Below are positions 1 to 53,012 of a stretch of 53,012 nucleotides of DNA, in pieces; the stretch's first letter is position 1; the number at the start of each line of letters is the position of its first letter. This stretch comes from Rhodoluna sp. Lineage in GTDB: Bacteria; Actinomycetota; Actinomycetes; Actinomycetales; Microbacteriaceae. The position numbers were made by a program, and so were the translations under genes. The notes beneath the pieces are model-generated. The model had not been told where the DNA came from. It saw nothing but the letters and a program-made list of their open reading frames with translations, and did not search any database. Location of the stretch: positions 1-53,012 of the forward strand of contig NZ_JAHEIM010000006.1 in the NCBI RefSeq assembly GCF_024639375.1, read 5' to 3'.

Positions 1-210
1 GTCGATGGTTAGTGGGAAGAAGTCGAACTGGTCTTTTGGCTGCTTGCTTGCAGTGGTAGCCGAGAACAGCATGGTCTCTTCGTCGATGTAAACAGCTGCG
101 GCACCCTGTGCCTGCTGAGCTAGACGACCGGTTTCGAAGCGAATAACGCGCTTGCCGAACTTACCGTTGTCGATGATTGCTTCTGTTGCTTTGATTTCTG
201 GACCTTCCAT
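1..210 (-). CDS. pnp: Polyribonucleotide nucleotidyltransferase (GpsI-type PNPase), N-terminus only
   Basis: The first 70 codons of PNPase run off the left edge. The enzyme degrades RNA 3' to 5' by phosphorolysis; actinobacterial members were first described as guanosine pentaphosphate synthetases. The visible part matches the start of the first RNase PH-like domain: a stretch ending [13 protein letters not shown] and then the conserved FDFFPLTID. The ATG at 208-210 is preceded by a strong AGGAGG (215-220), which settles the start. It lies downstream of rpsO on the same strand, the usual rpsO-pnp order, with a terminator hairpin between them. Catalytic residues, KH and S1 domains lie outside the window. 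Identification is firm; completeness cannot be judged. Confidence 0.93.
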
Positions 211-420
211 GGTCCCTCCTCTTTATATCCTCTTTGCGCAACAAATCCGCAGCATTTTTAATGCCTTCTTTGGATGGTGCGCGCGAGCGTTCGCGGCAAG
301 TAACTTGCCCACATTGGAGGGCTGCCCTGGTCTGCAGTAGAAAACCTTGAAGTTCAAGACTCAAGATCCACAACCGGAGACCAGCAAACCTGCTGCGATG
401 CTCAGAGTTCAGGCTAACAG

Positions 421-452
421 AAAACCGCCCTCCTGAACAGGAAGGCGGTTTT
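421..452 (-). terminator. Rho-independent terminator between rpsO and pnp
   Basis: The arms AAAACCGCC (421-429) and GGCGGTTTT (444-452) form a perfect stem, extended by an inner TCCTG/CAGGA pairing. Read on the minus strand it lies about 30 nt after the rpsO stop and ends in TTTT. It probably attenuates read-through from rpsO into pnp. The remaining bases between 211 and 420 show no other feature I can support. Confidence 0.7.
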
Positions 453-483
453 GAGAAGATGAATATTTGGTGCTGTCGACTAC

Positions 484-753
484 TTAGCGGCGCAAGCCTA
501 GGCGCTCGATTAGCGCACGGTAGCGAGCAATGTCGACACCCTGTAGGTAGCCAAGTAGGCGGCGGCGCTGACCAACCAAGATCAATAGACCACGACGTGA
601 GTGGTGGTCGTGCTTGTGCTGCTTTAGGTGCTCAGTTAGGTCAGAGATGCGCTTGGTAAGCACAGCGATCTGAACTTCAGGAGAACCAGTGTCGCCTGGC
701 TTGGTTGCGTATTCATTGATGATTGCAGTTTTAACTGCTGCGTCTAGTGCCAT
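484..753 (-). CDS. rpsO: 30S ribosomal protein S15
   Basis: An 89-residue protein of exactly the usual S15 length. S15 binds 16S rRNA early in assembly of the small-subunit platform. The sequence carries the family signature: TGSPEVQIA near residues 22-30, the LTEHLK...[10 protein letters not shown] block near 39-56 and [11 protein letters not shown] near 60-70, ending RLGLRR. The ATG is preceded by AAGAAGGA. A terminator follows, then pnp, the standard bacterial order. In other bacteria S15 can repress its own mRNA, but I see no obvious pseudoknot in the leader. The 109-nt stretch upstream (754-862) holds only a small CAAAAC/GTTTTG hairpin. Confidence 0.97.
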
Positions 754-862
754 TTCTGGTTCCTTCTTCTAACTAGCTGCGCGGCGCACAAAACCCAATG
801 TTTTGGCTCTCTTAATCCGCGGCCGATTCACGGCAACCTGACGAGTCTAGTGCAAATGGCGC

Positions 863-1309
863 TTAGGCGCTAGGGCGCGGCTTGCTTGGCAGCAGAGTGA
901 TCACAAAGGTGAACACGTTTAGCCAAACCAAAAGCAGCCACCAGCCGCCGAATCCGGCGTCTCGCATGCGGCGAACCTGAACCGTAAGCAATGGAATTCC
1001 GGTGGCCAGCCCAATGAAGTTGCTAATTGGCGAGGCAGCCAGGTTGTCGCTCATGGCTGTCTGAAATAAGGCCCAGTTTGGGTTGTCTGGGTTGGCCTCA
1101 AGGTGGGCGAATAACGCATCCGCGGATTGCTGGGCGCGCGAGACGAGGTCTGGAAAAGCAATTTGATCGAAGGTGCCACTCACCAAGGTAAGCAAAACCA
1201 CGAACAATACGAAGTACCAGTATTCAGCGCGAGTGGCTACTCCCCTGAAGTTGAAGTATTTCTGCAGGTCACGCTTGACGGCCCCGGCGAATGTGATTTT
1301 CTCGGTCAT
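863..1309 (-). CDS. DUF805 family membrane protein
   Basis: A 148-residue integral membrane protein of the DUF805 (YhaH-like) family, function unknown. The N-terminal amphipathic segment ends FNFRGVATRAEYW, where the aromatic and R-x-E-Y-W residues are the family hallmark. Three or four hydrophobic spans follow, with the typical VRRMRDAGFGGWW motif before the last helix. The ATG at 1307-1309 shares one base with the smpB stop (TAATG), implying translational coupling; a TTG two codons earlier is possible but less likely. Sitting behind smpB gives no functional clue. The family assignment is confident, the role is not known. Confidence 0.8.
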   Translation of the reverse strand: MTEKITFAGAVKRDLQKYFNFRGVATRAEYWYFVLFVVLLTLVSGTFDQIAFPDLVSRAQQSADALFAHLEANPDNPNWALFQTAMSDNLAASPISNFIGLATGIPLLTVQVRRMRDAGFGGWWLLLVWLNVFTFVITLLPSKPRPSA

Positions 1310-1782
1310 TACCAATCCTTGCCCTTTGATGACATAGCTCTCGCAGCTTCGCGAGTATCTTGCTGCTCTTTCAGAGTCTGACGCTTGTCGTATTCCTTCT
1401 TACCCTTTGCTAGGGCGATCTCAACTTTGGCGCGGCCATCTTTGAAATAGATCGAAAGCGGCACCAGCGTGAAACCAGATTCTTTGAGTTTGCCGGTCAG
1501 CTTATAAATCTCCTCGGCGTGCAACAGCAGTTTGCGCTTGCGGCGAGAAGGCGCGTTATTCCAGGTGGCTTGGGTGTACTCGGGAATGTGCACGTTTTCA
1601 AGCCAAGCTTCGCCGTTTTCAATGCTGGCAAACCCGTCAATCAGAGATGCACGACCGGCCCGCAACGACTTCACTTCTGGACCGGTAAGCACCATGCCAG
1701 CTTCGTAGGTATCCACGATCGTGTAGTCGTGACGGGCTTTTCGATTGCTGGCCACAACTTTCTGGCCGCGCTCTCTAGGCAC
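1309..1782 (-). CDS. smpB: SsrA-binding protein SmpB
   Basis: A 157-residue tmRNA-binding protein needed for trans-translation, which rescues ribosomes stalled on broken mRNAs. The OB-fold core is recognisable from [10 protein letters not shown] near residue 13, [10 protein letters not shown] near 34 and the SLIDGFA and HIPEYTQA blocks. The basic C-terminal tail, which enters the decoding site, runs through [15 protein letters not shown]. The start is GTG at 1780-1782, chosen because AGGAG (1789-1793) sits six bases upstream. It lies downstream of ftsX in the conserved actinobacterial prfB-ftsE-ftsX-smpB order. The ssrA tmRNA gene is not next to it. Confidence 0.96.
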
Positions 1783-1829
1783 GATTCACTCCTGATTTTT
1801 GGGGGTTGGTTAGCCCACCAGTCTACCGA

Positions 1830-2738
1830 TTAGATCTTTAGATAGCGACGGATAGAAAGGCCAGAAGCCAGTGCGGCCAGCAGGATTCCCGCGCCAATCA
1901 GCACTGGAACCACCAGCAGGCCATCGGCTAGGCCGACGAAGCTGGTGAATGGCAGCACCTGGGCAAGGTAGCCCTGAACAAAGAACTGAACAATGGCCAA
2001 CACTGCCCCACCGGCCAACACCGAGCCGATTGTGGCGGCAACCACACCTTCAAGGATGAATGGCAGCTGAATGTAGAAGTTGCTTGCACCCACCAAACGC
2101 ATGATGCCGAGTTCGCGACGTCGGCTGAATGCGCTCAGGCGAATAGTGGTTGAAATTAGCAATGCTGCCGAAATAAGCATTAGGCCGGCAACGCCAATGG
2201 CTGCTAACGAAGCCGCATTCAAGATGGAAAAGATTTGATCTAGATAGCTGCGTTGGTCACGCACTTCTTCAACGCCAGCAACACCCGTGAAACTCTCGGT
2301 GATGATTTTGCCCTGGTTGGCATTATTCAACTTGACCCAGAAAGTTTCGTTGAGTTGGTTCTTAGTTACATATTTGGCAACTGCGTTGCCCTCAAACTGT
2401 TGCTGAAAAGTTTCATAGGCCTGGTCGTGGTTTTCGAAGTAAAACTTTTCAATGTATGGCTTGAGCGTTGCCGAGTTGAGTTTTTCTTCGATGGCCGTTT
2501 TTACATCACCCGAGGCTTCACCCTGAGGGCAGGCTGAATCGGGAGAAACATCGGTGCACAAGTAAATGGCAACTTGAGCTCGGTCGTACCAATAGTTCTT
2601 CATCTGACCAATTTGCATTTGCAGCAGCGAAGCAGTGCCCACGAAGGTTAGTGAAATAAAAGTGACCAGGATGATTGAAACCACCATCGAAACGTTGCGG
2701 CTAATGCCCTCGGCAACTTCTTTGAAAACAAACTTCAT
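1830..2738 (-). CDS. ftsX: Cell division protein FtsX
   Basis: A 302-residue permease-like partner of FtsE. FtsEX acts at the divisome and couples ATP hydrolysis to activation of peptidoglycan hydrolases. The sequence shows one N-terminal transmembrane helix (about 20-42), an extracellular domain of about 130 residues with a cysteine pair (CTDVSPDSAC), and three C-terminal helices. FSRRRELGIMRLVGAS between helices two and three is the family cytoplasmic motif. The ATG shares one base with the ftsE stop (TAATG), so the two are translationally coupled. Identification is secure from family and context. Confidence 0.95.
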   Translation of the reverse strand: MKFVFKEVAEGISRNVSMVVSIILVTFISLTFVGTASLLQMQIGQMKNYWYDRAQVAIYLCTDVSPDSACPQGEASGDVKTAIEEKLNSATLKPYIEKFYFENHDQAYETFQQQFEGNAVAKYVTKNQLNETFWVKLNNANQGKIITESFTGVAGVEEVRDQRSYLDQIFSILNAASLAAIGVAGLMLISAALLISTTIRLSAFSRRRELGIMRLVGASNFYIQLPFILEGVVAATIGSVLAGGAVLAIVQFFVQGYLAQVLPFTSFVGLADGLLVVPVLIGAGILLAALASGLSIRRYLKI

Positions 2739-3415
2739 TAGTAAGAACCGCCAACCTGGTCGCGAATGATTTCGCCGTCTTTGAGTTCAACCACACGCTT
2801 CTTTAGTCGGTCAACGATAGAACGATCGTGAGTGGCCATAACCACTGTGGTTCCATTTAGGTTGATGCGCTCAATCAAAGCCATGATGTCCTGCGACGTG
2901 GCCGGGTCAAGGTTTCCGGTTGGTTCGTCGGCCAGCAAGATTGCTGGTTTGTTCACAATTGCGCGTGCTAACGCAACGCGCTGCTGCTCGCCACCTGAAA
3001 GTTCACTTGGCAGGCGATCGGCTTTGCCATCGAGACCAACCAGGCGAAGCACATCTGGCACGGCTTCTTGAATAAAACCCTGGGACTTGCCAATCACCTC
3101 GAGGCTAAAGGCAACGTTTTGGGCGACGGTCTTGTTTGGCAACAATCTAAAGTCTTGAAAAACTACACCTAGGCGGCGGCGAAAAAACGGAATGCGGCGG
3201 CTAGGAATGCCAACCAGGTTTTCGCCCAGCACATGCACAGAACCAGAGCTTGGCACATCTTCTCGAAGCATCAAGCGCATCAGCGATGATTTGCCAGACC
3301 CCGAAGCACCAACTAAGAAAACGAAGTCGCCTTTGCTAATTTCAATCGACACGTTGTTTAGAGCTGGGCGCACTGAACCCCGATATTGCTTAGAGACGTT
3401 TTCGATCAAAATCAT
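2738..3415 (-). CDS. ftsE: Cell division ATP-binding protein FtsE
   Basis: A 225-residue ABC ATPase that pairs with FtsX. The Walker A motif GASGSGKSS is at residues 36-44. The Q-loop VVFQDFRLLPNKTV, the signature LSGGEQQRVALARA, Walker B ILLADEPTGNLD and the switch histidine in ATHDRSIVDRL all follow in order. The length is typical. It begins about 40 nt after prfB and overlaps ftsX by one base. All catalytic residues are present, so it should be an active ATPase. Confidence 0.96.
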   Translation of the reverse strand: MILIENVSKQYRGSVRPALNNVSIEISKGDFVFLVGASGSGKSSLMRLMLREDVPSSGSVHVLGENLVGIPSRRIPFFRRRLGVVFQDFRLLPNKTVAQNVAFSLEVIGKSQGFIQEAVPDVLRLVGLDGKADRLPSELSGGEQQRVALARAIVNKPAILLADEPTGNLDPATSQDIMALIERINLNGTTVVMATHDRSIVDRLKKRVVELKDGEIIRDQVGGSY

Positions 3416-3453
3416 GATGTGCCCAGCCTAAGTTGCCGGCTGGCAGGGGAGGC

Positions 3454-4566
3454 TTAAGCGCCCAGTTGTGTCTGCTTGCGCCAGCGGATGCCTGCCGCGA
3501 TAAAGCCATCCAAGTCACCATCAAAAACCGCATTCGGGTTGTTTTGCTCGTGCTCGGTGCGCAGGTCTTTCACCATTTGGTACGGCGCAAGCACATATGA
3601 GCGCATTTGTTCGCCCCAGCTGGCTTTTACGTCTCCGGCGATTTGCTTTTTCTTGGCATCTTCTTCGCGACGACGAATCTCGAGCAAACGAGATTGCAGC
3701 ACACGCATCGCGGCAGCCTTGTTTTGAATCTGGCTCTTTTCGTTTTGGCAACTAACCACGGTGCCGGTTGGAATGTGAGTGATTCGAACTGCCGAGTCGG
3801 TGGTGTTGACCGATTGGCCGCCCGGGCCAGAAGAACGAAAAACATCGATGCGAATTTCGTTGTCAGGAATCTCAATTGCTTCGGTCTGTTCGACCAGCGG
3901 AACAACTTCGACGGCAGCAAAAGAAGTCTGGCGTTTACCAGCTGCACCAAACGGGCTCATGCGCACGAGGCGGTGGGTTCCAGCCTCAACCGAAAGCGTG
4001 CCGAAGGCAAAGGGGGCATCGATTTCGAAAGTAGCCGACTTGATGCCGGCACCCTCGGCATAAGATGTGTCGAGCACTTGATAAGGCATCTTGTGCTTCT
4101 CGGCATAGCGCAGGTACATGCGCATCAACATTTCGGCGAAGTCGGTGGCGTCATCGCCACCGGCACCCGATCTAATGGTTACTACGGCTGAGCGTGAGTC
4201 ATATTCACCATTGAGCAAAGTTTGAATTTCAAGTTCTGAAATAACTTCCTGAAGCGCGGTGAGTTCTGCCTTGGCTTCACTCTGAACCGAAGAGTCTCCC
4301 TCGGCGTTAGCCATCTCAACCAAAACCTCAAGGTCATCGAGGCGCGACTGCACCGATTCGAGTTTGGTGATCATGGCTTGCTTGTGAGAGAGCTTGCTTG
4401 TCACGCTCTGTGCGTGCACTGGGTTGTCCCAAATGTTTGGGTCGGTGGCCTGCTCTTTGAGAACAGCGATCTCGTGATTCAGCTTGGGCGCATCCACCAC
4501 ATGTTGAATATCGGCAAAAGTTGCGCGCAAGTCGCGAATTTCTGCGGATAAGTCGATGTCTGCCAT
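3454..4566 (-). CDS. prfB: Peptide chain release factor 2
   Basis: A 370-residue class I release factor. The SPF tripeptide at 204-206 is the RF2 anticodon-like motif reading UGA and UAA, and GGQ at 249-251 is the motif that triggers peptidyl-tRNA hydrolysis. An N-terminal helical bundle of about 110 residues comes first. The reading frame is continuous from the ATG, so the programmed +1 frameshift that controls prfB in many bacteria is absent here. A TAAACT box lies nine bases upstream of the start, suggesting a very short leader. It heads the prfB-ftsE-ftsX-smpB gene string. Confidence 0.96.
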
Positions 4567-4602
4567 GTCATCACTAGTTTAGGTGAGCGTCATAATTGAA
4601 AG

Positions 4603-5778
4603 GTGCAGAGCCCAAAATACTCAATGAAGTCGCTGGTGCTGCCGGTTTATCTGCCAACAGCTCTGTTTGGCATTGGTGAGGGCGCAATTATTCCTGTGAT
4701 TCCAGCGAGCGCTGAATCACTCGGAGCCGACCTGCCAACTGCAGGCTTGGTTGCTGGCGTGCTAATGATTGGCACAGTGCTTGCTGATTTGCCGGCAGCA
4801 CGAATCGTGAATCGTGTGGGTGAACGCACCTCCATGATCTGGGCCTCCTTCATTGCCGCGTTTGGAATTTTGTTTTCGCTATACGCCACCAACATTTACA
4901 TGCTTGGTTTCGGCGTATTTGCCATGGGTGCATCGGCCGCAATCTACGGCCTAGCCCGCCACGCCTACATCGCAGAAAGTGTGCCCACTACTCACCGCGC
5001 TCGAGCCATGGCAATGCTTGGCGGAACCTTTCGCCTCGGAACTTTTGGTGGACCACTTCTAGGTGCAGCGGTGATTTCACTTTTCGGCCTGAGTTCTGCC
5101 TACGTTGTGCCGGTTATTTTGTGCAGCCTGGCAGGGGCTCTGCTTATTTTCACCACCAAGCCAGGCATCATGACCATCACCAATGACGCCCCGGTTGGCA
5201 ACACCTGGTTCATCGCCAAACGCGAATACAAAAAACTAATAACTTTGGGCGCAGCGTCAACAATCTTGCAGATGTCGCGCACAACTCGAACCATTGGTTT
5301 GCCACTTTGGGCACTCAGCCTGAATCTAGGACCAGCGCGGTCGGCACTTATTATCGGCATTGCCGGAGGAATTGACTTTGCATTGTTCTACACTTCGGGG
5401 CAGATTATGGATCGATTCGGCCGTCGCTGGGTTGCGTTTCCAAGTCTTGCCGCGATGGGCTTCTGCCTGATATTGCTGGCTACCGTGAAAGACGCAAACG
5501 GTTTTCTAATTGCTGCAATAGCGCTGGCACTGGCGAACGGAATTGCTGCCGGTGTGGTCTTGGTTATTGGTGCCGACCTGGCACCAGCAGATGCGCGCAA
5601 TGAATTTCTTTCGGCATACCGCTTCATGTTTGATTCCGGAATCGCCCTGACAGCGCCAGTGATCTCAACACTCGCTGTGATTTTCAGCCTCGGCGTTGGC
5701 ATTTCTTCTATGGGTGCTTTGAGTCTGGTTGGTGCATTTTTGTTCTGGCGTTATTTGCCAAAGTTCAACATCAAATAA
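4603..5778 (+). CDS. Major facilitator superfamily transporter
   Basis: A 391-residue membrane protein with about twelve hydrophobic segments in two halves, the MFS layout. The loop after the second helix reads DLPAARIVNRVGERTSM, a variant of the MFS loop 2-3 motif, repeated in the second half as GQIMDRFGRRWVAF. Substrate cannot be inferred; drug/proton antiporter-like members look similar. The start is taken as GTG at 4603 because CATAAT lies six bases before it, fitting a leaderless transcript; an ATG seven codons later is the alternative. It is divergent from prfB and overlaps the last pilus gene by eight bases, tail to tail. Confidence 0.8.
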   Translation: MQSPKYSMKSLVLPVYLPTALFGIGEGAIIPVIPASAESLGADLPTAGLVAGVLMIGTVLADLPAARIVNRVGERTSMIWASFIAAFGILFSLYATNIYMLGFGVFAMGASAAIYGLARHAYIAESVPTTHRARAMAMLGGTFRLGTFGGPLLGAAVISLFGLSSAYVVPVILCSLAGALLIFTTKPGIMTITNDAPVGNTWFIAKREYKKLITLGAASTILQMSRTTRTIGLPLWALSLNLGPARSALIIGIAGGIDFALFYTSGQIMDRFGRRWVAFPSLAAMGFCLILLATVKDANGFLIAAIALALANGIAAGVVLVIGADLAPADARNEFLSAYRFMFDSGIALTAPVISTLAVIFSLGVGISSMGALSLVGAFLFWRYLPKFNIK

Positions 5779-6139
5779 GCAGCTCTTGGCGCGCAGAAGC
5801 GTGTGAGCAAATTTGAGTTGTTTTGAACACTTTCAAAATTTGAATTGGTGACTGCCAGGTGGCGCAAACTCTAACCTGCACAGTCTTTTCATCGGTCGCT
5901 AGCGTTTCTTCAACTTGTAAACCGACAAACCCCGTTGGTTGAATCTCTGAAACAAAAGCCTGGGCAGATTCACCACTAGCTGCTGCCAAGGCGGCTGACT
6001 CCGCCAAATTTGTGAGCCGTTTTTGAAAAACAAAAAGCGTGCTTGCCATGGATACCGCGATCACGGTTGCGAGTGAGATCAGAGCCAACCCAACGGCCAG
6101 TGGAGCCACCGAGCCACGCTCATTTGAAAACAGATTCAT
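5771..6139 (-). CDS. TadE/TadG-like pilus-associated protein (Rv3654c-like)
   Basis: A 122-residue protein with a short polar N-terminus (MNLFSNERGSVAPLA), one transmembrane helix (about 13-38) and an exported C-terminal part. ERGS followed by a hydrophobic helix is the processing-site pattern of TadE/TadG pseudopilins. The segment LTNLAESAALAAASG resembles the helicase/secretion-neighbourhood TadE-like proteins of actinobacteria. The ATG overlaps the preceding stop as ATGA, which is why I reject the longer frame that begins 30 codons upstream. Two cysteines (VCATW and ICSHA) could form a disulfide outside the cell. It is the last gene of the Tad operon. Confidence 0.72.
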   Translation of the reverse strand: MNLFSNERGSVAPLAVGLALISLATVIAVSMASTLFVFQKRLTNLAESAALAAASGESAQAFVSEIQPTGFVGLQVEETLATDEKTVQVRVCATWQSPIQILKVFKTTQICSHASARQELLI

Positions 6140-6483
6140 TCGACCCTCATTGCCGATTGAGCCACAGCCTTGCCAACCACAACTCGAAGTTGCGCCAGAG
6201 CGCCTGGGGTTTCGCAATCTGGCCGGCAAACAAGTTGAACACTAGGCAACTGAGCGATTCCAAAATCCCTAGCCACCTGCTGCGCTGTGCTCTCAATCGA
6301 AACGCCACTTATTACATAGGAACGCAATGAGTGCCGAGCAATTGCTTCGGCAGCAATTTGTTGCTTTTGCACCTCGGCGATCTGCAACGCTCCAGTCAAC
6401 AGCAAGATTTGAAGCAGCAAACCAAATCCAATAAATTCCACAACTGCTGATCCGCGGTCATCTTTGAAGTTCACGAGTTGCAT
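6136..6483 (-). CDS. TadE-like pseudopilin
   Basis: A 115-residue TadE-family protein. After a short polar leader, DDRGSAVVEFIGFG gives the G/S cleavage context and the conserved glutamate of type IVb pilin-like helices, followed by a hydrophobic run to about residue 36. The exported part has two cysteines (VCRPDC). It would act as a minor pseudopilin of the Tad system. The start may be the ATG at 6483 or a GTG three codons in; both overlap the previous gene, and neither has a strong RBS, suggesting translational coupling. Confidence 0.72.
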   Translation of the reverse strand: MQLVNFKDDRGSAVVEFIGFGLLLQILLLTGALQIAEVQKQQIAAEAIARHSLRSYVISGVSIESTAQQVARDFGIAQLPSVQLVCRPDCETPGALAQLRVVVGKAVAQSAMRVE

Positions 6484-6847
6484 GGCCCACCGCCTTGATC
6501 AGTTGATTTGCAGGCAACAACCCCAGCGCCGGCACTCGAAGCGTCAGTTGAACAACCTCTTGTTCTAAACCCAGCGATGAAGTGTTGAAACACGAGACCT
6601 GCAGGTCAAGTTTTTTAGCGACCGTTGCCACAACAACTGCTTTGGCTCGGGCACAACCATCTACCGAGGTTTGGTCGGCGAGTGCTGCATACCTCGCGCC
6701 CTCGATGGCTGAGTCAACCAATTGATTTCGCACCAGAGTAGTCAGCGAAATTCCAACGACTGAAAACGCAAGCAGCAGCAAGGGCACAGCAACCAAAACA
6801 AAGTTCAATGGAGCTGAACCGCGACTACTGCCTAATTCAAAAGGCAA
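6458..6847 (-). CDS. TadE-like pseudopilin
   Basis: A 129-residue protein with the arrangement SRGSAPLNFVLVAVPLLLL: a G/S processing site followed by a hydrophobic helix (residues about 11-36). The conserved acidic residue at helix position five, usual in TadE, is here asparagine. Two cysteines follow (GCARA and SCFNT). The start is TTG at 6845-6847, overlapping the upstream pilin-like gene by 11 bases, with AAGG just ahead. With the two genes downstream it makes three consecutive small pseudopilin-like proteins, as in actinobacterial Tad loci. Confidence 0.7.
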   Translation of the reverse strand: MPFELGSSRGSAPLNFVLVAVPLLLLAFSVVGISLTTLVRNQLVDSAIEGARYAALADQTSVDGCARAKAVVVATVAKKLDLQVSCFNTSSLGLEQEVVQLTLRVPALGLLPANQLIKAVGHATRELQR

Positions 6848-6992
6848 CGACCTTGCTCAGCGCTTGCTCAAAAACTCCCTTGAGCGCTGGGCCAGCGACC
6901 GACCACATTAACACCACTAGGCCAGCCGTCATTAAGGTAATCAAGACCCAGCCGGGCACATCTCCGGTCTCTTCGGTTAGTTTGGATTTCAT
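6837..6992 (-). CDS. Small pilin-like membrane protein of the Tad locus
   Basis: A 51-residue gene below usual ORF length limits. The ATG at 6990-6992 has an AAAGGA eight bases upstream, and the frame runs to TGA at 6837-6839. The product begins with a charged leader (KSKLTEETGDVPG) followed by one hydrophobic helix (about residues 15-33) and a short amphipathic tail. Glycine before a hydrophobic helix is a plausible prepilin cleavage context, and its slot between tadC and the tadE genes is where the Flp major pilin usually lies. It lacks the classical Flp glutamate at helix position five (it has valine/leucine). I infer that it is the pilin subunit or a pilin-like scaffold. Confidence 0.75.
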   Translation of the reverse strand: MKSKLTEETGDVPGWVLITLMTAGLVVLMWSVAGPALKGVFEQALSKVVAF

Positions 6993-7003
6993 TTTGTTCC
7001 TTT

Positions 7004-7657
7004 CTAGATGTAATCGAGATTTAGCAATTGCAAACTCGGATAAATTGCAAACAGAACCGTGACCGGCAAAATCAAAAACACCAATGGAATCAACATGCGA
7101 GTCTCATTTTGCCCAGCACGCTTTAGCAGTAGATTGTGCACCTCAGCTCTTGCACTGTGAGCTTGTTCAACAAGCAGGTTTGCAAGCGGGGTGCCACGTC
7201 GCAACGAAAGTGAAACTTTGTTTGCGAATTCGCCAACTTGGCGGTGGGGTAATCGCCTTGCCATCTCATGCAGTTCAGTTTCCAGCTCGGAGCCTAGATC
7301 CATGGCACGTAGGGCGAATTTCAACTCTTCGGCAACCACACCGCTCACTCTTGGCGCAACTCGCTTGATGGCCGAGTAGAGGTTGTCTCCAGAAGACAAT
7401 GCCATGGCAAGAAGCTCCAGAATGTCAGGTAATTCAAACAAGGCATTTTGCAGCCGTTTTTTGGAGACAAAAAGTTTCGCCACGAATTGTTTGAGCCCTG
7501 CGCGCGATGTGATGCTAAAACTTGTCCGCACCACTTGCTGTGATGGCAGCCGCAGCAAAACTCTGTTGAGCAGACTCGGTCGACGTGCGGGCATCAACGC
7601 AGATGCCAACGAAAGCAAACCAACCGAAAGTACGAGGGCAATCAACAGGGAAGTCAT
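7004..7657 (-). CDS. tadC: TadC-like type II secretion system F family protein
   Basis: A 217-residue inner-membrane platform protein of the GspF/TadC family. It has an N-terminal transmembrane helix, a cytoplasmic helical domain centred on FELPDILELLAMALSSGDNL (the T2SSF core) and ELHEMARRLPHRQVGEFANKVSLSLRRG, and a C-terminal helix pair with RMLIPLVFLILPVTVLFAI. The ATG overlaps the tadB stop as ATGA; a longer open frame upstream is only tadB shadow. TadB and TadC together anchor the TadA ATPase to the membrane. Confidence 0.85.
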   Translation of the reverse strand: MTSLLIALVLSVGLLSLASALMPARRPSLLNRVLLRLPSQQVVRTSFSITSRAGLKQFVAKLFVSKKRLQNALFELPDILELLAMALSSGDNLYSAIKRVAPRVSGVVAEELKFALRAMDLGSELETELHEMARRLPHRQVGEFANKVSLSLRRGTPLANLLVEQAHSARAEVHNLLLKRAGQNETRMLIPLVFLILPVTVLFAIYPSLQLLNLDYI

Positions 7658-8415
7658 GAGGCAAACACCCTCGGTTGCTCTGGAAGTGTGCCAAGGAAAT
7701 GTATGAGTCGATAGGCGAAGACCGAAACCACGAAGCCAACCATCAGGATGGCCACGCCAACCGTCGAATTGTAAATTGCAGCATTTTCTGAGCGAATCGA
7801 CAACATCGCAACAACAATCCAAGGAGCAGCCACCGCGAGTTTTGCTGTTCCAGCGACCCACCCCTGCTTCGAAGCAAGCTCTCCCCAAAGAGCAACGTCA
7901 GAACGCAATTGTTTTGACTGTTCCCTAAGTGCTCTTGCCAATGACTCGCCGCCACCAGTGGCGCTCAGTCTCAAAATTTCACACAGCCGGTCAGCATGAA
8001 CCTCACCGAGATCTGCTTTGAGCAGATCGAGCGAATCGACCATTTGCACGCCTGCATCCAATCTGGCGCTGGAGTTTGCAAATGCAAGCCTGAGTTTTGT
8101 TGGCCCGGAGTGAGCTACCTCAGCCAGGGCCTCGGCGAGCGAAAGGCCAGATGTAATCGCCGAATGAATTGAATCAACTACTTCGGGCCAAACCTTGACC
8201 AACTCTGCCCTGCGATTCCTGGCTTTGGTCAACAGCATTTCAAAGCCCAGCCCAACCGCACCGATGGCAACGAATATGGCCAACGCCAAGACCCCGAATG
8301 CAGAATGCACCCAAACCCCGACGATCAGTGCGCTAAACAAAATTACAAACACCACACTGGGTGCCCCATATTTTGCAAAGCCCGCACCCTCAACCGAAGA
8401 CCTGAGCCAGTTCAC
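7654..8415 (-). CDS. tadB: TadB-like type II secretion system F family protein
   Basis: A 253-residue paralogue of tadC. Two N-terminal membrane helices (about 16-55) precede the T2SSF core, recognisable from VWPEVVDSIHSAITSGLSLAEALAEVA and the later RLCEILRLSATGGGESLARALREQ. Two C-terminal helices close the protein. The start is GTG at 8413-8415, overlapping the tadA stop as GTGA, so the tadA-tadB-tadC genes form one coupled unit. Confidence 0.85.
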   Translation of the reverse strand: MNWLRSSVEGAGFAKYGAPSVVFVILFSALIVGVWVHSAFGVLALAIFVAIGAVGLGFEMLLTKARNRRAELVKVWPEVVDSIHSAITSGLSLAEALAEVAHSGPTKLRLAFANSSARLDAGVQMVDSLDLLKADLGEVHADRLCEILRLSATGGGESLARALREQSKQLRSDVALWGELASKQGWVAGTAKLAVAAPWIVVAMLSIRSENAAIYNSTVGVAILMVGFVVSVFAYRLIHFLGTLPEQPRVFAS

Positions 8416-9512
8416 GATTTGAACTCGACTTTGCTCAAATCAATTTGTTGACTTTGCGCATTCCACTCAACTTCACAAATTTCTTTGATTCGACGGGCGC
8501 CCGTTGAATTCATTTCGCAATGCACCACAACATCGATGCAGTTGCCCACGGTTGGGTTCACAAAGTCACTTGAAATGTTTTGCCCAGCAAGCAGCGGCAG
8601 CGTGCAAAGTTTTGCAATTGCCTCGGCAGCCGAGTTTGCGTGAATCGTGCACGCACCCGGAAGCCCCGAATTCAACGCGATCAGCAGGTCTAGACTCTCG
8701 GCTTCTCTCACTTCACCAACCACCAACCGCGTTGGGCGCATGCGCAAGGCCTCTTTGATTAAGCGCCGAAGTGAGACTTCCCCCACTCCTTCCAGGTTGG
8801 GCTGCCTAGTCTGCAAAGCCACCCAATCTGGTTGCTGAACTCGCAATTCAAAGGTCTCTTCAACCGAAACGATGCGATCAGTTTGGTTTGCCTCGGCCAA
8901 AAGCGCGCAAAGAATTGTGGTCTTGCCTGCCTGGGTTGCCCCAGAGACCAAAATATTTTTGCCAGCCTGCACAGCTTTGGATAGGTATTGCAGCTGCTCT
9001 TGAGTCAGTGCCCCAAGCAGACAAAGTTTTTGCAAAGTCAGAAGTTGCCAGGGAAATTTTCGAATGTTTACTGCCCAGGCAGCCTTCGTGATATCAGGAA
9101 TGACCACGTGCAGTCTTGAACCGTCTGCTAACGAAGCATCAACAAACGGTGAAGATCGATCTAGCCGGCGGCCAGTTGGCCTAAGCATGCGCTCAATAAT
9201 CGCGGCAACTTCTTCGCTGCTGAGCTGCAAGCCCGCCGAATGAGCCACGCCTGATCGAGCAAAAAATATTTGGGTCGGCGAGTTGATCCAAATTTCTTCA
9301 ATTGATTCATCGTCAATCAAGTCTTGAAGTGAACCAAAGCCAAGCAAATTATTTTGCGCTTCGGTGCGCATGTGGCTTTCTGCCCCAGCTAAATTCGGTG
9401 AACTCTCAATCAAAATATCTAGGGATTTATCGATTGCATCCGATGCCGATAAGCCCTCGCGAAGGGCTAGTTCTCTGGCGCTCGAAGCCAAAGCAGACCT
9501 GATCAAATTCAT
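8412..9512 (-). CDS. tadA: TadA-family pilus assembly ATPase
   Basis: A 366-residue secretion ATPase of the VirB11/CpaF/TadA class that drives Flp-type pilus assembly. Walker A is GATQAGKTT, the Asp box region holds VSVEETFELRV, Walker B is RLVVGEVREAESLDLL, and the His box lies in TIHANSAAEAI. The N-terminal domain includes DESIEEIWINSPTQIFF. I place the start at the ATG at 9510-9512 because AAGGGG lies six bases upstream; an ATG seven codons earlier has no RBS. No prepilin peptidase, secretin or TadZ is present, as expected for a monoderm with the rest elsewhere. Confidence 0.9.
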   Translation of the reverse strand: MNLIRSALASSARELALREGLSASDAIDKSLDILIESSPNLAGAESHMRTEAQNNLLGFGSLQDLIDDESIEEIWINSPTQIFFARSGVAHSAGLQLSSEEVAAIIERMLRPTGRRLDRSSPFVDASLADGSRLHVVIPDITKAAWAVNIRKFPWQLLTLQKLCLLGALTQEQLQYLSKAVQAGKNILVSGATQAGKTTILCALLAEANQTDRIVSVEETFELRVQQPDWVALQTRQPNLEGVGEVSLRRLIKEALRMRPTRLVVGEVREAESLDLLIALNSGLPGACTIHANSAAEAIAKLCTLPLLAGQNISSDFVNPTVGNCIDVVVHCEMNSTGARRIKEICEVEWNAQSQQIDLSKVEFKS

Positions 9513-9600
9513 TGGAAACCCCTTCGACCCCATCTTGCAATCGAGAGATTTTGGCTTCCGAAGTTATCCACACAAATTTGCCCCTAGAATAGACAGGCAT

Positions 9601-9685
9601 GCGGGAGTGGCGAAATTGGCAGACGCACTGGATTTAGGTTCCAGCGCCTCACGGCGTGTGGGTTCAAGTCCCACCTTCCGCACCA
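9601..9685 (+). tRNA. tRNA-Leu (anticodon TAG)
   Basis: The acceptor arm GCGGGAG (9601-9607) pairs with CTTCCGC (9675-9681), with one G-T wobble, and the encoded CCA ends at 9685. The anticodon stem CTGGA/TCCAG encloses the loop TTTAGGT, giving anticodon TAG, which reads CUN leucine codons. A long variable arm, as in class II tRNAs, and the T-arm GGGTTCAAGTCCC are visible. A TAGAAT at about 9585 is a likely -10 box. A hairpin terminator follows directly. Confidence 0.97.
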
Positions 9686-9689
9686 GCAA

Positions 9690-9724
9690 AAAAGCCGGTC
9701 TAGTAAAAACTAGAACCGGCTTTT
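9690..9724. terminator. Bidirectional terminator between tRNA-Leu and the subtilase gene
   Basis: The arms AAAGCCGG-TCTAG and CTAGA-ACCGGCTTT form a long near-perfect stem with an A-rich loop. On the plus strand it follows the tRNA and runs into TTTTGTGTTT; on the minus strand it follows the protease stop and runs into TTTTTTG. It therefore probably serves both genes. Confidence 0.85.
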
Positions 9725-9739
9725 GTGTTTAAGTTTGAG

Positions 9740-11764
9740 TTATTTAGCGCTGGTGGCAACCGACACAATCGAGGCCAAAGCATTTGCAGCATTCACGATT
9801 CCGCTGCCACAACCAACGCTTTCGCTCGAGTGAGCTGCACACCAAGTGCCGGCCGCAAATGGTGTTGCGGTCTTAATCAAAGCATCGGCAATTTGGTCGG
9901 CAGTCAAACTTGGATTGTAGGAATACAGCAACGCGGTGATTCCAGAAACAACCGGGGCTGCCATGCTCGTGCCCTCTTCAGCCGCGTAGCTAGGTGATCC
10001 GTAGGTGTAAGCGCCTGAGTTGTAGGTTGAGAAAATGGCGCTTGGCACGTTTGCATCGCCAGTAGTAACCGAGTCATCGCCACCTGGGGCTGTGATGTCA
10101 ACGTTGTAGTTGCTGTAGTAAGCACGGTCACCAGCGAAGCCACTCGAACCTACCGAGATAGGGTGCCAGCATCCGGTTGGTGAATAGAGGCGGTTGTCAT
10201 TTGCTTCGTTGCCTGCGGCGCTAATAATGGTGACATTCATGTCGTAAGCGGCCGTGACAGTAGCCTGCAGTGAACCAAGTTGGGAACAAGAATTTAGGCT
10301 CGCCAAAGAAAGGTTAATTACCTTTGCCGGTGTGAGGTTCTTTGGCGCACCAGCAACATCATTGCCAATTGCCCAGTTGATTGCCTTGATCAAGTTGCTG
10401 GTTGTGCCTTCGCCGCCCGAGCCCAAAATGCGCACCGGTTGAATTTTCACATTAGGTGCAATGCCGGCGATGCCTTCGCTGTTCCACTTGGCGGCAATGA
10501 TTCCGGCAACGTGTGTGCCGTGCCAAGAACTGTGTTCGTTGGTTGCAACAATTCCGTCACCTGGGTCAGTGGCGTCGGTGTCGTTATCGACAAAGTCATA
10601 ACCAGCGATGATCGAGTCATTGAGCTCAGGGTGACTAGTGATGCCAGTATCTAGAACGGCAACCACCACATTCGGCGACCCCTTTGTGATAGCCCAAGCG
10701 CGTTCGGCTGCAATACCATGAGCCTCGGTTAAGTACCACTGCTTGGAGTAGTCGGCGTCGGCTGGTTTAAGGCTGTCGGTGTTTGTTGCCGAACCACGTG
10801 AATTCTTTGCAGTCACCTGCACTCGATAGCTGATACCGGCAACTGCATTTGCGAGAACGCAAGTATTTGTGTTCGAAGTGCAAGTCAAATCTGTTTGGCC
10901 AGCTGCTTTAGCAACGACTGCATAGGTGACAGGCAAGCCTCCAGTTTCAGAGGCGGTCTGCGCGACCCATTTGATGGTTAGCGGGCCGTTAGTTTTTACC
11001 GAGGCTGTGCTCAGGCCAAGCAAAACCGGAGCGGCAGGAGCCGTAGCAAATGATTTGCTAACCGCTACAGATGCTGTACCGACTTTTGCGATTGCACCAA
11101 GTTGTGTGATTGCACGAACACGGAATTGATACTTTGTACCGGCAATTAAACCGGTAGAAATTGCGTAGTTCGTGCTGGTTGATTTTGAGTTGCGAACCAA
11201 AGTTTTCCAGGTGGTTCCATCGGTGCTGCTCTCAATTTTGTAGCCAACCAACTTTGCTGAATAAAGCGATAGCGGTTTCAGCCAGCTCAACTTTGCTTGC
11301 GCGTTAAGCGGATCGTCCGCTTGCCAAGCATCAACAACTTTTAGTGAGCGAGCTGCACTAGGTGCTCGAAAAGCCGCCAACGGTCGCAGCAGTGTGCTGG
11401 TGTTTTTGAAAACTACTGAACTCTTTCCCATCGCCAAATCAAGCTCTGCAGTTGCCACGGATGGGTCTGTGGCAATTGCTTTTGCGGCCCGCGACGCATC
11501 AGCTATAGAAATAGGTTGAGCGAAAGAAAGTGCGTAATAACCCAAGCCAAGGGCTTCGCTAGTTTTAAGATCTACGCCGCTTGCCGCTTCGGCGGTTGGG
11601 GCTCCGGAGGCATCCGTGGCAACAACACCATTGCGGTACTTAACTATGAGGCCGTAGGCGTTTTCTGATTGTGTATCAGCGCTGCTGGCTTGTATTGGAA
11701 CAAAGACTCCAATGGCAAGGCTTGCAACGGCAACTAAAGCGGAGAGGCGACGTCGTGACTTCAC
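9740..11764 (-). CDS. Secreted S8 (subtilisin-family) serine protease with fibronectin type III domains
   Basis: A 674-residue exported protease. The signal peptide (basic KSRRR, hydrophobic core, QASSA cleavage site near residue 29) is followed by an inhibitor-like propeptide to about 115. Two fibronectin type III domains follow (about 138-240 and 241-335), then a C-terminal subtilase domain. The catalytic triad is intact: Asp372 in VAVLDTG, His415 in HGTHVAG, Ser600 in GTSMAAP, with oxyanion Asn519 in SAAGNE. Paired cysteines suggest disulfides. No sorting signal or C-terminal membrane anchor is seen, so it is probably released. Fibronectin domains usually follow the catalytic domain in such enzymes; here they lie between propeptide and catalytic domain. 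The specific substrate is unknown. Confidence 0.93.
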   Translation of the reverse strand: MKSRRRLSALVAVASLAIGVFVPIQASSADTQSENAYGLIVKYRNGVVATDASGAPTAEAASGVDLKTSEALGLGYYALSFAQPISIADASRAAKAIATDPSVATAELDLAMGKSSVVFKNTSTLLRPLAAFRAPSAARSLKVVDAWQADDPLNAQAKLSWLKPLSLYSAKLVGYKIESSTDGTTWKTLVRNSKSTSTNYAISTGLIAGTKYQFRVRAITQLGAIAKVGTASVAVSKSFATAPAAPVLLGLSTASVKTNGPLTIKWVAQTASETGGLPVTYAVVAKAAGQTDLTCTSNTNTCVLANAVAGISYRVQVTAKNSRGSATNTDSLKPADADYSKQWYLTEAHGIAAERAWAITKGSPNVVVAVLDTGITSHPELNDSIIAGYDFVDNDTDATDPGDGIVATNEHSSWHGTHVAGIIAAKWNSEGIAGIAPNVKIQPVRILGSGGEGTTSNLIKAINWAIGNDVAGAPKNLTPAKVINLSLASLNSCSQLGSLQATVTAAYDMNVTIISAAGNEANDNRLYSPTGCWHPISVGSSGFAGDRAYYSNYNVDITAPGGDDSVTTGDANVPSAIFSTYNSGAYTYGSPSYAAEEGTSMAAPVVSGITALLYSYNPSLTADQIADALIKTATPFAAGTWCAAHSSESVGCGSGIVNAANALASIVSVATSAK

Positions 11765-11807
11765 CGCTACAGCCTATGCCTCGAACCTGAACATTGCCTG
11801 CAAGGTT

Positions 11808-12380
11808 CTAGAGACTGCGTTGCATCAGGATGGTACCGAGCCAGCGCCCAAACTTGAAGCCAACTTTGGCAAGGTGCCCCTGTCGCTTGAATCCGAAGTG
11901 CTCATGCAAAGCAATCGAAGATTCGGCACCTTGATCAGAAATAACGGCAACAACTTCTTTTACCCCCGCTGCCTTCGCGCGCACCAAAAGCTCCTCGAGC
12001 AACTTGGTACCAACGCGCTTACCGATTGCAGCCGGTCGCAAATAAATAGAGTCTTCGACCGTGCGCTTGAATGCAGCCTTCTGGCGCCACGGCGCAACAT
12101 AAGCGAACCCGAGAACTTGACCGCCTGCACTTTCGGCTACCAGAAATGGAAGACCCAAAGATTTGATCCATTCAAACTTCGTTTTCCAGTCAGCCAACTT
12201 CATCTTGTCCATGTCAAAAGTGACCACGCTGTTTTGAATGTAGTAGTTGTAGATTTCGACCATCTGCAGCAGGTCAGCTTCGGTGGCCTCGCGAATCGTG
12301 GTTTCGTTCGAAGTTGGCTGAACTCCCTTTGCGCGCATCATGCGAATCATGCGCCAACGTGATTCAGAATCTAAAGCCAT
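11808..12380 (-). CDS. GNAT family N-acetyltransferase, phosphinothricin/methionine-sulfone acetyltransferase type
   Basis: A 190-residue acetyltransferase. The GNAT core starts at about residue 28 with IREATEADLLQMVEIYN and carries the markers of the Pat/Bar/YncA group: a TFDM segment, FAYVAPWRQKAAFKRTVEDSIYL, the acetyl-CoA loop AAIGKRVGTKLL, ALHEHFGF and KFGRWLGTILMQ. Such enzymes acetylate the amino group of amino acid-like substrates, including toxic analogues. The ATG has AGGAGG just upstream, so the 25-residue N-terminal extension appears real. It follows ung by nine bases and is likely co-transcribed with it. Confidence 0.85.
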   Translation of the reverse strand: MALDSESRWRMIRMMRAKGVQPTSNETTIREATEADLLQMVEIYNYYIQNSVVTFDMDKMKLADWKTKFEWIKSLGLPFLVAESAGGQVLGFAYVAPWRQKAAFKRTVEDSIYLRPAAIGKRVGTKLLEELLVRAKAAGVKEVVAVISDQGAESSIALHEHFGFKRQGHLAKVGFKFGRWLGTILMQRSL

Positions 12381-12389
12381 GCCAACCTC

Positions 12390-13037
12390 CTAACAAGACC
12401 AGTTAATCTCATCGCGCCCCTGCATGCGCAATTCGGCATTGGCTTTTGAAAACGGTTTAGAACCAAAGAAACCTTTTCGCGCCGAAAGCGGGCTGGGGTG
12501 CGCCGATGCTATTACCTGGCAATCAACCAACAACGGCAAAAGTTCTTGAGCCTGTGCGCCCCAGAGGATTGCCACGATACGTTTGCGATTCAAAACCTGC
12601 ACAACTTTGTTGGTGAAGGCAGCCCAACCCAGGTCTGTGTGAGCGCCAGCGTCGCCCACATCTGTGGTTAGGTGACGATTCAGCAGCATCACACCCTGCT
12701 CTTGCCATTGCTGCAAATTGCCAGTGGCAGAAACCGAGCGGCCCAGGTCGTCTTGAAGTTCGCGAAGAATATTGGTGAGGCTTCGAGGCAAAGGCTTGAC
12801 ACTTGGGTCGACTGCAAACGAAAGCCCAATCGCATGCCCCTCGGTTGGGTACGGATCTTGGCCAACGAGCAGAACGCACACATCATCCAAAGCGGTTTCA
12901 AATGCCCGCATCACCAGTGGTTTAGGTGGAACAAACCCACCGGGCTGCGAGTCGAGTTTGGCTTCAATTTGATCGAGCAGCGGTTTGGCGTCGGCAAGTA
13001 CAGTTTGCCAAGTTGGGTGCATTTGCTCGAAGAACAT
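12390..13037 (-). CDS. ung: Uracil-DNA glycosylase, family 1
   Basis: A 215-residue enzyme that removes uracil from DNA at the start of base excision repair. Motif A reads GQDPYP (59-64) with catalytic Asp61, followed by GHAIGLSF; the second motif is HPSPLSARKGFFGSKPFS, holding the catalytic His and the leucine loop. Proline instead of the textbook histidine at the end of motif A is common in actinobacteria. A TAGTCT box six bases before the ATG suggests leaderless transcription; an ATG five codons later is an alternative. It is divergent from metY. Confidence 0.95.
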   Translation of the reverse strand: MFFEQMHPTWQTVLADAKPLLDQIEAKLDSQPGGFVPPKPLVMRAFETALDDVCVLLVGQDPYPTEGHAIGLSFAVDPSVKPLPRSLTNILRELQDDLGRSVSATGNLQQWQEQGVMLLNRHLTTDVGDAGAHTDLGWAAFTNKVVQVLNRKRIVAILWGAQAQELLPLLVDCQVIASAHPSPLSARKGFFGSKPFSKANAELRMQGRDEINWSC

Positions 13038-13146
13038 CTACCCAGACTATTCGCCTTGAGTTACGCGAGATTGCATGGGGTATTTCGCGTAGGTTAAAAG
13101 CCTTTTAGGCTAATGCCACGAAACCCTCAAACAAAAGGAATTCAAC

Positions 13147-14445
13147 ATGAGCACCGACCCACAAAACTGGGGCTTTGAAACCGTTCAGATTCACGCGGGC
13201 GCCACCCCTGACCCAACTACAAATGCCCGCGCTACTCCGATTTATCAGACCACCGCGTATGTGTTCAATTCAAGCGAGCACGCAGCGAAGCTGTTTGGCC
13301 TTGCAGAATTTGGCAACATTTACACCCGCATCATGAACCCAACTCAGGATGTTGCTGAGAAGCGCATCGCTGCGCTTGAAGGCGGCACCGCGGCATTGCT
13401 TTTGGCTTCTGGCCAGGCAGCTGAAACCTTTGCTATTTTGAACATTGCAGAAGCTGGCGACCACATTGTTGCGTCGTCAACTATTTATGGCGGTACATAC
13501 AACCTGTTTAAGTACACACTGCCAAAACTTGGTATCACCACTACCTTCGTTGAAAACCAAGATGACCTGGCCGAATGGCAAGCTGCCGTCAAGCCAAACA
13601 CCAAGGCTTTCTTTGCCGAGACCATTGGCAACCCAAAGGTTTCAATTCTTGACATTCAAGGCGTTGCCGATGTTGCTCACAAGAATGGCGTGCCACTAAT
13701 TGTTGACAACACAGTTGCCACACCATTCTTGATTCGCCCACTTGAGCACGGTGCCGACATCGTGCTGCACTCAGCTACCAAGTTCCTTGGCGGTCACGGC
13801 ACTGTTGTTGCCGGAGCAATCGTTGACGGCGGAAAGTTCGAGTGGAGCAAGTCAGACAAGTTCCCAGGTCTTACCACTCCAGACCCTTCGTACCACGGCG
13901 TTAACTACACCGCGGCACTGGGCGATGGCATTGCCTACATCATCAAGGCGCGCGTGCAATTGCTTCGCGACATTGGTGCGGCAATTTCGCCAAACAGCGC
14001 ATGGCAGTTGCTTCAGGGTATTGAAACTTTGAGCCTGCGCATGGAGCGTCACGTTGAAAACGCAACCAAGGTTGCCAAATGGCTTGCTGCACACCCGCAG
14101 GTTGAAAGCGTGAACTACGCCGGATTGCCATCATCACCTTGGTATCAAGCGGGCCTTAAGTACTCACCTAAGGGTGCCGGCGCGATTGTGTCTTTCGAAA
14201 TTAAGGGTGGCGTTAGCGCTGGCTCGAAATTTGTTGACGCACTCGCATTGTTTAGCCACGTTGCCAACATCGGTGATGTTCGATCGTTGGTTATTCACCC
14301 GGCTTCGACTACTCACTCACAGTTGACCCCAGAGCAGCAATTGACCTCGGGTGTTACTCCTGGTCTCGTGCGACTTTCGGTTGGCCTTGAGTCAGTTGAA
14401 GACTTGATTGCAGACCTGGAAACCGCCTTCGCCGCTGCCAAGTAG
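13147..14445 (+). CDS. metY: O-acetylhomoserine sulfhydrylase
   Basis: A 432-residue PLP enzyme of the Cys/Met metabolism family that makes homocysteine from O-acetylhomoserine and sulfide. The N-terminal [29 protein letters not shown] is typical, and the PLP-binding lysine lies in [12 protein letters not shown]. The long form (about 430 residues) with a C-terminal [15 protein letters not shown] separates it from MetB/MetC. AAAGGA lies upstream of the ATG. It sits 28 bases ahead of metX, so the pair encodes consecutive steps of direct sulfhydrylation. The 109-nt leader (13038-13146) shows no riboswitch I can recognise. Confidence 0.95.
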
Positions 14446-14473
14446 CGAGGCGAGCCGCTAGGCTCAAATACCT

Positions 14474-15679
14474 ATGGAATTTCAATCATCGGCGGAAACA
14501 TCACCGTCAGACTTCATCACGGAGGAGCAGAGCCGACAGCTGATCGGCCGCCCACCCGCGAGCGGAGGCTGGCGCGACGGTGACCCTGCTGGTGACCGCC
14601 AGTTCGCGCCCCTTTCTAACCTCGAGTTAGAGAGTGGGCGCGTTCTGCCGTCTTATCGAGTGGCCTTTGAAACCTGGGGTCAACTCAACGACGACAACAG
14701 CAACGCGGTTTTGATTTTGCACGGTCTTACCGGTGATTCACACGCGGCCGGGCCAGCATCAAAAGAACACCCTACGGATGGCTGGTGGCGCAATATCATT
14801 GGCCCTGGATTGGCCATCGACACCAATAAATTTTTCATTGTTGCCCCTAACCACCTAGGTGGCTGCCAAGGCACCACCGGCCCTTCGTCACTAGATAGCA
14901 GCGGCCGCGAATTCGGTTCGAACTTTCCCTACGTCACCATTCGCGATCAGGTAAAGGCGCAGCGCGCACTTTCTCACCTGATTGGCATCAAACACTGGCA
15001 CGCAATTGTTGGCGGCTCAATGGGCGCAATGCACGCACTTGAGTGGGCCATTGAATATCCGGATGAGCTTTCTCGCGTTGCGGCCATCGCCGGAACAGCG
15101 GTTTCTACTTCCGACCAGATTGCTACCAACTCGGTGCAGATTGAAGCCATCCGAAGCGATGCAAACTTTAATGGCGGTCACTACTATGACGCGAAGCCTG
15201 GCTTTGGACCTCACCAGGGTCTGGCCTTAGCGCGTCGCATGGCGCTTTTGAATTACCGCTCTCACAGTGAACTGAATGACAGATTTGCGCGCGCTTGGCA
15301 ATCTGGTGTTAGCCCACTTGGCGGTGGCGGTCGCTTTGCTGTTGAGAGCTACCTAGATTTTCACGGCAACAAATTCACTCGCCGTTTTGACGCCAACAGC
15401 TACATCACTTTGGTTGAGTCAATGAATTCGCACGATGTTGGTCGCGGACGCACCTCGGTTGAGTCTGCTTTGGCCTCTATCAAGCACAAAGCTTTGGTGC
15501 TTGGCATTTCTTCGGACCGCTTGTTTCCAATTGAAGAACAACAATTCATTGCCGATCACATCGGTGGCGAACTAGTTGGAAATGGTTTGCAGGTTGTGCA
15601 CTCGGAGTTTGGTCACGATGGCTTCTTGATTGAAGACAAACTTGTTGGCCCGTTTATAACCCAACTTCTTGAGTCTTAA
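14474..15679 (+). CDS. metX: Homoserine O-acetyltransferase
   Basis: A 401-residue alpha/beta hydrolase-fold enzyme that transfers acetyl from acetyl-CoA to homoserine. The nucleophile is Ser182 in GGSMGAMHALEWA. The C-terminal Asp and His lie near SSDRLFPIEEQ and in FGHDGFLIE. LHGLTGDSHAAG near residue 83 and PNHLGGCQGTTGPSS near 125 are further hallmarks. A tail of about 45 residues before the core is longer than in some homologues. A TAGGCT box lies nine bases before the ATG, so transcription with almost no leader is possible. Its product feeds metY just upstream. It meets the next gene tail to tail with a four-base overlap. Confidence 0.94.
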   Translation: MEFQSSAETSPSDFITEEQSRQLIGRPPASGGWRDGDPAGDRQFAPLSNLELESGRVLPSYRVAFETWGQLNDDNSNAVLILHGLTGDSHAAGPASKEHPTDGWWRNIIGPGLAIDTNKFFIVAPNHLGGCQGTTGPSSLDSSGREFGSNFPYVTIRDQVKAQRALSHLIGIKHWHAIVGGSMGAMHALEWAIEYPDELSRVAAIAGTAVSTSDQIATNSVQIEAIRSDANFNGGHYYDAKPGFGPHQGLALARRMALLNYRSHSELNDRFARAWQSGVSPLGGGGRFAVESYLDFHGNKFTRRFDANSYITLVESMNSHDVGRGRTSVESALASIKHKALVLGISSDRLFPIEEQQFIADHIGGELVGNGLQVVHSEFGHDGFLIEDKLVGPFITQLLES

Positions 15680-16890
15680 TTCGCTTTAGTTTTAGCGAGC
15701 GCGGCAAGTTGCAAGTTTGCCCAAACAAGCAAAACAACTAACAAAACGTTGCGCATCGTTAATGTTGCGATCGAAAGCCATCCGTAGCCCATCAAATCGA
15801 TGTAAAGCAATGGATACACGAGTTGTGTCAGCAACCCAATCAACAGCACTGCTGCGATTAAAGTTTTCGCTTTCGCACGCTCAAAGATAATCCAGGCGAT
15901 AGTAGGCACTGCTAGCCAAGCCATAAATTGCGGCGAACCGACCTTATTGAAAACAATCAAATCAAGCACGGCAGTGAGCGCGACTGCTGAAATTAGCTGC
16001 TGCATCGAAGTGTTTTTGGATGCCCGCCAACCGAGCCAAGCGGTAATTGCAAGTGCAACAAACATGGCCCAAGTCATCAGGCTTGACACAAGATCGACTC
16101 CCCCGCCAGCAATCTGGTTGGTTAGCAGCGCGTCATCAAAATACATGTAGGTCTGCGGTGCCCCAAGCTTCGAAGCCCAGATCCAAAAAGTTGCTACCGG
16201 TGCTTCAATTTGGATGCCTCGATTGGACTGCATCGTGATGAACGAAAACAGAGCTGCATTGCCACCCATGATTAGACCTGCAACCAGCACACCCGAACTC
16301 ACAGCGATTGCGGAAATCACAACGATTCGTTTCTTTGCTTGGCTCACAAATGTTGCCAGAGCCATGGCAACTGGCCAGATTTTCATCCACGCGCCTGCTG
16401 TGAAAAGTGCGGCAGCCAGTTGAATTCGATTTTTGGTAAGGGCAATCAGACCGAAGAGAGCAAACGCCGTTGCGATCCCATCGATGCGGCCAATGGCCAC
16501 CGGGCCCAGCACCACTAGAAATGCCAACCAGAACCAAGCAGCTTTGAAACGCGATTCTGGGCCGGCACCCCACTGAACCAGCCAGCAAATTGCGAGGGTG
16601 TTGATGATGCCAACCATGGCTACCCATCCAGCGAGAATGCCGGCGCCACCGCCAATAACTTTGGCCAGAGCCATCGGAACCAGGGCCACGTATGGATAAA
16701 CCCAGTTGCCGTTAATGCCGAGCAGAACGTTTCGGGGCATGGTGTCTAACCAGTAGCCATAGAGCAAAACGTCGTTGAATGGCGCAACCTGAGTGAAGGG
16801 CCAAGCTGAAATTAGCAACCAAGCGTGCACGGCCATGCTTGCCACAATGAGCGGCAGAAGTTTTAGGGCAGTTCGATAGCGCACCTTCAA
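15676..16890 (-). CDS. Polytopic membrane glycosyltransferase, GT87/DUF2029-like
   Basis: A 404-residue protein with about ten hydrophobic helices. PFNDVLLYGYWLD near residue 37 holds an aspartate placed like the catalytic Asp of GT-C enzymes, and later AWMKIWP and NKVGSPQFMAWL fit polyprenyl-phosphomannose-dependent mannosyltransferases of the GT87 group. It probably adds a sugar to a cell-envelope lipid or polymer on the outer face of the membrane. The start is weakly supported: TTG at 16888-16890 or GTG two codons later. Family assignment is moderate and substrate is unknown. Confidence 0.65.
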   Translation of the reverse strand: MKVRYRTALKLLPLIVASMAVHAWLLISAWPFTQVAPFNDVLLYGYWLDTMPRNVLLGINGNWVYPYVALVPMALAKVIGGGAGILAGWVAMVGIINTLAICWLVQWGAGPESRFKAAWFWLAFLVVLGPVAIGRIDGIATAFALFGLIALTKNRIQLAAALFTAGAWMKIWPVAMALATFVSQAKKRIVVISAIAVSSGVLVAGLIMGGNAALFSFITMQSNRGIQIEAPVATFWIWASKLGAPQTYMYFDDALLTNQIAGGGVDLVSSLMTWAMFVALAITAWLGWRASKNTSMQQLISAVALTAVLDLIVFNKVGSPQFMAWLAVPTIAWIIFERAKAKTLIAAVLLIGLLTQLVYPLLYIDLMGYGWLSIATLTMRNVLLVVLLVWANLQLAALAKTKAN

Positions 16891-16915
16891 AGGCTATCGT
16901 TGGTAAATTCATGGC

Positions 16916-17998
16916 ATGACCTCGCCAAAGCTTTTTGAGCCGCTAAAACTACGATCGCTAGAAATTCGTAATCGAATTTTCATTGCGGCAATGTGCCAAT
17001 ATTCTTGCGAGTTTCAAGATGGCATCGTCAATCAGTGGCACGTAGTGCACTTGGGTTCGCGTGCAGTTGGTGGCGCCGGCATGATCATCAGCGAGGCCAC
17101 CGCGGTTACCCCCGAAGGTCGCATCAGCCCATGGTGCCCAGGCATCTGGAACTTTGATCAGGTAGCAGCCTGGGCCGAAGTGAACGCATTCGCTCACTCG
17201 CAGGGCGCAAAAACAGCAATTCAATTGGCACACGCAGGCCGCAAAGGTTCGAGCTACCGCGAATGGTCGGGCTCAGGTTCGGTGCCTCGTGAACTCGGTG
17301 GTTGGAAAACCGTGTCGGCCGGCGAAGAGGCCTTTGATGGCTACGAGCCACCCCGTCGTTTGCGAGTTAGCGAAATCAAAGAGCTCGTTCAGGATTTCGC
17401 CGATGCGGCAAAGCGTTCGATTTTGGCAGGATTCGATGCCGTGGAGATTCACGCTGCCCACGGTTACTTGATTCACCAGTTCTTGTCTCCGCTCACCAAT
17501 CAACGTGACGATGAATACGGTGGTTCGCTAGAAAACCGCGCTCGCTTCTTGCTTGAGATTGTTGCTGCCGTTCGCTCCACACTCGGGCACAACATTCCTC
17601 TGATGGTGCGCTTCTCGGCTAGCGACTACAAAGAGGGCGGCTGGGATAAAGAACAAACTGTGCAGGTTGCAAAATGGTGTGCCGATGCCGGTGCTGATCT
17701 ATTTGATATTTCAAGCGGCGGTTTAATCACCGGTGTGCAGATTCCAACAGGCCCCGGATACCAGGTTCCCCTGGCCGAGTTTGTTGCCGAGGAAGTTGAG
17801 CAACCAGTTGGTGCCGTTGGGCAAATCACCCACGCCCACCAGGCAGAAGAAATTCTGCAATCAGGTGCTGTTGAAGTTATTTTGATTGGCCGCGCTAGCC
17901 TTCGTGACCCCTACTGGCCACTTCGCGCTGCGCATGAACTGAACGCCGAACTTAGCTATTGGCCACCGCAGTACCGTCGCGGCAAATGGCCTAACTAA
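16916..17998 (+). CDS. Old yellow enzyme family NADH:flavin oxidoreductase (YqjM-like)
   Basis: A 360-residue FMN-dependent ene-reductase. The N-terminus matches the thermophilic-like/YqjM class: NRIFIAAMCQYSC with the flavin-modulating Cys at about residue 26. GGAGMIISEATAVTPEGRIS, IQLAHAGRKGS and the substrate-binding HAAHGYLIHQFLSPLTNQR follow, and the Arg-containing RARFLLEIV lies after the family motif YGGSLENR. It reduces activated C=C bonds with NAD(P)H; the physiological substrate is unknown. TAAATT lies six bases before the ATG, fitting a leaderless mRNA, with only 25 bases to the divergent gene. Confidence 0.92.
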   Translation: MTSPKLFEPLKLRSLEIRNRIFIAAMCQYSCEFQDGIVNQWHVVHLGSRAVGGAGMIISEATAVTPEGRISPWCPGIWNFDQVAAWAEVNAFAHSQGAKTAIQLAHAGRKGSSYREWSGSGSVPRELGGWKTVSAGEEAFDGYEPPRRLRVSEIKELVQDFADAAKRSILAGFDAVEIHAAHGYLIHQFLSPLTNQRDDEYGGSLENRARFLLEIVAAVRSTLGHNIPLMVRFSASDYKEGGWDKEQTVQVAKWCADAGADLFDISSGGLITGVQIPTGPGYQVPLAEFVAEEVEQPVGAVGQITHAHQAEEILQSGAVEVILIGRASLRDPYWPLRAAHELNAELSYWPPQYRRGKWPN

Positions 17999-19041
17999 TT
18001 AGTTTCGCGACTTGTGGCGTCTTGAACTTCGCCAATTAGCTCTTCGAGAATATCCTCTAGAAAAAGCACACCACGCACTTTGCCTGAGCGGTCAAAAGCT
18101 TTGGCCATGTGGGCGTGCACTCGACGCATGCTTGCCAAGGCGTCTTCGAGCTCCATAGTTGCAGGCAACGAAATTAGCGTACGCACACGCTTTGCCGGAA
18201 ACGCATCGTCAATTTCATCCTGCTCAAGATCGATAACGTCTTTGAGGTGAAGGTAGCCAACCAAATCGCCTGATTCATCGGTTAACGGATAGCGCGAGAA
18301 ACCGTACTTAGCCACGGCTTGTTCGATTACGCGTGGAGTCACAGTTTCTGGAAATGAAACCAGGCGGGTGAACGGAACAGCAATGTCACTGATTTTCTTT
18401 TCGGTGAATTCAAAAGTGTTGGAGATTGCGCCACTCAAATCTGACAAGGCACCCTCTCGAGTCGAGTGCTCAACAATGTCTTCAACCTGATCCAACGTGA
18501 ATGCGCTGTTGGCTTCATCTTTAGGTTCAACACGCACTAGTCGCAGAATGCCGTTGGCAGTTACGTTCAACGCCACCACGATTGGCTTTACTACCTGAGC
18601 CAGGTAGTACAGGGCCGGAACCAAAACCAAAGCGGCACGCTCTGGAATCGAGAACGAAATGTTCTTAGGCACCATCTCACCAATCACAACGTGCAGGTAC
18701 GAAACCACCAACAAGGTGATCGCAAAAGCGACTCCTGTAATTAGCTCCTCACCCATACCGGTTGAGTGCAACAACGGTTCGAGCAGGTGGTGAATGCTTG
18801 GCTCGGCAATAATCAAAATCAAAAGCGAGCAAATGGTCACGCCAATTTGCGTGGTCGCCAGCATCAACGCAACATTTTCCATCGCCTTGATAGTTAGCTT
18901 CGCCGGCTTGCTGCCAGCCTCGGCACGCGGTTCAATTTGAGCGCGTCGTGCACTAATCACTGCAAATTCTGCACCAACAAAAAATCCGTTTGCCAAAATC
19001 AAAAGCACAAACCAAAGAATTCCAGCCCAGTCGCTATTCAT
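17995..19041 (-). CDS. CNNM/CBS-domain membrane protein (hemolysin C/CorC family), short form
   Basis: A 348-residue protein with an N-terminal DUF21/CNNM membrane domain of about four helices (EFAVISARRAQIE near residue 26, GEMVPKNISFSIPERAAL near 121) and two CBS domains. It ends shortly after the second CBS domain (VRGVLFLEDILEELIGEVQ) and lacks the C-terminal CorC_HlyC domain present in its neighbour. Members are linked to magnesium or other divalent cation efflux. The ATG overlaps the upstream paralogue by eight bases. The pair may form a heteromer. The stop overlaps the convergent oxidoreductase gene by four bases. Confidence 0.88.
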   Translation of the reverse strand: MNSDWAGILWFVLLILANGFFVGAEFAVISARRAQIEPRAEAGSKPAKLTIKAMENVALMLATTQIGVTICSLLILIIAEPSIHHLLEPLLHSTGMGEELITGVAFAITLLVVSYLHVVIGEMVPKNISFSIPERAALVLVPALYYLAQVVKPIVVALNVTANGILRLVRVEPKDEANSAFTLDQVEDIVEHSTREGALSDLSGAISNTFEFTEKKISDIAVPFTRLVSFPETVTPRVIEQAVAKYGFSRYPLTDESGDLVGYLHLKDVIDLEQDEIDDAFPAKRVRTLISLPATMELEDALASMRRVHAHMAKAFDRSGKVRGVLFLEDILEELIGEVQDATSRETN

Positions 19042-20344
19042 TCGAATCAGCCTCCTGCAGCGGCGAGAAGCGAACGCGGTCAACTCGGCGGCCATCCATG
19101 CGCTCAACGCGAAGCACGCCGTCTTCGATCTTTACTTCGTCACCAACCGATGGAATTCGGCCAAGTTCGCTCATCATGAATCCAGCAACGGTTTCGTAGG
19201 CACCGTCTGCCGGCACCTTGATTGCCATTTCGGCAAGTTCGTCGGGGCGAATCATCCCCGGGAAAAGAATTGAAGAATTTGCACCTCGGGTGACGCCCGC
19301 TTTGGCGCGGTCATGTTCATCAGCAAGCTCGCCAACCAGTTCTTCAACCAAGTCTTCGAGTGTGGCTAGGCCAGCAGTGCCACCATATTCATCAACCACA
19401 ATTGCCAACTGCAAACCTTTGGCGCGCAGGTCAACCATCAGAGTCTCTAGTCGCATTGTCTCTGGCACACGAAGCACCTCAACCATCACGGCCGAAACTG
19501 GCACGCCGCCGCGTTTTTCGCGTGGCACGGCTGCCGCCTTCTTAACGTGTGCAACACCAACGATGTCGTCACTCGAACCATCTGAAACTGGGAACCGCGA
19601 GTGACCGGTTTTGATCGATGCATCAACCAAATCTTGAAGTGAAGCAGTTTTCTCCAGAATGGTCATGCGCGGGCGCGGAGTCATGATGTCTGCAGCAACC
19701 AATTGGGTTAGCGCTAACGTCTTGGTGAGCAAGGTTGCGGTTTGTGCATCGAGGGCACCCAAACTTGCCGAGCGACGAACCAAAGCCGAAAGTTCTTCGG
19801 CTGTTCGAGTCGAACTCAGTTCTTCTTTTGGCTCAATGCCCAGCGAGCGCACAATTGCGTTGCCCACCTTGTTGAGCAAAAAGATGGCTGGTTTGAAAAC
19901 CCAGGTGAAAGCCAGTTGAAAACCGACAACAAACTTATTGACTTCAAGCGGAATCGAGAGGGCCAACTTCTTTGGCACCAATTCGCCGATCAAGGTTGAA
20001 AACAGGGTGGCGATGAACATCGAGACGGCTAGCCCCACCCCGGCCACGATCGATTCACTCACGCCCATGTCAAGCAAAGCTGGCTTCATCAGCGAGGTTA
20101 GGGCCGGCTCAACCAAGAATCCGGTGAGCATTGTGGTCAGAGTGATGCCCAATTGAGCCCCGGATAGGTGTGTGCTGGTTTTAGCCAAGGCAAGAATGGT
20201 GTTGCCTAAACCTTTTTCGCCACGATCTCTGCGGGCTTCAAGGTCACTTCGCTCAAGGTTTACCAGCGAGAACTCGCTGGCCACAAAAAGACCAGTTCCT
20301 ACTGTGAGCAAAAGCCCGAATCCGAGCATCAGCCACTCATTCAT
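19034..20344 (-). CDS. CNNM/CBS-domain membrane protein (hemolysin C/CorC family), full length
   Basis: A 436-residue protein: DUF21/CNNM membrane domain (SEFSLVNLERSDLEARR near residue 23, GELVPKKLALSIPLEVNK near 120), paired CBS domains starting at IMTPRPRMTIL and ending VVDEYGGTAGLATLEDLVEELVGE, and a C-terminal CorC_HlyC domain with RIPSVGDEV. It is thought to transport or sense divalent cations. GGGGGAG lies upstream of the ATG. It is transcribed together with the shorter paralogue downstream. The 164-nt region to kgd (20345-20508) holds divergent promoters, but I cannot fix the boxes. Confidence 0.9.
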   Translation of the reverse strand: MNEWLMLGFGLLLTVGTGLFVASEFSLVNLERSDLEARRDRGEKGLGNTILALAKTSTHLSGAQLGITLTTMLTGFLVEPALTSLMKPALLDMGVSESIVAGVGLAVSMFIATLFSTLIGELVPKKLALSIPLEVNKFVVGFQLAFTWVFKPAIFLLNKVGNAIVRSLGIEPKEELSSTRTAEELSALVRRSASLGALDAQTATLLTKTLALTQLVAADIMTPRPRMTILEKTASLQDLVDASIKTGHSRFPVSDGSSDDIVGVAHVKKAAAVPREKRGGVPVSAVMVEVLRVPETMRLETLMVDLRAKGLQLAIVVDEYGGTAGLATLEDLVEELVGELADEHDRAKAGVTRGANSSILFPGMIRPDELAEMAIKVPADGAYETVAGFMMSELGRIPSVGDEVKIEDGVLRVERMDGRRVDRVRFSPLQEADSNE

Positions 20345-20508
20345 CGAGCTCCCCCGCTCGCCAAACTATGGTCAGAACCTGCGCTATCCATCTTGGTTCC
20401 AGCATACCCATCGAAAACCGAGCAATTCATGAGCCAATCGGTCGCTGGGGCCAATTTGCTCAAGGCGCAGCGGGTAGAGTTGGCAGGTAAAGACCAAATC
20501 ATGAAGAG

Positions 20509-23500
20509 GTGATTTCTCTGTCAACCAACGGCGAGAATTCGGGCGCAGACAACACTTTTGGAGCCAACGACTGGCTCGTTGATGAAATGTACGCTCAGTA
20601 CAAATCCAATCCAGATTCGGTTGACAAGGCTTGGTGGCCAATTCTTGAGAGCTACCACCCAACCGAGACCCCTCATGTAGCCACTGGCCCAATTTCTGTA
20701 CAGCCAACTGTTGCTGCACCAGCAATTCAGACCAACCCGGTTGAAGCTGCCGCAGCAAGCCTGCCTTCAGCCCCACTGGTAGCCAAAACCACGAATCTTG
20801 AGGCTCGCCCTCAGCCAATTCCGGCTCAGGCACCAATCACAGGTCTCATCAACACCATCGATGCCGATGAACTCGAAGAGACCGACCAGGTCAACATTCT
20901 TAAGGGCATGGCCAAGTCATTGGCAACCAACATGGATGCCTCACTCGAAGTTCCTACTGCTACTTCAGTTCGTACCATCCCTGCGAAATTGCTTATCGAC
21001 AACCGCATTGTGATTAACTCGCACCTTGCTCGCTCACGCGGTGGCAAGGTTTCGTTTACTCACATCATCGGCTTCGCGATTGTTCGCGCGCTAAAAGAGT
21101 TTCCAAGCCAAAACGTTTACTACGACCTAGTTGATGGTCGCCCTGCAGTTGTGCAGCCGGCAAACATCAACTTTGGTTTGGCAATTGACATTCCAAAAGA
21201 GGATGGCACCCGCGCACTTTTGGTGCCAAACATAAAGCGCGCACAGCGTTTGAACTTTGCCGAGTACTTGACCGCTTACGAAGAGCTGGTTAAGAAGGCA
21301 CGCGACAACAAGTTGACCGCTGGCGACTTTGCCGGTTCGACCATTTCGCTAACCAACCCTGGCGGCATCGGCACCGTTCACTCGGTTCCTCGCCTAATGA
21401 AGGGTCAGGGCTGCATCGTTGGTGCAGGCGCACTTGACTACCCAGCCGAATTCCAGGGATTGTCAGACGCACAGCTTTCAAAGCTTGGCGTAAGCAAGAC
21501 CATCACGCTTACCTCTACTTACGACCACCGTGTTATCCAGGGTGCTGGTTCTGGCGAGTTCTTGAAGAAGATTCACGAGCTACTTCTTGGTGCGCGTGGC
21601 TTCTACGACGAAATCTTTGCCGACCTGCGCATTCCTTATGAGCCAGTTCGCTGGGTTGCAGACTTCGATCAAGACGATGCAGATGACCGCAGCAAGGCGT
21701 CACGCATCCAAGAAATGATTAATGCCTACCGAGTGCGCGGTCACTTGATGGCAGACATCGACCCGTTGGAATACAAGCAGCGCACTCACCCAGACCTTGA
21801 CATTTTGAACCACGGCCTAAGCCTTTGGGATCTTGACCGCACTTTCAAGACCGGTGGTTTTGGTGGCAAGCCAAAGGCGGAGTTCCGCGAAATTTACAAG
21901 ATTTTGCGCGACAGCTACTGCCGCACAGTTGGTGTTGAGTACATGCACATTCAAGACCCTGCACAGCGCGCTTGGTTCCAAGACAAGCTCGAGCGCCCTT
22001 ATGCAAAGCCGACTCGCGTTGAGCAGATGCGCATTCTTGAGAAGCTAAACGAAGCAGAAGCATTCGAGACTTTCTTGCAGACAAAGTTTGTTGGTCAGAA
22101 GCGCTTCAGCCTTGAGGGTGGCGAATCAACCATTGCTGCACTCGACGAAATTTTGCAAGAGGCCGCAAACGCTGAGCTCGATGAAGTTGTAATTGGTATG
22201 GCCCACCGCGGTCGCCTAAACGTTCTTACCAACGTTGCTGGCAAGACCTACGGCCAGGTGTTCCGCGAATTCGAAGGCAACACCGACACCAAGACCGTTC
22301 AGGGTTCTGGCGACGTGAAGTACCACTTGGGCACCGAAGGCAACTTCACCAACCTTGAGGGCAAGCAGGTTCGCGTTTCACTAGCTGCTAACCCATCTCA
22401 CCTAGAAGCGGTAAACCCAGTTGTTGAGGGAATCGTTCGCGCCAAGCAAGACCGAAGCGACTCAGTAAAGAAAGATGTATACCCGGTATTGCCTGTTGTG
22501 ATTCACGGTGACGCAGCATTTGCTGGTCAGGGTGTTGTTCCAGAAGTTCTGAACATGTCGCAATTGCGCGGCTACAAAACTGGCGGAACCATCAACATTG
22601 TGATTAATAACCAGGTTGGCTTCACCACACCACCGATGGAATCACGCTCGACTGTTTATTCAACCGACGTGGCCAAGGGCATTCAAGCTCCAATCTTCCA
22701 CGTGAATGGTGACGACCCAGAAGCCGTGGTTCGCGTTGCTCGTTTGGCATTCGAATTCCGCCAGGAGTTTAAGAAGGATGTTGTCATCGACATCGTTTGC
22801 TACCGCCGTCGCGGTCACAACGAAGGTGATGACCCATCGATGACTCAGCCATTGATGTACAACCTGATTGAGGCAAAGCGTTCAGTGCGCACTCTTTACC
22901 TTGAGTCTTTGGTTGGTCGCGGCGATCTAACCCGCGAAGAATTCGAAGCAGCAAACATTGGTTTCCAGCAGCGCCTAGAAAACGCTTTCATTGAAGTTCA
23001 CGAAGCGATGATTGCGGCTCCAGCATTGCCATCTCGCCCAGTTGGCATTGGCACCACCGCAAGTGACCACCCAACCATTGAAAAGCCAACCGCGATTTCT
23101 CGCGGAGTGGTTGAACTCATCGGCAAGGCTCACGAAAATGTTCCACCGGCATTCAACGTGCACCCTAAGTTGCAGCAGTTGTTGGCCAAGCGTTCAGAGA
23201 TGTCTCGCGAAGGCGGCATTGACTGGGGCTTTGGTGAGTTGCTAGCTCTTGGTTCGTTGTTGATTGAAGGCAAGACCGTTCGCATGGCAGGTCAAGACAG
23301 CCGTCGCGGAACTTTCGTTCAGCGTCACGCCGTATTCCACGATCGTGAAAACGGTCAGGAGTGGATGCCGCTGCGCAACCTTGCTCCAGACCAAGCCAAG
23401 TTCTACATCTATGACTCACTGCTAAGCGAATATGCGGCGATGGGTTACGAGTATGGCTACGCAGTGGAAAACCAAGAAGCTTTGGTTCTTTGGGAAGCCC

Positions 23501-24240
23501 AATTTGGTGACTTCGCAAACGGTGCCCAAACCGTGATCGATGAGTTCATTTCATCCGCGGAACAAAAGTGGAACCAGCACTCGGGTGTGGTTTTGCTTTT
23601 GCCTCACGGTTATGAAGGTCAGGGTCCTGACCACTCATCAGCTCGCATCGAGCGCTACCTGCAGTTGTGTGCCGAGAACAACATGACCGTTGCTCAGCCA
23701 TCAACACCGGCATCGCACTTCCATTTGCTTCGTCGTCAGGCTTACTCGACTCCTAAGCGCCCGTTGATTGTGTTCACTCCAAAGTCGATGCTTCGCCTAA
23801 AGGCAGCTTCTTCATCGGTTGAAGACTTCACCAACGGCACCTTCCAGCCGGTAATCGATGACCAGCAGGGTCTAGACAAGAACGCCGTCAAGCGCGTGCT
23901 GTTCTGTTCGGGCAAGGTCTACTGGGATCTTTTGGCTGAAGCGCAAAAGCGCAACGACGGCACTACCGCCATCGTTCGCGTTGAGCAGCTTTACCCAACT
24001 CCGGTTGACGAGATCAAGGCAACCTACGCGCAGTATCCAAATGCCGAGTTGGTTTGGGTTCAAGACGAACCAGCAAACCAAGGCCCTTGGACCTACATCG
24101 GTTTGTTCTTGCCTCGCTACATGAATGGCCAAGTTGCCAAGCTTGTTTCTCGCCCAGCGAGTGCCAGCCCAGCAACCGGCTCGGCTAAGCGTCACGCTGT
24201 TGAGCAGGCCGATCTCATTGAGCGCGCATTCTCGATCTAA
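20509..24240 (+). CDS. kgd: Multifunctional 2-oxoglutarate decarboxylase/dehydrogenase E1-E2 fusion
   Basis: A 1243-residue actinobacterial enzyme that connects 2-oxoglutarate to the rest of the TCA cycle. It has a short E1-type N-terminus (FGANDWLVDEMYAQYK), a linker rich in proline and alanine, an E2-like acyltransferase domain (about 140-360; active-site region TYDHRVIQGAGSGEF) and a complete thiamine diphosphate E1 part (GMAHRGRLNVL, AAFAGQGVVPEVLNM, HGYEGQGPDHSSARIERYL). There is no lipoyl domain, as known for Kgd. Decarboxylase, carboligase and dehydrogenase activities are reported for homologues, and the protein is inhibited by GarA/OdhI-type proteins. The start is GTG at 20509; AGAGGTG immediately there could instead act as RBS for a non-ATG start at 20518. 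Confidence 0.93.
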   Translation: MISLSTNGENSGADNTFGANDWLVDEMYAQYKSNPDSVDKAWWPILESYHPTETPHVATGPISVQPTVAAPAIQTNPVEAAAASLPSAPLVAKTTNLEARPQPIPAQAPITGLINTIDADELEETDQVNILKGMAKSLATNMDASLEVPTATSVRTIPAKLLIDNRIVINSHLARSRGGKVSFTHIIGFAIVRALKEFPSQNVYYDLVDGRPAVVQPANINFGLAIDIPKEDGTRALLVPNIKRAQRLNFAEYLTAYEELVKKARDNKLTAGDFAGSTISLTNPGGIGTVHSVPRLMKGQGCIVGAGALDYPAEFQGLSDAQLSKLGVSKTITLTSTYDHRVIQGAGSGEFLKKIHELLLGARGFYDEIFADLRIPYEPVRWVADFDQDDADDRSKASRIQEMINAYRVRGHLMADIDPLEYKQRTHPDLDILNHGLSLWDLDRTFKTGGFGGKPKAEFREIYKILRDSYCRTVGVEYMHIQDPAQRAWFQDKLERPYAKPTRVEQMRILEKLNEAEAFETFLQTKFVGQKRFSLEGGESTIAALDEILQEAANAELDEVVIGMAHRGRLNVLTNVAGKTYGQVFREFEGNTDTKTVQGSGDVKYHLGTEGNFTNLEGKQVRVSLAANPSHLEAVNPVVEGIVRAKQDRSDSVKKDVYPVLPVVIHGDAAFAGQGVVPEVLNMSQLRGYKTGGTINIVINNQVGFTTPPMESRSTVYSTDVAKGIQAPIFHVNGDDPEAVVRVARLAFEFRQEFKKDVVIDIVCYRRRGHNEGDDPSMTQPLMYNLIEAKRSVRTLYLESLVGRGDLTREEFEAANIGFQQRLENAFIEVHEAMIAAPALPSRPVGIGTTASDHPTIEKPTAISRGVVELIGKAHENVPPAFNVHPKLQQLLAKRSEMSREGGIDWGFGELLALGSLLIEGKTVRMAGQDSRRGTFVQRHAVFHDRENGQEWMPLRNLAPDQAKFYIYDSLLSEYAAMGYEYGYAVENQEALVLWEAQFGDFANGAQTVIDEFISSAEQKWNQHSGVVLLLPHGYEGQGPDHSSARIERYLQLCAENNMTVAQPSTPASHFHLLRRQAYSTPKRPLIVFTPKSMLRLKAASSSVEDFTNGTFQPVIDDQQGLDKNAVKRVLFCSGKVYWDLLAEAQKRNDGTTAIVRVEQLYPTPVDEIKATYAQYPNAELVWVQDEPANQGPWTYIGLFLPRYMNGQVAKLVSRPASASPATGSAKRHAVEQADLIERAFSI

Positions 24241-24242
24241 CG

Positions 24243-24854
24243 ATGTTGCATGAGCCGCGCCGCGATGTGCGCATTGTCATTATTGGCGATGCGTTAGTTT
24301 CGGCATCTGGCGACCCAAAGGGAATGGGTTGGGTTGGTCGAGTGACCGCTAAGACTCCAAGCCATTCACCACGCATCGACATCTTTGCTTTGCCTGCCCC
24401 GGATGAAACCACGAGCATGCTCGCCGAGCGTTGGAAAAACGAAGTGCAGCGTCGCTTTAGCGCTGAAACCGAGAACCGCTTGGTGATTGCACTTAGCAAT
24501 GCCGACCCTGCAGCCGGCATTTCAATTTCACGCAGCCGCCTAAACATCGCCACCATGGTTGATGAGGCCAAGCGCCAAGGTATCGAGTCGTTCTTAGTTG
24601 GCCCTACCCCGCATCGCAATCCGCAGCTAAACAGCGAAGTTGAACACCTTGCTTCTGGCTTCGAAGATGTTGCTTCGCGTCGAGGCATTCCATTTGTTGA
24701 TTGCTTTAGACCACTTGTGGAGCACGAGGGTTGGAATTCAGAAATTGAGAATTCAGAGCACGGTCAGCCAGGGCAAATTGGTCACGGATTGATTGCTTGG
24801 TTGGTGCTCAACCGTGGTTGGTATGAGTGGCTAGGAATTGCAACTCCAGAATAG
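24243..24854 (+). CDS. SGNH/GDSL hydrolase-like protein with degenerate active site
   Basis: A 203-residue protein starting two bases after kgd, evidently co-transcribed. The fold outline is that of an SGNH hydrolase: block I is IIGDALVSASGDP and the last block aligns as EHGQPGQIGHGLIAWLV. The catalytic serine position is Ala17 (GDAL for GDSL), and the terminal D-x-x-H reads Glu172-x-x-Gln175, so both key catalytic residues look replaced. Similar proteins are common behind kgd in related genera, from memory. I infer a non-enzymatic or altered function; the closing GWYEWLG motif is conserved-looking. Function unknown. Confidence 0.75.
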   Translation: MLHEPRRDVRIVIIGDALVSASGDPKGMGWVGRVTAKTPSHSPRIDIFALPAPDETTSMLAERWKNEVQRRFSAETENRLVIALSNADPAAGISISRSRLNIATMVDEAKRQGIESFLVGPTPHRNPQLNSEVEHLASGFEDVASRRGIPFVDCFRPLVEHEGWNSEIENSEHGQPGQIGHGLIAWLVLNRGWYEWLGIATPE

Positions 24855-24856
24855 AA

Positions 24857-24889
24857 AAATTCCGCATCGCTTGATGCGGAATTTCTACT
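24857..24889. terminator. Bidirectional terminator between the kgd unit and rsrA
   Basis: Perfect 12-bp arms AAATTCCGCATC (24857-24868) and GATGCGGAATTT (24873-24884) enclose a GCTT loop. On the plus strand it ends in TTTCTACTT, on the minus strand in TTTTTCT. It separates two convergent transcription units. Confidence 0.88.
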
Positions 24890-24895
24890 TAAGCT

Positions 24896-25144
24896 TTAGT
24901 GCTTAATCTCTTTTTGAAGTTCGCGTATCTGAGCAAGAATGCGCTCGGCAAGTTCTTGTGGAGGTACCTCGCCGCATGAACGAGAAATTGCACCGTTCAG
25001 CGCATTCTCGATGTCATAGTCGCCTTCGCAACTGTCACAACCCGCTAGGTGCGCCGTGATCTCGGTGATCTCTAGCTCTGTCAGCTCATTGTTCAAATAC
25101 TCGTGCACGTGACGCTTAGTTTCTTGGCAATCGAACTGTGACAT
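24896..25144 (-). CDS. rsrA: Mycothiol-system anti-sigma factor (RsrA-type)
   Basis: An 82-residue zinc-binding anti-sigma factor. The ZAS motif is complete: Cys6, then His32, Cys36 and Cys39 in AHLAGCDSC. In RsrA these bind zinc, and oxidation to a disulfide releases SigR. The length matches RsrA. The ATG shares one base with the sigR stop (TAATG), which ties the amounts of the two proteins together. Its presence suggests a mycothiol/thioredoxin-linked disulfide-stress response. Confidence 0.92.
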   Translation of the reverse strand: MSQFDCQETKRHVHEYLNNELTELEITEITAHLAGCDSCEGDYDIENALNGAISRSCGEVPPQELAERILAQIRELQKEIKH

Positions 25145-25749
25145 TATTTGCCCCCGTTGTCTTTATTCGATGTGTCGTAGCCCTCTTGAGCTGCGTATTC
25201 AGCAAGTAGTGTGCGCAATAGTTTTTTGCCACGGTGCAGACGACTCATAACAGTTCCCACCGGAGTGTTCATGATTTCAGCAATCTCAGCGTATGGAAGA
25301 CCGTCAACCACCGCGTAATAAACCACCATGCGAAACTCCTCTGGAATCTCTTGCATTGCCTTCTTGATGGTCTCAGACGGGAGGTTATCAATTGCCTCAA
25401 GTTCAGCTGAGCGGGTTGAGAGAGCGGTGACTGATTCAGCTGAACCCAGCTGCCAGTCTTCTAGCTCGTCAAGCCCACCCTTGGCCTGATCTTTGGCCTT
25501 CTTGTTGTACAAGTTGATGTGAGTGTTGGTCATGATGCGGTACAACCAGGCTTTTAGATTGCTGCCCTGCTGAAATTGCGCCCAGGCCACAAAGGCCTTG
25601 GCGAAAGTCTCTTGAACCAAATCTTCTGCATCCGATGGGTTTCTTGTCCAGCGCAAGGCTGCACCATAAAGCTGAGGCATCAGCGGCAAAGCCTGCTGTT
25701 CAAATTCGTTAATTTGGGCCTGTTTGGTGGCTTCTGCATTCGATTTCAT
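25144..25749 (-). CDS. sigR: ECF sigma factor SigR (SigH-like)
   Basis: A 201-residue group IV sigma factor. Region 2 contains [23 protein letters not shown] and [20 protein letters not shown]; region 4 contains [44 protein letters not shown]. These match SigR/SigH controllers of disulfide stress. I favour the ATG at 25749, with TAAACT eight bases upstream. An in-frame ATG at 25809 would add 20 residues but leave only 15 bases to the divergent aroA; SigR in Streptomyces does have a longer form, so both may be used. No clear GGAAT/GTT autoregulatory promoter was found. Confidence 0.9.
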
Positions 25750-25824
25750 TGATTTCGAGTTTAGCCGTGTGCGCCCAAAGACTGGCCCGGTGCCTGCAAA
25801 ACTGCTCATGGTAACTTTGAACTA

Positions 25825-27153
25825 ATGACTACGCCTCAAAATTCCCAGCCATGGCCGGCGCCGGTGGCCCATGCCGCGCTCGACGCCGCAATTGCCCTGC
25901 CTGGGTCAAAGTCGCTAAACAACCGCGAACTCGTGCTCTCGGCGCTTGCCAGCGAACCCACCCTGCTAACCGACACCTTGAAGTCACGCGACAGCGCTCT
26001 GATGATTGAGGCCTTGCGTTCACTAGGCACCGAAATTGTTGAACACGAGGATGGCAGCATCCTGGTGACACCTCACCCATTTACTCAGGATGCGCGAATC
26101 GACTGTGGCCTCGCCGGCACCGTGATGCGCTTCGTGCCCCCGGCCGCTTTGCTTGCCAATGGCAACATTCAGTTTGATGGCGATGAGGCTGCGCGCCGTC
26201 GACCAATGCACACCACCATCGACAGCTTGCGTGCGCTTGGCGTTGAAGTGGAAGACCAAGGCACCGGTTCCTTGCCATTCACCGTGCACGGCACGGGAAC
26301 CGTTGCCGGCGGCGACGTGACCATCGATGCATCTGCCTCTAGCCAGTTTGTTTCAGGCCTGCTGTTGGCTGCTGCCCGATTTGAAAACGGCATCACTCTT
26401 CGGCACGTTGGCGAGCACCTGCCATCGATGCCACACATTGAAATGACCCTGGACTGCTTAGCAAAACGCGGCGTGAAGGTTTCATCACCGGCTGCAGCCG
26501 TTTGGCGAGTTGAGCCAGGGCCAATCGCTGGCGGCAAAGTTGCCATCGAACCAGACCTATCTAATGCCGGCCCATTCTTGGCAGCTGCAATGGTTGCTGG
26601 TGGTTCGGTGTTTATCTCGGGATGGCCTGACTCAACCACACAGGTGGGCGATGAGTTCGACGGCATTTTGCAACAGGTGGGTGCAACCATTGTGCGCGAA
26701 AACGGCGGCTTGAAAATTACTGGCACCGGTGAAATTCGTGGCATCGATATTGATCTTTCAATCGGCGGAGAACTCACTCCGGTTATCGCAGCACTTGCGG
26801 CAATCGCGAGCACGCCAACTGTCATCCGCGGTGTTGCACACCTGCGTGGGCACGAAACCGATCGCCTAGCGGCACTGGCTGCAGAAATTAATCGCATTGG
26901 TGGCATCGCTCGTGAAACCCCGGATGGTCTCGAGATTGACCCAAGCGATAATCTGCACGGTGCACTGTGGCACACGTATGAAGATCACCGCATGGCAACA
27001 GCCGGTGCAATCATCGGTTTGCGCGTGCCCGGAATTGAAATTGAAGACATCACCACCACTTCGAAAACCATGCCGAACTTTGCTTCGATGTGGCACATGA
27101 TGTTGGGCTTCGGCGATTGGCAGAATGGCTTCGAAGTTGAGGTTGCCGATTGA
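25825..27153 (+). CDS. aroA: 3-phosphoshikimate 1-carboxyvinyltransferase (EPSP synthase)
   Basis: A 442-residue shikimate-pathway enzyme that joins shikimate-3-phosphate and phosphoenolpyruvate. Conserved features are ALPGSKSLNNRELVL near residue 24, LAGTVMRFVPPAA near 95 (the target-site loop), DGDEAARRRPMHTTID near 118, SASSQFVSGLLLAA, DLSNAGPFLAAAM, RGHETDRLAAL and a final YEDHRMATAGAIIGL. TAACTT lies six bases before the ATG, so the mRNA is probably leaderless. It overlaps rsgA by four bases. Confidence 0.95.
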   Translation: MTTPQNSQPWPAPVAHAALDAAIALPGSKSLNNRELVLSALASEPTLLTDTLKSRDSALMIEALRSLGTEIVEHEDGSILVTPHPFTQDARIDCGLAGTVMRFVPPAALLANGNIQFDGDEAARRRPMHTTIDSLRALGVEVEDQGTGSLPFTVHGTGTVAGGDVTIDASASSQFVSGLLLAAARFENGITLRHVGEHLPSMPHIEMTLDCLAKRGVKVSSPAAAVWRVEPGPIAGGKVAIEPDLSNAGPFLAAAMVAGGSVFISGWPDSTTQVGDEFDGILQQVGATIVRENGGLKITGTGEIRGIDIDLSIGGELTPVIAALAAIASTPTVIRGVAHLRGHETDRLAALAAEINRIGGIARETPDGLEIDPSDNLHGALWHTYEDHRMATAGAIIGLRVPGIEIEDITTTSKTMPNFASMWHMMLGFGDWQNGFEVEVAD

Positions 27154-28187
27154 GTTGGCTCTATGAGCCAGACCCGGGTCAAAACGACCTGGACGAATCA
27201 GATGTGCGTGTTCGCCCAAACCCAAAGGGCAACAAGCCACGAACCAAAAACCGTCCCGCTTATAACGAAGCGCCAATTGGCATGGTGCTCGGTGTTGATC
27301 TAGGTCGCTATCGCGTTCTGCTGCTTGATGAAGATCGAATCGTAAATGCCACGCTTGGCAAAGAGCTACGCAAAGTTGGTGCTGCTGTTGGAGACAGAGT
27401 TGCGCTGGCTGGCGACATCTCAGAGACCGAAGGCGCCTTGGCCCGCATCGTGCGCATTCAACCGCGCACCTCGTTGTTGCGTCGAAGTGCCGATGACTCG
27501 GATTTGGTTGAGCGCGTTATTGTTGCCAACGCAACCCAAATGGCGATTGTGGTGGCAATTGCAAACCCTGAGCCACGCACCCGCTTGATCGATCGTTATC
27601 TAGCGGCAGCATTTGATGCTGGTCTGAAGCCAATTCTTATCATCACCAAGACCGATCTTGCTGACCCGGCCGAATTCTTGGCCAACTTTGCTGGCCTAAG
27701 CATTCCTGTGGTCTTGAACCGTTCAGACAAGCCTGCGATGGATCAGCTAAAAGATTTTCTTGCCGGCCAAACTACGGTTTTTGTCGGTCACTCGGGTGTT
27801 GGAAAATCAACTCTGGTTAATGCCCTGGCACCACACGCGCAACGCGCGACGGGTGGAGTCAACGCTGTGACCGGTCGCGGTCGACACACGTCATCTTCGG
27901 TGCGTGCAATTCGACTCGACGAAAACTTTGATGGCGGCTGGATCATCGACACCCCTGGAGTTCGTTCTTTTGGGCTCGGTCACGTGAAGCCAGAGAATCT
28001 GTTGCGATCATTTGAAGATCTATACGCAGTCATTGAAACTTGCCCGCGCGACTGCAATCACACCGCGGATGCCCCCGACTGTGCCCTCGACGATGCAATT
28101 GAGGCCGGCGCTTTGGGTGCCAGCGGTGCAGCCCGAGTGGACTCACTCAGACGCCTGATTGGCTCGCTTTCAAATCACGCCGAATAG
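27150..28187 (+). CDS. rsgA: Small ribosomal subunit biogenesis GTPase RsgA
   Basis: A 345-residue circularly permuted GTPase involved in late 30S maturation. An OB-fold N-terminal domain (about 45-105) is followed by G4 ITKTD, G1 GHSGVGKSTL, G3 DTPGVRSFGLG and a zinc knuckle with CPRDCNHTADAPDC. The permuted G4-G1-G3 order is diagnostic. The start is TTG at 27150, overlapping the aroA stop; the N-terminal DESDVRVRPNPKG matches actinobacterial homologues, which supports this choice. aroA-rsgA-hisN is a common order in this group. Confidence 0.94.
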   Translation: MSWLYEPDPGQNDLDESDVRVRPNPKGNKPRTKNRPAYNEAPIGMVLGVDLGRYRVLLLDEDRIVNATLGKELRKVGAAVGDRVALAGDISETEGALARIVRIQPRTSLLRRSADDSDLVERVIVANATQMAIVVAIANPEPRTRLIDRYLAAAFDAGLKPILIITKTDLADPAEFLANFAGLSIPVVLNRSDKPAMDQLKDFLAGQTTVFVGHSGVGKSTLVNALAPHAQRATGGVNAVTGRGRHTSSSVRAIRLDENFDGGWIIDTPGVRSFGLGHVKPENLLRSFEDLYAVIETCPRDCNHTADAPDCALDDAIEAGALGASGAARVDSLRRLIGSLSNHAE

Positions 28188-28197
28188 AATTCATAGC

Positions 28198-28974
28198 ATG
28201 ACCTACCAAGCGGACCTTGAGTTGGCGCTTGCGCTGGCAGATGTTGCAGATGAAATCTCACTAGAGCGCTTTCACGCGCTTGATCTAGTGGTTGAAACCA
28301 AGCCAGACCGTTCACCGGTGACCGACGCCGACCGCTCGGTTGAACAGGGCATGAAGGCCTTGCTTGCTGAGCGAGCACCAAGCGATGCAATCATCGGTGA
28401 AGAATATGGCTCAGCCGGCACCGCTAGTCGCACTTGGATCATCGACCCAATCGATGGCACAGCTAACTACCTGCGCGGTGTTCCGGTTTGGGCAACTCTG
28501 ATTGCGCTGGCCATCGATGGCAAACCAACCGTGAGTGTGGTTTCTGCTCCAGCACTTGGCCGCCGTTGGTGGGCCGACCCAATCGAGGGTGCATTCACCA
28601 GCGACATTGACGGCACTGTGCGCAAGCTTCAGGTTTCTTTCATTGGCGATCTTGAAAATGCCTCAATCAGCTACAACAATCTGCAACTTTGGGATCAATC
28701 GGGCAAGTTGCCACAACTGATTGAGTTGAGCCGCAAGGTTTGGCGCACCCGCGCCTATGGCGACTTCTATAGCTACATGCTGCTGGCCGAAGGGTCGGTC
28801 GACATCGTTGCCGAACACGACCTAAAGATTTACGACATTGCTGCCCTGGTGCCAATTGTTGAGGTTGCCGGTGGCAAATTCAGCGCCCTAGATGGCGACC
28901 TCACCGCTGACACATCCTCAGTGTTGGCAACCAACGGCAAACTACACGAGGCTGCGCAAAAAGCTTTCGCTTAG
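28198..28974 (+). CDS. hisN: Histidinol-phosphatase, inositol monophosphatase family
   Basis: A 258-residue Mg-dependent phosphatase. Metal-site motifs are GEEYGSAG (about 63-70), WIIDPIDGTANYLRG (about 80-94) and the closing KIYDIAALVPIVEVAGG. The N-terminal region, including VTDADRSVE, and its position after aroA-rsgA match the actinobacterial HisN that completes histidine synthesis. The ATG at 28198 has no RBS, but TAGAAT ends seven bases upstream, so a leaderless internal start is plausible. Strict inositol monophosphatase activity is an alternative that the sequence alone cannot exclude. Confidence 0.88.
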   Translation: MTYQADLELALALADVADEISLERFHALDLVVETKPDRSPVTDADRSVEQGMKALLAERAPSDAIIGEEYGSAGTASRTWIIDPIDGTANYLRGVPVWATLIALAIDGKPTVSVVSAPALGRRWWADPIEGAFTSDIDGTVRKLQVSFIGDLENASISYNNLQLWDQSGKLPQLIELSRKVWRTRAYGDFYSYMLLAEGSVDIVAEHDLKIYDIAALVPIVEVAGGKFSALDGDLTADTSSVLATNGKLHEAAQKAFA

Positions 28975-28992
28975 TCGCGAAGGCTTATTTAT
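28963..28992 (+). terminator. Possible terminator at the end of hisN
   Basis: GCTTTCGC (28963-28970) pairs with GCGAAGGC (28977-28984), including one G-T wobble, and is followed by TTATTTAT. The hairpin overlaps the hisN stop codon. The pairing is clear, but the stem is short and the T tract interrupted. Confidence 0.45.
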
Positions 28993-29977
28993 CCCACTCG
29001 AAGGTCACGCCAATTTGGCGACGAATCTCGTCCATGCTCTCCATCACAGTGATGGTGTCATCCAAAGTTAGAACTGGTGACTCGGTCAAGCCAGCTTTTA
29101 TGCAACGCTCTACCTCTAGGAATTGGTATTGACGGCCAGAGCCTTCTTGCGGCTCTTTGAATTCAAAGAGAACATTATCGGCGTGATCCAAGATGCGAAA
29201 CGCTCCAGGCTCCCACCAGTTTTTATCGATTTCGATTCGGCCTTTGCTACCAAGAATTACAGCGTCGTTTGAACCGGTTGCCGACATAGTGCTGTGCAAA
29301 ATTCCTGTCTTACCACCCGGGAATTGCAAAATGGCTGAGGTGTCTTCATCGACTTCACCGTTTTCAGTTAGCTGCGCCGCGGCAACAATTTTGCTCGGCT
29401 TCATTCCAAGCATGCGAGAGACAAAATGCAGCGGATAGATTCCGAGATCTAGCAATGTGCCGCCAGCGGTAGCCTTGTGCCACATTCGGCCATAGCCATC
29501 TTGCTCCAACTGAAACAACGACATGTTGGCCATTAAAGTTTTTGGTTCACCTATTAGACCCTCAGCAATTTTTTGTTCCAGAATTTTGAACTTTGGAAAG
29601 TGCGGCACCCACATGGCTTCTAGGAGAAATAGGTTTTTGCTACGTGCAAGCTCGATGATTTGGCGAGCCTGACCTGCGTTGATAGTGAATGGCTTTTCGC
29701 AGAGCACGTGCTTGCCGGCCTCTAGAGCGGCCTTGGTGTGCTCATAGTGAAAGGGGTTAAGTGTGGCTACATAGACAACATCGACGTTTGGATCCTGAAG
29801 CATCGCCTCAAAACCGCCATAGTACTTTTCGAAGCCGTGACTTTCAGCAAATGCTCGTGCATTGTCTTCGCTTCTCGACGCGACTGCATATTTATTGATT
29901 GCGACTAAGTCGAGGTCTTTTGAACAAACATCGGCAATCCAGCCCGTGCCAATGAATCCCCAGCGAAGTTGTGACAT
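28985..29977 (-). CDS. Gfo/Idh/MocA family oxidoreductase
   Basis: A 330-residue NAD(P)-dependent sugar or polyol dehydrogenase. The Rossmann fold begins WGFIGTGWIADV, the family EKP motif is HVLCEKPFT (Lys about 96), and the catalytic-domain histidine lies in GGTLLDLGIYPLHFV. It looks closer to the dihydrodiol dehydrogenase-like branch than to classical inositol 2-dehydrogenase (IolG). Its location beside the inositol genes and an operator-like site in its promoter suggests a role in inositol or related polyol oxidation, but that is inference. AGGGA lies upstream of the ATG. Confidence 0.85.
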   Translation of the reverse strand: MSQLRWGFIGTGWIADVCSKDLDLVAINKYAVASRSEDNARAFAESHGFEKYYGGFEAMLQDPNVDVVYVATLNPFHYEHTKAALEAGKHVLCEKPFTINAGQARQIIELARSKNLFLLEAMWVPHFPKFKILEQKIAEGLIGEPKTLMANMSLFQLEQDGYGRMWHKATAGGTLLDLGIYPLHFVSRMLGMKPSKIVAAAQLTENGEVDEDTSAILQFPGGKTGILHSTMSATGSNDAVILGSKGRIEIDKNWWEPGAFRILDHADNVLFEFKEPQEGSGRQYQFLEVERCIKAGLTESPVLTLDDTITVMESMDEIRRQIGVTFEWDK

Positions 29978-30070
29978 CTATGTTCCCTACTACGAATGAA
30001 TGTGCTTCAGCCGGCAAGGCATCGGCCGGAATTCGGCCACCAAGTCACCATCGACTTCGCTACTTGACAA

Positions 30071-30088
30071 TGTTATGACATACTGACG
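30071..30088 (-). promoter_or_regulatory. Putative inositol-regulon operator, oxidoreductase side
   Basis: Read on the minus strand the site is CGTCAGTATGTCATAACA. It shares 14 of 18 bases with the site before the iolE-like gene. The last ten bases fit the Corynebacterium IolR consensus KGWCHTRACA (from memory). A TTGACA at 30064 lies alongside. Binding is not shown. Confidence 0.5.
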
Positions 30089-30108
30089 GCGGGAAAATCC
30101 GAGGACTT

Positions 30109-30126
30109 AGTGCTAATGTCATTACA
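30109..30126 (+). promoter_or_regulatory. Putative inositol-regulon operator, gntR side
   Basis: The site AGTGCTAATGTCATTACA has the same ten-base core (TGTCATTACA) as the site in front of the iolE-like gene. It lies about 50 bases before the gntR start, compatible with autoregulation of the GntR protein. Confidence 0.45.
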
Positions 30127-30177
30127 TGTTGCCAAAGTTTGGCAAGTGTAAACAAGGTCGATGAGGACGGGAGCAAA

Positions 30178-30939
30178 ATGAACCAGGTTGAGAACATTCT
30201 GCCCATCGAAGTTTTCATGGACCTCGACCGCTCGGGTCCGGTTCCCCTTTATTTTCAGGTAGCCCAAAAAATCGAAGGAGCCATCATGAATGGCTCGCTG
30301 CCTGCTGGCAGCCGACTCGAAAATGAAGTGTCATTGGGTGATCGCCTAGGACTCAGTCGCCCAACTGTTCGTCGCGCTATTCAGGATCTTGTAGATAAAG
30401 GCCTGCTGGTGCGCCGTCGCGGCATTGGCACCCAAGTGGTACACGGTCAAGTAACCCGCGGTGTTGAGCTCACTTCCCTTTATGAAGACCTTTCGCGAAG
30501 CGGTCAGAAACCCTCAACCAAAATACTCACTTACAAAATCACCAAAGCTGACGCCAAGGTTGCTGAACAACTTGGTGTGAAGCTTGGTTCCTCAGTGCTC
30601 TATTTGCAGCGCGTGCGATTTGCAGACAAGGTTGCGGTTTCGATTATGGAAAACTGGCTGCCCGAGGATTTCACTGACATCACCGAAGATGAACTAAACG
30701 CCCACGGGCTTTATCAAATCATGCGCAGTCGTGGCGTGACCATTCGCGTGGCGAAGCAAAAGATTGGTGCTCGCAAATCAACCGCGCAAGAATCGAACAT
30801 TCTTGAAATCGACAAAAACTCAGCGCTACTAACTATGGATAGAACTGCTTACGACAACTCTGGGCGTGCAGTTGAGTTTGGACACCACTGCTACCGACCA
30901 GATCTTTATTCATTCGAAGCCACTTTGGTTGAAAAATAG
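30178..30939 (+). CDS. GntR family transcriptional regulator with UTRA domain
   Basis: A 253-residue HutC-subfamily regulator. The N-terminal winged helix reads VPLYFQVAQKIEGAI, SRLENEVSLGDRLGLSRPTVRRAIQDLVDKGLLVRRRGIGTQV in pieces typical of GntR, followed by a UTRA ligand domain from about residue 95 (SLYEDLSRSGQKP to the end, with GRAVEFGHHCYRPDLYSF). The start is ATG at 30178 with GGGAG upstream. It is divergent from the Gfo/Idh gene, with two operator-like sites between them. I infer that it controls the inositol genes; a sugar phosphate or inositol derivative is a likely effector. Confidence 0.88.
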   Translation: MNQVENILPIEVFMDLDRSGPVPLYFQVAQKIEGAIMNGSLPAGSRLENEVSLGDRLGLSRPTVRRAIQDLVDKGLLVRRRGIGTQVVHGQVTRGVELTSLYEDLSRSGQKPSTKILTYKITKADAKVAEQLGVKLGSSVLYLQRVRFADKVAVSIMENWLPEDFTDITEDELNAHGLYQIMRSRGVTIRVAKQKIGARKSTAQESNILEIDKNSALLTMDRTAYDNSGRAVEFGHHCYRPDLYSFEATLVEK

Positions 30940-30952
30940 CAACTTAAAAACT

Positions 30953-30985
30953 AAAAACCCCAGCGATTGCTCGCTGGGGTTTTCT
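30953..30985. terminator. Bidirectional terminator between gntR and the iolE-like gene
   Basis: CCCCAGCGA (30958-30966) and TCGCTGGGG (30971-30979) form a perfect stem flanked by A5 and TTTTCT. It works for the plus-strand gntR and, read the other way (TTTTTAG), for the convergent iolE-like gene. Confidence 0.9.
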
Positions 30986-30998
30986 ATTTAGTAGTTTT

Positions 30999-31910
30999 TT
31001 AGCGTAGGCGTGCTGCGTGCGTGCAGCTCATAATGTGCTTAAGAGTACGATCGGCAATCGGGCCAGGAACATCAACGCCACAGCCATACATGTCTTGTTC
31101 AACGATGGCGAACATCTCTGGATTAATCTCAGCAGCTTTTTCAATGATCGGCGCAAATTCCGGCACACCTTCGAAACCAGGTTCGGTCATAACACCAGCA
31201 GCAACAGCATCTACGAACGGCAGATCGTTCTTCAAGGTGTCAGCCAGAATGTCGGGGTGAACCTGCTTGAGGTGCAGGTATCCGATGCGCTCTGGATAAG
31301 CATTCATTAGCTTCACGTTGTCGCCTAGGTAATAGGCAAAGTGACCGGTGTCGAGGCAAAGGTTGGTGAACTCTTTGTTTGTTTCTTGCAGGAATCTTTC
31401 CACTTCGGCATAGGTGCCAATGTGGCTATCTGCGTGCGAGTGGAATTGCTGGTGAATGCCATACTCTTCAAGCAAAGCCTTGCCAAGCTTGTCGTGACCG
31501 GCGGCCAGTTTTTTCCACTGGTCATTGTCGAGCACACGAGACTCAAGGACCTCTGCGGTTGCGTCTGAGCGCCATAGGTCTGGAATCACTACTAAATGTT
31601 CTACGCCAAGCTTCGAAACTAAGCCAGCCACATCTAGGGCCTGATCCCAAGCTCGCTTCCATTGGTCATCACCCTTATGAAAACCGGTGAATACAGTTCC
31701 AGCAGAAAGCTTCAGGTCGTGCTCTGCCAATACATCGGAAAGTTGGTTCGGATCAGTTGGCAAGTAGCCGAAAGGGCCAAGTTCAATCCAGTGGTATCCA
31801 GCAGCCTGAACCTCATCTAAAAAGCGCTCCCATGGAACCTGCTTTGGGTCATTTGGAAACCATACGCCCCATGAATCCGGTGCTGTACCAACACGAATTT
31901 GATTGCTCAT
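30999..31910 (-). CDS. iolE: IolE-like inosose dehydratase / sugar phosphate isomerase-epimerase
   Basis: A 303-residue TIM-barrel protein of the AP endonuclease 2/xylose isomerase-like family. VGTAPDSWGVWFPNDP at residues 6-21 and ELGPFGYLPTDP near 43 mark the actinobacterial inositol-linked branch. Metal-site residues are suggested by HQQFHSHADSHIG, CLDTGHFAYY, LHLKQVHPD and IVEQDMYG. The likely reaction is dehydration of 2-keto-myo-inositol to the trihydroxycyclohexanedione used by IolD. An isomerase role is the alternative. It has its own operator-like site upstream, separate from the main iol operon. Confidence 0.68.
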   Translation of the reverse strand: MSNQIRVGTAPDSWGVWFPNDPKQVPWERFLDEVQAAGYHWIELGPFGYLPTDPNQLSDVLAEHDLKLSAGTVFTGFHKGDDQWKRAWDQALDVAGLVSKLGVEHLVVIPDLWRSDATAEVLESRVLDNDQWKKLAAGHDKLGKALLEEYGIHQQFHSHADSHIGTYAEVERFLQETNKEFTNLCLDTGHFAYYLGDNVKLMNAYPERIGYLHLKQVHPDILADTLKNDLPFVDAVAAGVMTEPGFEGVPEFAPIIEKAAEINPEMFAIVEQDMYGCGVDVPGPIADRTLKHIMSCTHAARLR

Positions 31911-31976
31911 CTTGCCCTAACTCGCCATTGAGGCAAATCTATTTACGTGCTTCAATCTAGTCCAAATTAAATCAAA

Positions 31977-31994
31977 TGTAATGACATAAGGACA
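31977..31994 (-). promoter_or_regulatory. Putative inositol-regulon operator before the iolE-like gene
   Basis: On the minus strand the site is TGTCCTTATGTCATTACA, 67 bases upstream of the iolE-like ATG. It aligns with the sites at 30071, 30109 and 41066. Two TGTC half-sites lie eight bases apart. Confidence 0.5.
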
Positions 31995-32022
31995 TTCTTA
32001 AATAACGATTTGGAGTGCCGGC

Positions 32023-32042
32023 GCTTTCGCTCAAACGAAAGC
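32023..32042 (-). repeat. Inverted repeat at the lacI stop codon
   Basis: GCTTTCG (32023-32029) and CGAAAGC (32036-32042) are perfect arms around a six-base loop, touching the lacI stop. No T tract follows on the minus strand, so it may be a weak 3' hairpin protecting the lacI mRNA or part of a control site for the next gene. Confidence 0.4.
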
Positions 32043-33070
32043 TAAATATTGGCTCGAGGCTTACCTGTCGTGGAACGAATTACAAGCTTTGAGCTGGTCA
32101 GATAGGTCTCTGATAGAAGTTTTTCGCCTCGAATTCGAGCAGCTAGATCTTCCACCGCCGCCTGCGCCAATTCTGCTGCGTCTTGTCGAACAGTCGTCAG
32201 GTTTAGAAATGGCCATTTCGCAATGGTGTCGTCATAGCCAATCACAGAAATGTCGCGAGGCACCGAAATGCCATTTTTTTGAAGCTCATGAACGAGCCCG
32301 AATGCCATTTGGTCATTGCTGCAAATAACTGCAGTGGGTTTGACTTTCAAAGCCAGCAACCGATCTGCGGCAGTGGCGCCACCAACCTCTGTGTAGTTGC
32401 CAGATATTTGCATGACATGGGTTTTTAACTTTGCCTTGGCCATCGCCGCACTGTAGCCCTCTAGGCGAAATTCGTGGTCGTACATTTCTGATCCGTCTAC
32501 ATACGTAATCGACTTGTGCCCAAGATGGACCAAATACTCAACCGCTTCAAACATTCCGGCTTCTCCGCGCGATGAAACAAAACCGCAACGCACTTTAGTT
32601 AGCCTTCGACCCATGCTCACCAAAGGCATTTCTTGAGCCAGTTTTTGAATTTTCGAAAGGCTCAAGCCGCTCGACATCAAGATGATTCCATCACAGCGAT
32701 GGCCCAACACTTCTTCAATTGCCTCTACTTCCGAGCGAGCTTCTGAAACCGCGCTTAGGATGACCTGAAATCCAAATTTCGAAGCTTGGCGATACACCTC
32801 AGGTATTAATTCATTTATCGAGCTGTGGTCGGTGTGAAAGACAACACCAATGTATTTTGAACCCTCACGGCGCAGGGCTTGTGCCGCCAAATTCGGCCGA
32901 TACCCTAGTTCTTTTGCTGCAGCACGAATCTTTGCTTCTGTCTCTGCGCCAACGCCAGGAGCGCCACGAAAAACTAGTCCAACAAGTTGTCTTGAGACAC
33001 CAACGGCCGCAGCAATGTCTGCCATGGTTGGCGGGCGCGGAGTACCGCTGTCTTTGGTATTGATGGCCAT
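32042..33070 (-). CDS. LacI family transcriptional regulator
   Basis: A 342-residue LacI/GalR repressor. The helix-turn-helix starts at about residue 15 (TMADIAAAVGVSRQLVGLVFRG), the hinge helix is PNLAAQALR, and the periplasmic-binding-like domain runs from about 72 (IGVVFHTD) to the end, with the family motif VPRDISVIGYDD. AGGA lies upstream of the ATG. It sits between iolH and the iolE-like gene, so a sugar or polyol inducer is likely. Two regulators of different families in one inositol locus is notable; this one might instead act on the P450 palindromes, whose central CG suits LacI proteins. Confidence 0.9.
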   Translation of the reverse strand: MAINTKDSGTPRPPTMADIAAAVGVSRQLVGLVFRGAPGVGAETEAKIRAAAKELGYRPNLAAQALRREGSKYIGVVFHTDHSSINELIPEVYRQASKFGFQVILSAVSEARSEVEAIEEVLGHRCDGIILMSSGLSLSKIQKLAQEMPLVSMGRRLTKVRCGFVSSRGEAGMFEAVEYLVHLGHKSITYVDGSEMYDHEFRLEGYSAAMAKAKLKTHVMQISGNYTEVGGATAADRLLALKVKPTAVICSNDQMAFGLVHELQKNGISVPRDISVIGYDDTIAKWPFLNLTTVRQDAAELAQAAVEDLAARIRGEKLLSETYLTSSKLVIRSTTGKPRANI

Positions 33071-33083
33071 GTAACTATCCTAG

Positions 33084-33118
33084 AAAGACAAAGCGGGTTG
33101 CCCGCTAAGGCAACCCGC
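33084..33118 (-). terminator. Terminator after iolH
   Basis: GCGGGTTGCC (33093-33102) and GGCAACCCGC (33109-33118) form a perfect ten-bp stem. On the minus strand it follows the iolH stop and continues into TTTGTCTTT. It would end the main iol operon before lacI. Confidence 0.72.
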
Positions 33119-33130
33119 AATCAAAGTTAT

Positions 33131-34006
33131 CTACTTGTGCTTGGCCACAAGCTGCTCAATAGCTTCGCGCTGGAAGATTGAGACTTCGCGAGCGTTTTCG
33201 TTTTCGGCAAAAACGCTTGAGCACATGATGCTGTTTGGGTTGTCAAGGAACCCATTGGCCTTGAGGCCTTTGAACATTTCATCGAAGTTGACGTCACCAG
33301 CGCCGATGCGCAAGTGCTGATGTACGCGCACAGCGTTGCCCGGCGGGTTGGTGATGTAGCGCAATCCATGCGAAGCGGTGTGGTCCATGGTGTCACTCAT
33401 GTGCACAATGCCCACGCGGTCTTTTGCTACCTCAAGAATTTGAGCCGGCTGATTGCCCATGTGGAATGTGTGCGAAGCCACATAAACCATGCCGAAATTC
33501 TTTGAGTTGATGCCGCGGATGACACGCCAAGCAGCAACGCCGTTTTCTACAAAGTCATCTGGGTGCGGATCGATAAAGACCTTGATGCCTTCCTTTTCGA
33601 TGATTGGCACAAGCTCTTCCATCGAGCGATAGAACGCGCGCTCTGACTCTTCGGCTCGCTCTGGGCGACCATTGAACTCGGTACCAATGGTGTCAACGCC
33701 CAAGTCTGCGGTGATTTGAATCACACGCTTCCAATAGCGCACTGCAGCTTCACGTGCGTCTTCGTCTGGACCCGACCAACGCAGCACCGGCAAGGTCGAT
33801 GCAATCTCGATGCCTGCATCCTTAACGGCCTTCTTCAACTTCTTCACCAGGTCGTCATCGCCCTTTGGGTGATTGAAGAACGGAATCAAATCCGCGTGCG
33901 GAGTCATCTGCAGATACTTGTAGCCAAGGTCTGCCGCCAGCGCCGGAAACTCAAGAAGTGAGTGAGTGCTGTGGAACGGGGTTGGATCAAGTGCGATTTT
34001 TACCAT
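33131..34006 (-). CDS. iolH: Inositol catabolism protein IolH (TIM-barrel isomerase family)
   Basis: A 291-residue xylose isomerase-like TIM-barrel protein. The N-terminus (KIALDPTPFHSTHSLLEFP, then QMTPHADLIPFFNHP) and the block LPVLRWSGPDEDAREAAVRYWKR match the IolH branch of actinobacterial inositol clusters. Likely metal ligands lie in DPHPDDFVENG, YVASHTFHMG and HMSDTMDH. The exact reaction of IolH is not firmly established. AAGGGAG precedes the ATG. It is the last gene of the main operon. Confidence 0.72.
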   Translation of the reverse strand: MVKIALDPTPFHSTHSLLEFPALAADLGYKYLQMTPHADLIPFFNHPKGDDDLVKKLKKAVKDAGIEIASTLPVLRWSGPDEDAREAAVRYWKRVIQITADLGVDTIGTEFNGRPERAEESERAFYRSMEELVPIIEKEGIKVFIDPHPDDFVENGVAAWRVIRGINSKNFGMVYVASHTFHMGNQPAQILEVAKDRVGIVHMSDTMDHTASHGLRYITNPPGNAVRVHQHLRIGAGDVNFDEMFKGLKANGFLDNPNSIMCSSVFAENENAREVSIFQREAIEQLVAKHK

Positions 34007-34038
34007 TTCTTACTCCCTTGTAATTATTGAATCAAATG

Positions 34039-34815
34039 TTAAACAGTAAATGCGTTGCGGAATTCGGTGAGGGCCTCGTGTGAGTTGCCAGTGGCAAATG
34101 CTTCCATTGCAACAACACCTCGGTAGTTCAGGTGCTTCAATTCTTTAGCGATGCGTGGGTAGAAAATTTCACCGCTTCCAGGTTGCGCGCGACCAGGCAC
34201 GTCTGCAACCTGAATCTCGCCAATCCAGTCAAAACACTTTGCAACTAACTCGGTTAGATTTCCCTCGCCAATCTGCGCGTGATACAGGTCAAGATTTAGC
34301 CGAAGGTTTGGGTGGTCTACTCGCTGCACTAATTCAAGGGTGTCTGCAGCCTTAGCGAATGGTACGCCTGGGTGATCAACCGCATTATTTAGATTCTCAA
34401 GCGTGAAAACGCGATTGTGCTTTGCAGCCAAGTCAGCCATGCGAGTCAGCGTGTCAACTGCCTTAACCCAGTCGGCATCTATAACTGAATAGGTTGGCTT
34501 CACTGGCAAACCGCCTTCACCCAAACCTGTGCCGTGCAGGTTGAGCCGAGGTGAGTCAATTACTTTGGCTTGCTCTAGCGAAAGTGCCGCGGTTTCTAGC
34601 AAACGGCTTGCGCCATCCTCGGTGATTAGGTCGCCCTCAAGGTAACCAGTCATAGATGAGAAAGTTGCGCCGGTTGCCGCTAATGCAGGCAAGTCTTTAT
34701 TTGACCAGTCCCAGATTTCAACCAAAAAACCGGCGGCAGAAATCTCTTTCACACGGTCGACGAATGGCAGGTCCTGAAAAATCATTTCGGCACAGGCCGC
34801 GAGATTGTATGTCAT
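34039..34815 (-). CDS. Hydroxypyruvate isomerase-like TIM-barrel protein (possible inosose isomerase)
   Basis: A 258-residue TIM-barrel protein. The start MTYNLAACAEMIFQDLPF and internal FTLENLNNAVDHPGVPF, LNLDLYHAQIGEGNL and IQVADVPGRAQPGSGEI are hallmarks of the Hyi/OtnI family, where a Glu and His pair with Asp and Gln at the metal site. In inositol clusters such proteins may act as 2-keto-myo-inositol isomerase (IolI) or as the dehydratase. The ATG shares one base with the iolD stop (TAATG). The fold is certain; the reaction is inferred. Confidence 0.65.
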   Translation of the reverse strand: MTYNLAACAEMIFQDLPFVDRVKEISAAGFLVEIWDWSNKDLPALAATGATFSSMTGYLEGDLITEDGASRLLETAALSLEQAKVIDSPRLNLHGTGLGEGGLPVKPTYSVIDADWVKAVDTLTRMADLAAKHNRVFTLENLNNAVDHPGVPFAKAADTLELVQRVDHPNLRLNLDLYHAQIGEGNLTELVAKCFDWIGEIQVADVPGRAQPGSGEIFYPRIAKELKHLNYRGVVAMEAFATGNSHEALTEFRNAFTV

Positions 34816-36740
34816 TAGTGCTTGCGCTCCACTGCTCCGCGGCCCAAAAGTGCCTTCTGTTTCTTCTGCGCCTCGACATAGCCAACATAGGCCTGCTTGG
34901 TTGAGTCGAGTTCAGAAACAGGCATCACCGGTACGTCCCACCAACCTTCGCCGTCTGGCGCATAAATCAACGGGTCATTGTTGATGTGAATTAGCACTGG
35001 GCCACCAACGTACTCCTTTGCCTGCTTCATCGCAGCCTTTAAATCTGAAATTGAATTTGGCCCAGGCTCAACACGAATCACCTTCACGCCATAGCTTTCA
35101 GCATTGGCAGCGAGGTCGATTGGCAGAATATCGCCGGTTTCGTGGTTGTTGCCTGCCTCATCGCGGTAGCGATATTTAGTGCCATAACGCTGAGAACCAA
35201 CATCTTCGGATAGGTGGCCGATAGAAGCGTAGCCGTGGTTTTGAATCAAAACAGTGATGAACTTTAGGCGTTCGGCAACTGCGGTGACTAATTCGGAGTG
35301 CATCATCAAGTAAGAACCATCACCAACCATCACAATGGCGTCGCGAGTTTTATCTGCACGAGCAACACCAAGTCCAGCAGCGATTTCGTAGCCCATGCAT
35401 GAGAATGCATATTCAACGTGGTAGCCGAGGTCGTCGCGCACTCGCCACAACTTGTGCAAGTCGCCAGGCAAAGAGCCGGCAGCACAAATTACCACGTCGC
35501 GAGCATCTGAAGACTGCTGAACTGCTCCGATGATTTCTGGTTGACCCGGAAGTTCGCGGCGCTGGTCTTCAAATGAAGCGTCAACTGCCTCGTCCCAAAT
35601 TTTCTTTTCATTTGTGTACTTGGCAACGAAGTCGCTTGCAACGGTGTAGCCCAAGAGTTCTTCGGTTAGTTCAACCAATGATTCGCGAGCATCGGCAACA
35701 ACTGGCAATGCCGAGCCGTGCTTGAATGCATCGAATGAAGCAATGTTGATGTTGATGAACTTCACATTTGGATTCTGGAATGCAGTGCGGCTCGCGGTTG
35801 TGAAGTCACTGTAGCGAGTGCCGATACCGATAATCACATCAGCCTCAGCAGCGATGCGGTTTGCTGAGGTTGTGCCAGTGGCTCCAATAGCACCTAGGTT
35901 TTGTGGGTGGTCCCATACCAATGAACCAACGCCAGCCTGTGACATTCCAACTGGAATTCCAGTAGCTTCAACAAAATTACGAAGCTCAGCATTTGCGTCA
36001 GAGTAAATGACACCGCCACCGGCAACAATCATCGGGTTCTTGGCGTTTCGAATTACCTTGGCAACAGCATCGATGATTCCACGGTCTGGGCGAGGTCGGC
36101 GCACGTGCCATTCGCGGTCAGCCAAAAATTCTTCTGGAACATCGATGTATTCAGCCTGAACGTCTTCTGGCAAGGCAATAGTGACCGCACCGGTCTCAAC
36201 CGGGTCGGTAAGAACGCGCATTGCACCAAGCAGTGCAGAGAATATTTGCTCTGGTCGAGTCACTCGATCAAAGAATCGTGACAACGGCTTGAAAGCATCG
36301 TTCACGGTCATGCTTGAATCGTGCGGCTGTTCCAACTGCTGCAACACAGGGTCGGCAACACGGTTAGCAAAAGTGTCTGATGGCAACAGCAATACTGGCA
36401 AACGGTTGGTGGTTGCAACCGCAGCTGCGGTCAAAAGGTTTGCAGCACCCGGGCCAACCGAGGCAGCACAGGCATAGGTTGAACGTCGTCGCGTCATGCG
36501 CGAGAAAGCAATAGACGCGTGGCCCATAGCCTGCTCATTGCGAGCCTGGTGATAAGGCATCCGCTGCGGGTCAGCAACTGAAAGCTGCTTTAGCGCTTGA
36601 CCGATGCCGGCAACGTTGCCGTGGCCAAAAATGCCATAAAAGCCCTCAATTGTGCGCACTCGGATGTCGCCATCGACGGTGTACTGGTGTGCCAGGAATT
36701 CAACGATTGCCTGGCTTACTGACATTCTGCGAGTAGCCAT
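34815..36740 (-). CDS. iolD: 3D-(3,5/4)-trihydroxycyclohexane-1,2-dione acylhydrolase
   Basis: A 641-residue thiamine diphosphate enzyme that opens the cyclohexanedione ring to 5-deoxyglucuronate. The family-specific N-terminus (RTIEGFYGIFGHGNVAGIGQAL) carries the ThDP glutamate region, the central domain includes PMIVAGGGVIYSDA, and the cofactor motif GDGSYLMMHSELVTA with downstream IQNHGYASIGHLS lies near residue 490-525. The length is usual for IolD. It follows iolB by 24 bases in the catabolic operon. Confidence 0.95.
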   Translation of the reverse strand: MATRRMSVSQAIVEFLAHQYTVDGDIRVRTIEGFYGIFGHGNVAGIGQALKQLSVADPQRMPYHQARNEQAMGHASIAFSRMTRRRSTYACAASVGPGAANLLTAAAVATTNRLPVLLLPSDTFANRVADPVLQQLEQPHDSSMTVNDAFKPLSRFFDRVTRPEQIFSALLGAMRVLTDPVETGAVTIALPEDVQAEYIDVPEEFLADREWHVRRPRPDRGIIDAVAKVIRNAKNPMIVAGGGVIYSDANAELRNFVEATGIPVGMSQAGVGSLVWDHPQNLGAIGATGTTSANRIAAEADVIIGIGTRYSDFTTASRTAFQNPNVKFININIASFDAFKHGSALPVVADARESLVELTEELLGYTVASDFVAKYTNEKKIWDEAVDASFEDQRRELPGQPEIIGAVQQSSDARDVVICAAGSLPGDLHKLWRVRDDLGYHVEYAFSCMGYEIAAGLGVARADKTRDAIVMVGDGSYLMMHSELVTAVAERLKFITVLIQNHGYASIGHLSEDVGSQRYGTKYRYRDEAGNNHETGDILPIDLAANAESYGVKVIRVEPGPNSISDLKAAMKQAKEYVGGPVLIHINNDPLIYAPDGEGWWDVPVMPVSELDSTKQAYVGYVEAQKKQKALLGRGAVERKH

Positions 36741-36764
36741 GGTTTTACTTTCTTTGCAGTTTGG

Positions 36765-37664
36765 TTATGCGGTGTAAGGAAGTCTTGGGTCTGGATCTTT
36801 GTGGCGCCAGGTTTCGCGAATCCACGCGTAGTTCGGATCATCGGTGATATTCCAGGTGCGCTCTGGGTCAGGCCCAGCCATAACATTTAAGAAATAGAGG
36901 TCGGCACCAGGAGTTGCCATTACCGGCCCGTGCCAACCATAAGGAATCAATCCGACGTCACCGCTTCGCACTTCTTCGGTGATATCTATTGGGCGATCAT
37001 CCGAAGCGTATGCGCGCAAGAAACCGGTTGGGTCGCTGTTGACCGGGTTGCCTAGACCACGCGAGACCGCTGTTTCGAAGTAGTAAATTTCTTCGAGGTT
37101 TGATTCAACCCCTGGGATAAATGTGTCGTGTTTGTGTGGTGGCATACCAGACCAGTTGCCCGATGGCACGATCACTTCAACCACAATGAAACGGTCAGCG
37201 TCTAGCGCTTCTGCCCCACCGATGTCGTAGACCTGTCGAGTTTCGTGACCAGCGCCGCGCACCACAACCGGGCAGTCTTCGGCAGCTTGAAAGCGAACCG
37301 GTTTCTTGTTCTTAGCTGGAGCTTCCGAAATGATTACACGTCCGGTGCCTTCGATTTTGATTTCGGTGGCTACTGGCAAATAGATGTTGTCGGCTGGGCC
37401 GTGAAAAACCGATTCGCGCCCGCGCAGCTGTGCACTGGCAAAGTGATCTTCGCCCTCAAGGCGATAATCAACCTTGAACCCTTCACCCTCAAGCGGAGTG
37501 ATTAGGCGTTCAACGCCATCCGCCGGAATATGAAGGTGTTGACCGACATGCAAGGTTCCAACGCGCACCCCAGTGTGTTGCCACCCTGGAATTGAAGCAT
37601 CAACAAGAACGTCCCAATTGTCTTGGGCCAATTCTCCTGCGCGAAAGAACCACTGCATCGTCAT
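36765..37664 (-). CDS. iolB: 5-deoxy-glucuronate isomerase
   Basis: A 299-residue bicupin enzyme converting 5-deoxyglucuronate to 2-deoxy-5-keto-gluconate. Typical features are the metal-binding PPHKHDT, EEIYYFET and PYGWHGPVMATPG, followed by YFLNVMAGPDPERTW. The start is placed at ATG 37664, 13 bases after the mmsA stop; ATG two codons later is equally possible and a longer frame upstream runs into mmsA. Confidence 0.94.
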   Translation of the reverse strand: MTMQWFFRAGELAQDNWDVLVDASIPGWQHTGVRVGTLHVGQHLHIPADGVERLITPLEGEGFKVDYRLEGEDHFASAQLRGRESVFHGPADNIYLPVATEIKIEGTGRVIISEAPAKNKKPVRFQAAEDCPVVVRGAGHETRQVYDIGGAEALDADRFIVVEVIVPSGNWSGMPPHKHDTFIPGVESNLEEIYYFETAVSRGLGNPVNSDPTGFLRAYASDDRPIDITEEVRSGDVGLIPYGWHGPVMATPGADLYFLNVMAGPDPERTWNITDDPNYAWIRETWRHKDPDPRLPYTA

Positions 37665-37677
37665 TTGTTTCTTGGTA

Positions 37678-39174
37678 CTAGTTCTGTGGGAAGCCCAGGT
37701 TGATTCCACCGTGGCTTGGGTCTAGCCAACGAGAAGTCATGGTCTTCTCGCGAGTGAAGAACTTTACGCCTTCAACACCGTGAGCCTTGGTGTCACCGAA
37801 CGCTGACTCCTTCCAACCACCGAATGAGAAGTAAGCCACTGGAACTGGGATAGGAACGTTGATGCCAACCATGCCAACTTCGATTTCGTTCTGGAAGCGA
37901 CGTGCGGCTCCACCATCATTTGTAAAGATTGCAGTTCCGTTTCCGTAGGCACCGTTGTTGATCAGAGCAACACCTTCGTCGTAGCTCTTCACGCGAACGA
38001 CGTTTAGCACAGGGCCAAAGATCTCGTCGATGTAAGCCTTTGAAGTTAGTGGAACGTTGTCGATCAGGGTTGGGCCAAGCCAGAAACCATCAGCTGCGCC
38101 GTCGAACTCCTGCTTACGACCATCAACGATGATGCGGCCGCCGTCTTTCTCTGCGATTTCAATGTAGCCAGCAACCTTGTCGCGGTGCTCCTTGGTAACC
38201 AATGGGCCCATGTCGCAGTTGCGACGGCCGTCACCGGTGACCAACTTGCCCATGCGCTCTACGATTTTTGCAATCAGGTCATCAGCCACTGGCTCAACAG
38301 CAACAGCAACTGAGATTGCCATGCAACGCTCACCGGCAGAACCGAAGCCTGCGTTGATCATTGAGTCGGCAACTAGGTCTAGGTCAGCGTCTGGCAAGAT
38401 CAACGCGTGGTTCTTCGCGCCACCAAGTGCCTGAACGCGCTTGCCGTGCTTTGAACCTTCTTCGTAGATGTACTTGGCAACAGGTGTTGAACCTACGAAA
38501 GAGATTGCCTTGATGCGCTCGTCTTCAAGCATTGACTGTACGGTCTTACGGTTACCGTTTAGCACGTTGAATACGCCGTCAGGAAGACCAGCTTCCTTCC
38601 AGAGACGAGCCATCCAAAGAGTTGCACTTGGCACCTTTTCAGAAGGCTTGATAACAACTGTGTTGCCGGCGGCAATAGCGATTGGGTAGAACCACATTGG
38701 AACCATCGCCGGGAAGTTGAACGGAGCAATTACGCCAACTACACCTAGTGCCTGGCGAATTGAGTAAACGTCAACACCGGTTGACGCATTTTCGCTGAAC
38801 ATGCCCTTTAGAAGGTGAGGCATGCCACAAGCAAACTCAACAACTTCTTGACCGCGAGTAACTTCGCCAAGTGCGTCGGCAAGAACCTTGCCGTGCTCTT
38901 CGGTGATTAGTTCGGCACACTCGTGCTTGCGCTCGTTGACAAGTTCACGGAACTTGAAAAGGATGGCCTGCTTGCGAGCCTGTGACATGTCCCGCCACTT
39001 TGGGAACGCTGCCTGTGCGCTTGCAAAAGCTGCTTCAATTTCCTCGTCGCCGGCTACGTTAACCTGCTTGGTGGCAATACCAAGAGCCGGGTCGGTAACC
39101 AATGCAACGTGGTCGGGCTTGCCTGGTACCTCTTGACCGTTAATCCAGTGCGGAACTACAGGTAGGTTGCTCAT
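37678..39174 (-). CDS. mmsA: CoA-acylating methylmalonate-semialdehyde dehydrogenase
   Basis: A 498-residue aldehyde dehydrogenase that forms acetyl-CoA or propionyl-CoA from malonate or methylmalonate semialdehyde, the last inositol step (IolA). The catalytic Cys is in GSAGERCMAIS, and NAD-binding FVGSTPVAKYIYE and the family-typical VPIPVPVAYFSFGGWKESAFGD are present. AAAGGA stands upstream of the ATG. Valine degradation is an alternative use, but the neighbours point to inositol. Confidence 0.94.
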   Translation of the reverse strand: MSNLPVVPHWINGQEVPGKPDHVALVTDPALGIATKQVNVAGDEEIEAAFASAQAAFPKWRDMSQARKQAILFKFRELVNERKHECAELITEEHGKVLADALGEVTRGQEVVEFACGMPHLLKGMFSENASTGVDVYSIRQALGVVGVIAPFNFPAMVPMWFYPIAIAAGNTVVIKPSEKVPSATLWMARLWKEAGLPDGVFNVLNGNRKTVQSMLEDERIKAISFVGSTPVAKYIYEEGSKHGKRVQALGGAKNHALILPDADLDLVADSMINAGFGSAGERCMAISVAVAVEPVADDLIAKIVERMGKLVTGDGRRNCDMGPLVTKEHRDKVAGYIEIAEKDGGRIIVDGRKQEFDGAADGFWLGPTLIDNVPLTSKAYIDEIFGPVLNVVRVKSYDEGVALINNGAYGNGTAIFTNDGGAARRFQNEIEVGMVGINVPIPVPVAYFSFGGWKESAFGDTKAHGVEGVKFFTREKTMTSRWLDPSHGGINLGFPQN

Positions 39175-39191
39175 TTAATTTCCTTTTCTTG

Positions 39192-40067
39192 TTAACCGTG
39201 TACTAGTTTTACGGCGGTGTCGATTGCGACGGCGACGTTGCCGTCTTGTGGGTAAAGAAGACTGCGACCTACAACTAGGCCTCGAACTCCTGGCAACTCA
39301 AGGGCGCGTCCCCATGAGTCATAGATTTCCTTTGGATCACCAACTGGGTCACCGCCGAGTAGCAACGTTGGCAACGTGGTTGATTCCATCACGCGTGCCA
39401 TGTTTTCTACAACTGGCAACTTCATCCAGGTGTAAGCAGATGAATTGCCAAGTGCGCTTGCGATGCTTATTGAGTCAATCACTGCATCGGTTGAAAGGTC
39501 GTTGCGAATCTTGCCGTTGACCCATTCGCTCATGAACGGCTCAAGCATGATTGGCAACTTTGCGGCTGCAGCTTGGCTAACCGCGTTGTGTGAATACTCA
39601 AGCATGTTTGAAGTGCCGGCATCACCGAGGTTTACACGGTTTAGCATCTTGGCAAAGTCAAGACCGTCACGCACGATTCCGTTGATGTCATAGCCAGTGA
39701 TGCGGTCGTCCATTTCGAAGGATGCACCGCGAAGACCACCGCGGTTTAGTGAACCAACCACGAGCTTGCCCTCAAGGCAACCAAGCAAAGCTAGATCGTC
39801 GATGATGTCTGGGGTGCCAAGCACGCCGTCTACGCCGGGGCGAGACAACGCGGTAGCCAAACGCTCGATCAAGTCGTAGCGGTTTTCCATAGCGCGTGCG
39901 TTGTCGCGCACTGAAAGTGCATTGCGAGCTGGGTGATCGGCGGCAATGATGAATAAACGTCCATCGCCCTGAACCACATTTCGACGGCTACGCGCTGAAT
40001 AAATCTCAGCAAGTTTTTCTGGGTGAGCAGCGCGGTCTTCGCGAAGCTTTGCAAAATCCAAAGTCAT
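39192..40067 (-). CDS. Class I aldolase, DeoC/LacD-like (candidate 5-dehydro-2-deoxyphosphogluconate aldolase)
   Basis: A 291-residue protein of the deoxyribose-phosphate aldolase-like superfamily found at this place in actinobacterial inositol clusters. Segments such as FIIAADHPARNALS, SLNRGGLRGASFEMDDRITGYD and TTLPTLLLGGDPVGDP suit a (beta/alpha)8 aldolase; a lysine in YTWMKLPV is the best Schiff-base candidate. Between iolC and mmsA the missing step is cleavage of 2-deoxy-5-keto-gluconate-6-phosphate, so it probably does the work of IolJ. The ATG overlaps the iolC stop by one base. Confidence 0.72.
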   Translation of the reverse strand: MTLDFAKLREDRAAHPEKLAEIYSARSRRNVVQGDGRLFIIAADHPARNALSVRDNARAMENRYDLIERLATALSRPGVDGVLGTPDIIDDLALLGCLEGKLVVGSLNRGGLRGASFEMDDRITGYDINGIVRDGLDFAKMLNRVNLGDAGTSNMLEYSHNAVSQAAAAKLPIMLEPFMSEWVNGKIRNDLSTDAVIDSISIASALGNSSAYTWMKLPVVENMARVMESTTLPTLLLGGDPVGDPKEIYDSWGRALELPGVRGLVVGRSLLYPQDGNVAVAIDTAVKLVHG

Positions 40068-41023
40068 TACTTCATTCCCTTCAGGATATCTTCAACCTCT
40101 TCGAAGGTTGGCATTGCAGTAGAACATTCCAAACGGCTGGCAACAATCGCACCTGCAACGTTTGCAAAACGCAAGATGCGCTCTAGTTCCCAACCTTGCA
40201 ACAAGCCGTAGCAGAATGCGCCTCCAAAGCTGTCGCCGGCGCCGAGGCCATTTACAACATCAACAAAATAAGGAGGAACTTCAACGGTCTGTTCGCGAGT
40301 CTTAGCAAGCACTCCCTTAGGACCCTGCTTCACAACTGCAATTTCAAGACCGCGCTCAAGCAGCGCATCGGCGGCACGCATTGGTTCGGTTTCACCAACA
40401 GCAACCTGGCACTCTTCTTTATTGCCAATTGCAATAGTCACCTTTGAAAGCGCCTTAGCCACCTGCTCGCTTGCTAGCTCTGGCGTTGACCAGAACATCG
40501 GGCGGTAGTCAAGGTCCAGAATGGTGTGTTCCTTGCGGCCGCGAGCATCCCAAGCAACGTGGTGTGCTGTGCGAGACGGCTCTTGGCTTAGGCCAGTCAC
40601 GGTTGACCAATAAATCTTTGCCTGAGAAATTGCATCGAGGTCAAGTTCGTTTTGGTTGATGACCAGATCTGGAGCCTTTGGTTCGCGGTAGAAGTAAAGC
40701 GGAAAGTCATCCGGTGGAAAAATCTCACAGAAGACAACCGGAGTCGGCAGACCTTCAACTCCAGAAACGAATTCGTCGCTAACACCGAGACGCACTAGCT
40801 CTTCGTGTATGTACTTGCCGAATGGGTCATTGCCTGTGCGAGTGATTACCGCTGACTTCAAGCCGTATTTAGCAGCCGCAACCGCAACGTTGGTTGCACT
40901 TCCGCCAAGAAACTTGCCAAAGCTGGTGACGTCTTCAAGACCAACGCCAATTTGCTGAGGATAAATGTCAACGCCGACGCGGCCAATGGTGATTACGTCG
41001 AATGGTTTGCTTCGCTCGGTCAT
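40067..41023 (-). CDS. iolC: 5-dehydro-2-deoxygluconokinase
   Basis: A 318-residue PfkB-family kinase phosphorylating 2-deoxy-5-keto-gluconate. The N-terminus VITIGRVGVDIYPQQ with FGKFLGGSATNVAVAAAKYG is the IolC signature; the catalytic Asp is in NGLGAGDSFGGAFCYGLL. It is the first gene of the operon iolC-aldolase-mmsA-iolB-iolD-hyi-like-iolH. An operator-like site lies 43 bases upstream of the start. GGAG directly before the ATG leaves unusually short RBS spacing. Confidence 0.93.
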   Translation of the reverse strand: MTERSKPFDVITIGRVGVDIYPQQIGVGLEDVTSFGKFLGGSATNVAVAAAKYGLKSAVITRTGNDPFGKYIHEELVRLGVSDEFVSGVEGLPTPVVFCEIFPPDDFPLYFYREPKAPDLVINQNELDLDAISQAKIYWSTVTGLSQEPSRTAHHVAWDARGRKEHTILDLDYRPMFWSTPELASEQVAKALSKVTIAIGNKEECQVAVGETEPMRAADALLERGLEIAVVKQGPKGVLAKTREQTVEVPPYFVDVVNGLGAGDSFGGAFCYGLLQGWELERILRFANVAGAIVASRLECSTAMPTFEEVEDILKGMK

Positions 41024-41065
41024 ACTCCGCTGTACAACTTTCTAAATCGGTGGCTTGAACTACTT

Positions 41066-41083
41066 TGTCCTAACATACTAACA
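41066..41083 (+). promoter_or_regulatory. Putative inositol-regulon operator before iolC
   Basis: The site TGTCCTAACATACTAACA shares 12 of 18 bases with the site before the iolE-like gene. Its first ten bases fit KGWCHTRACA exactly. On the minus strand it overlaps TAGTAT, a likely -10 box of the iolC promoter, as expected for repression. Confidence 0.55.
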
Positions 41084-41144
41084 TTTGTGCCCTCGCGGGG
41101 ACAAATCTCAGAAAAAGCCTAAATCCGATTCCAAACCGTTATTT

Positions 41145-41588
41145 TCAGTGGCTAGCTAGCAACTCCTGCGACCAAGCCACTGCTGACGCATTAGGCAATG
41201 TGCCGGTGTCGGCATCGTGGCGACCATAGTCGCCAACCCGCTTTGCGCCCAGATCTCGCAGCTTTTCGTCGATGCGCTCACTGCCCTTGCTGTAGTTCTC
41301 ATAGCTGCTGTCGCCTAGGCCAAAAATACCAAATTCAACCCCAGATAGGTCTGGAGTATCAGCTTCAAGGGCCCCATAAAATGGCACTGCCCCACTAGGA
41401 AGATCGCCCTCACCGTGTGTCGAGCAAATGATGATGTAGAAGTTATCCGAAGTAAAGTCGGCTATATCAAAGTCAGTCATGTCGACAACCTCGGAATCGC
41501 GACCGTCAATCTCTGCAGCGATGTCTTCGGCGGCGAATTCTGCGTTGCCTGACTCAGTACCAAAAAGGATCACTACTTTTTTGCTCAT
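41145..41588 (-). CDS. Flavodoxin (cindoxin-like P450 electron donor)
   Basis: A 147-residue FMN protein. The phosphate loop is GTESGNAE (10-17); the ring-binding loops are STHGEGDLPSG and FGLGDSSYENYSKG. The C-terminal VGDYGRHDADTG resembles cindoxin, the flavodoxin that feeds P450cin, from memory. It begins two bases after the reductase gene and is surely co-transcribed with it. Together they would pass electrons from NAD(P)H to the divergent P450, a flavodoxin taking the place of the usual ferredoxin. Confidence 0.85.
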   Translation of the reverse strand: MSKKVVILFGTESGNAEFAAEDIAAEIDGRDSEVVDMTDFDIADFTSDNFYIIICSTHGEGDLPSGAVPFYGALEADTPDLSGVEFGIFGLGDSSYENYSKGSERIDEKLRDLGAKRVGDYGRHDADTGTLPNASAVAWSQELLASH

Positions 41589-41590
41589 GG

Positions 41591-42709
41591 TTAAACAGTT
41601 ACTTTCTCTAGTTGGTTGTTTTCAAAATCTTCGATGATCGCTTCGCTCACCATTTTTGCATCGGCACGGTTTGCAGGTATTGTGCCTCGGGGTCCGCGCC
41701 GTAGCCACCCCACGCAGTAAAGACCCTGAGCAAGTCGCCCAGTCTCAAGGTCAGTTATCTCACTGATGTGTGCGTCACGCTTAACCGCTGCTGCTTCTGC
41801 CTCGGTGAAGCCAATCGCGGTGTAAATTGCGTCGGCTGGCAAAGCTTTTCGCTCCCCCGTGTGCTTGGCGGTAAATATCGCCTCGGATACGTGCTGCTCG
41901 CCATTTATTTCAGAAGGCACCCACCCAAAGTGAAAATTGACGACTCGACCCGCCGTGACTGGCGAGTTATCTACCAACGTATTAATGGCGTCAATGCGCT
42001 TTTGAGTTTCAGGGTCGCCCTCTTCGCCCAGAATTGGTGCATCTGATGTGAATCGCACATCTGCAATCTTGCCCAACTCTTTCACCATGGCAACATCAAA
42101 CTTTGCGTCGGAAATTTCAGACCGGCCAACAACATCAATTTGCTTCAACATGCTGTGAGCAATCAAATCAGCCACTTCGCGATCAACGCCCACACCAGCA
42201 AGTTCCTCAGGATGAGTCAGACTCAAACGAATCAAGTCCATCGCAACATTTCCCTGGCCTACAATCACTACTCGCTCTCCCAATTGAATACCTTCGAGTG
42301 ATTCGTCGGGGTGACCATTTATCAGGCGGGTGATTCGACCTGAACCATAAACCCCATTTTTCTCTTCCCCAGGAATTCCAAGTTGGCGATCTGCGCTTAA
42401 GCCGGTAGCCAAGACCACAACATCAAATTCAGCGCGCAGCTCTTCAAGGCTTTTATCTTTTCCTACTTCAATACTGCCCACGAACTTCACGCCGTCTCGT
42501 TCAAAAAGGCGATCGAATTGTTGGGTCACCGCTTTTGTGCCTGCGTGATCTGGAGCAACACCGAATCGAACCAAACCGTAAGGCATGGGCAATCGATCAA
42601 AGATCGTGATTTGGGCGTCGGGGAACCGCTTGCGCAGGAACTGGGCTGTGTAGCAGCCAGAAGGGCCGCTACCAACAATTGCAACAGTGGGAACTTGGTT
42701 TTGCCCCAT
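41591..42709 (-). CDS. FprA/adrenodoxin reductase-type flavoprotein
   Basis: A 372-residue FAD/NADP oxidoreductase. The FAD motif is VAIVGSGPSGCYTAQFL (8-24), then FDRLPMPYGLVRFGVAPDH, typical of the adrenodoxin-reductase family, NADP-binding VVIVGQGNVAMDLIRL, and C-terminal CVGWLRRGPRGTIPANRADA. It is somewhat shorter than FprA (about 450). The ATG at 42709 has AAAGGAG seven bases upstream; an upstream in-frame extension is rejected because it crosses the promoter. It is likely the reductase for the flavodoxin-P450 chain. Confidence 0.88.
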   Translation of the reverse strand: MGQNQVPTVAIVGSGPSGCYTAQFLRKRFPDAQITIFDRLPMPYGLVRFGVAPDHAGTKAVTQQFDRLFERDGVKFVGSIEVGKDKSLEELRAEFDVVVLATGLSADRQLGIPGEEKNGVYGSGRITRLINGHPDESLEGIQLGERVVIVGQGNVAMDLIRLSLTHPEELAGVGVDREVADLIAHSMLKQIDVVGRSEISDAKFDVAMVKELGKIADVRFTSDAPILGEEGDPETQKRIDAINTLVDNSPVTAGRVVNFHFGWVPSEINGEQHVSEAIFTAKHTGERKALPADAIYTAIGFTEAEAAAVKRDAHISEITDLETGRLAQGLYCVGWLRRGPRGTIPANRADAKMVSEAIIEDFENNQLEKVTV

Positions 42710-42752
42710 CGAACTTGCTCCTTTGCAAACTTGCTCAGTTTCTTGACAAGAT

Positions 42753-42768
42753 ACTAGCACGTGCTAGT
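42753..42768. promoter_or_regulatory. Perfect 16-bp palindrome in the P450/reductase divergent promoter
   Basis: ACTAGCACGTGCTAGT is a perfect palindrome with a central CG. It lies after TTGACA (42743-42748) and overlaps TAGTGT (42765-42770) on the plus strand and TAGTAT (42756-42751) on the minus strand, so one bound repressor could shut both genes. A 14/16 copy lies before the aldo-keto reductase gene. Confidence 0.75.
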
Positions 42769-42803
42769 GTTTCTTACACAAGTTCTGAAAGCGAGTATTT
42801 GCA

Positions 42804-44195
42804 ATGAAGCAAAATGAAGATTCGACCCAACCTCAGGTTTGCCCTTACTCAGGCGCCGTGCTTCCGAGCTCGGCGAATACGCCACAAACCGAGGCAAAGC
42901 CAATTGTGATGCGCATGGATGCCGACACCGAGGAGACCACTGTAAAGGCGCCGATAGTTGAGCCGCCAGAAGGTTCAAATATTTTCTACGATCCACTTTC
43001 GTACGCAATTTACGACCACCCTTATGACGTATACAAGCAACTACGCGACAAGGCCCCGGTTTACTTCAGCCCACGCCTAGGCGTCTATGTGCTCTCGCGC
43101 TATGAGGACGTAATGGCTGCCTTTAAGAACCACGAGCACATGGTGAGCAAGTTTGGCAATGACATCGATGGCACCCACGATTCATACGGCAAGGGCAACC
43201 TAGTTGCTCAGGATCCTCCTCGCCACACCGCTTTGCGCCAAGCCGTTCGTCGCGTGTTTGCTTTGCGTGAAATTCTGGCTAAAGAAGATGGAATGCGACT
43301 TGTTGCTAAAGAGCTTCTGAATGACATGAAAAAGAATGGCGGCGGTGACTTTGCCACCGAATTTGCTTTGCCTTTAGCATTTGCCACAACAACCCGACTA
43401 ATTGGCTTGCCTGGCTCAAAAGAAGACATTAACTGGTTAGTCGACCACCTAAGCCGCTCAATGGTGCGCACCGTCGGTGAGCTGGGTGTTCCTGAAGACG
43501 CTTCGACTTCAAACTTTGAAGCTGAAGAGTACATTCACTCTGTGGTTCAAAAGCGTATGGATGAGTTGGCTGCTGGCGCTGACGCAAACGTCTCAGACGT
43601 GATCACGCAGGTGCTTGCCTCGGTAGAAAAAGGCAAGGTTGACGATGACGAAGTAGTTGGCCTCGCCCACTTGATCTACTCTGCATCAACAGATGCACCT
43701 TCAGCACTGCTAACAAACTGCGTGGCAGTCCTCGACAAATTTCCGCACCTTCAGGTATTCCTTCGAGAGAACCCATCGATGATTACCAACTTCATCGAAG
43801 AAGTACTTCGTTATGACACTCCTGGTCAAAACGTTTCGCGCCAAACAACCGCTGAACTAGTTTTTCAGGGCGTTACGATTCCTGCAAACTCTCGAGTCAT
43901 GCTGCTTCAGGGCTCGGCCAACCGCGACGAACGCGTATTCGAAAATCCGGATGAGTTTGATCTAACCCGAGACTTTTCAAAGCAAACCAAGTTGGCATCT
44001 TTCGGCGATGGAATTCACGCTTGTATGGGTGCACCGCTTGCGCGTTTGATGGCTCGTCTGGCAGTTGAAGTAATTCTTGAACAATCTGATGAGATTCGCA
44101 TCGTAGGGTTCCCAGAGCGTTGGGTGAAACAACTAGTGCGTGGATTCTCGAAGCTACCAATCAAATTTGTTGCCGGCGGAACCAACTTCGCATAG
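42804..44195 (+). CDS. Cytochrome P450
   Basis: A 463-residue soluble bacterial P450. The heme loop is FGDGIHACMGAP with the proximal Cys407; the K-helix ExxR is Glu333-Arg336 in EEVLRYDTP; the C-helix has QDPPRHTALR. The I-helix reads HLIYSASTDAPSALL where most P450s have AGxET; the usual acid-threonine pair is not in the normal order, so the oxygen-activation site is atypical. The N-terminus is about 40 residues longer than usual and contains CPYSG. Its redox partners are encoded divergently. Substrate unknown; the linked aldo-keto reductase and creatininase-like genes hint at a catabolic role. Confidence 0.93.
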   Translation: MKQNEDSTQPQVCPYSGAVLPSSANTPQTEAKPIVMRMDADTEETTVKAPIVEPPEGSNIFYDPLSYAIYDHPYDVYKQLRDKAPVYFSPRLGVYVLSRYEDVMAAFKNHEHMVSKFGNDIDGTHDSYGKGNLVAQDPPRHTALRQAVRRVFALREILAKEDGMRLVAKELLNDMKKNGGGDFATEFALPLAFATTTRLIGLPGSKEDINWLVDHLSRSMVRTVGELGVPEDASTSNFEAEEYIHSVVQKRMDELAAGADANVSDVITQVLASVEKGKVDDDEVVGLAHLIYSASTDAPSALLTNCVAVLDKFPHLQVFLRENPSMITNFIEEVLRYDTPGQNVSRQTTAELVFQGVTIPANSRVMLLQGSANRDERVFENPDEFDLTRDFSKQTKLASFGDGIHACMGAPLARLMARLAVEVILEQSDEIRIVGFPERWVKQLVRGFSKLPIKFVAGGTNFA

Positions 44196-44206
44196 TTGCG
44201 ACGTAG

Positions 44207-44245
44207 AAAAACCCCGAGTCTTTGACCCGGGGTTTTTCTTTTTTA
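44207..44245. terminator. Bidirectional terminator between P450 and creatininase-like genes
   Basis: AAAAACCCC (44207-44215) pairs with GGGGTTTTT (44229-44237), with inner GAGTC/GACCC pairing, followed by CTTTTTTT on the plus strand. On the minus strand it ends GGGGTTTTTC. It ends both convergent genes; the creatininase-like stop lies at its edge. Confidence 0.9.
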
Positions 44246-44974
44246 GCTAATTTCTGAAATCTTGGCGATTATCTTGTCGCTGATTTTCAGCACCAAACCA
44301 TTAGCGTCTTCTGGGCGATAGTTTCTTGGGTCTGGCCCAAAGACACCCCAAAGCACATGTTGCGGATCATGTCGGTGCAGACCGTAGGGGTCACCGTCTG
44401 GGTCATCTGCGGGGTGATCTTCCAGGTTTGGCAAAGCGCTGATATCTATGGTTTCAGGCTGGAATCTAGATAAAACAGTAGTTTCAAAAAAGCCGGCATG
44501 GTCGGGGCTTGGTGCATCATCCAAAGGCATGTTGATTGCTAACGGCAGCACCTTTAGTTGGCTTGCGCCCTGGTTCCAATCTGCTGCAATTGAATCGATC
44601 ATCTCTAGTTGTTCTGGCGCAAAGTGTCCGCTGAACAAGACGGCAATCTTCACTTCAAAATCGTTGAGTCGCTTCAAGGTGTTCATCAAAATTGAACGTA
44701 TTTCAGCTTCGCCATCCATCATGATGGTCCACGGATAGGTTTTGTGCCCCCCTCCGGTTCCAACATATAGCGGAGGAAGCACAACGCCACCGAACCGAGA
44801 CGCAGTGAGGCATGTGATGCCGTGTGCGTTCAACGTGTCAAGGCCAATTGGAAGATGCTCTTGGTGAAACTCAGTTGCACCAATTGGAATATAGACAACA
44901 GATTTTTTGGCAAGGGCCTCACGAATTTGACCCGGGCGCAGAACTTCTGCCTGCACATTTCTAAATTCAGTCAT
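44243..44974 (-). CDS. Creatininase family protein
   Basis: A 243-residue member of the creatininase/MftE/FAPy-hydrolase family of metal-dependent amidohydrolases. The first metal motif GATEFHQEHLPIGLD supplies Glu35, His37 and Asp46. The usual NGHGGN block is here SGHFAPEQ, and the third is DHAGFFETTVLS with a conserved Glu. The altered second block suggests a substrate different from creatinine. AAGGAG lies six bases before the ATG at 44974. It follows the aldo-keto reductase gene by ten bases as one operon. I infer hydrolysis of a lactam or amide intermediate. Confidence 0.82.
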   Translation of the reverse strand: MTEFRNVQAEVLRPGQIREALAKKSVVYIPIGATEFHQEHLPIGLDTLNAHGITCLTASRFGGVVLPPLYVGTGGGHKTYPWTIMMDGEAEIRSILMNTLKRLNDFEVKIAVLFSGHFAPEQLEMIDSIAADWNQGASQLKVLPLAINMPLDDAPSPDHAGFFETTVLSRFQPETIDISALPNLEDHPADDPDGDPYGLHRHDPQHVLWGVFGPDPRNYRPEDANGLVLKISDKIIAKISEIS

Positions 44975-44984
44975 TCGAAACTCC

Positions 44985-45977
44985 TTAGGCCGGGCTATTG
45001 ATTTTGTAGTAGTTGCGTGGCCAGTTGAACTCCGCAATTTTTTCGATTAGTTCGGCCGGAAATTCCTGACCATCCGAGTAATCAACGTTGCGGTCTACGC
45101 TTCTTGAATTGCTCATGCCTGGAATGGTGGTGGATACCTTTGGCGAGCTAAGCGAATAGCGCATTGCGGCTTCACCAAGTGATGAATAGTAAGGCTCAAC
45201 AATTTTTTTGAGCTGCTCTACTCGCTCAAATACTTTTGCAAATCGATCGCCACCAAATAGTTCTGCAGGCACTGAGCCAGGCAACCAGGTATTTGGCGTA
45301 TCTTGAGTCCACAAACCTGAGAGTGCCCCGGAATCGAGTGGCACTCTTGCAATTGCTGCAGTGCCGGTTTGCCCACATACATCGAACAAACCTTCTGTTG
45401 CAGGTCGTTGTTCAAACATATTGAAAATCACCTGCACCGATGAAACCAGGTTTAACTTTGCTGGATCAATACCTTCGTTCGGTCTGTAGTCACGAAGTGA
45501 AACACCAATTTGGTCAATTTTTCCTTCGAGACGAAGGTCGTTCAAAGTCTCTAACCAATCAAGCGAGTGCACCAGATCAGGGGCCCAGCAGTGAAGTTGC
45601 AAAAGATCTAGACGTTCAACACCTAGGCGCTGAAGCGCCGAATCAACACCCTGACGCAAATACCAACTCGGGTAACGACCGCGCATTTCAGGATTGTCGT
45701 CATCAGCATCTGGCCACTGCACAGGTTGAATCTTGGTGGCAACATAAATCTTGTTGCCAGTCCACTCTTTCAGAGAGCGACCCACCACCGATTCGCTTCG
45801 GCCACGCCCGTAGAGTTCGGCGGTGTCAACAAAGTTGATTCCCTTTTCATAGGCGTGCAAGAGAGTTTTGACGGAATCGTCGTCATTGACTTCACCCCAT
45901 GTGCCGCCAAGCTGCCAACCACCGAAAGCAATTTCGCTGACTTTCCAGCCAGTCTGCCCAAAATCTCTGTATTCCAC
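44985..45977 (-). CDS. Aldo-keto reductase
   Basis: A 330-residue NADPH-dependent oxidoreductase. The catalytic tetrad is complete: Asp51 and Tyr56 in FVDTAELYGRG, Lys82 in VATKIQP and His129 in LLQLHCW. The C-terminal part includes AAMRYSLSSPKVSTTIPGMSN. The family is close to sugar or sterol-type reductases of the YhdN/tas group. The start is GTG at 45977 with AAAGGA upstream. Its promoter carries a copy of the P450 palindrome, so it is probably in the same regulon. Confidence 0.9.
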   Translation of the reverse strand: MEYRDFGQTGWKVSEIAFGGWQLGGTWGEVNDDDSVKTLLHAYEKGINFVDTAELYGRGRSESVVGRSLKEWTGNKIYVATKIQPVQWPDADDDNPEMRGRYPSWYLRQGVDSALQRLGVERLDLLQLHCWAPDLVHSLDWLETLNDLRLEGKIDQIGVSLRDYRPNEGIDPAKLNLVSSVQVIFNMFEQRPATEGLFDVCGQTGTAAIARVPLDSGALSGLWTQDTPNTWLPGSVPAELFGGDRFAKVFERVEQLKKIVEPYYSSLGEAAMRYSLSSPKVSTTIPGMSNSRSVDRNVDYSDGQEFPAELIEKIAEFNWPRNYYKINSPA

Positions 45978-46024
45978 GATGAATAATCCTTTGCTCGCAA
46001 CATTGAGAGAAAACTTTGGATTAT

Positions 46025-46040
46025 CCTAGCACGTGCCAGT
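46025..46040. promoter_or_regulatory. Second copy of the P450-locus palindrome
   Basis: CCTAGCACGTGCCAGT matches the palindrome at 42753 in 14 of 16 bases, keeping the central core. On the minus strand it runs into TAGGAT (46028-46023), a good -10 box for the aldo-keto reductase operon, in the same geometry as at the P450 promoter. Confidence 0.68.
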
Positions 46041-46074
46041 AAACCTGACTAGAACGGATCGCTGAGCACGGTCC

Positions 46075-46272
46075 CTATTTATCGGTGAAGAAGTGCCAGC
46101 CCAGCCACCACCAGACCACCATTAGGGCCAGGCGGGTATTGCGGTGGTGCATGATGCGGTCGATTAGTCGACCAAAAGGTGCAATCACATCTGGGCGAAT
46201 GCGACCGAGTAACCAAATGACAACCCCAATGAGGATCACAGCGACATACTCAATGACTGGAATCGGAGGCAT
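46075..46272 (-). CDS. Small membrane protein, DUF6186-like
   Basis: A 65-residue protein with a hydrophobic N-terminal helix (VIEYVAVILIGVVIWLL), a polar middle (RLIDRIMHHRNTRLA) and a second helix ending WWWLGWHFF. The Trp-rich end resembles the DUF6186 family known from Microbacteriaceae, from memory. The ATG shares one base with the preceding stop (TAATG). Function unknown. Confidence 0.68.
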   Translation of the reverse strand: MPPIPVIEYVAVILIGVVIWLLGRIRPDVIAPFGRLIDRIMHHRNTRLALMVVWWWLGWHFFTDK

Positions 46273-46838
46273 TAGCGACGACCTCGAGTGATTCTGAGTA
46301 AGCCAACGCCAATCAGCATCCAAACGGTCAAAAAGATTGCGCGACCCCAGTTCGACTCTAAATAAGGGTGTATCAAGATCGAAACCGTCGGATAAGTGGT
46401 GTCATCTTTATATACGTTGGCAAAAATGTAGGCAAAAAGCTCCGAAACAGCCATAAATAGGGCCAGAGTGACCCAGATCCACTTGGTGCGGTTCATCACC
46501 TTGGTAGCCGAAGGCTTTGGCCCGTGGTCACGGTAATAGACCATGACCAAAGCCACGGGAGCCAATACAAAGAAGAGCACGAAGTCTTGCCAGCCGGCTC
46601 GCTCAGAGAAAAACAGCACCGAAGCGCTAACCGCAATCACCGCGGCGATCACCCAAGGGCTTACTTTCGGTCGCTCTGGCATGTGCCAAGGAATCAGCTT
46701 TTTCCAGTCGGCAATCAAAAGGGCCGTACCGGTGCCAAAAATGATGGCATCAACGGTGCTGCCGCGCATGGTGTGAAACATGGTTACAAAGGCAAAGACC
46801 GGCAACCACGGATTTATCCCCAGCAATAGTCTCTTCAC
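46272..46838 (-). CDS. Hypothetical multi-pass membrane protein
   Basis: A 188-residue protein with about five or six hydrophobic segments and short basic loops (RPKVSP, YRDHGPKPSATK). I do not recognise a named family. It is translationally coupled to the small DUF6186-like protein, so the two may form a membrane unit. A 110-base region separates it from the divergent cysK. Confidence 0.65.
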   Translation of the reverse strand: MKRLLLGINPWLPVFAFVTMFHTMRGSTVDAIIFGTGTALLIADWKKLIPWHMPERPKVSPWVIAAVIAVSASVLFFSERAGWQDFVLFFVLAPVALVMVYYRDHGPKPSATKVMNRTKWIWVTLALFMAVSELFAYIFANVYKDDTTYPTVSILIHPYLESNWGRAIFLTVWMLIGVGLLRITRGRR

Positions 46839-46879
46839 ATTTCACAGGCTAGCCGATGGCCGTAACACTCAGAAACACG

Positions 46880-46909
46880 TTCAATCGAGTGTTTGTGGCT
46901 GGCTATATT
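46880..46909 (+). promoter_or_regulatory. Probable cysK promoter
   Basis: TTCAAT (46880-46885) and TATATT (46904-46909) are 18 bases apart, leaving a leader of about 33 bases before the cysK ATG. The -10 box is strong, the -35 moderate. No riboswitch or Cys-rich leader peptide is seen in the leader. Confidence 0.45.
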
Positions 46910-46948
46910 TGCAACAGATGTAATCAACCCTCAAAACAAGGAAGTCTC

Positions 46949-47881
46949 ATGGCGATTTACGACAACATCACCCAGGTAGTAGGAAACACTCCCCTGGTGC
47001 GCATTAACCGAATCATCGACAGCAAGGCTGAGGTTTTGGCCAAGCTTGAGTTCTACAACCCAAGTGCAACCGTTAAAGACCGCATCGGCATCGCCATGGT
47101 TGACGCAGCTGAGAAGTCAGGCGAACTAAAGCCTGGTGGCACCATCGTTGAGGCAACCTCAGGCAACACCGGCATTGCGCTTGCAATGGTTGGTGCAGCT
47201 CGTGGCTACCGAGTAGTTTTGACCATGCCAGATTCAATGAGCCGTGAGCGTCGCACCTTGCTTCGTGCATATGGTGCAGAGCTAGTGCTAACGCCAGCTG
47301 CCGAAGGTATGCGCGGTGCAGTTGCAAAGGCCGAAGAAATCGGCGCAACTCAGGGTGCTGTTTTGGTTCGTCAGTTTGCTAACCCAGCGAACCCAGAGAT
47401 TCACCGCCACACAACTGCACAGGAAATCTGGAACGACACCAACGGTGAAGTTGCAGCTCTCGTTGCTGGTATCGGTACTGGTGGAACCATCACCGGTGTT
47501 GGGCAAGTTCTAAAAGAGAAGAACCCAGACATCAAGGTTTTCGCAATCGAGCCAGAAGCGTCACCGATTCTTAACGGTGGATCACCTGCTGGTCACCCAA
47601 TTCAGGGAATCGGCCCAAACTTCGTTCCAGACATTCTTGACACGCACGTTTATGACGAGGTTCTTGACGCGCCTACCGAAGAAGCAATCAAGTGGGCTCG
47701 TCGTGCGGGTGCAGAAGAAGGCATCCTTGCCGGTATTTCATCTGGTGCGGCGCTTTGGGGCGCAAACCAGATTGCACAGCGCCCAGAATTTGCTGGCAAG
47801 AAGATCGTTGTGATCATTCCTTCATTCGGTGAGCGTTACCTTTCAACCGTGCTTTACAAGGACCTTGCAGACCTCGACTAA
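46949..47881 (+). CDS. cysK: Cysteine synthase A (O-acetylserine sulfhydrylase)
   Basis: A 310-residue PLP enzyme making cysteine from O-acetylserine and sulfide. The PLP lysine is in [11 protein letters not shown], the substrate loop is [12 protein letters not shown], and [12 protein letters not shown] binds the phosphate. The ATG at 46949 is preceded by AAGGAAG; a longer frame upstream covers the promoter. cysE follows 12 bases later, so both steps of cysteine synthesis are in one operon. Confidence 0.96.
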
Positions 47882-47893
47882 ACTAAAGGGACT

Positions 47894-48400
47894 TTGATAA
47901 GACCCGGTGAAGACTTCAAGGCTGGCGTAGAACGCGACCCAGCCACCCGTTCGGCGTTCGAACTGTTTTTGACTTCACCGGGTCTTCACGCACTCTGGTC
48001 ACATCAGGTGGCCCACATGCTTTGGGGTTGGGGTTGGCGCATTCCCGCCCGCATCCACGCTTTCTGGACTCGCTTCTGGACCGGCATTGAAATTCACCCA
48101 GGCGCACAAATTGGCCGCCGCGTAGTTATCGACCACGGAATGGGCGTTGTAATTGGCGAAACCGCAATCATCGGCGACGACGTGATGCTGTACCACGGTG
48201 TCACCCTTGGGGCCAGCGAAATCACCGACGGCAAACGCCACCCAACCATCGGCAACGGCGTGATTATTGGCGCCACCGCGGTTGTTCTGGGCCCAATCAC
48301 CATCGGCGACAACGCCAAAATTGGCGCCAATGCAGTAGTCACTAAGGATGTGCCTGCCGGTGCCGTAGTAATTGGCCCAAGAGGCGAAGTTCGCTCATAG
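47894..48400 (+). CDS. cysE: Serine O-acetyltransferase, short form
   Basis: A 168-residue left-handed beta-helix acetyltransferase. It carries [24 protein letters not shown], the catalytic His-Asp region, and the hexapeptide repeats ending [22 protein letters not shown]. The short type, about 100 residues less than the enteric enzyme, lacks most of the N-terminal helical domain, as usual in actinobacteria and firmicutes. The C-terminus is clipped (GPRGEVRS) and lacks the usual Ile-ending tail that docks into CysK, so complex formation is uncertain. TTG start with AAAGGG upstream. Confidence 0.92.
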
Positions 48401-48409
48401 CGAGCCCAC

Positions 48410-48460
48410 TTGATTTCACAGAATCAAAGCGCATACTGATAACGACGAACGAATAGTTCG
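48410..48460 (+). promoter_or_regulatory. Promoter region of the Cys-rich microprotein gene
   Basis: TTGATT (48410-48415) and CATACT (48432-48437) make a plausible promoter. The -35 overlaps an inverted repeat, TGATT/AATCA (48411-48426), which could be an operator. A small hairpin CGAAC/GTTCG (48446-48460) lies in the leader. Confidence 0.4.
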
Positions 48461-48482
48461 CCTCCATAAACAAGGAGACTCC

Positions 48483-48527
48483 ATGTCAGACGGATGCTGC
48501 GGCGGTAGCTGCAACTGCAAGAAGTAA
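48483..48527 (+). CDS. Cys-rich 14-residue microprotein
   Basis: The frame encodes MSDGCCGGSCNCKK: four cysteines in 14 residues. The ATG has a strong AAGGAG seven bases upstream, and a classical terminator begins six bases after the TAA, so this is a complete stand-alone gene. It lies behind cysK-cysE but has its own likely promoter. It cannot be a leader peptide for a following gene, because the next gene is convergent. A metallothionein-like metal carrier, a thiol buffer or a Cys-sensing 'dummy' mRNA are possibilities. Too short for normal gene callers. Function unknown. Confidence 0.72.
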   Translation: MSDGCCGGSCNCKK

Positions 48528-48533
48528 TTCAAT

Positions 48534-48563
48534 AAAAACCCCGACCGTGGTCGGGGTTTTTTT
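48534..48563. terminator. Strong bidirectional terminator
   Basis: CCCCGACC (48539-48546) and GGTCGGGG (48549-48556), flanked by A5 and T7, make a textbook terminator. It serves the microprotein gene on the plus strand and the DUF1761 gene on the minus strand. Confidence 0.92.
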
Positions 48564-48579
48564 ATTTAAGTTCTTTGGT

Positions 48580-49032
48580 TTAGAACCAGGCTCCCAGGAT
48601 GATTCCGGCCACGGTAACTGCCAAGACGTCTTGACCCACTTCAATCAACCACACCTTGATTGATCGGTATACCTTGTGGTCGGCCTGGCCAAACATGCGG
48701 TGCGAAAGTGAACCAAAGGCTCCAAGTCCAACGCTGAAAGCAAATCCAATTACGGCTCCGGTGCTCCAGTCAACGGTGATTGATGCTGCACGCGCCAACT
48801 CGATGATGATGGCTAATGTAGCTACCTGCACTAGTGCAGCAACATAGGTGCCGCCAAACATAAGCGCGGTTTCGCCACCACTCATTTCAATGCGTTCGGT
48901 TGGCACTTCTCGCCCTTGCGCCTTTATCCAAGTTGGGTAAAAGGTCTTTGGCCCAAACCAGATTGCACCAATCGCGAATGAAGAAAGTGACGCTACGAAA
49001 ACTGCAAGCCAGTTGATGTTTGAAATATCCAT
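48580..49032 (-). CDS. DUF1761 family membrane protein
   Basis: A 150-residue protein with four transmembrane helices. The N-terminal INWLAVFVASLSSFAIGAIWFGP followed by W near position 35 is typical of DUF1761. A late HRMFGQADHKVYRSIKVWLIEVG segment links the last helices. The function of the family is unknown. It lies between the microprotein terminator and the divergent ABC exporter gene. Confidence 0.82.
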   Translation of the reverse strand: MDISNINWLAVFVASLSSFAIGAIWFGPKTFYPTWIKAQGREVPTERIEMSGGETALMFGGTYVAALVQVATLAIIIELARAASITVDWSTGAVIGFAFSVGLGAFGSLSHRMFGQADHKVYRSIKVWLIEVGQDVLAVTVAGIILGAWF

Positions 49033-49110
49033 GCCAAAAGACTACTCAACCTAAACCTCGAAGAATCCGCATTTGACTAGCCAAGTTGGCCAGGGTTTTA
49101 GACTCAAACA

Positions 49111-50961
49111 ATGAGCATGCATGGTGGCGGACCAATGGGAAGATTCTCGACTGACCCAGAACAGATTCGAGCACGCAATGCTTCAGCTCCAAAAATTGAG
49201 AACCTTCTGAAGCGTATCTTCCAACTCTTTGCTCCATATAAGCGGCCCCTCATTGGCACAGCAGTTTTAGTTTTCCTTTCTGCGGCACTATCGGTGATTC
49301 CACCGCTCTTGATTCAGGGAGCTTTTAATAACGCGCTGTTCCCCTCTTCGGGAACGCCGGAACTAAACCTTCTGATGGTTTTCGTGTTGAGCATGATTGG
49401 TATTTGGCTGTTGGCTGCTGTGCTCGGCGTCTGGCAAACCTACCTAACCTCAAATGTGGGAAACAAGGTGATGGGCTCCTTGCGCGTTCGAATGTTTGCC
49501 CACCTGCAAGCCATGGAATTGGCATTTTTCACCAAGACCAAAACTGGAGCGATTCAATCTCGACTGCAAAATGACGTTGGCGGAGTGGCCGGAGTGCTCA
49601 GCAACACAATGAGCAGCATCCTGGGAAGCACCGTGACCGTGTTGGCTTCCTTTGTGGCCATGCTGCTGCTGAGCTGGCAATTGACACTCGTAGCAGTAGT
49701 GATGTTGCCGCTGATGGTTCTGCTGCAGCGCAAAGTTGGCCAGGTGCGAGCCAAGATCGCAAGCAAAACTCAAGAGTCCCTGAGCGAGATGTCGTCAATC
49801 ACCCAGGAATCTTTGGGTGTAAGTGGAATCCTGCTGGCTAAGAGCTTCGGCCGCCAAGCAAGCGAGATTTCTCGCTATGAGACCGAAAACAAAAACCAAA
49901 TTGGTTTGCAGGTGCGACAGACCATGAGCGGTCAAACATTTTTTGCTTTGGTGCAGGTGTTCATGTCATCTATTCCAGCAATCATTTATCTCTGCGCTGG
50001 ATACCTAATTCTCAACGTTGAACCAATCACGGTTGGAACGGTGGTTGCTTTCACCACTGCCCAGGCTCGTCTGCTATTTCCAATGATGAACCTGATGCAA
50101 ATCTCTTTGGATCTGCAAACCTCTCAGGCGCTATTCGCACGTATCTTTGAGTATTTTGACTTGAAACCTTCAATTACAAATAAAAAAGAAACCAAAGCAA
50201 TAAACCAAGCTTTACTCGGCACGCTTGAATTTGAGAATGTGACTTTCGCTTACCCTGAAACCGAAGGCGCCACGGAGCCAACTCTCAAAAACGTGAGCTT
50301 CAAAGTTGAAGTGGGGCAATATGTAGCAATTGTCGGAGCCTCTGGTTCTGGCAAAACCACAATCAGTTATCTAATCCCCCGCTTTTATGACGTGACTGGC
50401 GGGGTCGTGAAATTTACCGGTACCGATGTTCGAGAACTCAATCAAGAAGAGTTGATTCAAAAAATTGGAATCGTGAATCAAGAGACATACCTGTTTTATG
50501 ACACCATTCGCGAAAACCTCGCCTATGCCAAGCCCTCGGCCTCTCAGGCTGAAATTGAGAATGCAGCCAAAGCAGCAAACATCCACGATGTGATTATGAG
50601 CTTTCCCAAGGGATACGAAACCATGGTGGGTGAGCGCGGTTATCGACTAAGTGGTGGCGAGAAACAAAGAATTGCTATTGCGCGAGTGCTTCTGAAAGAC
50701 CCGCCAGTAATTATTTTGGATGAAGCAACAAGTGCCATGGACACCAATTCGGAACGCATCGTGCAAGCTACTCTCGATGCTGCGACTGCCAATCGAACCA
50801 CCATCGCAATTGCTCACCGTTTGTCAACCGTGGCCAATGCCGACATCATTTTGGTTCTGGATAAAGGTGAAATCGTTGAGCGCGGAACGCACCCAGAATT
50901 ACTTGCCGCCAACGGCGCTTATGCGCGCTTGGTGAAATCTCAAAACACTTTCGCGGAGTAA
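49111..50961 (+). CDS. ABC transporter, fused permease and ATPase (MsbA/MdlB-like exporter)
   Basis: A 616-residue half-transporter. Six transmembrane helices (residues about 45-345) precede an ATPase domain with Walker A GASGSGKTT, Q-loop IVNQETYLF, signature LSGGEKQRIAIARVLL, Walker B VIILDEATSAMD and switch His in AIAHRLSTV. It probably works as a homodimer exporting lipids, drugs or peptides; no partner gene is adjacent. The ATG has no RBS, but TAGACT ends six bases upstream, fitting a leaderless mRNA. Substrate unknown. Confidence 0.92.
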   Translation: MSMHGGGPMGRFSTDPEQIRARNASAPKIENLLKRIFQLFAPYKRPLIGTAVLVFLSAALSVIPPLLIQGAFNNALFPSSGTPELNLLMVFVLSMIGIWLLAAVLGVWQTYLTSNVGNKVMGSLRVRMFAHLQAMELAFFTKTKTGAIQSRLQNDVGGVAGVLSNTMSSILGSTVTVLASFVAMLLLSWQLTLVAVVMLPLMVLLQRKVGQVRAKIASKTQESLSEMSSITQESLGVSGILLAKSFGRQASEISRYETENKNQIGLQVRQTMSGQTFFALVQVFMSSIPAIIYLCAGYLILNVEPITVGTVVAFTTAQARLLFPMMNLMQISLDLQTSQALFARIFEYFDLKPSITNKKETKAINQALLGTLEFENVTFAYPETEGATEPTLKNVSFKVEVGQYVAIVGASGSGKTTISYLIPRFYDVTGGVVKFTGTDVRELNQEELIQKIGIVNQETYLFYDTIRENLAYAKPSASQAEIENAAKAANIHDVIMSFPKGYETMVGERGYRLSGGEKQRIAIARVLLKDPPVIILDEATSAMDTNSERIVQATLDAATANRTTIAIAHRLSTVANADIILVLDKGEIVERGTHPELLAANGAYARLVKSQNTFAE

Positions 50962-50963
50962 CA

Positions 50964-50993
50964 AAAGTGGCCACCTCGAAGGGTGGCCACTTT
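50964..50993. terminator. Hairpin between the ABC exporter and nucleotidase genes
   Basis: AAAGTGGCCACC (50964-50975) and GGTGGCCACTTT (50982-50993) form a perfect 12-bp stem with a six-base loop. T tracts are short (TTT, or TTTTGTT on the minus strand), so termination strength is uncertain. It separates convergent genes. Confidence 0.7.
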
Positions 50994-51008
50994 GCGACTT
51001 GGTCCTGA

Positions 51009-52958
51009 TTACTTGATTACGGTGATGCGTCCGTCGGTTGCCATCACTGTGGTCTTGCCAGCAGCGAGATCCTTCTTCAGTGCGTCAGCGAAAACGTCAA
51101 CAAGTAGGTCACGAACAGAAACCTTGCTTGGGTCAAACTGGGTGTAGCCGTCGCCACCGTAAACCATGTAGTCAACGGTTGCCACTGAGTAAACCTTTGA
51201 GTCCTTGGCAATTGCAGTGCCGTCGGTCTTGGTCACCGCAGTGATGCGAGAGCCAGCAGCCTTAGTGGTGTCAACGGTGAACTTGATGCCGCTCACCTGT
51301 GGCCAGCGACCAGCTGATGGGTACTGAGAAACACCGTTCTCAAGAGCCGCCCAGATTCCCTCTCCAGTTAGAGAAGCGATGCTCACCGAGTTACCGAATG
51401 GGAACACTGCATAGGCGTCACCAAGAGTCACGTCGTAAGGGCCAGTTGAACCAGTAGCCGGGCGACGCAGGCTTGTGTCGGCTGGCTTGTAGGTTGCCGC
51501 TGGGAAGGTGTCGCGAATTCCGCCACCGTTTAGAAGCACAAGGTCAGTGTTGTACTTGGCGCGCACTGCATCCGCAGCATATGAACCAAGTGCAGCTTCG
51601 CTCGAACGCTCAACAGCAGGTGTACCACCGCGAGGTGCGATTGCTGACATAACGCCGATCTTCACGTCGTACTTAGCAGTGATCTGCGACTTGTACTTGG
51701 TCGCGATAGCATCTGCTGTCGCGTCAGCGTTGTAAGTCGCAGGCACGTCGGCCTTGTTGATGTAGTCGATTGATGAACCAAGCACGCGGTTCTTTGCAGT
51801 GTCAACACAGATCTGAGTGCGAGTGTACTGAACACCTGCGTTCTTAACTTCTGCAGTCAATCGACCGTTGATCACTGATGTGAACTGCTGGTGCGAGTGG
51901 CCACCGAAGACCACTGCAGCACCTGACAGCGCCTTTGCATCTTCAACCAAGCCACCAAGTGCCTTGCCAGCCAAGCTCTGAGTCCAACCTTCGTGGTCCA
52001 AAGCAATAACTAGGTCAGCGCCAGCCTTCTTAGCTGCCTGAATTGCAGCAACGGTTGAGCCAGTGCCTGCCTGAATCTTGATTGACTTGCCAGTTGCGTA
52101 GTCAAGGTTGCCTGGGAAAGTAGTGTCTACGGTCTCAGGTGTGTTCATACCAACAACACCGATCTTCACTCCACCACGGTTGATGATGGTGAACTTGCTT
52201 GCAAACTTTGTTGCGCTTGCCTTTAGCGGGCTAACGGTGTCGTAGTTGCTAACTACCCACTTGAAGTCAGAGGCAGCGATAACCGACTTGAGGTGAGTCA
52301 GGTTCTTGTCGTGCTCGTGGTTACCAAACGTAGAAGCGTCAAACTTCATTGCGTTCATTTCTTCGATGGTTGGCATTTCGTCGAATGCGCTTGAGATAAC
52401 CGGTGCAGCACCAATGTTGTCACCAGAAGAAAGTGTCACGGTTGCCGCAACGTTCTTGCGTTCTTCAGCAAAAGCTGTCGCCAAGATTGGTGCGCCAATG
52501 TTGCTTGAAGTAGTTTCGATTGCACCGTGGAAGTCGCTTAGTTGAAGCACCTGAACAGACTTGATGGTGCTGCGTGCAATGGTCTTTGGGGTGATTGCTT
52601 CATCCCAAGTGCCGGCTGGCGATAGGCCATAAGCATTTGACGCAAGAACAGAGATGTAAAGGTCGTTCTTATTTAGCGCCGGGATAACCGCGCTGTGAGC
52701 ACTTGCCGGAACGATAACTGGGCATGAGCCAACGCCACCGGTGATTACGTAGTTAGTTACCTTTGGCTCAGCAGTAGCTGCCTTCCAAGTAACTTTTACT
52801 CCGCCTTGAACGACGGTGGCTGAGGTTACCTCGGGTGCAGTAGGCACCGCATAGGTGGTCTCGGCTGAAGCGGGAGCTGCAAAAGATGCAGCGGCAATGG
52901 CAACCGCAGCAGCGGCTCCAAGCAGAGTGCGCGAAAGTGTTTTTGAAATGTTCAACAT
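51009..52958 (-). CDS. Secreted bifunctional metallophosphatase/5'-nucleotidase with a fibronectin-like domain
   Basis: A 649-residue exported enzyme. The signal peptide ends PASA near residue 32. A fibronectin type III-like domain spans about 38-125. The metallophosphatase part follows with LQLSDFHGAIE, SSGDNIG, FGNHEHDKN, DHEGWTQ and GGHSHQQF, and the C-terminal 5'-nucleotidase domain with LLNGGGIRDTFPA and PFGNSVSIASLTG. It should release phosphate and nucleosides from external nucleotides. No sortase or membrane anchor is visible. The ATG has no good RBS; TACTTT lies seven bases upstream. A possible PHO box lies before it. Confidence 0.93.
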   Translation of the reverse strand: MLNISKTLSRTLLGAAAAVAIAAASFAAPASAETTYAVPTAPEVTSATVVQGGVKVTWKAATAEPKVTNYVITGGVGSCPVIVPASAHSAVIPALNKNDLYISVLASNAYGLSPAGTWDEAITPKTIARSTIKSVQVLQLSDFHGAIETTSSNIGAPILATAFAEERKNVAATVTLSSGDNIGAAPVISSAFDEMPTIEEMNAMKFDASTFGNHEHDKNLTHLKSVIAASDFKWVVSNYDTVSPLKASATKFASKFTIINRGGVKIGVVGMNTPETVDTTFPGNLDYATGKSIKIQAGTGSTVAAIQAAKKAGADLVIALDHEGWTQSLAGKALGGLVEDAKALSGAAVVFGGHSHQQFTSVINGRLTAEVKNAGVQYTRTQICVDTAKNRVLGSSIDYINKADVPATYNADATADAIATKYKSQITAKYDVKIGVMSAIAPRGGTPAVERSSEAALGSYAADAVRAKYNTDLVLLNGGGIRDTFPAATYKPADTSLRRPATGSTGPYDVTLGDAYAVFPFGNSVSIASLTGEGIWAALENGVSQYPSAGRWPQVSGIKFTVDTTKAAGSRITAVTKTDGTAIAKDSKVYSVATVDYMVYGGDGYTQFDPSKVSVRDLLVDVFADALKKDLAAGKTTVMATDGRITVIK

Positions 52959-52975
52959 GTTGCCAAAGTAGGGCC

Positions 52976-53008
52976 GTGCTGTGAACCGAATAAGAATGCA
53001 AGGTTAAC
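52976..53008 (-). promoter_or_regulatory. Possible PHO box before the 5'-nucleotidase gene
   Basis: On the minus strand three 11-base units follow one another: GTTAACCTTGC, ATTCTTATTCG and GTTCACAGCAC. Units 1 and 3 fit the actinobacterial PhoP direct-repeat pattern (GTTCACC plus four bases); unit 2 is weak. The function of the gene fits phosphate control. The window ends just beyond, so further units cannot be checked. Confidence 0.4.
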
Positions 53009-53012
53009 GTTG

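Follow-up and report, generated by a model that had tools for sequence, protein, structure and literature searches.

A conserved 16-bp palindrome suggests joint control of a cytochrome P450 cluster by an inositol-locus LacI-family protein in Rhodoluna

LacI-family proteins, including those of the IolR type, are described in the excerpts of PMC4052901 used here as local regulators of sugar catabolism. The protein considered in this work (LacI 32042) resembles them in its helix-turn-helix (HTH) and periplasmic-binding domains, in an even palindromic site with a central CG and in its linkage to iol and sugar ABC transporter genes, and is unlike them in having the recognition helix SRQLV without a TVSR motif and in candidate targets that include a P450 redox cluster. 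IpsA of Corynebacterium glutamicum, as portrayed in the available part of PMC3899939, is likewise a LacI-type dimer with a connection to inositol and central-CG sites, a likeness that holds at the level of description; unlike LacI 32042, for which we propose repression, IpsA activates ino1 and cell-envelope genes.

Here we analyse a stretch of 53,012 nucleotides from Rhodoluna sp. (the window), whose relevant features are collected in Table 1. In its inositol-catabolism (iol) run, iolC, mmsA, iolB and iolD reach NCBIfam cut-offs, the two sugar isomerase/epimerase-like genes reach none, and for the gene at 39192 no model matched at E<=1e-30; iolE, downstream of lacI, scores 138 where the cut-off is 290. 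The LacI protein, encoded at the end of the run and 9.7 kb from operator O1, exceeds the cut-offs for PF00356 (HTH) and PF13377 (periplasmic-binding-type effector domain). Its place among inositol-catabolism genes is that expected of an IolR/IpsA-type inositol regulator. No 16-mer is found at the promoter of the iol run, and no degenerate operator was seen on searching the lacI-iolE interval (31890-32070), leaving lacI in the window without a site of its own.

Table 1. Genes, operators and presumed promoter elements of the window
Feature	Position	Strand	Remark
lacI, LacI-family regulator	32042..33070	-	342 aa; helix VSRQLVGLVF; at the end of the iol run; proposed regulator at O1 and O2
Inositol-catabolism run	33131..41023	-	upstream of lacI; iolC, unnamed aldolase-like gene, mmsA, iolB, iolD, two sugar isomerase/epimerase-like genes
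fld, flavodoxin	41145..41588	-	
fpr, FprA/adrenodoxin-reductase-like NADPH reductase	41591..42709	-	start taken as ATG at 42709
Presumed -35 TTGACA, P450 promoter	42743..42748	+	16 bp from presumed -10; by sequence only
Presumed -10 TAGTAT, fpr promoter	42751..42756	-	overlaps O1; by sequence only
Operator O1 ACTAGCACGTGCTAGT	42753..42768	.	perfect 16-mer; between divergent P450 (+) and fpr (-) promoters
Presumed -10 TAGTGT, P450 promoter	42765..42770	+	overlaps O1; unflagged by promoter scanner
Cytochrome P450	42804..44195	+	463 aa
Creatininase-family protein	44243..44974	-	
Aldo/keto reductase (AKR)	44985..45977	-	GTG start
Presumed -10 TAGGAT, AKR promoter	46023..46028	-	overlaps O2; its -35 weak
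Operator O2 CCTAGCACGTGCCAGT	46025..46040	.	14/16, 2 mismatches to O1; upstream of AKR-creatininase operon

Both operators lie where the first-pass annotation had placed them, and the search for further strong copies that it had proposed found none. O1 is an even palindrome with a central CG, its halves being ACTAGCAC and GTGCTAGT. Within the window the 16-mer has 2 matches at up to 3 mismatches, while shuffled sequences gave a mean of 0.08 and none of 100 reached 2. A first-order Markov calculation predicts 0.007 sites with at most 2 mismatches per window and 0.17 per genome; O1 and O2 are the only such sites in the whole 1.29-Mb genome. Relaxing the threshold to 3 mismatches yields three places genome-wide, about 3.0 being expected: O1, O2 and, with 3 mismatches, C9:61536, which lies inside a gene judged by eye to be helicase-like. 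Exact copies of the 11-base half GCACGTGCTAG occur in the genome at O1 and O2 only, and a genome scan allowing one mismatch returned 18 rows, looked at for genomic context in part, with no additional exact half-site. The regulon in this genome appears to comprise only two sites and three promoters. A perfect 16-mer palindrome is by itself unremarkable because the window contains another, at 29154, inside a Gfo/Idh gene.

Across the genus, the 16-mer goes together with lacI. LacI orthologues (E<=1e-60) are present in 10 of 67 genomes; a site with at most 2 mismatches is found in 8 of these 10 vs 6 of the 57 others (Fisher p=1.7e-5) and a perfect copy in 5 of 10 vs 0 of 57 (p=2.6e-5), both p values ignoring relatedness. 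The LacI-positive genomes G001 and G061 hold a 3-mismatch site only, in the 3' end of lacI. In the six motif-bearing genomes that are LacI-negative, three sites fall inside unrelated long frames, one falls between frames, and two are in iol/transporter promoters of incomplete assemblies (G005, G032). Eight members of the genus that lack the P450 have the motif, with 0-2 mismatches, close to orthologous lacI, iol or sugar-transporter genes. Sites with at most one mismatch turned up in 9 of the 398 genomes sampled from the family, and in all nine the fetched neighbourhood includes a LacI-type gene: within about 150 bp in six, in the same operon in two and at 9.7 kb in the window genome. An order search recovered the perfect 16-mer in 3 of 396 genomes, one of which (G761) shows no LacI within the 3 kb examined.

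All 15 operator-linked LacIs have the helix SRQLV and form one clade (support 96/97); since helix and site were co-inherited within this clade, the 15 cases are not independent. The ten further LacIs in the comparison, among them the remaining four found in the window genome, have SKSLV (nine) or STATV (one). Those four genes were considered as owners of the operators and rejected, with their SKSLV or STATV helices and at most 32% identity to LacI 32042. The TVSR motif after the two specificity residues is absent from the operator-linked proteins, which have LVGL, LVGF, LVSL or LVSI instead, and position 6 of the half-site is T, not G. This motif marks the dominant LacI subgroup only (PMC2978694), and its absence bars membership of that subgroup, not of the LacI family.

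A close form of the cluster was found in two relatives, G039 and G269, and both have the perfect 16-mer at the P450/fpr promoter, in the same place as O1, amid diverged flanks (anchored pairwise identity 7/24 to 15/30). In G269 a second perfect 16-mer lies at the AKR promoter; G039 has one site only and no AKR match at E<=1e-40. In each of them lacI is the third gene of an fpr-fld-lacI operon, and the two LacI proteins are 58% and 48% identical to LacI 32042. The first-pass annotation had proposed conservation of the palindrome as a check on its idea of one repressor with one regulon, and the comparisons bear this idea out, the regulon being a small one. Its remark that the cluster holds no regulator gene is correct for the window and fails in G039 and G269. 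LacI 32042, which it had named because LacI sites have a central CG, is now the best candidate for a better reason, namely that its orthologues adjoin, or share an operon with, the same 16-mer.

The annotation had further claimed identical geometry at three transcription starts. The GTGC half is indeed followed by TAGTGT, TAGTAT and TAGGAT at the three promoters, but a single palindrome is common to the P450 and fpr promoters, so that their matching geometry does not amount to two independent observations. The presumed -10 boxes agree with TATAAT at about 3 of 6 positions, and because a consensus promoter scanner flagged none of the P450, fpr and AKR promoters, we retain the -10 argument as a weak one. 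In the three close-cluster genomes, TAG[TG]NT stands directly at the operator in 8 of 8 promoter orientations (5 sites). Operators at iol/transporter promoters of relatives mostly do not overlap a TAGTNT box; the geometry is therefore not general.

Our preferred reading, which we hold to be very probable, is that the iol-locus LacI 32042 owns O1 and O2 and represses the three promoters until a cyclitol-type inducer binds. In this model the recognition helices (SRQLV) of a LacI dimer would contact the two half-sites, and its hinge helices the central CG. Bound to O1, the dimer would mask the -10/spacer region of both divergent promoters, that of the P450 and that of fpr-fld; bound to O2, it would do the same at the AKR-creatininase promoter, giving joint repression of all three. 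Release would follow when the periplasmic-binding-protein-like domain binds a ligand of the cyclitol or sugar type, for which inositol, an O-methyl-inositol or a product of such a compound is plausible; the gene neighbourhood is what suggests myo-inositol or a derivative as effector. The fpr-fld-lacI operons of the G039/G269 type are probably self-controlled.

Another regulator could own the operator instead, for example the GntR/HutC-type protein encoded at 30139 alongside the iol genes, or a TetR/MarR-type protein from an unlinked gene. Orthologues of the GntR protein (77-83% identical) do occur in iol loci of relatives that bear the 16-mer (L061-L064), and another GntR is linked to distant P450 clusters. 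Yet G001 and G061 possess the orthologue (83-84%) and no good 16-mer, while in 20-kb loci of G070, G160, G270 and G314 the 16-mer sits beside a LacI gene and nothing matches the GntR protein at more than 35% identity; in G757 a LacI gene is accompanied by an MFS-type gene within the 3 kb examined. The even palindrome with a central CG is moreover typical of LacI sites (1173 of 1303 regulators in the excerpts of PMC4052901), and we judge ownership by another regulator unlikely. Slightly less probable still is that LacI 32042 binds these sites as an activator or dual regulator; the available part of PMC3899939 provides the precedent of IpsA, which is of the LacI type, activates ino1 and has myo-inositol as its effector, but the boxes abutting the operator in all eight orientations fit occlusion of RNA polymerase. 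That the palindrome arose by chance or is a repeat with no regulatory role, as the one inside the Gfo/Idh gene might be taken to suggest, is scarcely credible given the same 16-mer at homologous promoters of 3 of 3 close-form clusters despite diverged flanks and its linkage to lacI in other genera too.

Nine distant P450 cluster loci have no 16-mer and a GntR gene instead. Those of Subtercola/Arthrobacter (L008, L009, L010) comprise the same five genes, fpr-fld-P450-AKR-creatininase, with P450s 57-58% identical to that of the window, but all five run in one direction with a GntR gene beside fpr. No shared even palindrome was found upstream of fpr in the GntR-type clusters; TTGTCTA repeats were noticed there by eye only. 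Thus the regulator has apparently been exchanged between the distant and close clusters, and the five-gene module, with GntR in large-genome relatives and with LacI and its operator in small-genome ones, presents a clear candidate case of regulator replacement.

Orthologous LacIs of relatives are encoded within the fpr-fld-lacI operon or by operators before sugar ABC transporter and iolE-/iolG-type genes. By origin the protein looks like an inositol/sugar-transport regulator, so that its targets in the lineage are of several types and the P450 is one of them; the oxygenase seems to have been brought into a control circuit of the inositol type. A more tentative proposal, which we consider possible though doubtful, is that the P450 with its FprA/flavodoxin chain works together with the AKR and the creatininase-family enzyme to convert methylated or otherwise decorated cyclitols (e.g. 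pinitol, ononitol) to inositol-pathway intermediates, and that this module, in a lineage of small-genome actinobacteria, shed its own GntR control and came under the iol-locus LacI by acquiring 16-bp operators. In the open-licence literature we found no paper that prints the 14-mer core CTAGCACGTGCTAG or treats the five-gene combination, and, judging from titles and the starts of abstracts, none on pinitol and P450 that concerns bacterial cyclitol demethylation. The P450 cluster, whose role had been unclear, can now be viewed as a defined, testable regulon for which a candidate regulator is named, the operators are given exactly and the class of ligand is probable, and this offers a direct route toward the P450 substrate.

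Structural matches of the window P450 include the chains 5fyf and 8hgd, which we take to represent the 6-O-methyl-galactose O-demethylase group; this group is not its closest structural match. The marine-bacterial O-demethylases, in the accessible portion of PMC10033563, are P450s used in carbohydrate catabolism, as the window P450 may be, and the window P450 is unlike them in its partners, an FprA-like reductase and a flavodoxin together with AKR and creatininase-family genes. We regard this comparison as a lead and not as a result, the likeness being that of distant family members only. For the LacI family, helix SRQLV paired with half-site CTAGCAC would form an extra class, outside the TVSR group that underlies the published recognition code.

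The first-pass annotation had placed a single palindromic operator at the promoters of the P450 and AKR genes, and a sequence search of the window confirmed both copies, O1 at the P450/fpr promoter region and O2 at the AKR-creatininase promoter. They are the only matches in the window with up to three mismatches, against an average of 0.08 in shuffled sequence. The whole-genome scan it had suggested, at the same tolerance, returned three places in the 1.29-Mb assembly, with only one beyond O1 and O2, inside a helicase-like gene as judged by eye. Because the computed genome expectation is 0.17 sites at up to two mismatches and 3.0 at up to three, the two window sites alone stand out. A genome search found no exact copy of the half-site GCACGTGCTAG outside these two sites. 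Palindromy per se is unremarkable: the window holds a second perfect 16-bp palindrome, TCTTTGAATTCAAAGA, inside a Gfo/Idh gene, which serves as a chance control.

Coordinates of operators, genes and repeats in the window and in compared loci (L numbers)
Feature	Position	Strand	Remarks
O1 palindrome ACTAGCACGTGCTAGT	42753-42768		sequence search of window
O2 CCTAGCACGTGCCAGT	46025-46040		sequence search of window
fld	41145-41588	-	downstream partner of fpr, same side of O1
fpr	41591-42709	-	resembles adrenodoxin reductase and FprA
P450	42804-44195	+	other side of O1 from fpr-fld
AKR	44985-45977	-	O2 directly before gene; creatininase-family gene next
LacI-family gene	32042-33070	-	end of inositol (iol) run
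Palindrome TCTTTGAATTCAAAGA	29154-29169		inside Gfo/Idh gene
Inverted repeat TTTGTGCCCTCGCGGGGACAAA	41084-41105		in front of iolC
Weaker second operators	L061 10634, L062 10080, L063 10721, L064 9970		lacI 3′ end
Pair of CTAGCGCGTGCTAG-like sites	L078 9984-10043		beside frameshifted LacI-type gene
TTGTCTA repeats	L010 6090-6380; L008/L020 fpr upstream		between GntR and fpr
Perfect 16-mer of G761	L097 1501		

Conservation of the O1 16-mer was assessed in relatives that carry the P450. Of 67 genus genomes two match this protein at E ≤ 1e-60, the window genome being one of them; 9 of 398 genomes in a family sample match at E ≤ 1e-80, and among the 22 genomes of the genus of G269 one matches at E ≤ 1e-100. 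A scan of named genomes gave four loci, namely two Subtercola records, one Arthrobacter and an uncultured Micrococcales bin identical to the G039 contig (L007). G039 and G269, whose P450s are 73% and 80% identical to the window protein, keep the close form of the cluster. At the P450/fpr promoter of both, the 16-mer has no mismatch, while agreement in the anchored flanks is limited to 7/24 to 15/30 positions. A further perfect copy lies at the AKR promoter of G269, whose genome has no other within one mismatch. In the G039 assembly (~92% complete) there is a single site and no AKR match at E ≤ 1e-40. In both genomes the operon that begins with fpr and fld has lacI as its third gene.

Across these three close-cluster genomes, TAG[TG]NT lies at the operator edge in all 8 promoter orientations (five sites), and a T stands two bases beyond the palindrome in 8/8. 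The window's P450 promoter has TTGACA 16 bp ahead of the presumed -10, and the -35 boxes of the fpr and AKR promoters are poor. The presumed -10 boxes match TATAAT at ~3/6 positions, and a consensus scan of the three promoters did not report them. A repressor at the operator would cover the -10 region of these promoters; since the transporter and iol promoters of relatives mostly lack this geometry, the occlusion reading is limited to the P450 cluster.

Comparative evidence ties the site to a regulator and supports the proposal of one repressor, with the LacI-family protein as candidate. Its gene has matches (E ≤ 1e-60) in 10/67 genus genomes. Sites with up to two mismatches occur in 8/10 lacI-positive vs 6/57 lacI-negative genomes (p=1.7e-5) and perfect sites in 5/10 vs 0/57 (p=2.6e-5), both statistics ignoring kinship. 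The six lacI-negative cases comprise three sites in unrelated frames, one between frames and two at promoters of iol or transporter genes in G005 and G032, whose assemblies are incomplete; in two lacI-positive genomes (G001, G061) the best site is no closer than 3 mismatches. G002, G020 and G058 yield no P450 match and carry a perfect 16-mer after the lacI stop codon, ahead of a substrate-binding-protein gene whose product, checked in G002, has Pfam and structure hits of sugar ABC type. In G025 a 2-mismatch site directly follows lacI. All four have a weaker second copy 68 bp from the main site, a spacing that may enable looping or cooperative binding. G005, G032 and G051 have site pairs 52 bp apart between iolD and iolE and an additional site ahead of a sugar ABC operon, and in G052 a 2-mismatch site precedes a Gfo/Idh gene and then lacI.

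The linkage extends beyond the genus. Sites with at most one mismatch occur in 9/398 family genomes, a list in which a reversed-pattern control (CGATCA-type palindrome) is not rarer, and a LacI-type gene lies in the fetched neighbourhood in 9/9: within ~150 bp in G002, G070, G160, G270, G314 and G332 (the last frameshifted, helix SRATV), as part of the same operon in G039 and G269, and at a distance of 9.7 kb in the genome of the window. In an order sample, 3/396 genomes have a perfect copy, namely the window genome, G757, with a LacI gene (helix SRATV) ~75 bp away, and G761, whose site sits in a longer inverted repeat (by eye) with no LacI within the 3 kb examined. At L078, a pair of CTAGCGCGTGCTAG-like sites accompanies a LacI-type gene that is frameshifted and encodes the helix SRATVG, possibly representing a specificity class related to that of G757.

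Nine more distant loci (L008-L010, L019-L024; eight genomes, L008 and L020 overlapping) retain all five genes, fpr, fld, P450, AKR and creatininase, and the 16-mer is absent from all of them at up to 2 mismatches; the closest sites, with 3, lie inside Gfo/Idh genes (L009, L023). Each instead has a GntR-family gene (9/9), eight of them matching the ninth, the Arthrobacter protein used as query, at 46-64% identity and seven of those eight adjoining fpr; in L019 the gene follows creatininase and a second copy lies ~5 kb from fpr. Whole-genome searches with the distant-cluster GntR gave E values of 8e-96 to 1e-86 in G406, G073 and G452 and only 3e-11 to 6e-8 in G000 (the window genome), G039 and G269, the G000 match being the iol-linked GntR 30139. 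The regulator of the P450 cluster thus appears to have been exchanged between GntR-type and LacI-type clusters. TTGTCTA repeats noted by eye are a possible GntR operator of the distant clusters. The window's TTTGTGCCCTCGCGGGGACAAA repeat, which the same search did not find in 12 other loci, is a candidate site for GntR 30139.

The window lacI gene ends an iol run, and in relatives it adjoins iol genes. Upstream of it iolC, mmsA, iolB and iolD reach NCBIfam cut-offs, and downstream iolE is recognised with a score under its cut-off; in G314, G160 and G270 the LacI gene lies beside iolD-like (41-43%) and isomerase-like genes. A cyclitol is the simplest guess for the ligand. Creatininase-family models include IolN, an inositol-pathway hydrolase, and the window protein scores 30 vs a 245-bit cut-off. 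We hypothesize that the P450 acts on O-methyl-cyclitols.

The 15 operator-linked LacIs with recognition helix SRQLV form one clade (support 96/97), within which the window protein and ten others are grouped more tightly (100/99); the other 10 LacIs compared have SKSLV (9) or STATV (1). Once the SRATV protein of G757 is included, the operator-linked set is split on the tree and requires 2 changes. As operator linkage and helix are co-inherited, the helix evidence supports, without proving, LacI binding. Published LacI rules include the pairing of residues 15-16 with bases 5-4 and of arginine 20 with guanine 6 (PMC2978694). The proteins compared here have L, F or I as residue 20, and their half-site has T as base 6, a combination in line with a class outside TVSR. 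Taken as a whole, the P450 cluster's switch is of a common type, and what is unusual is its location.
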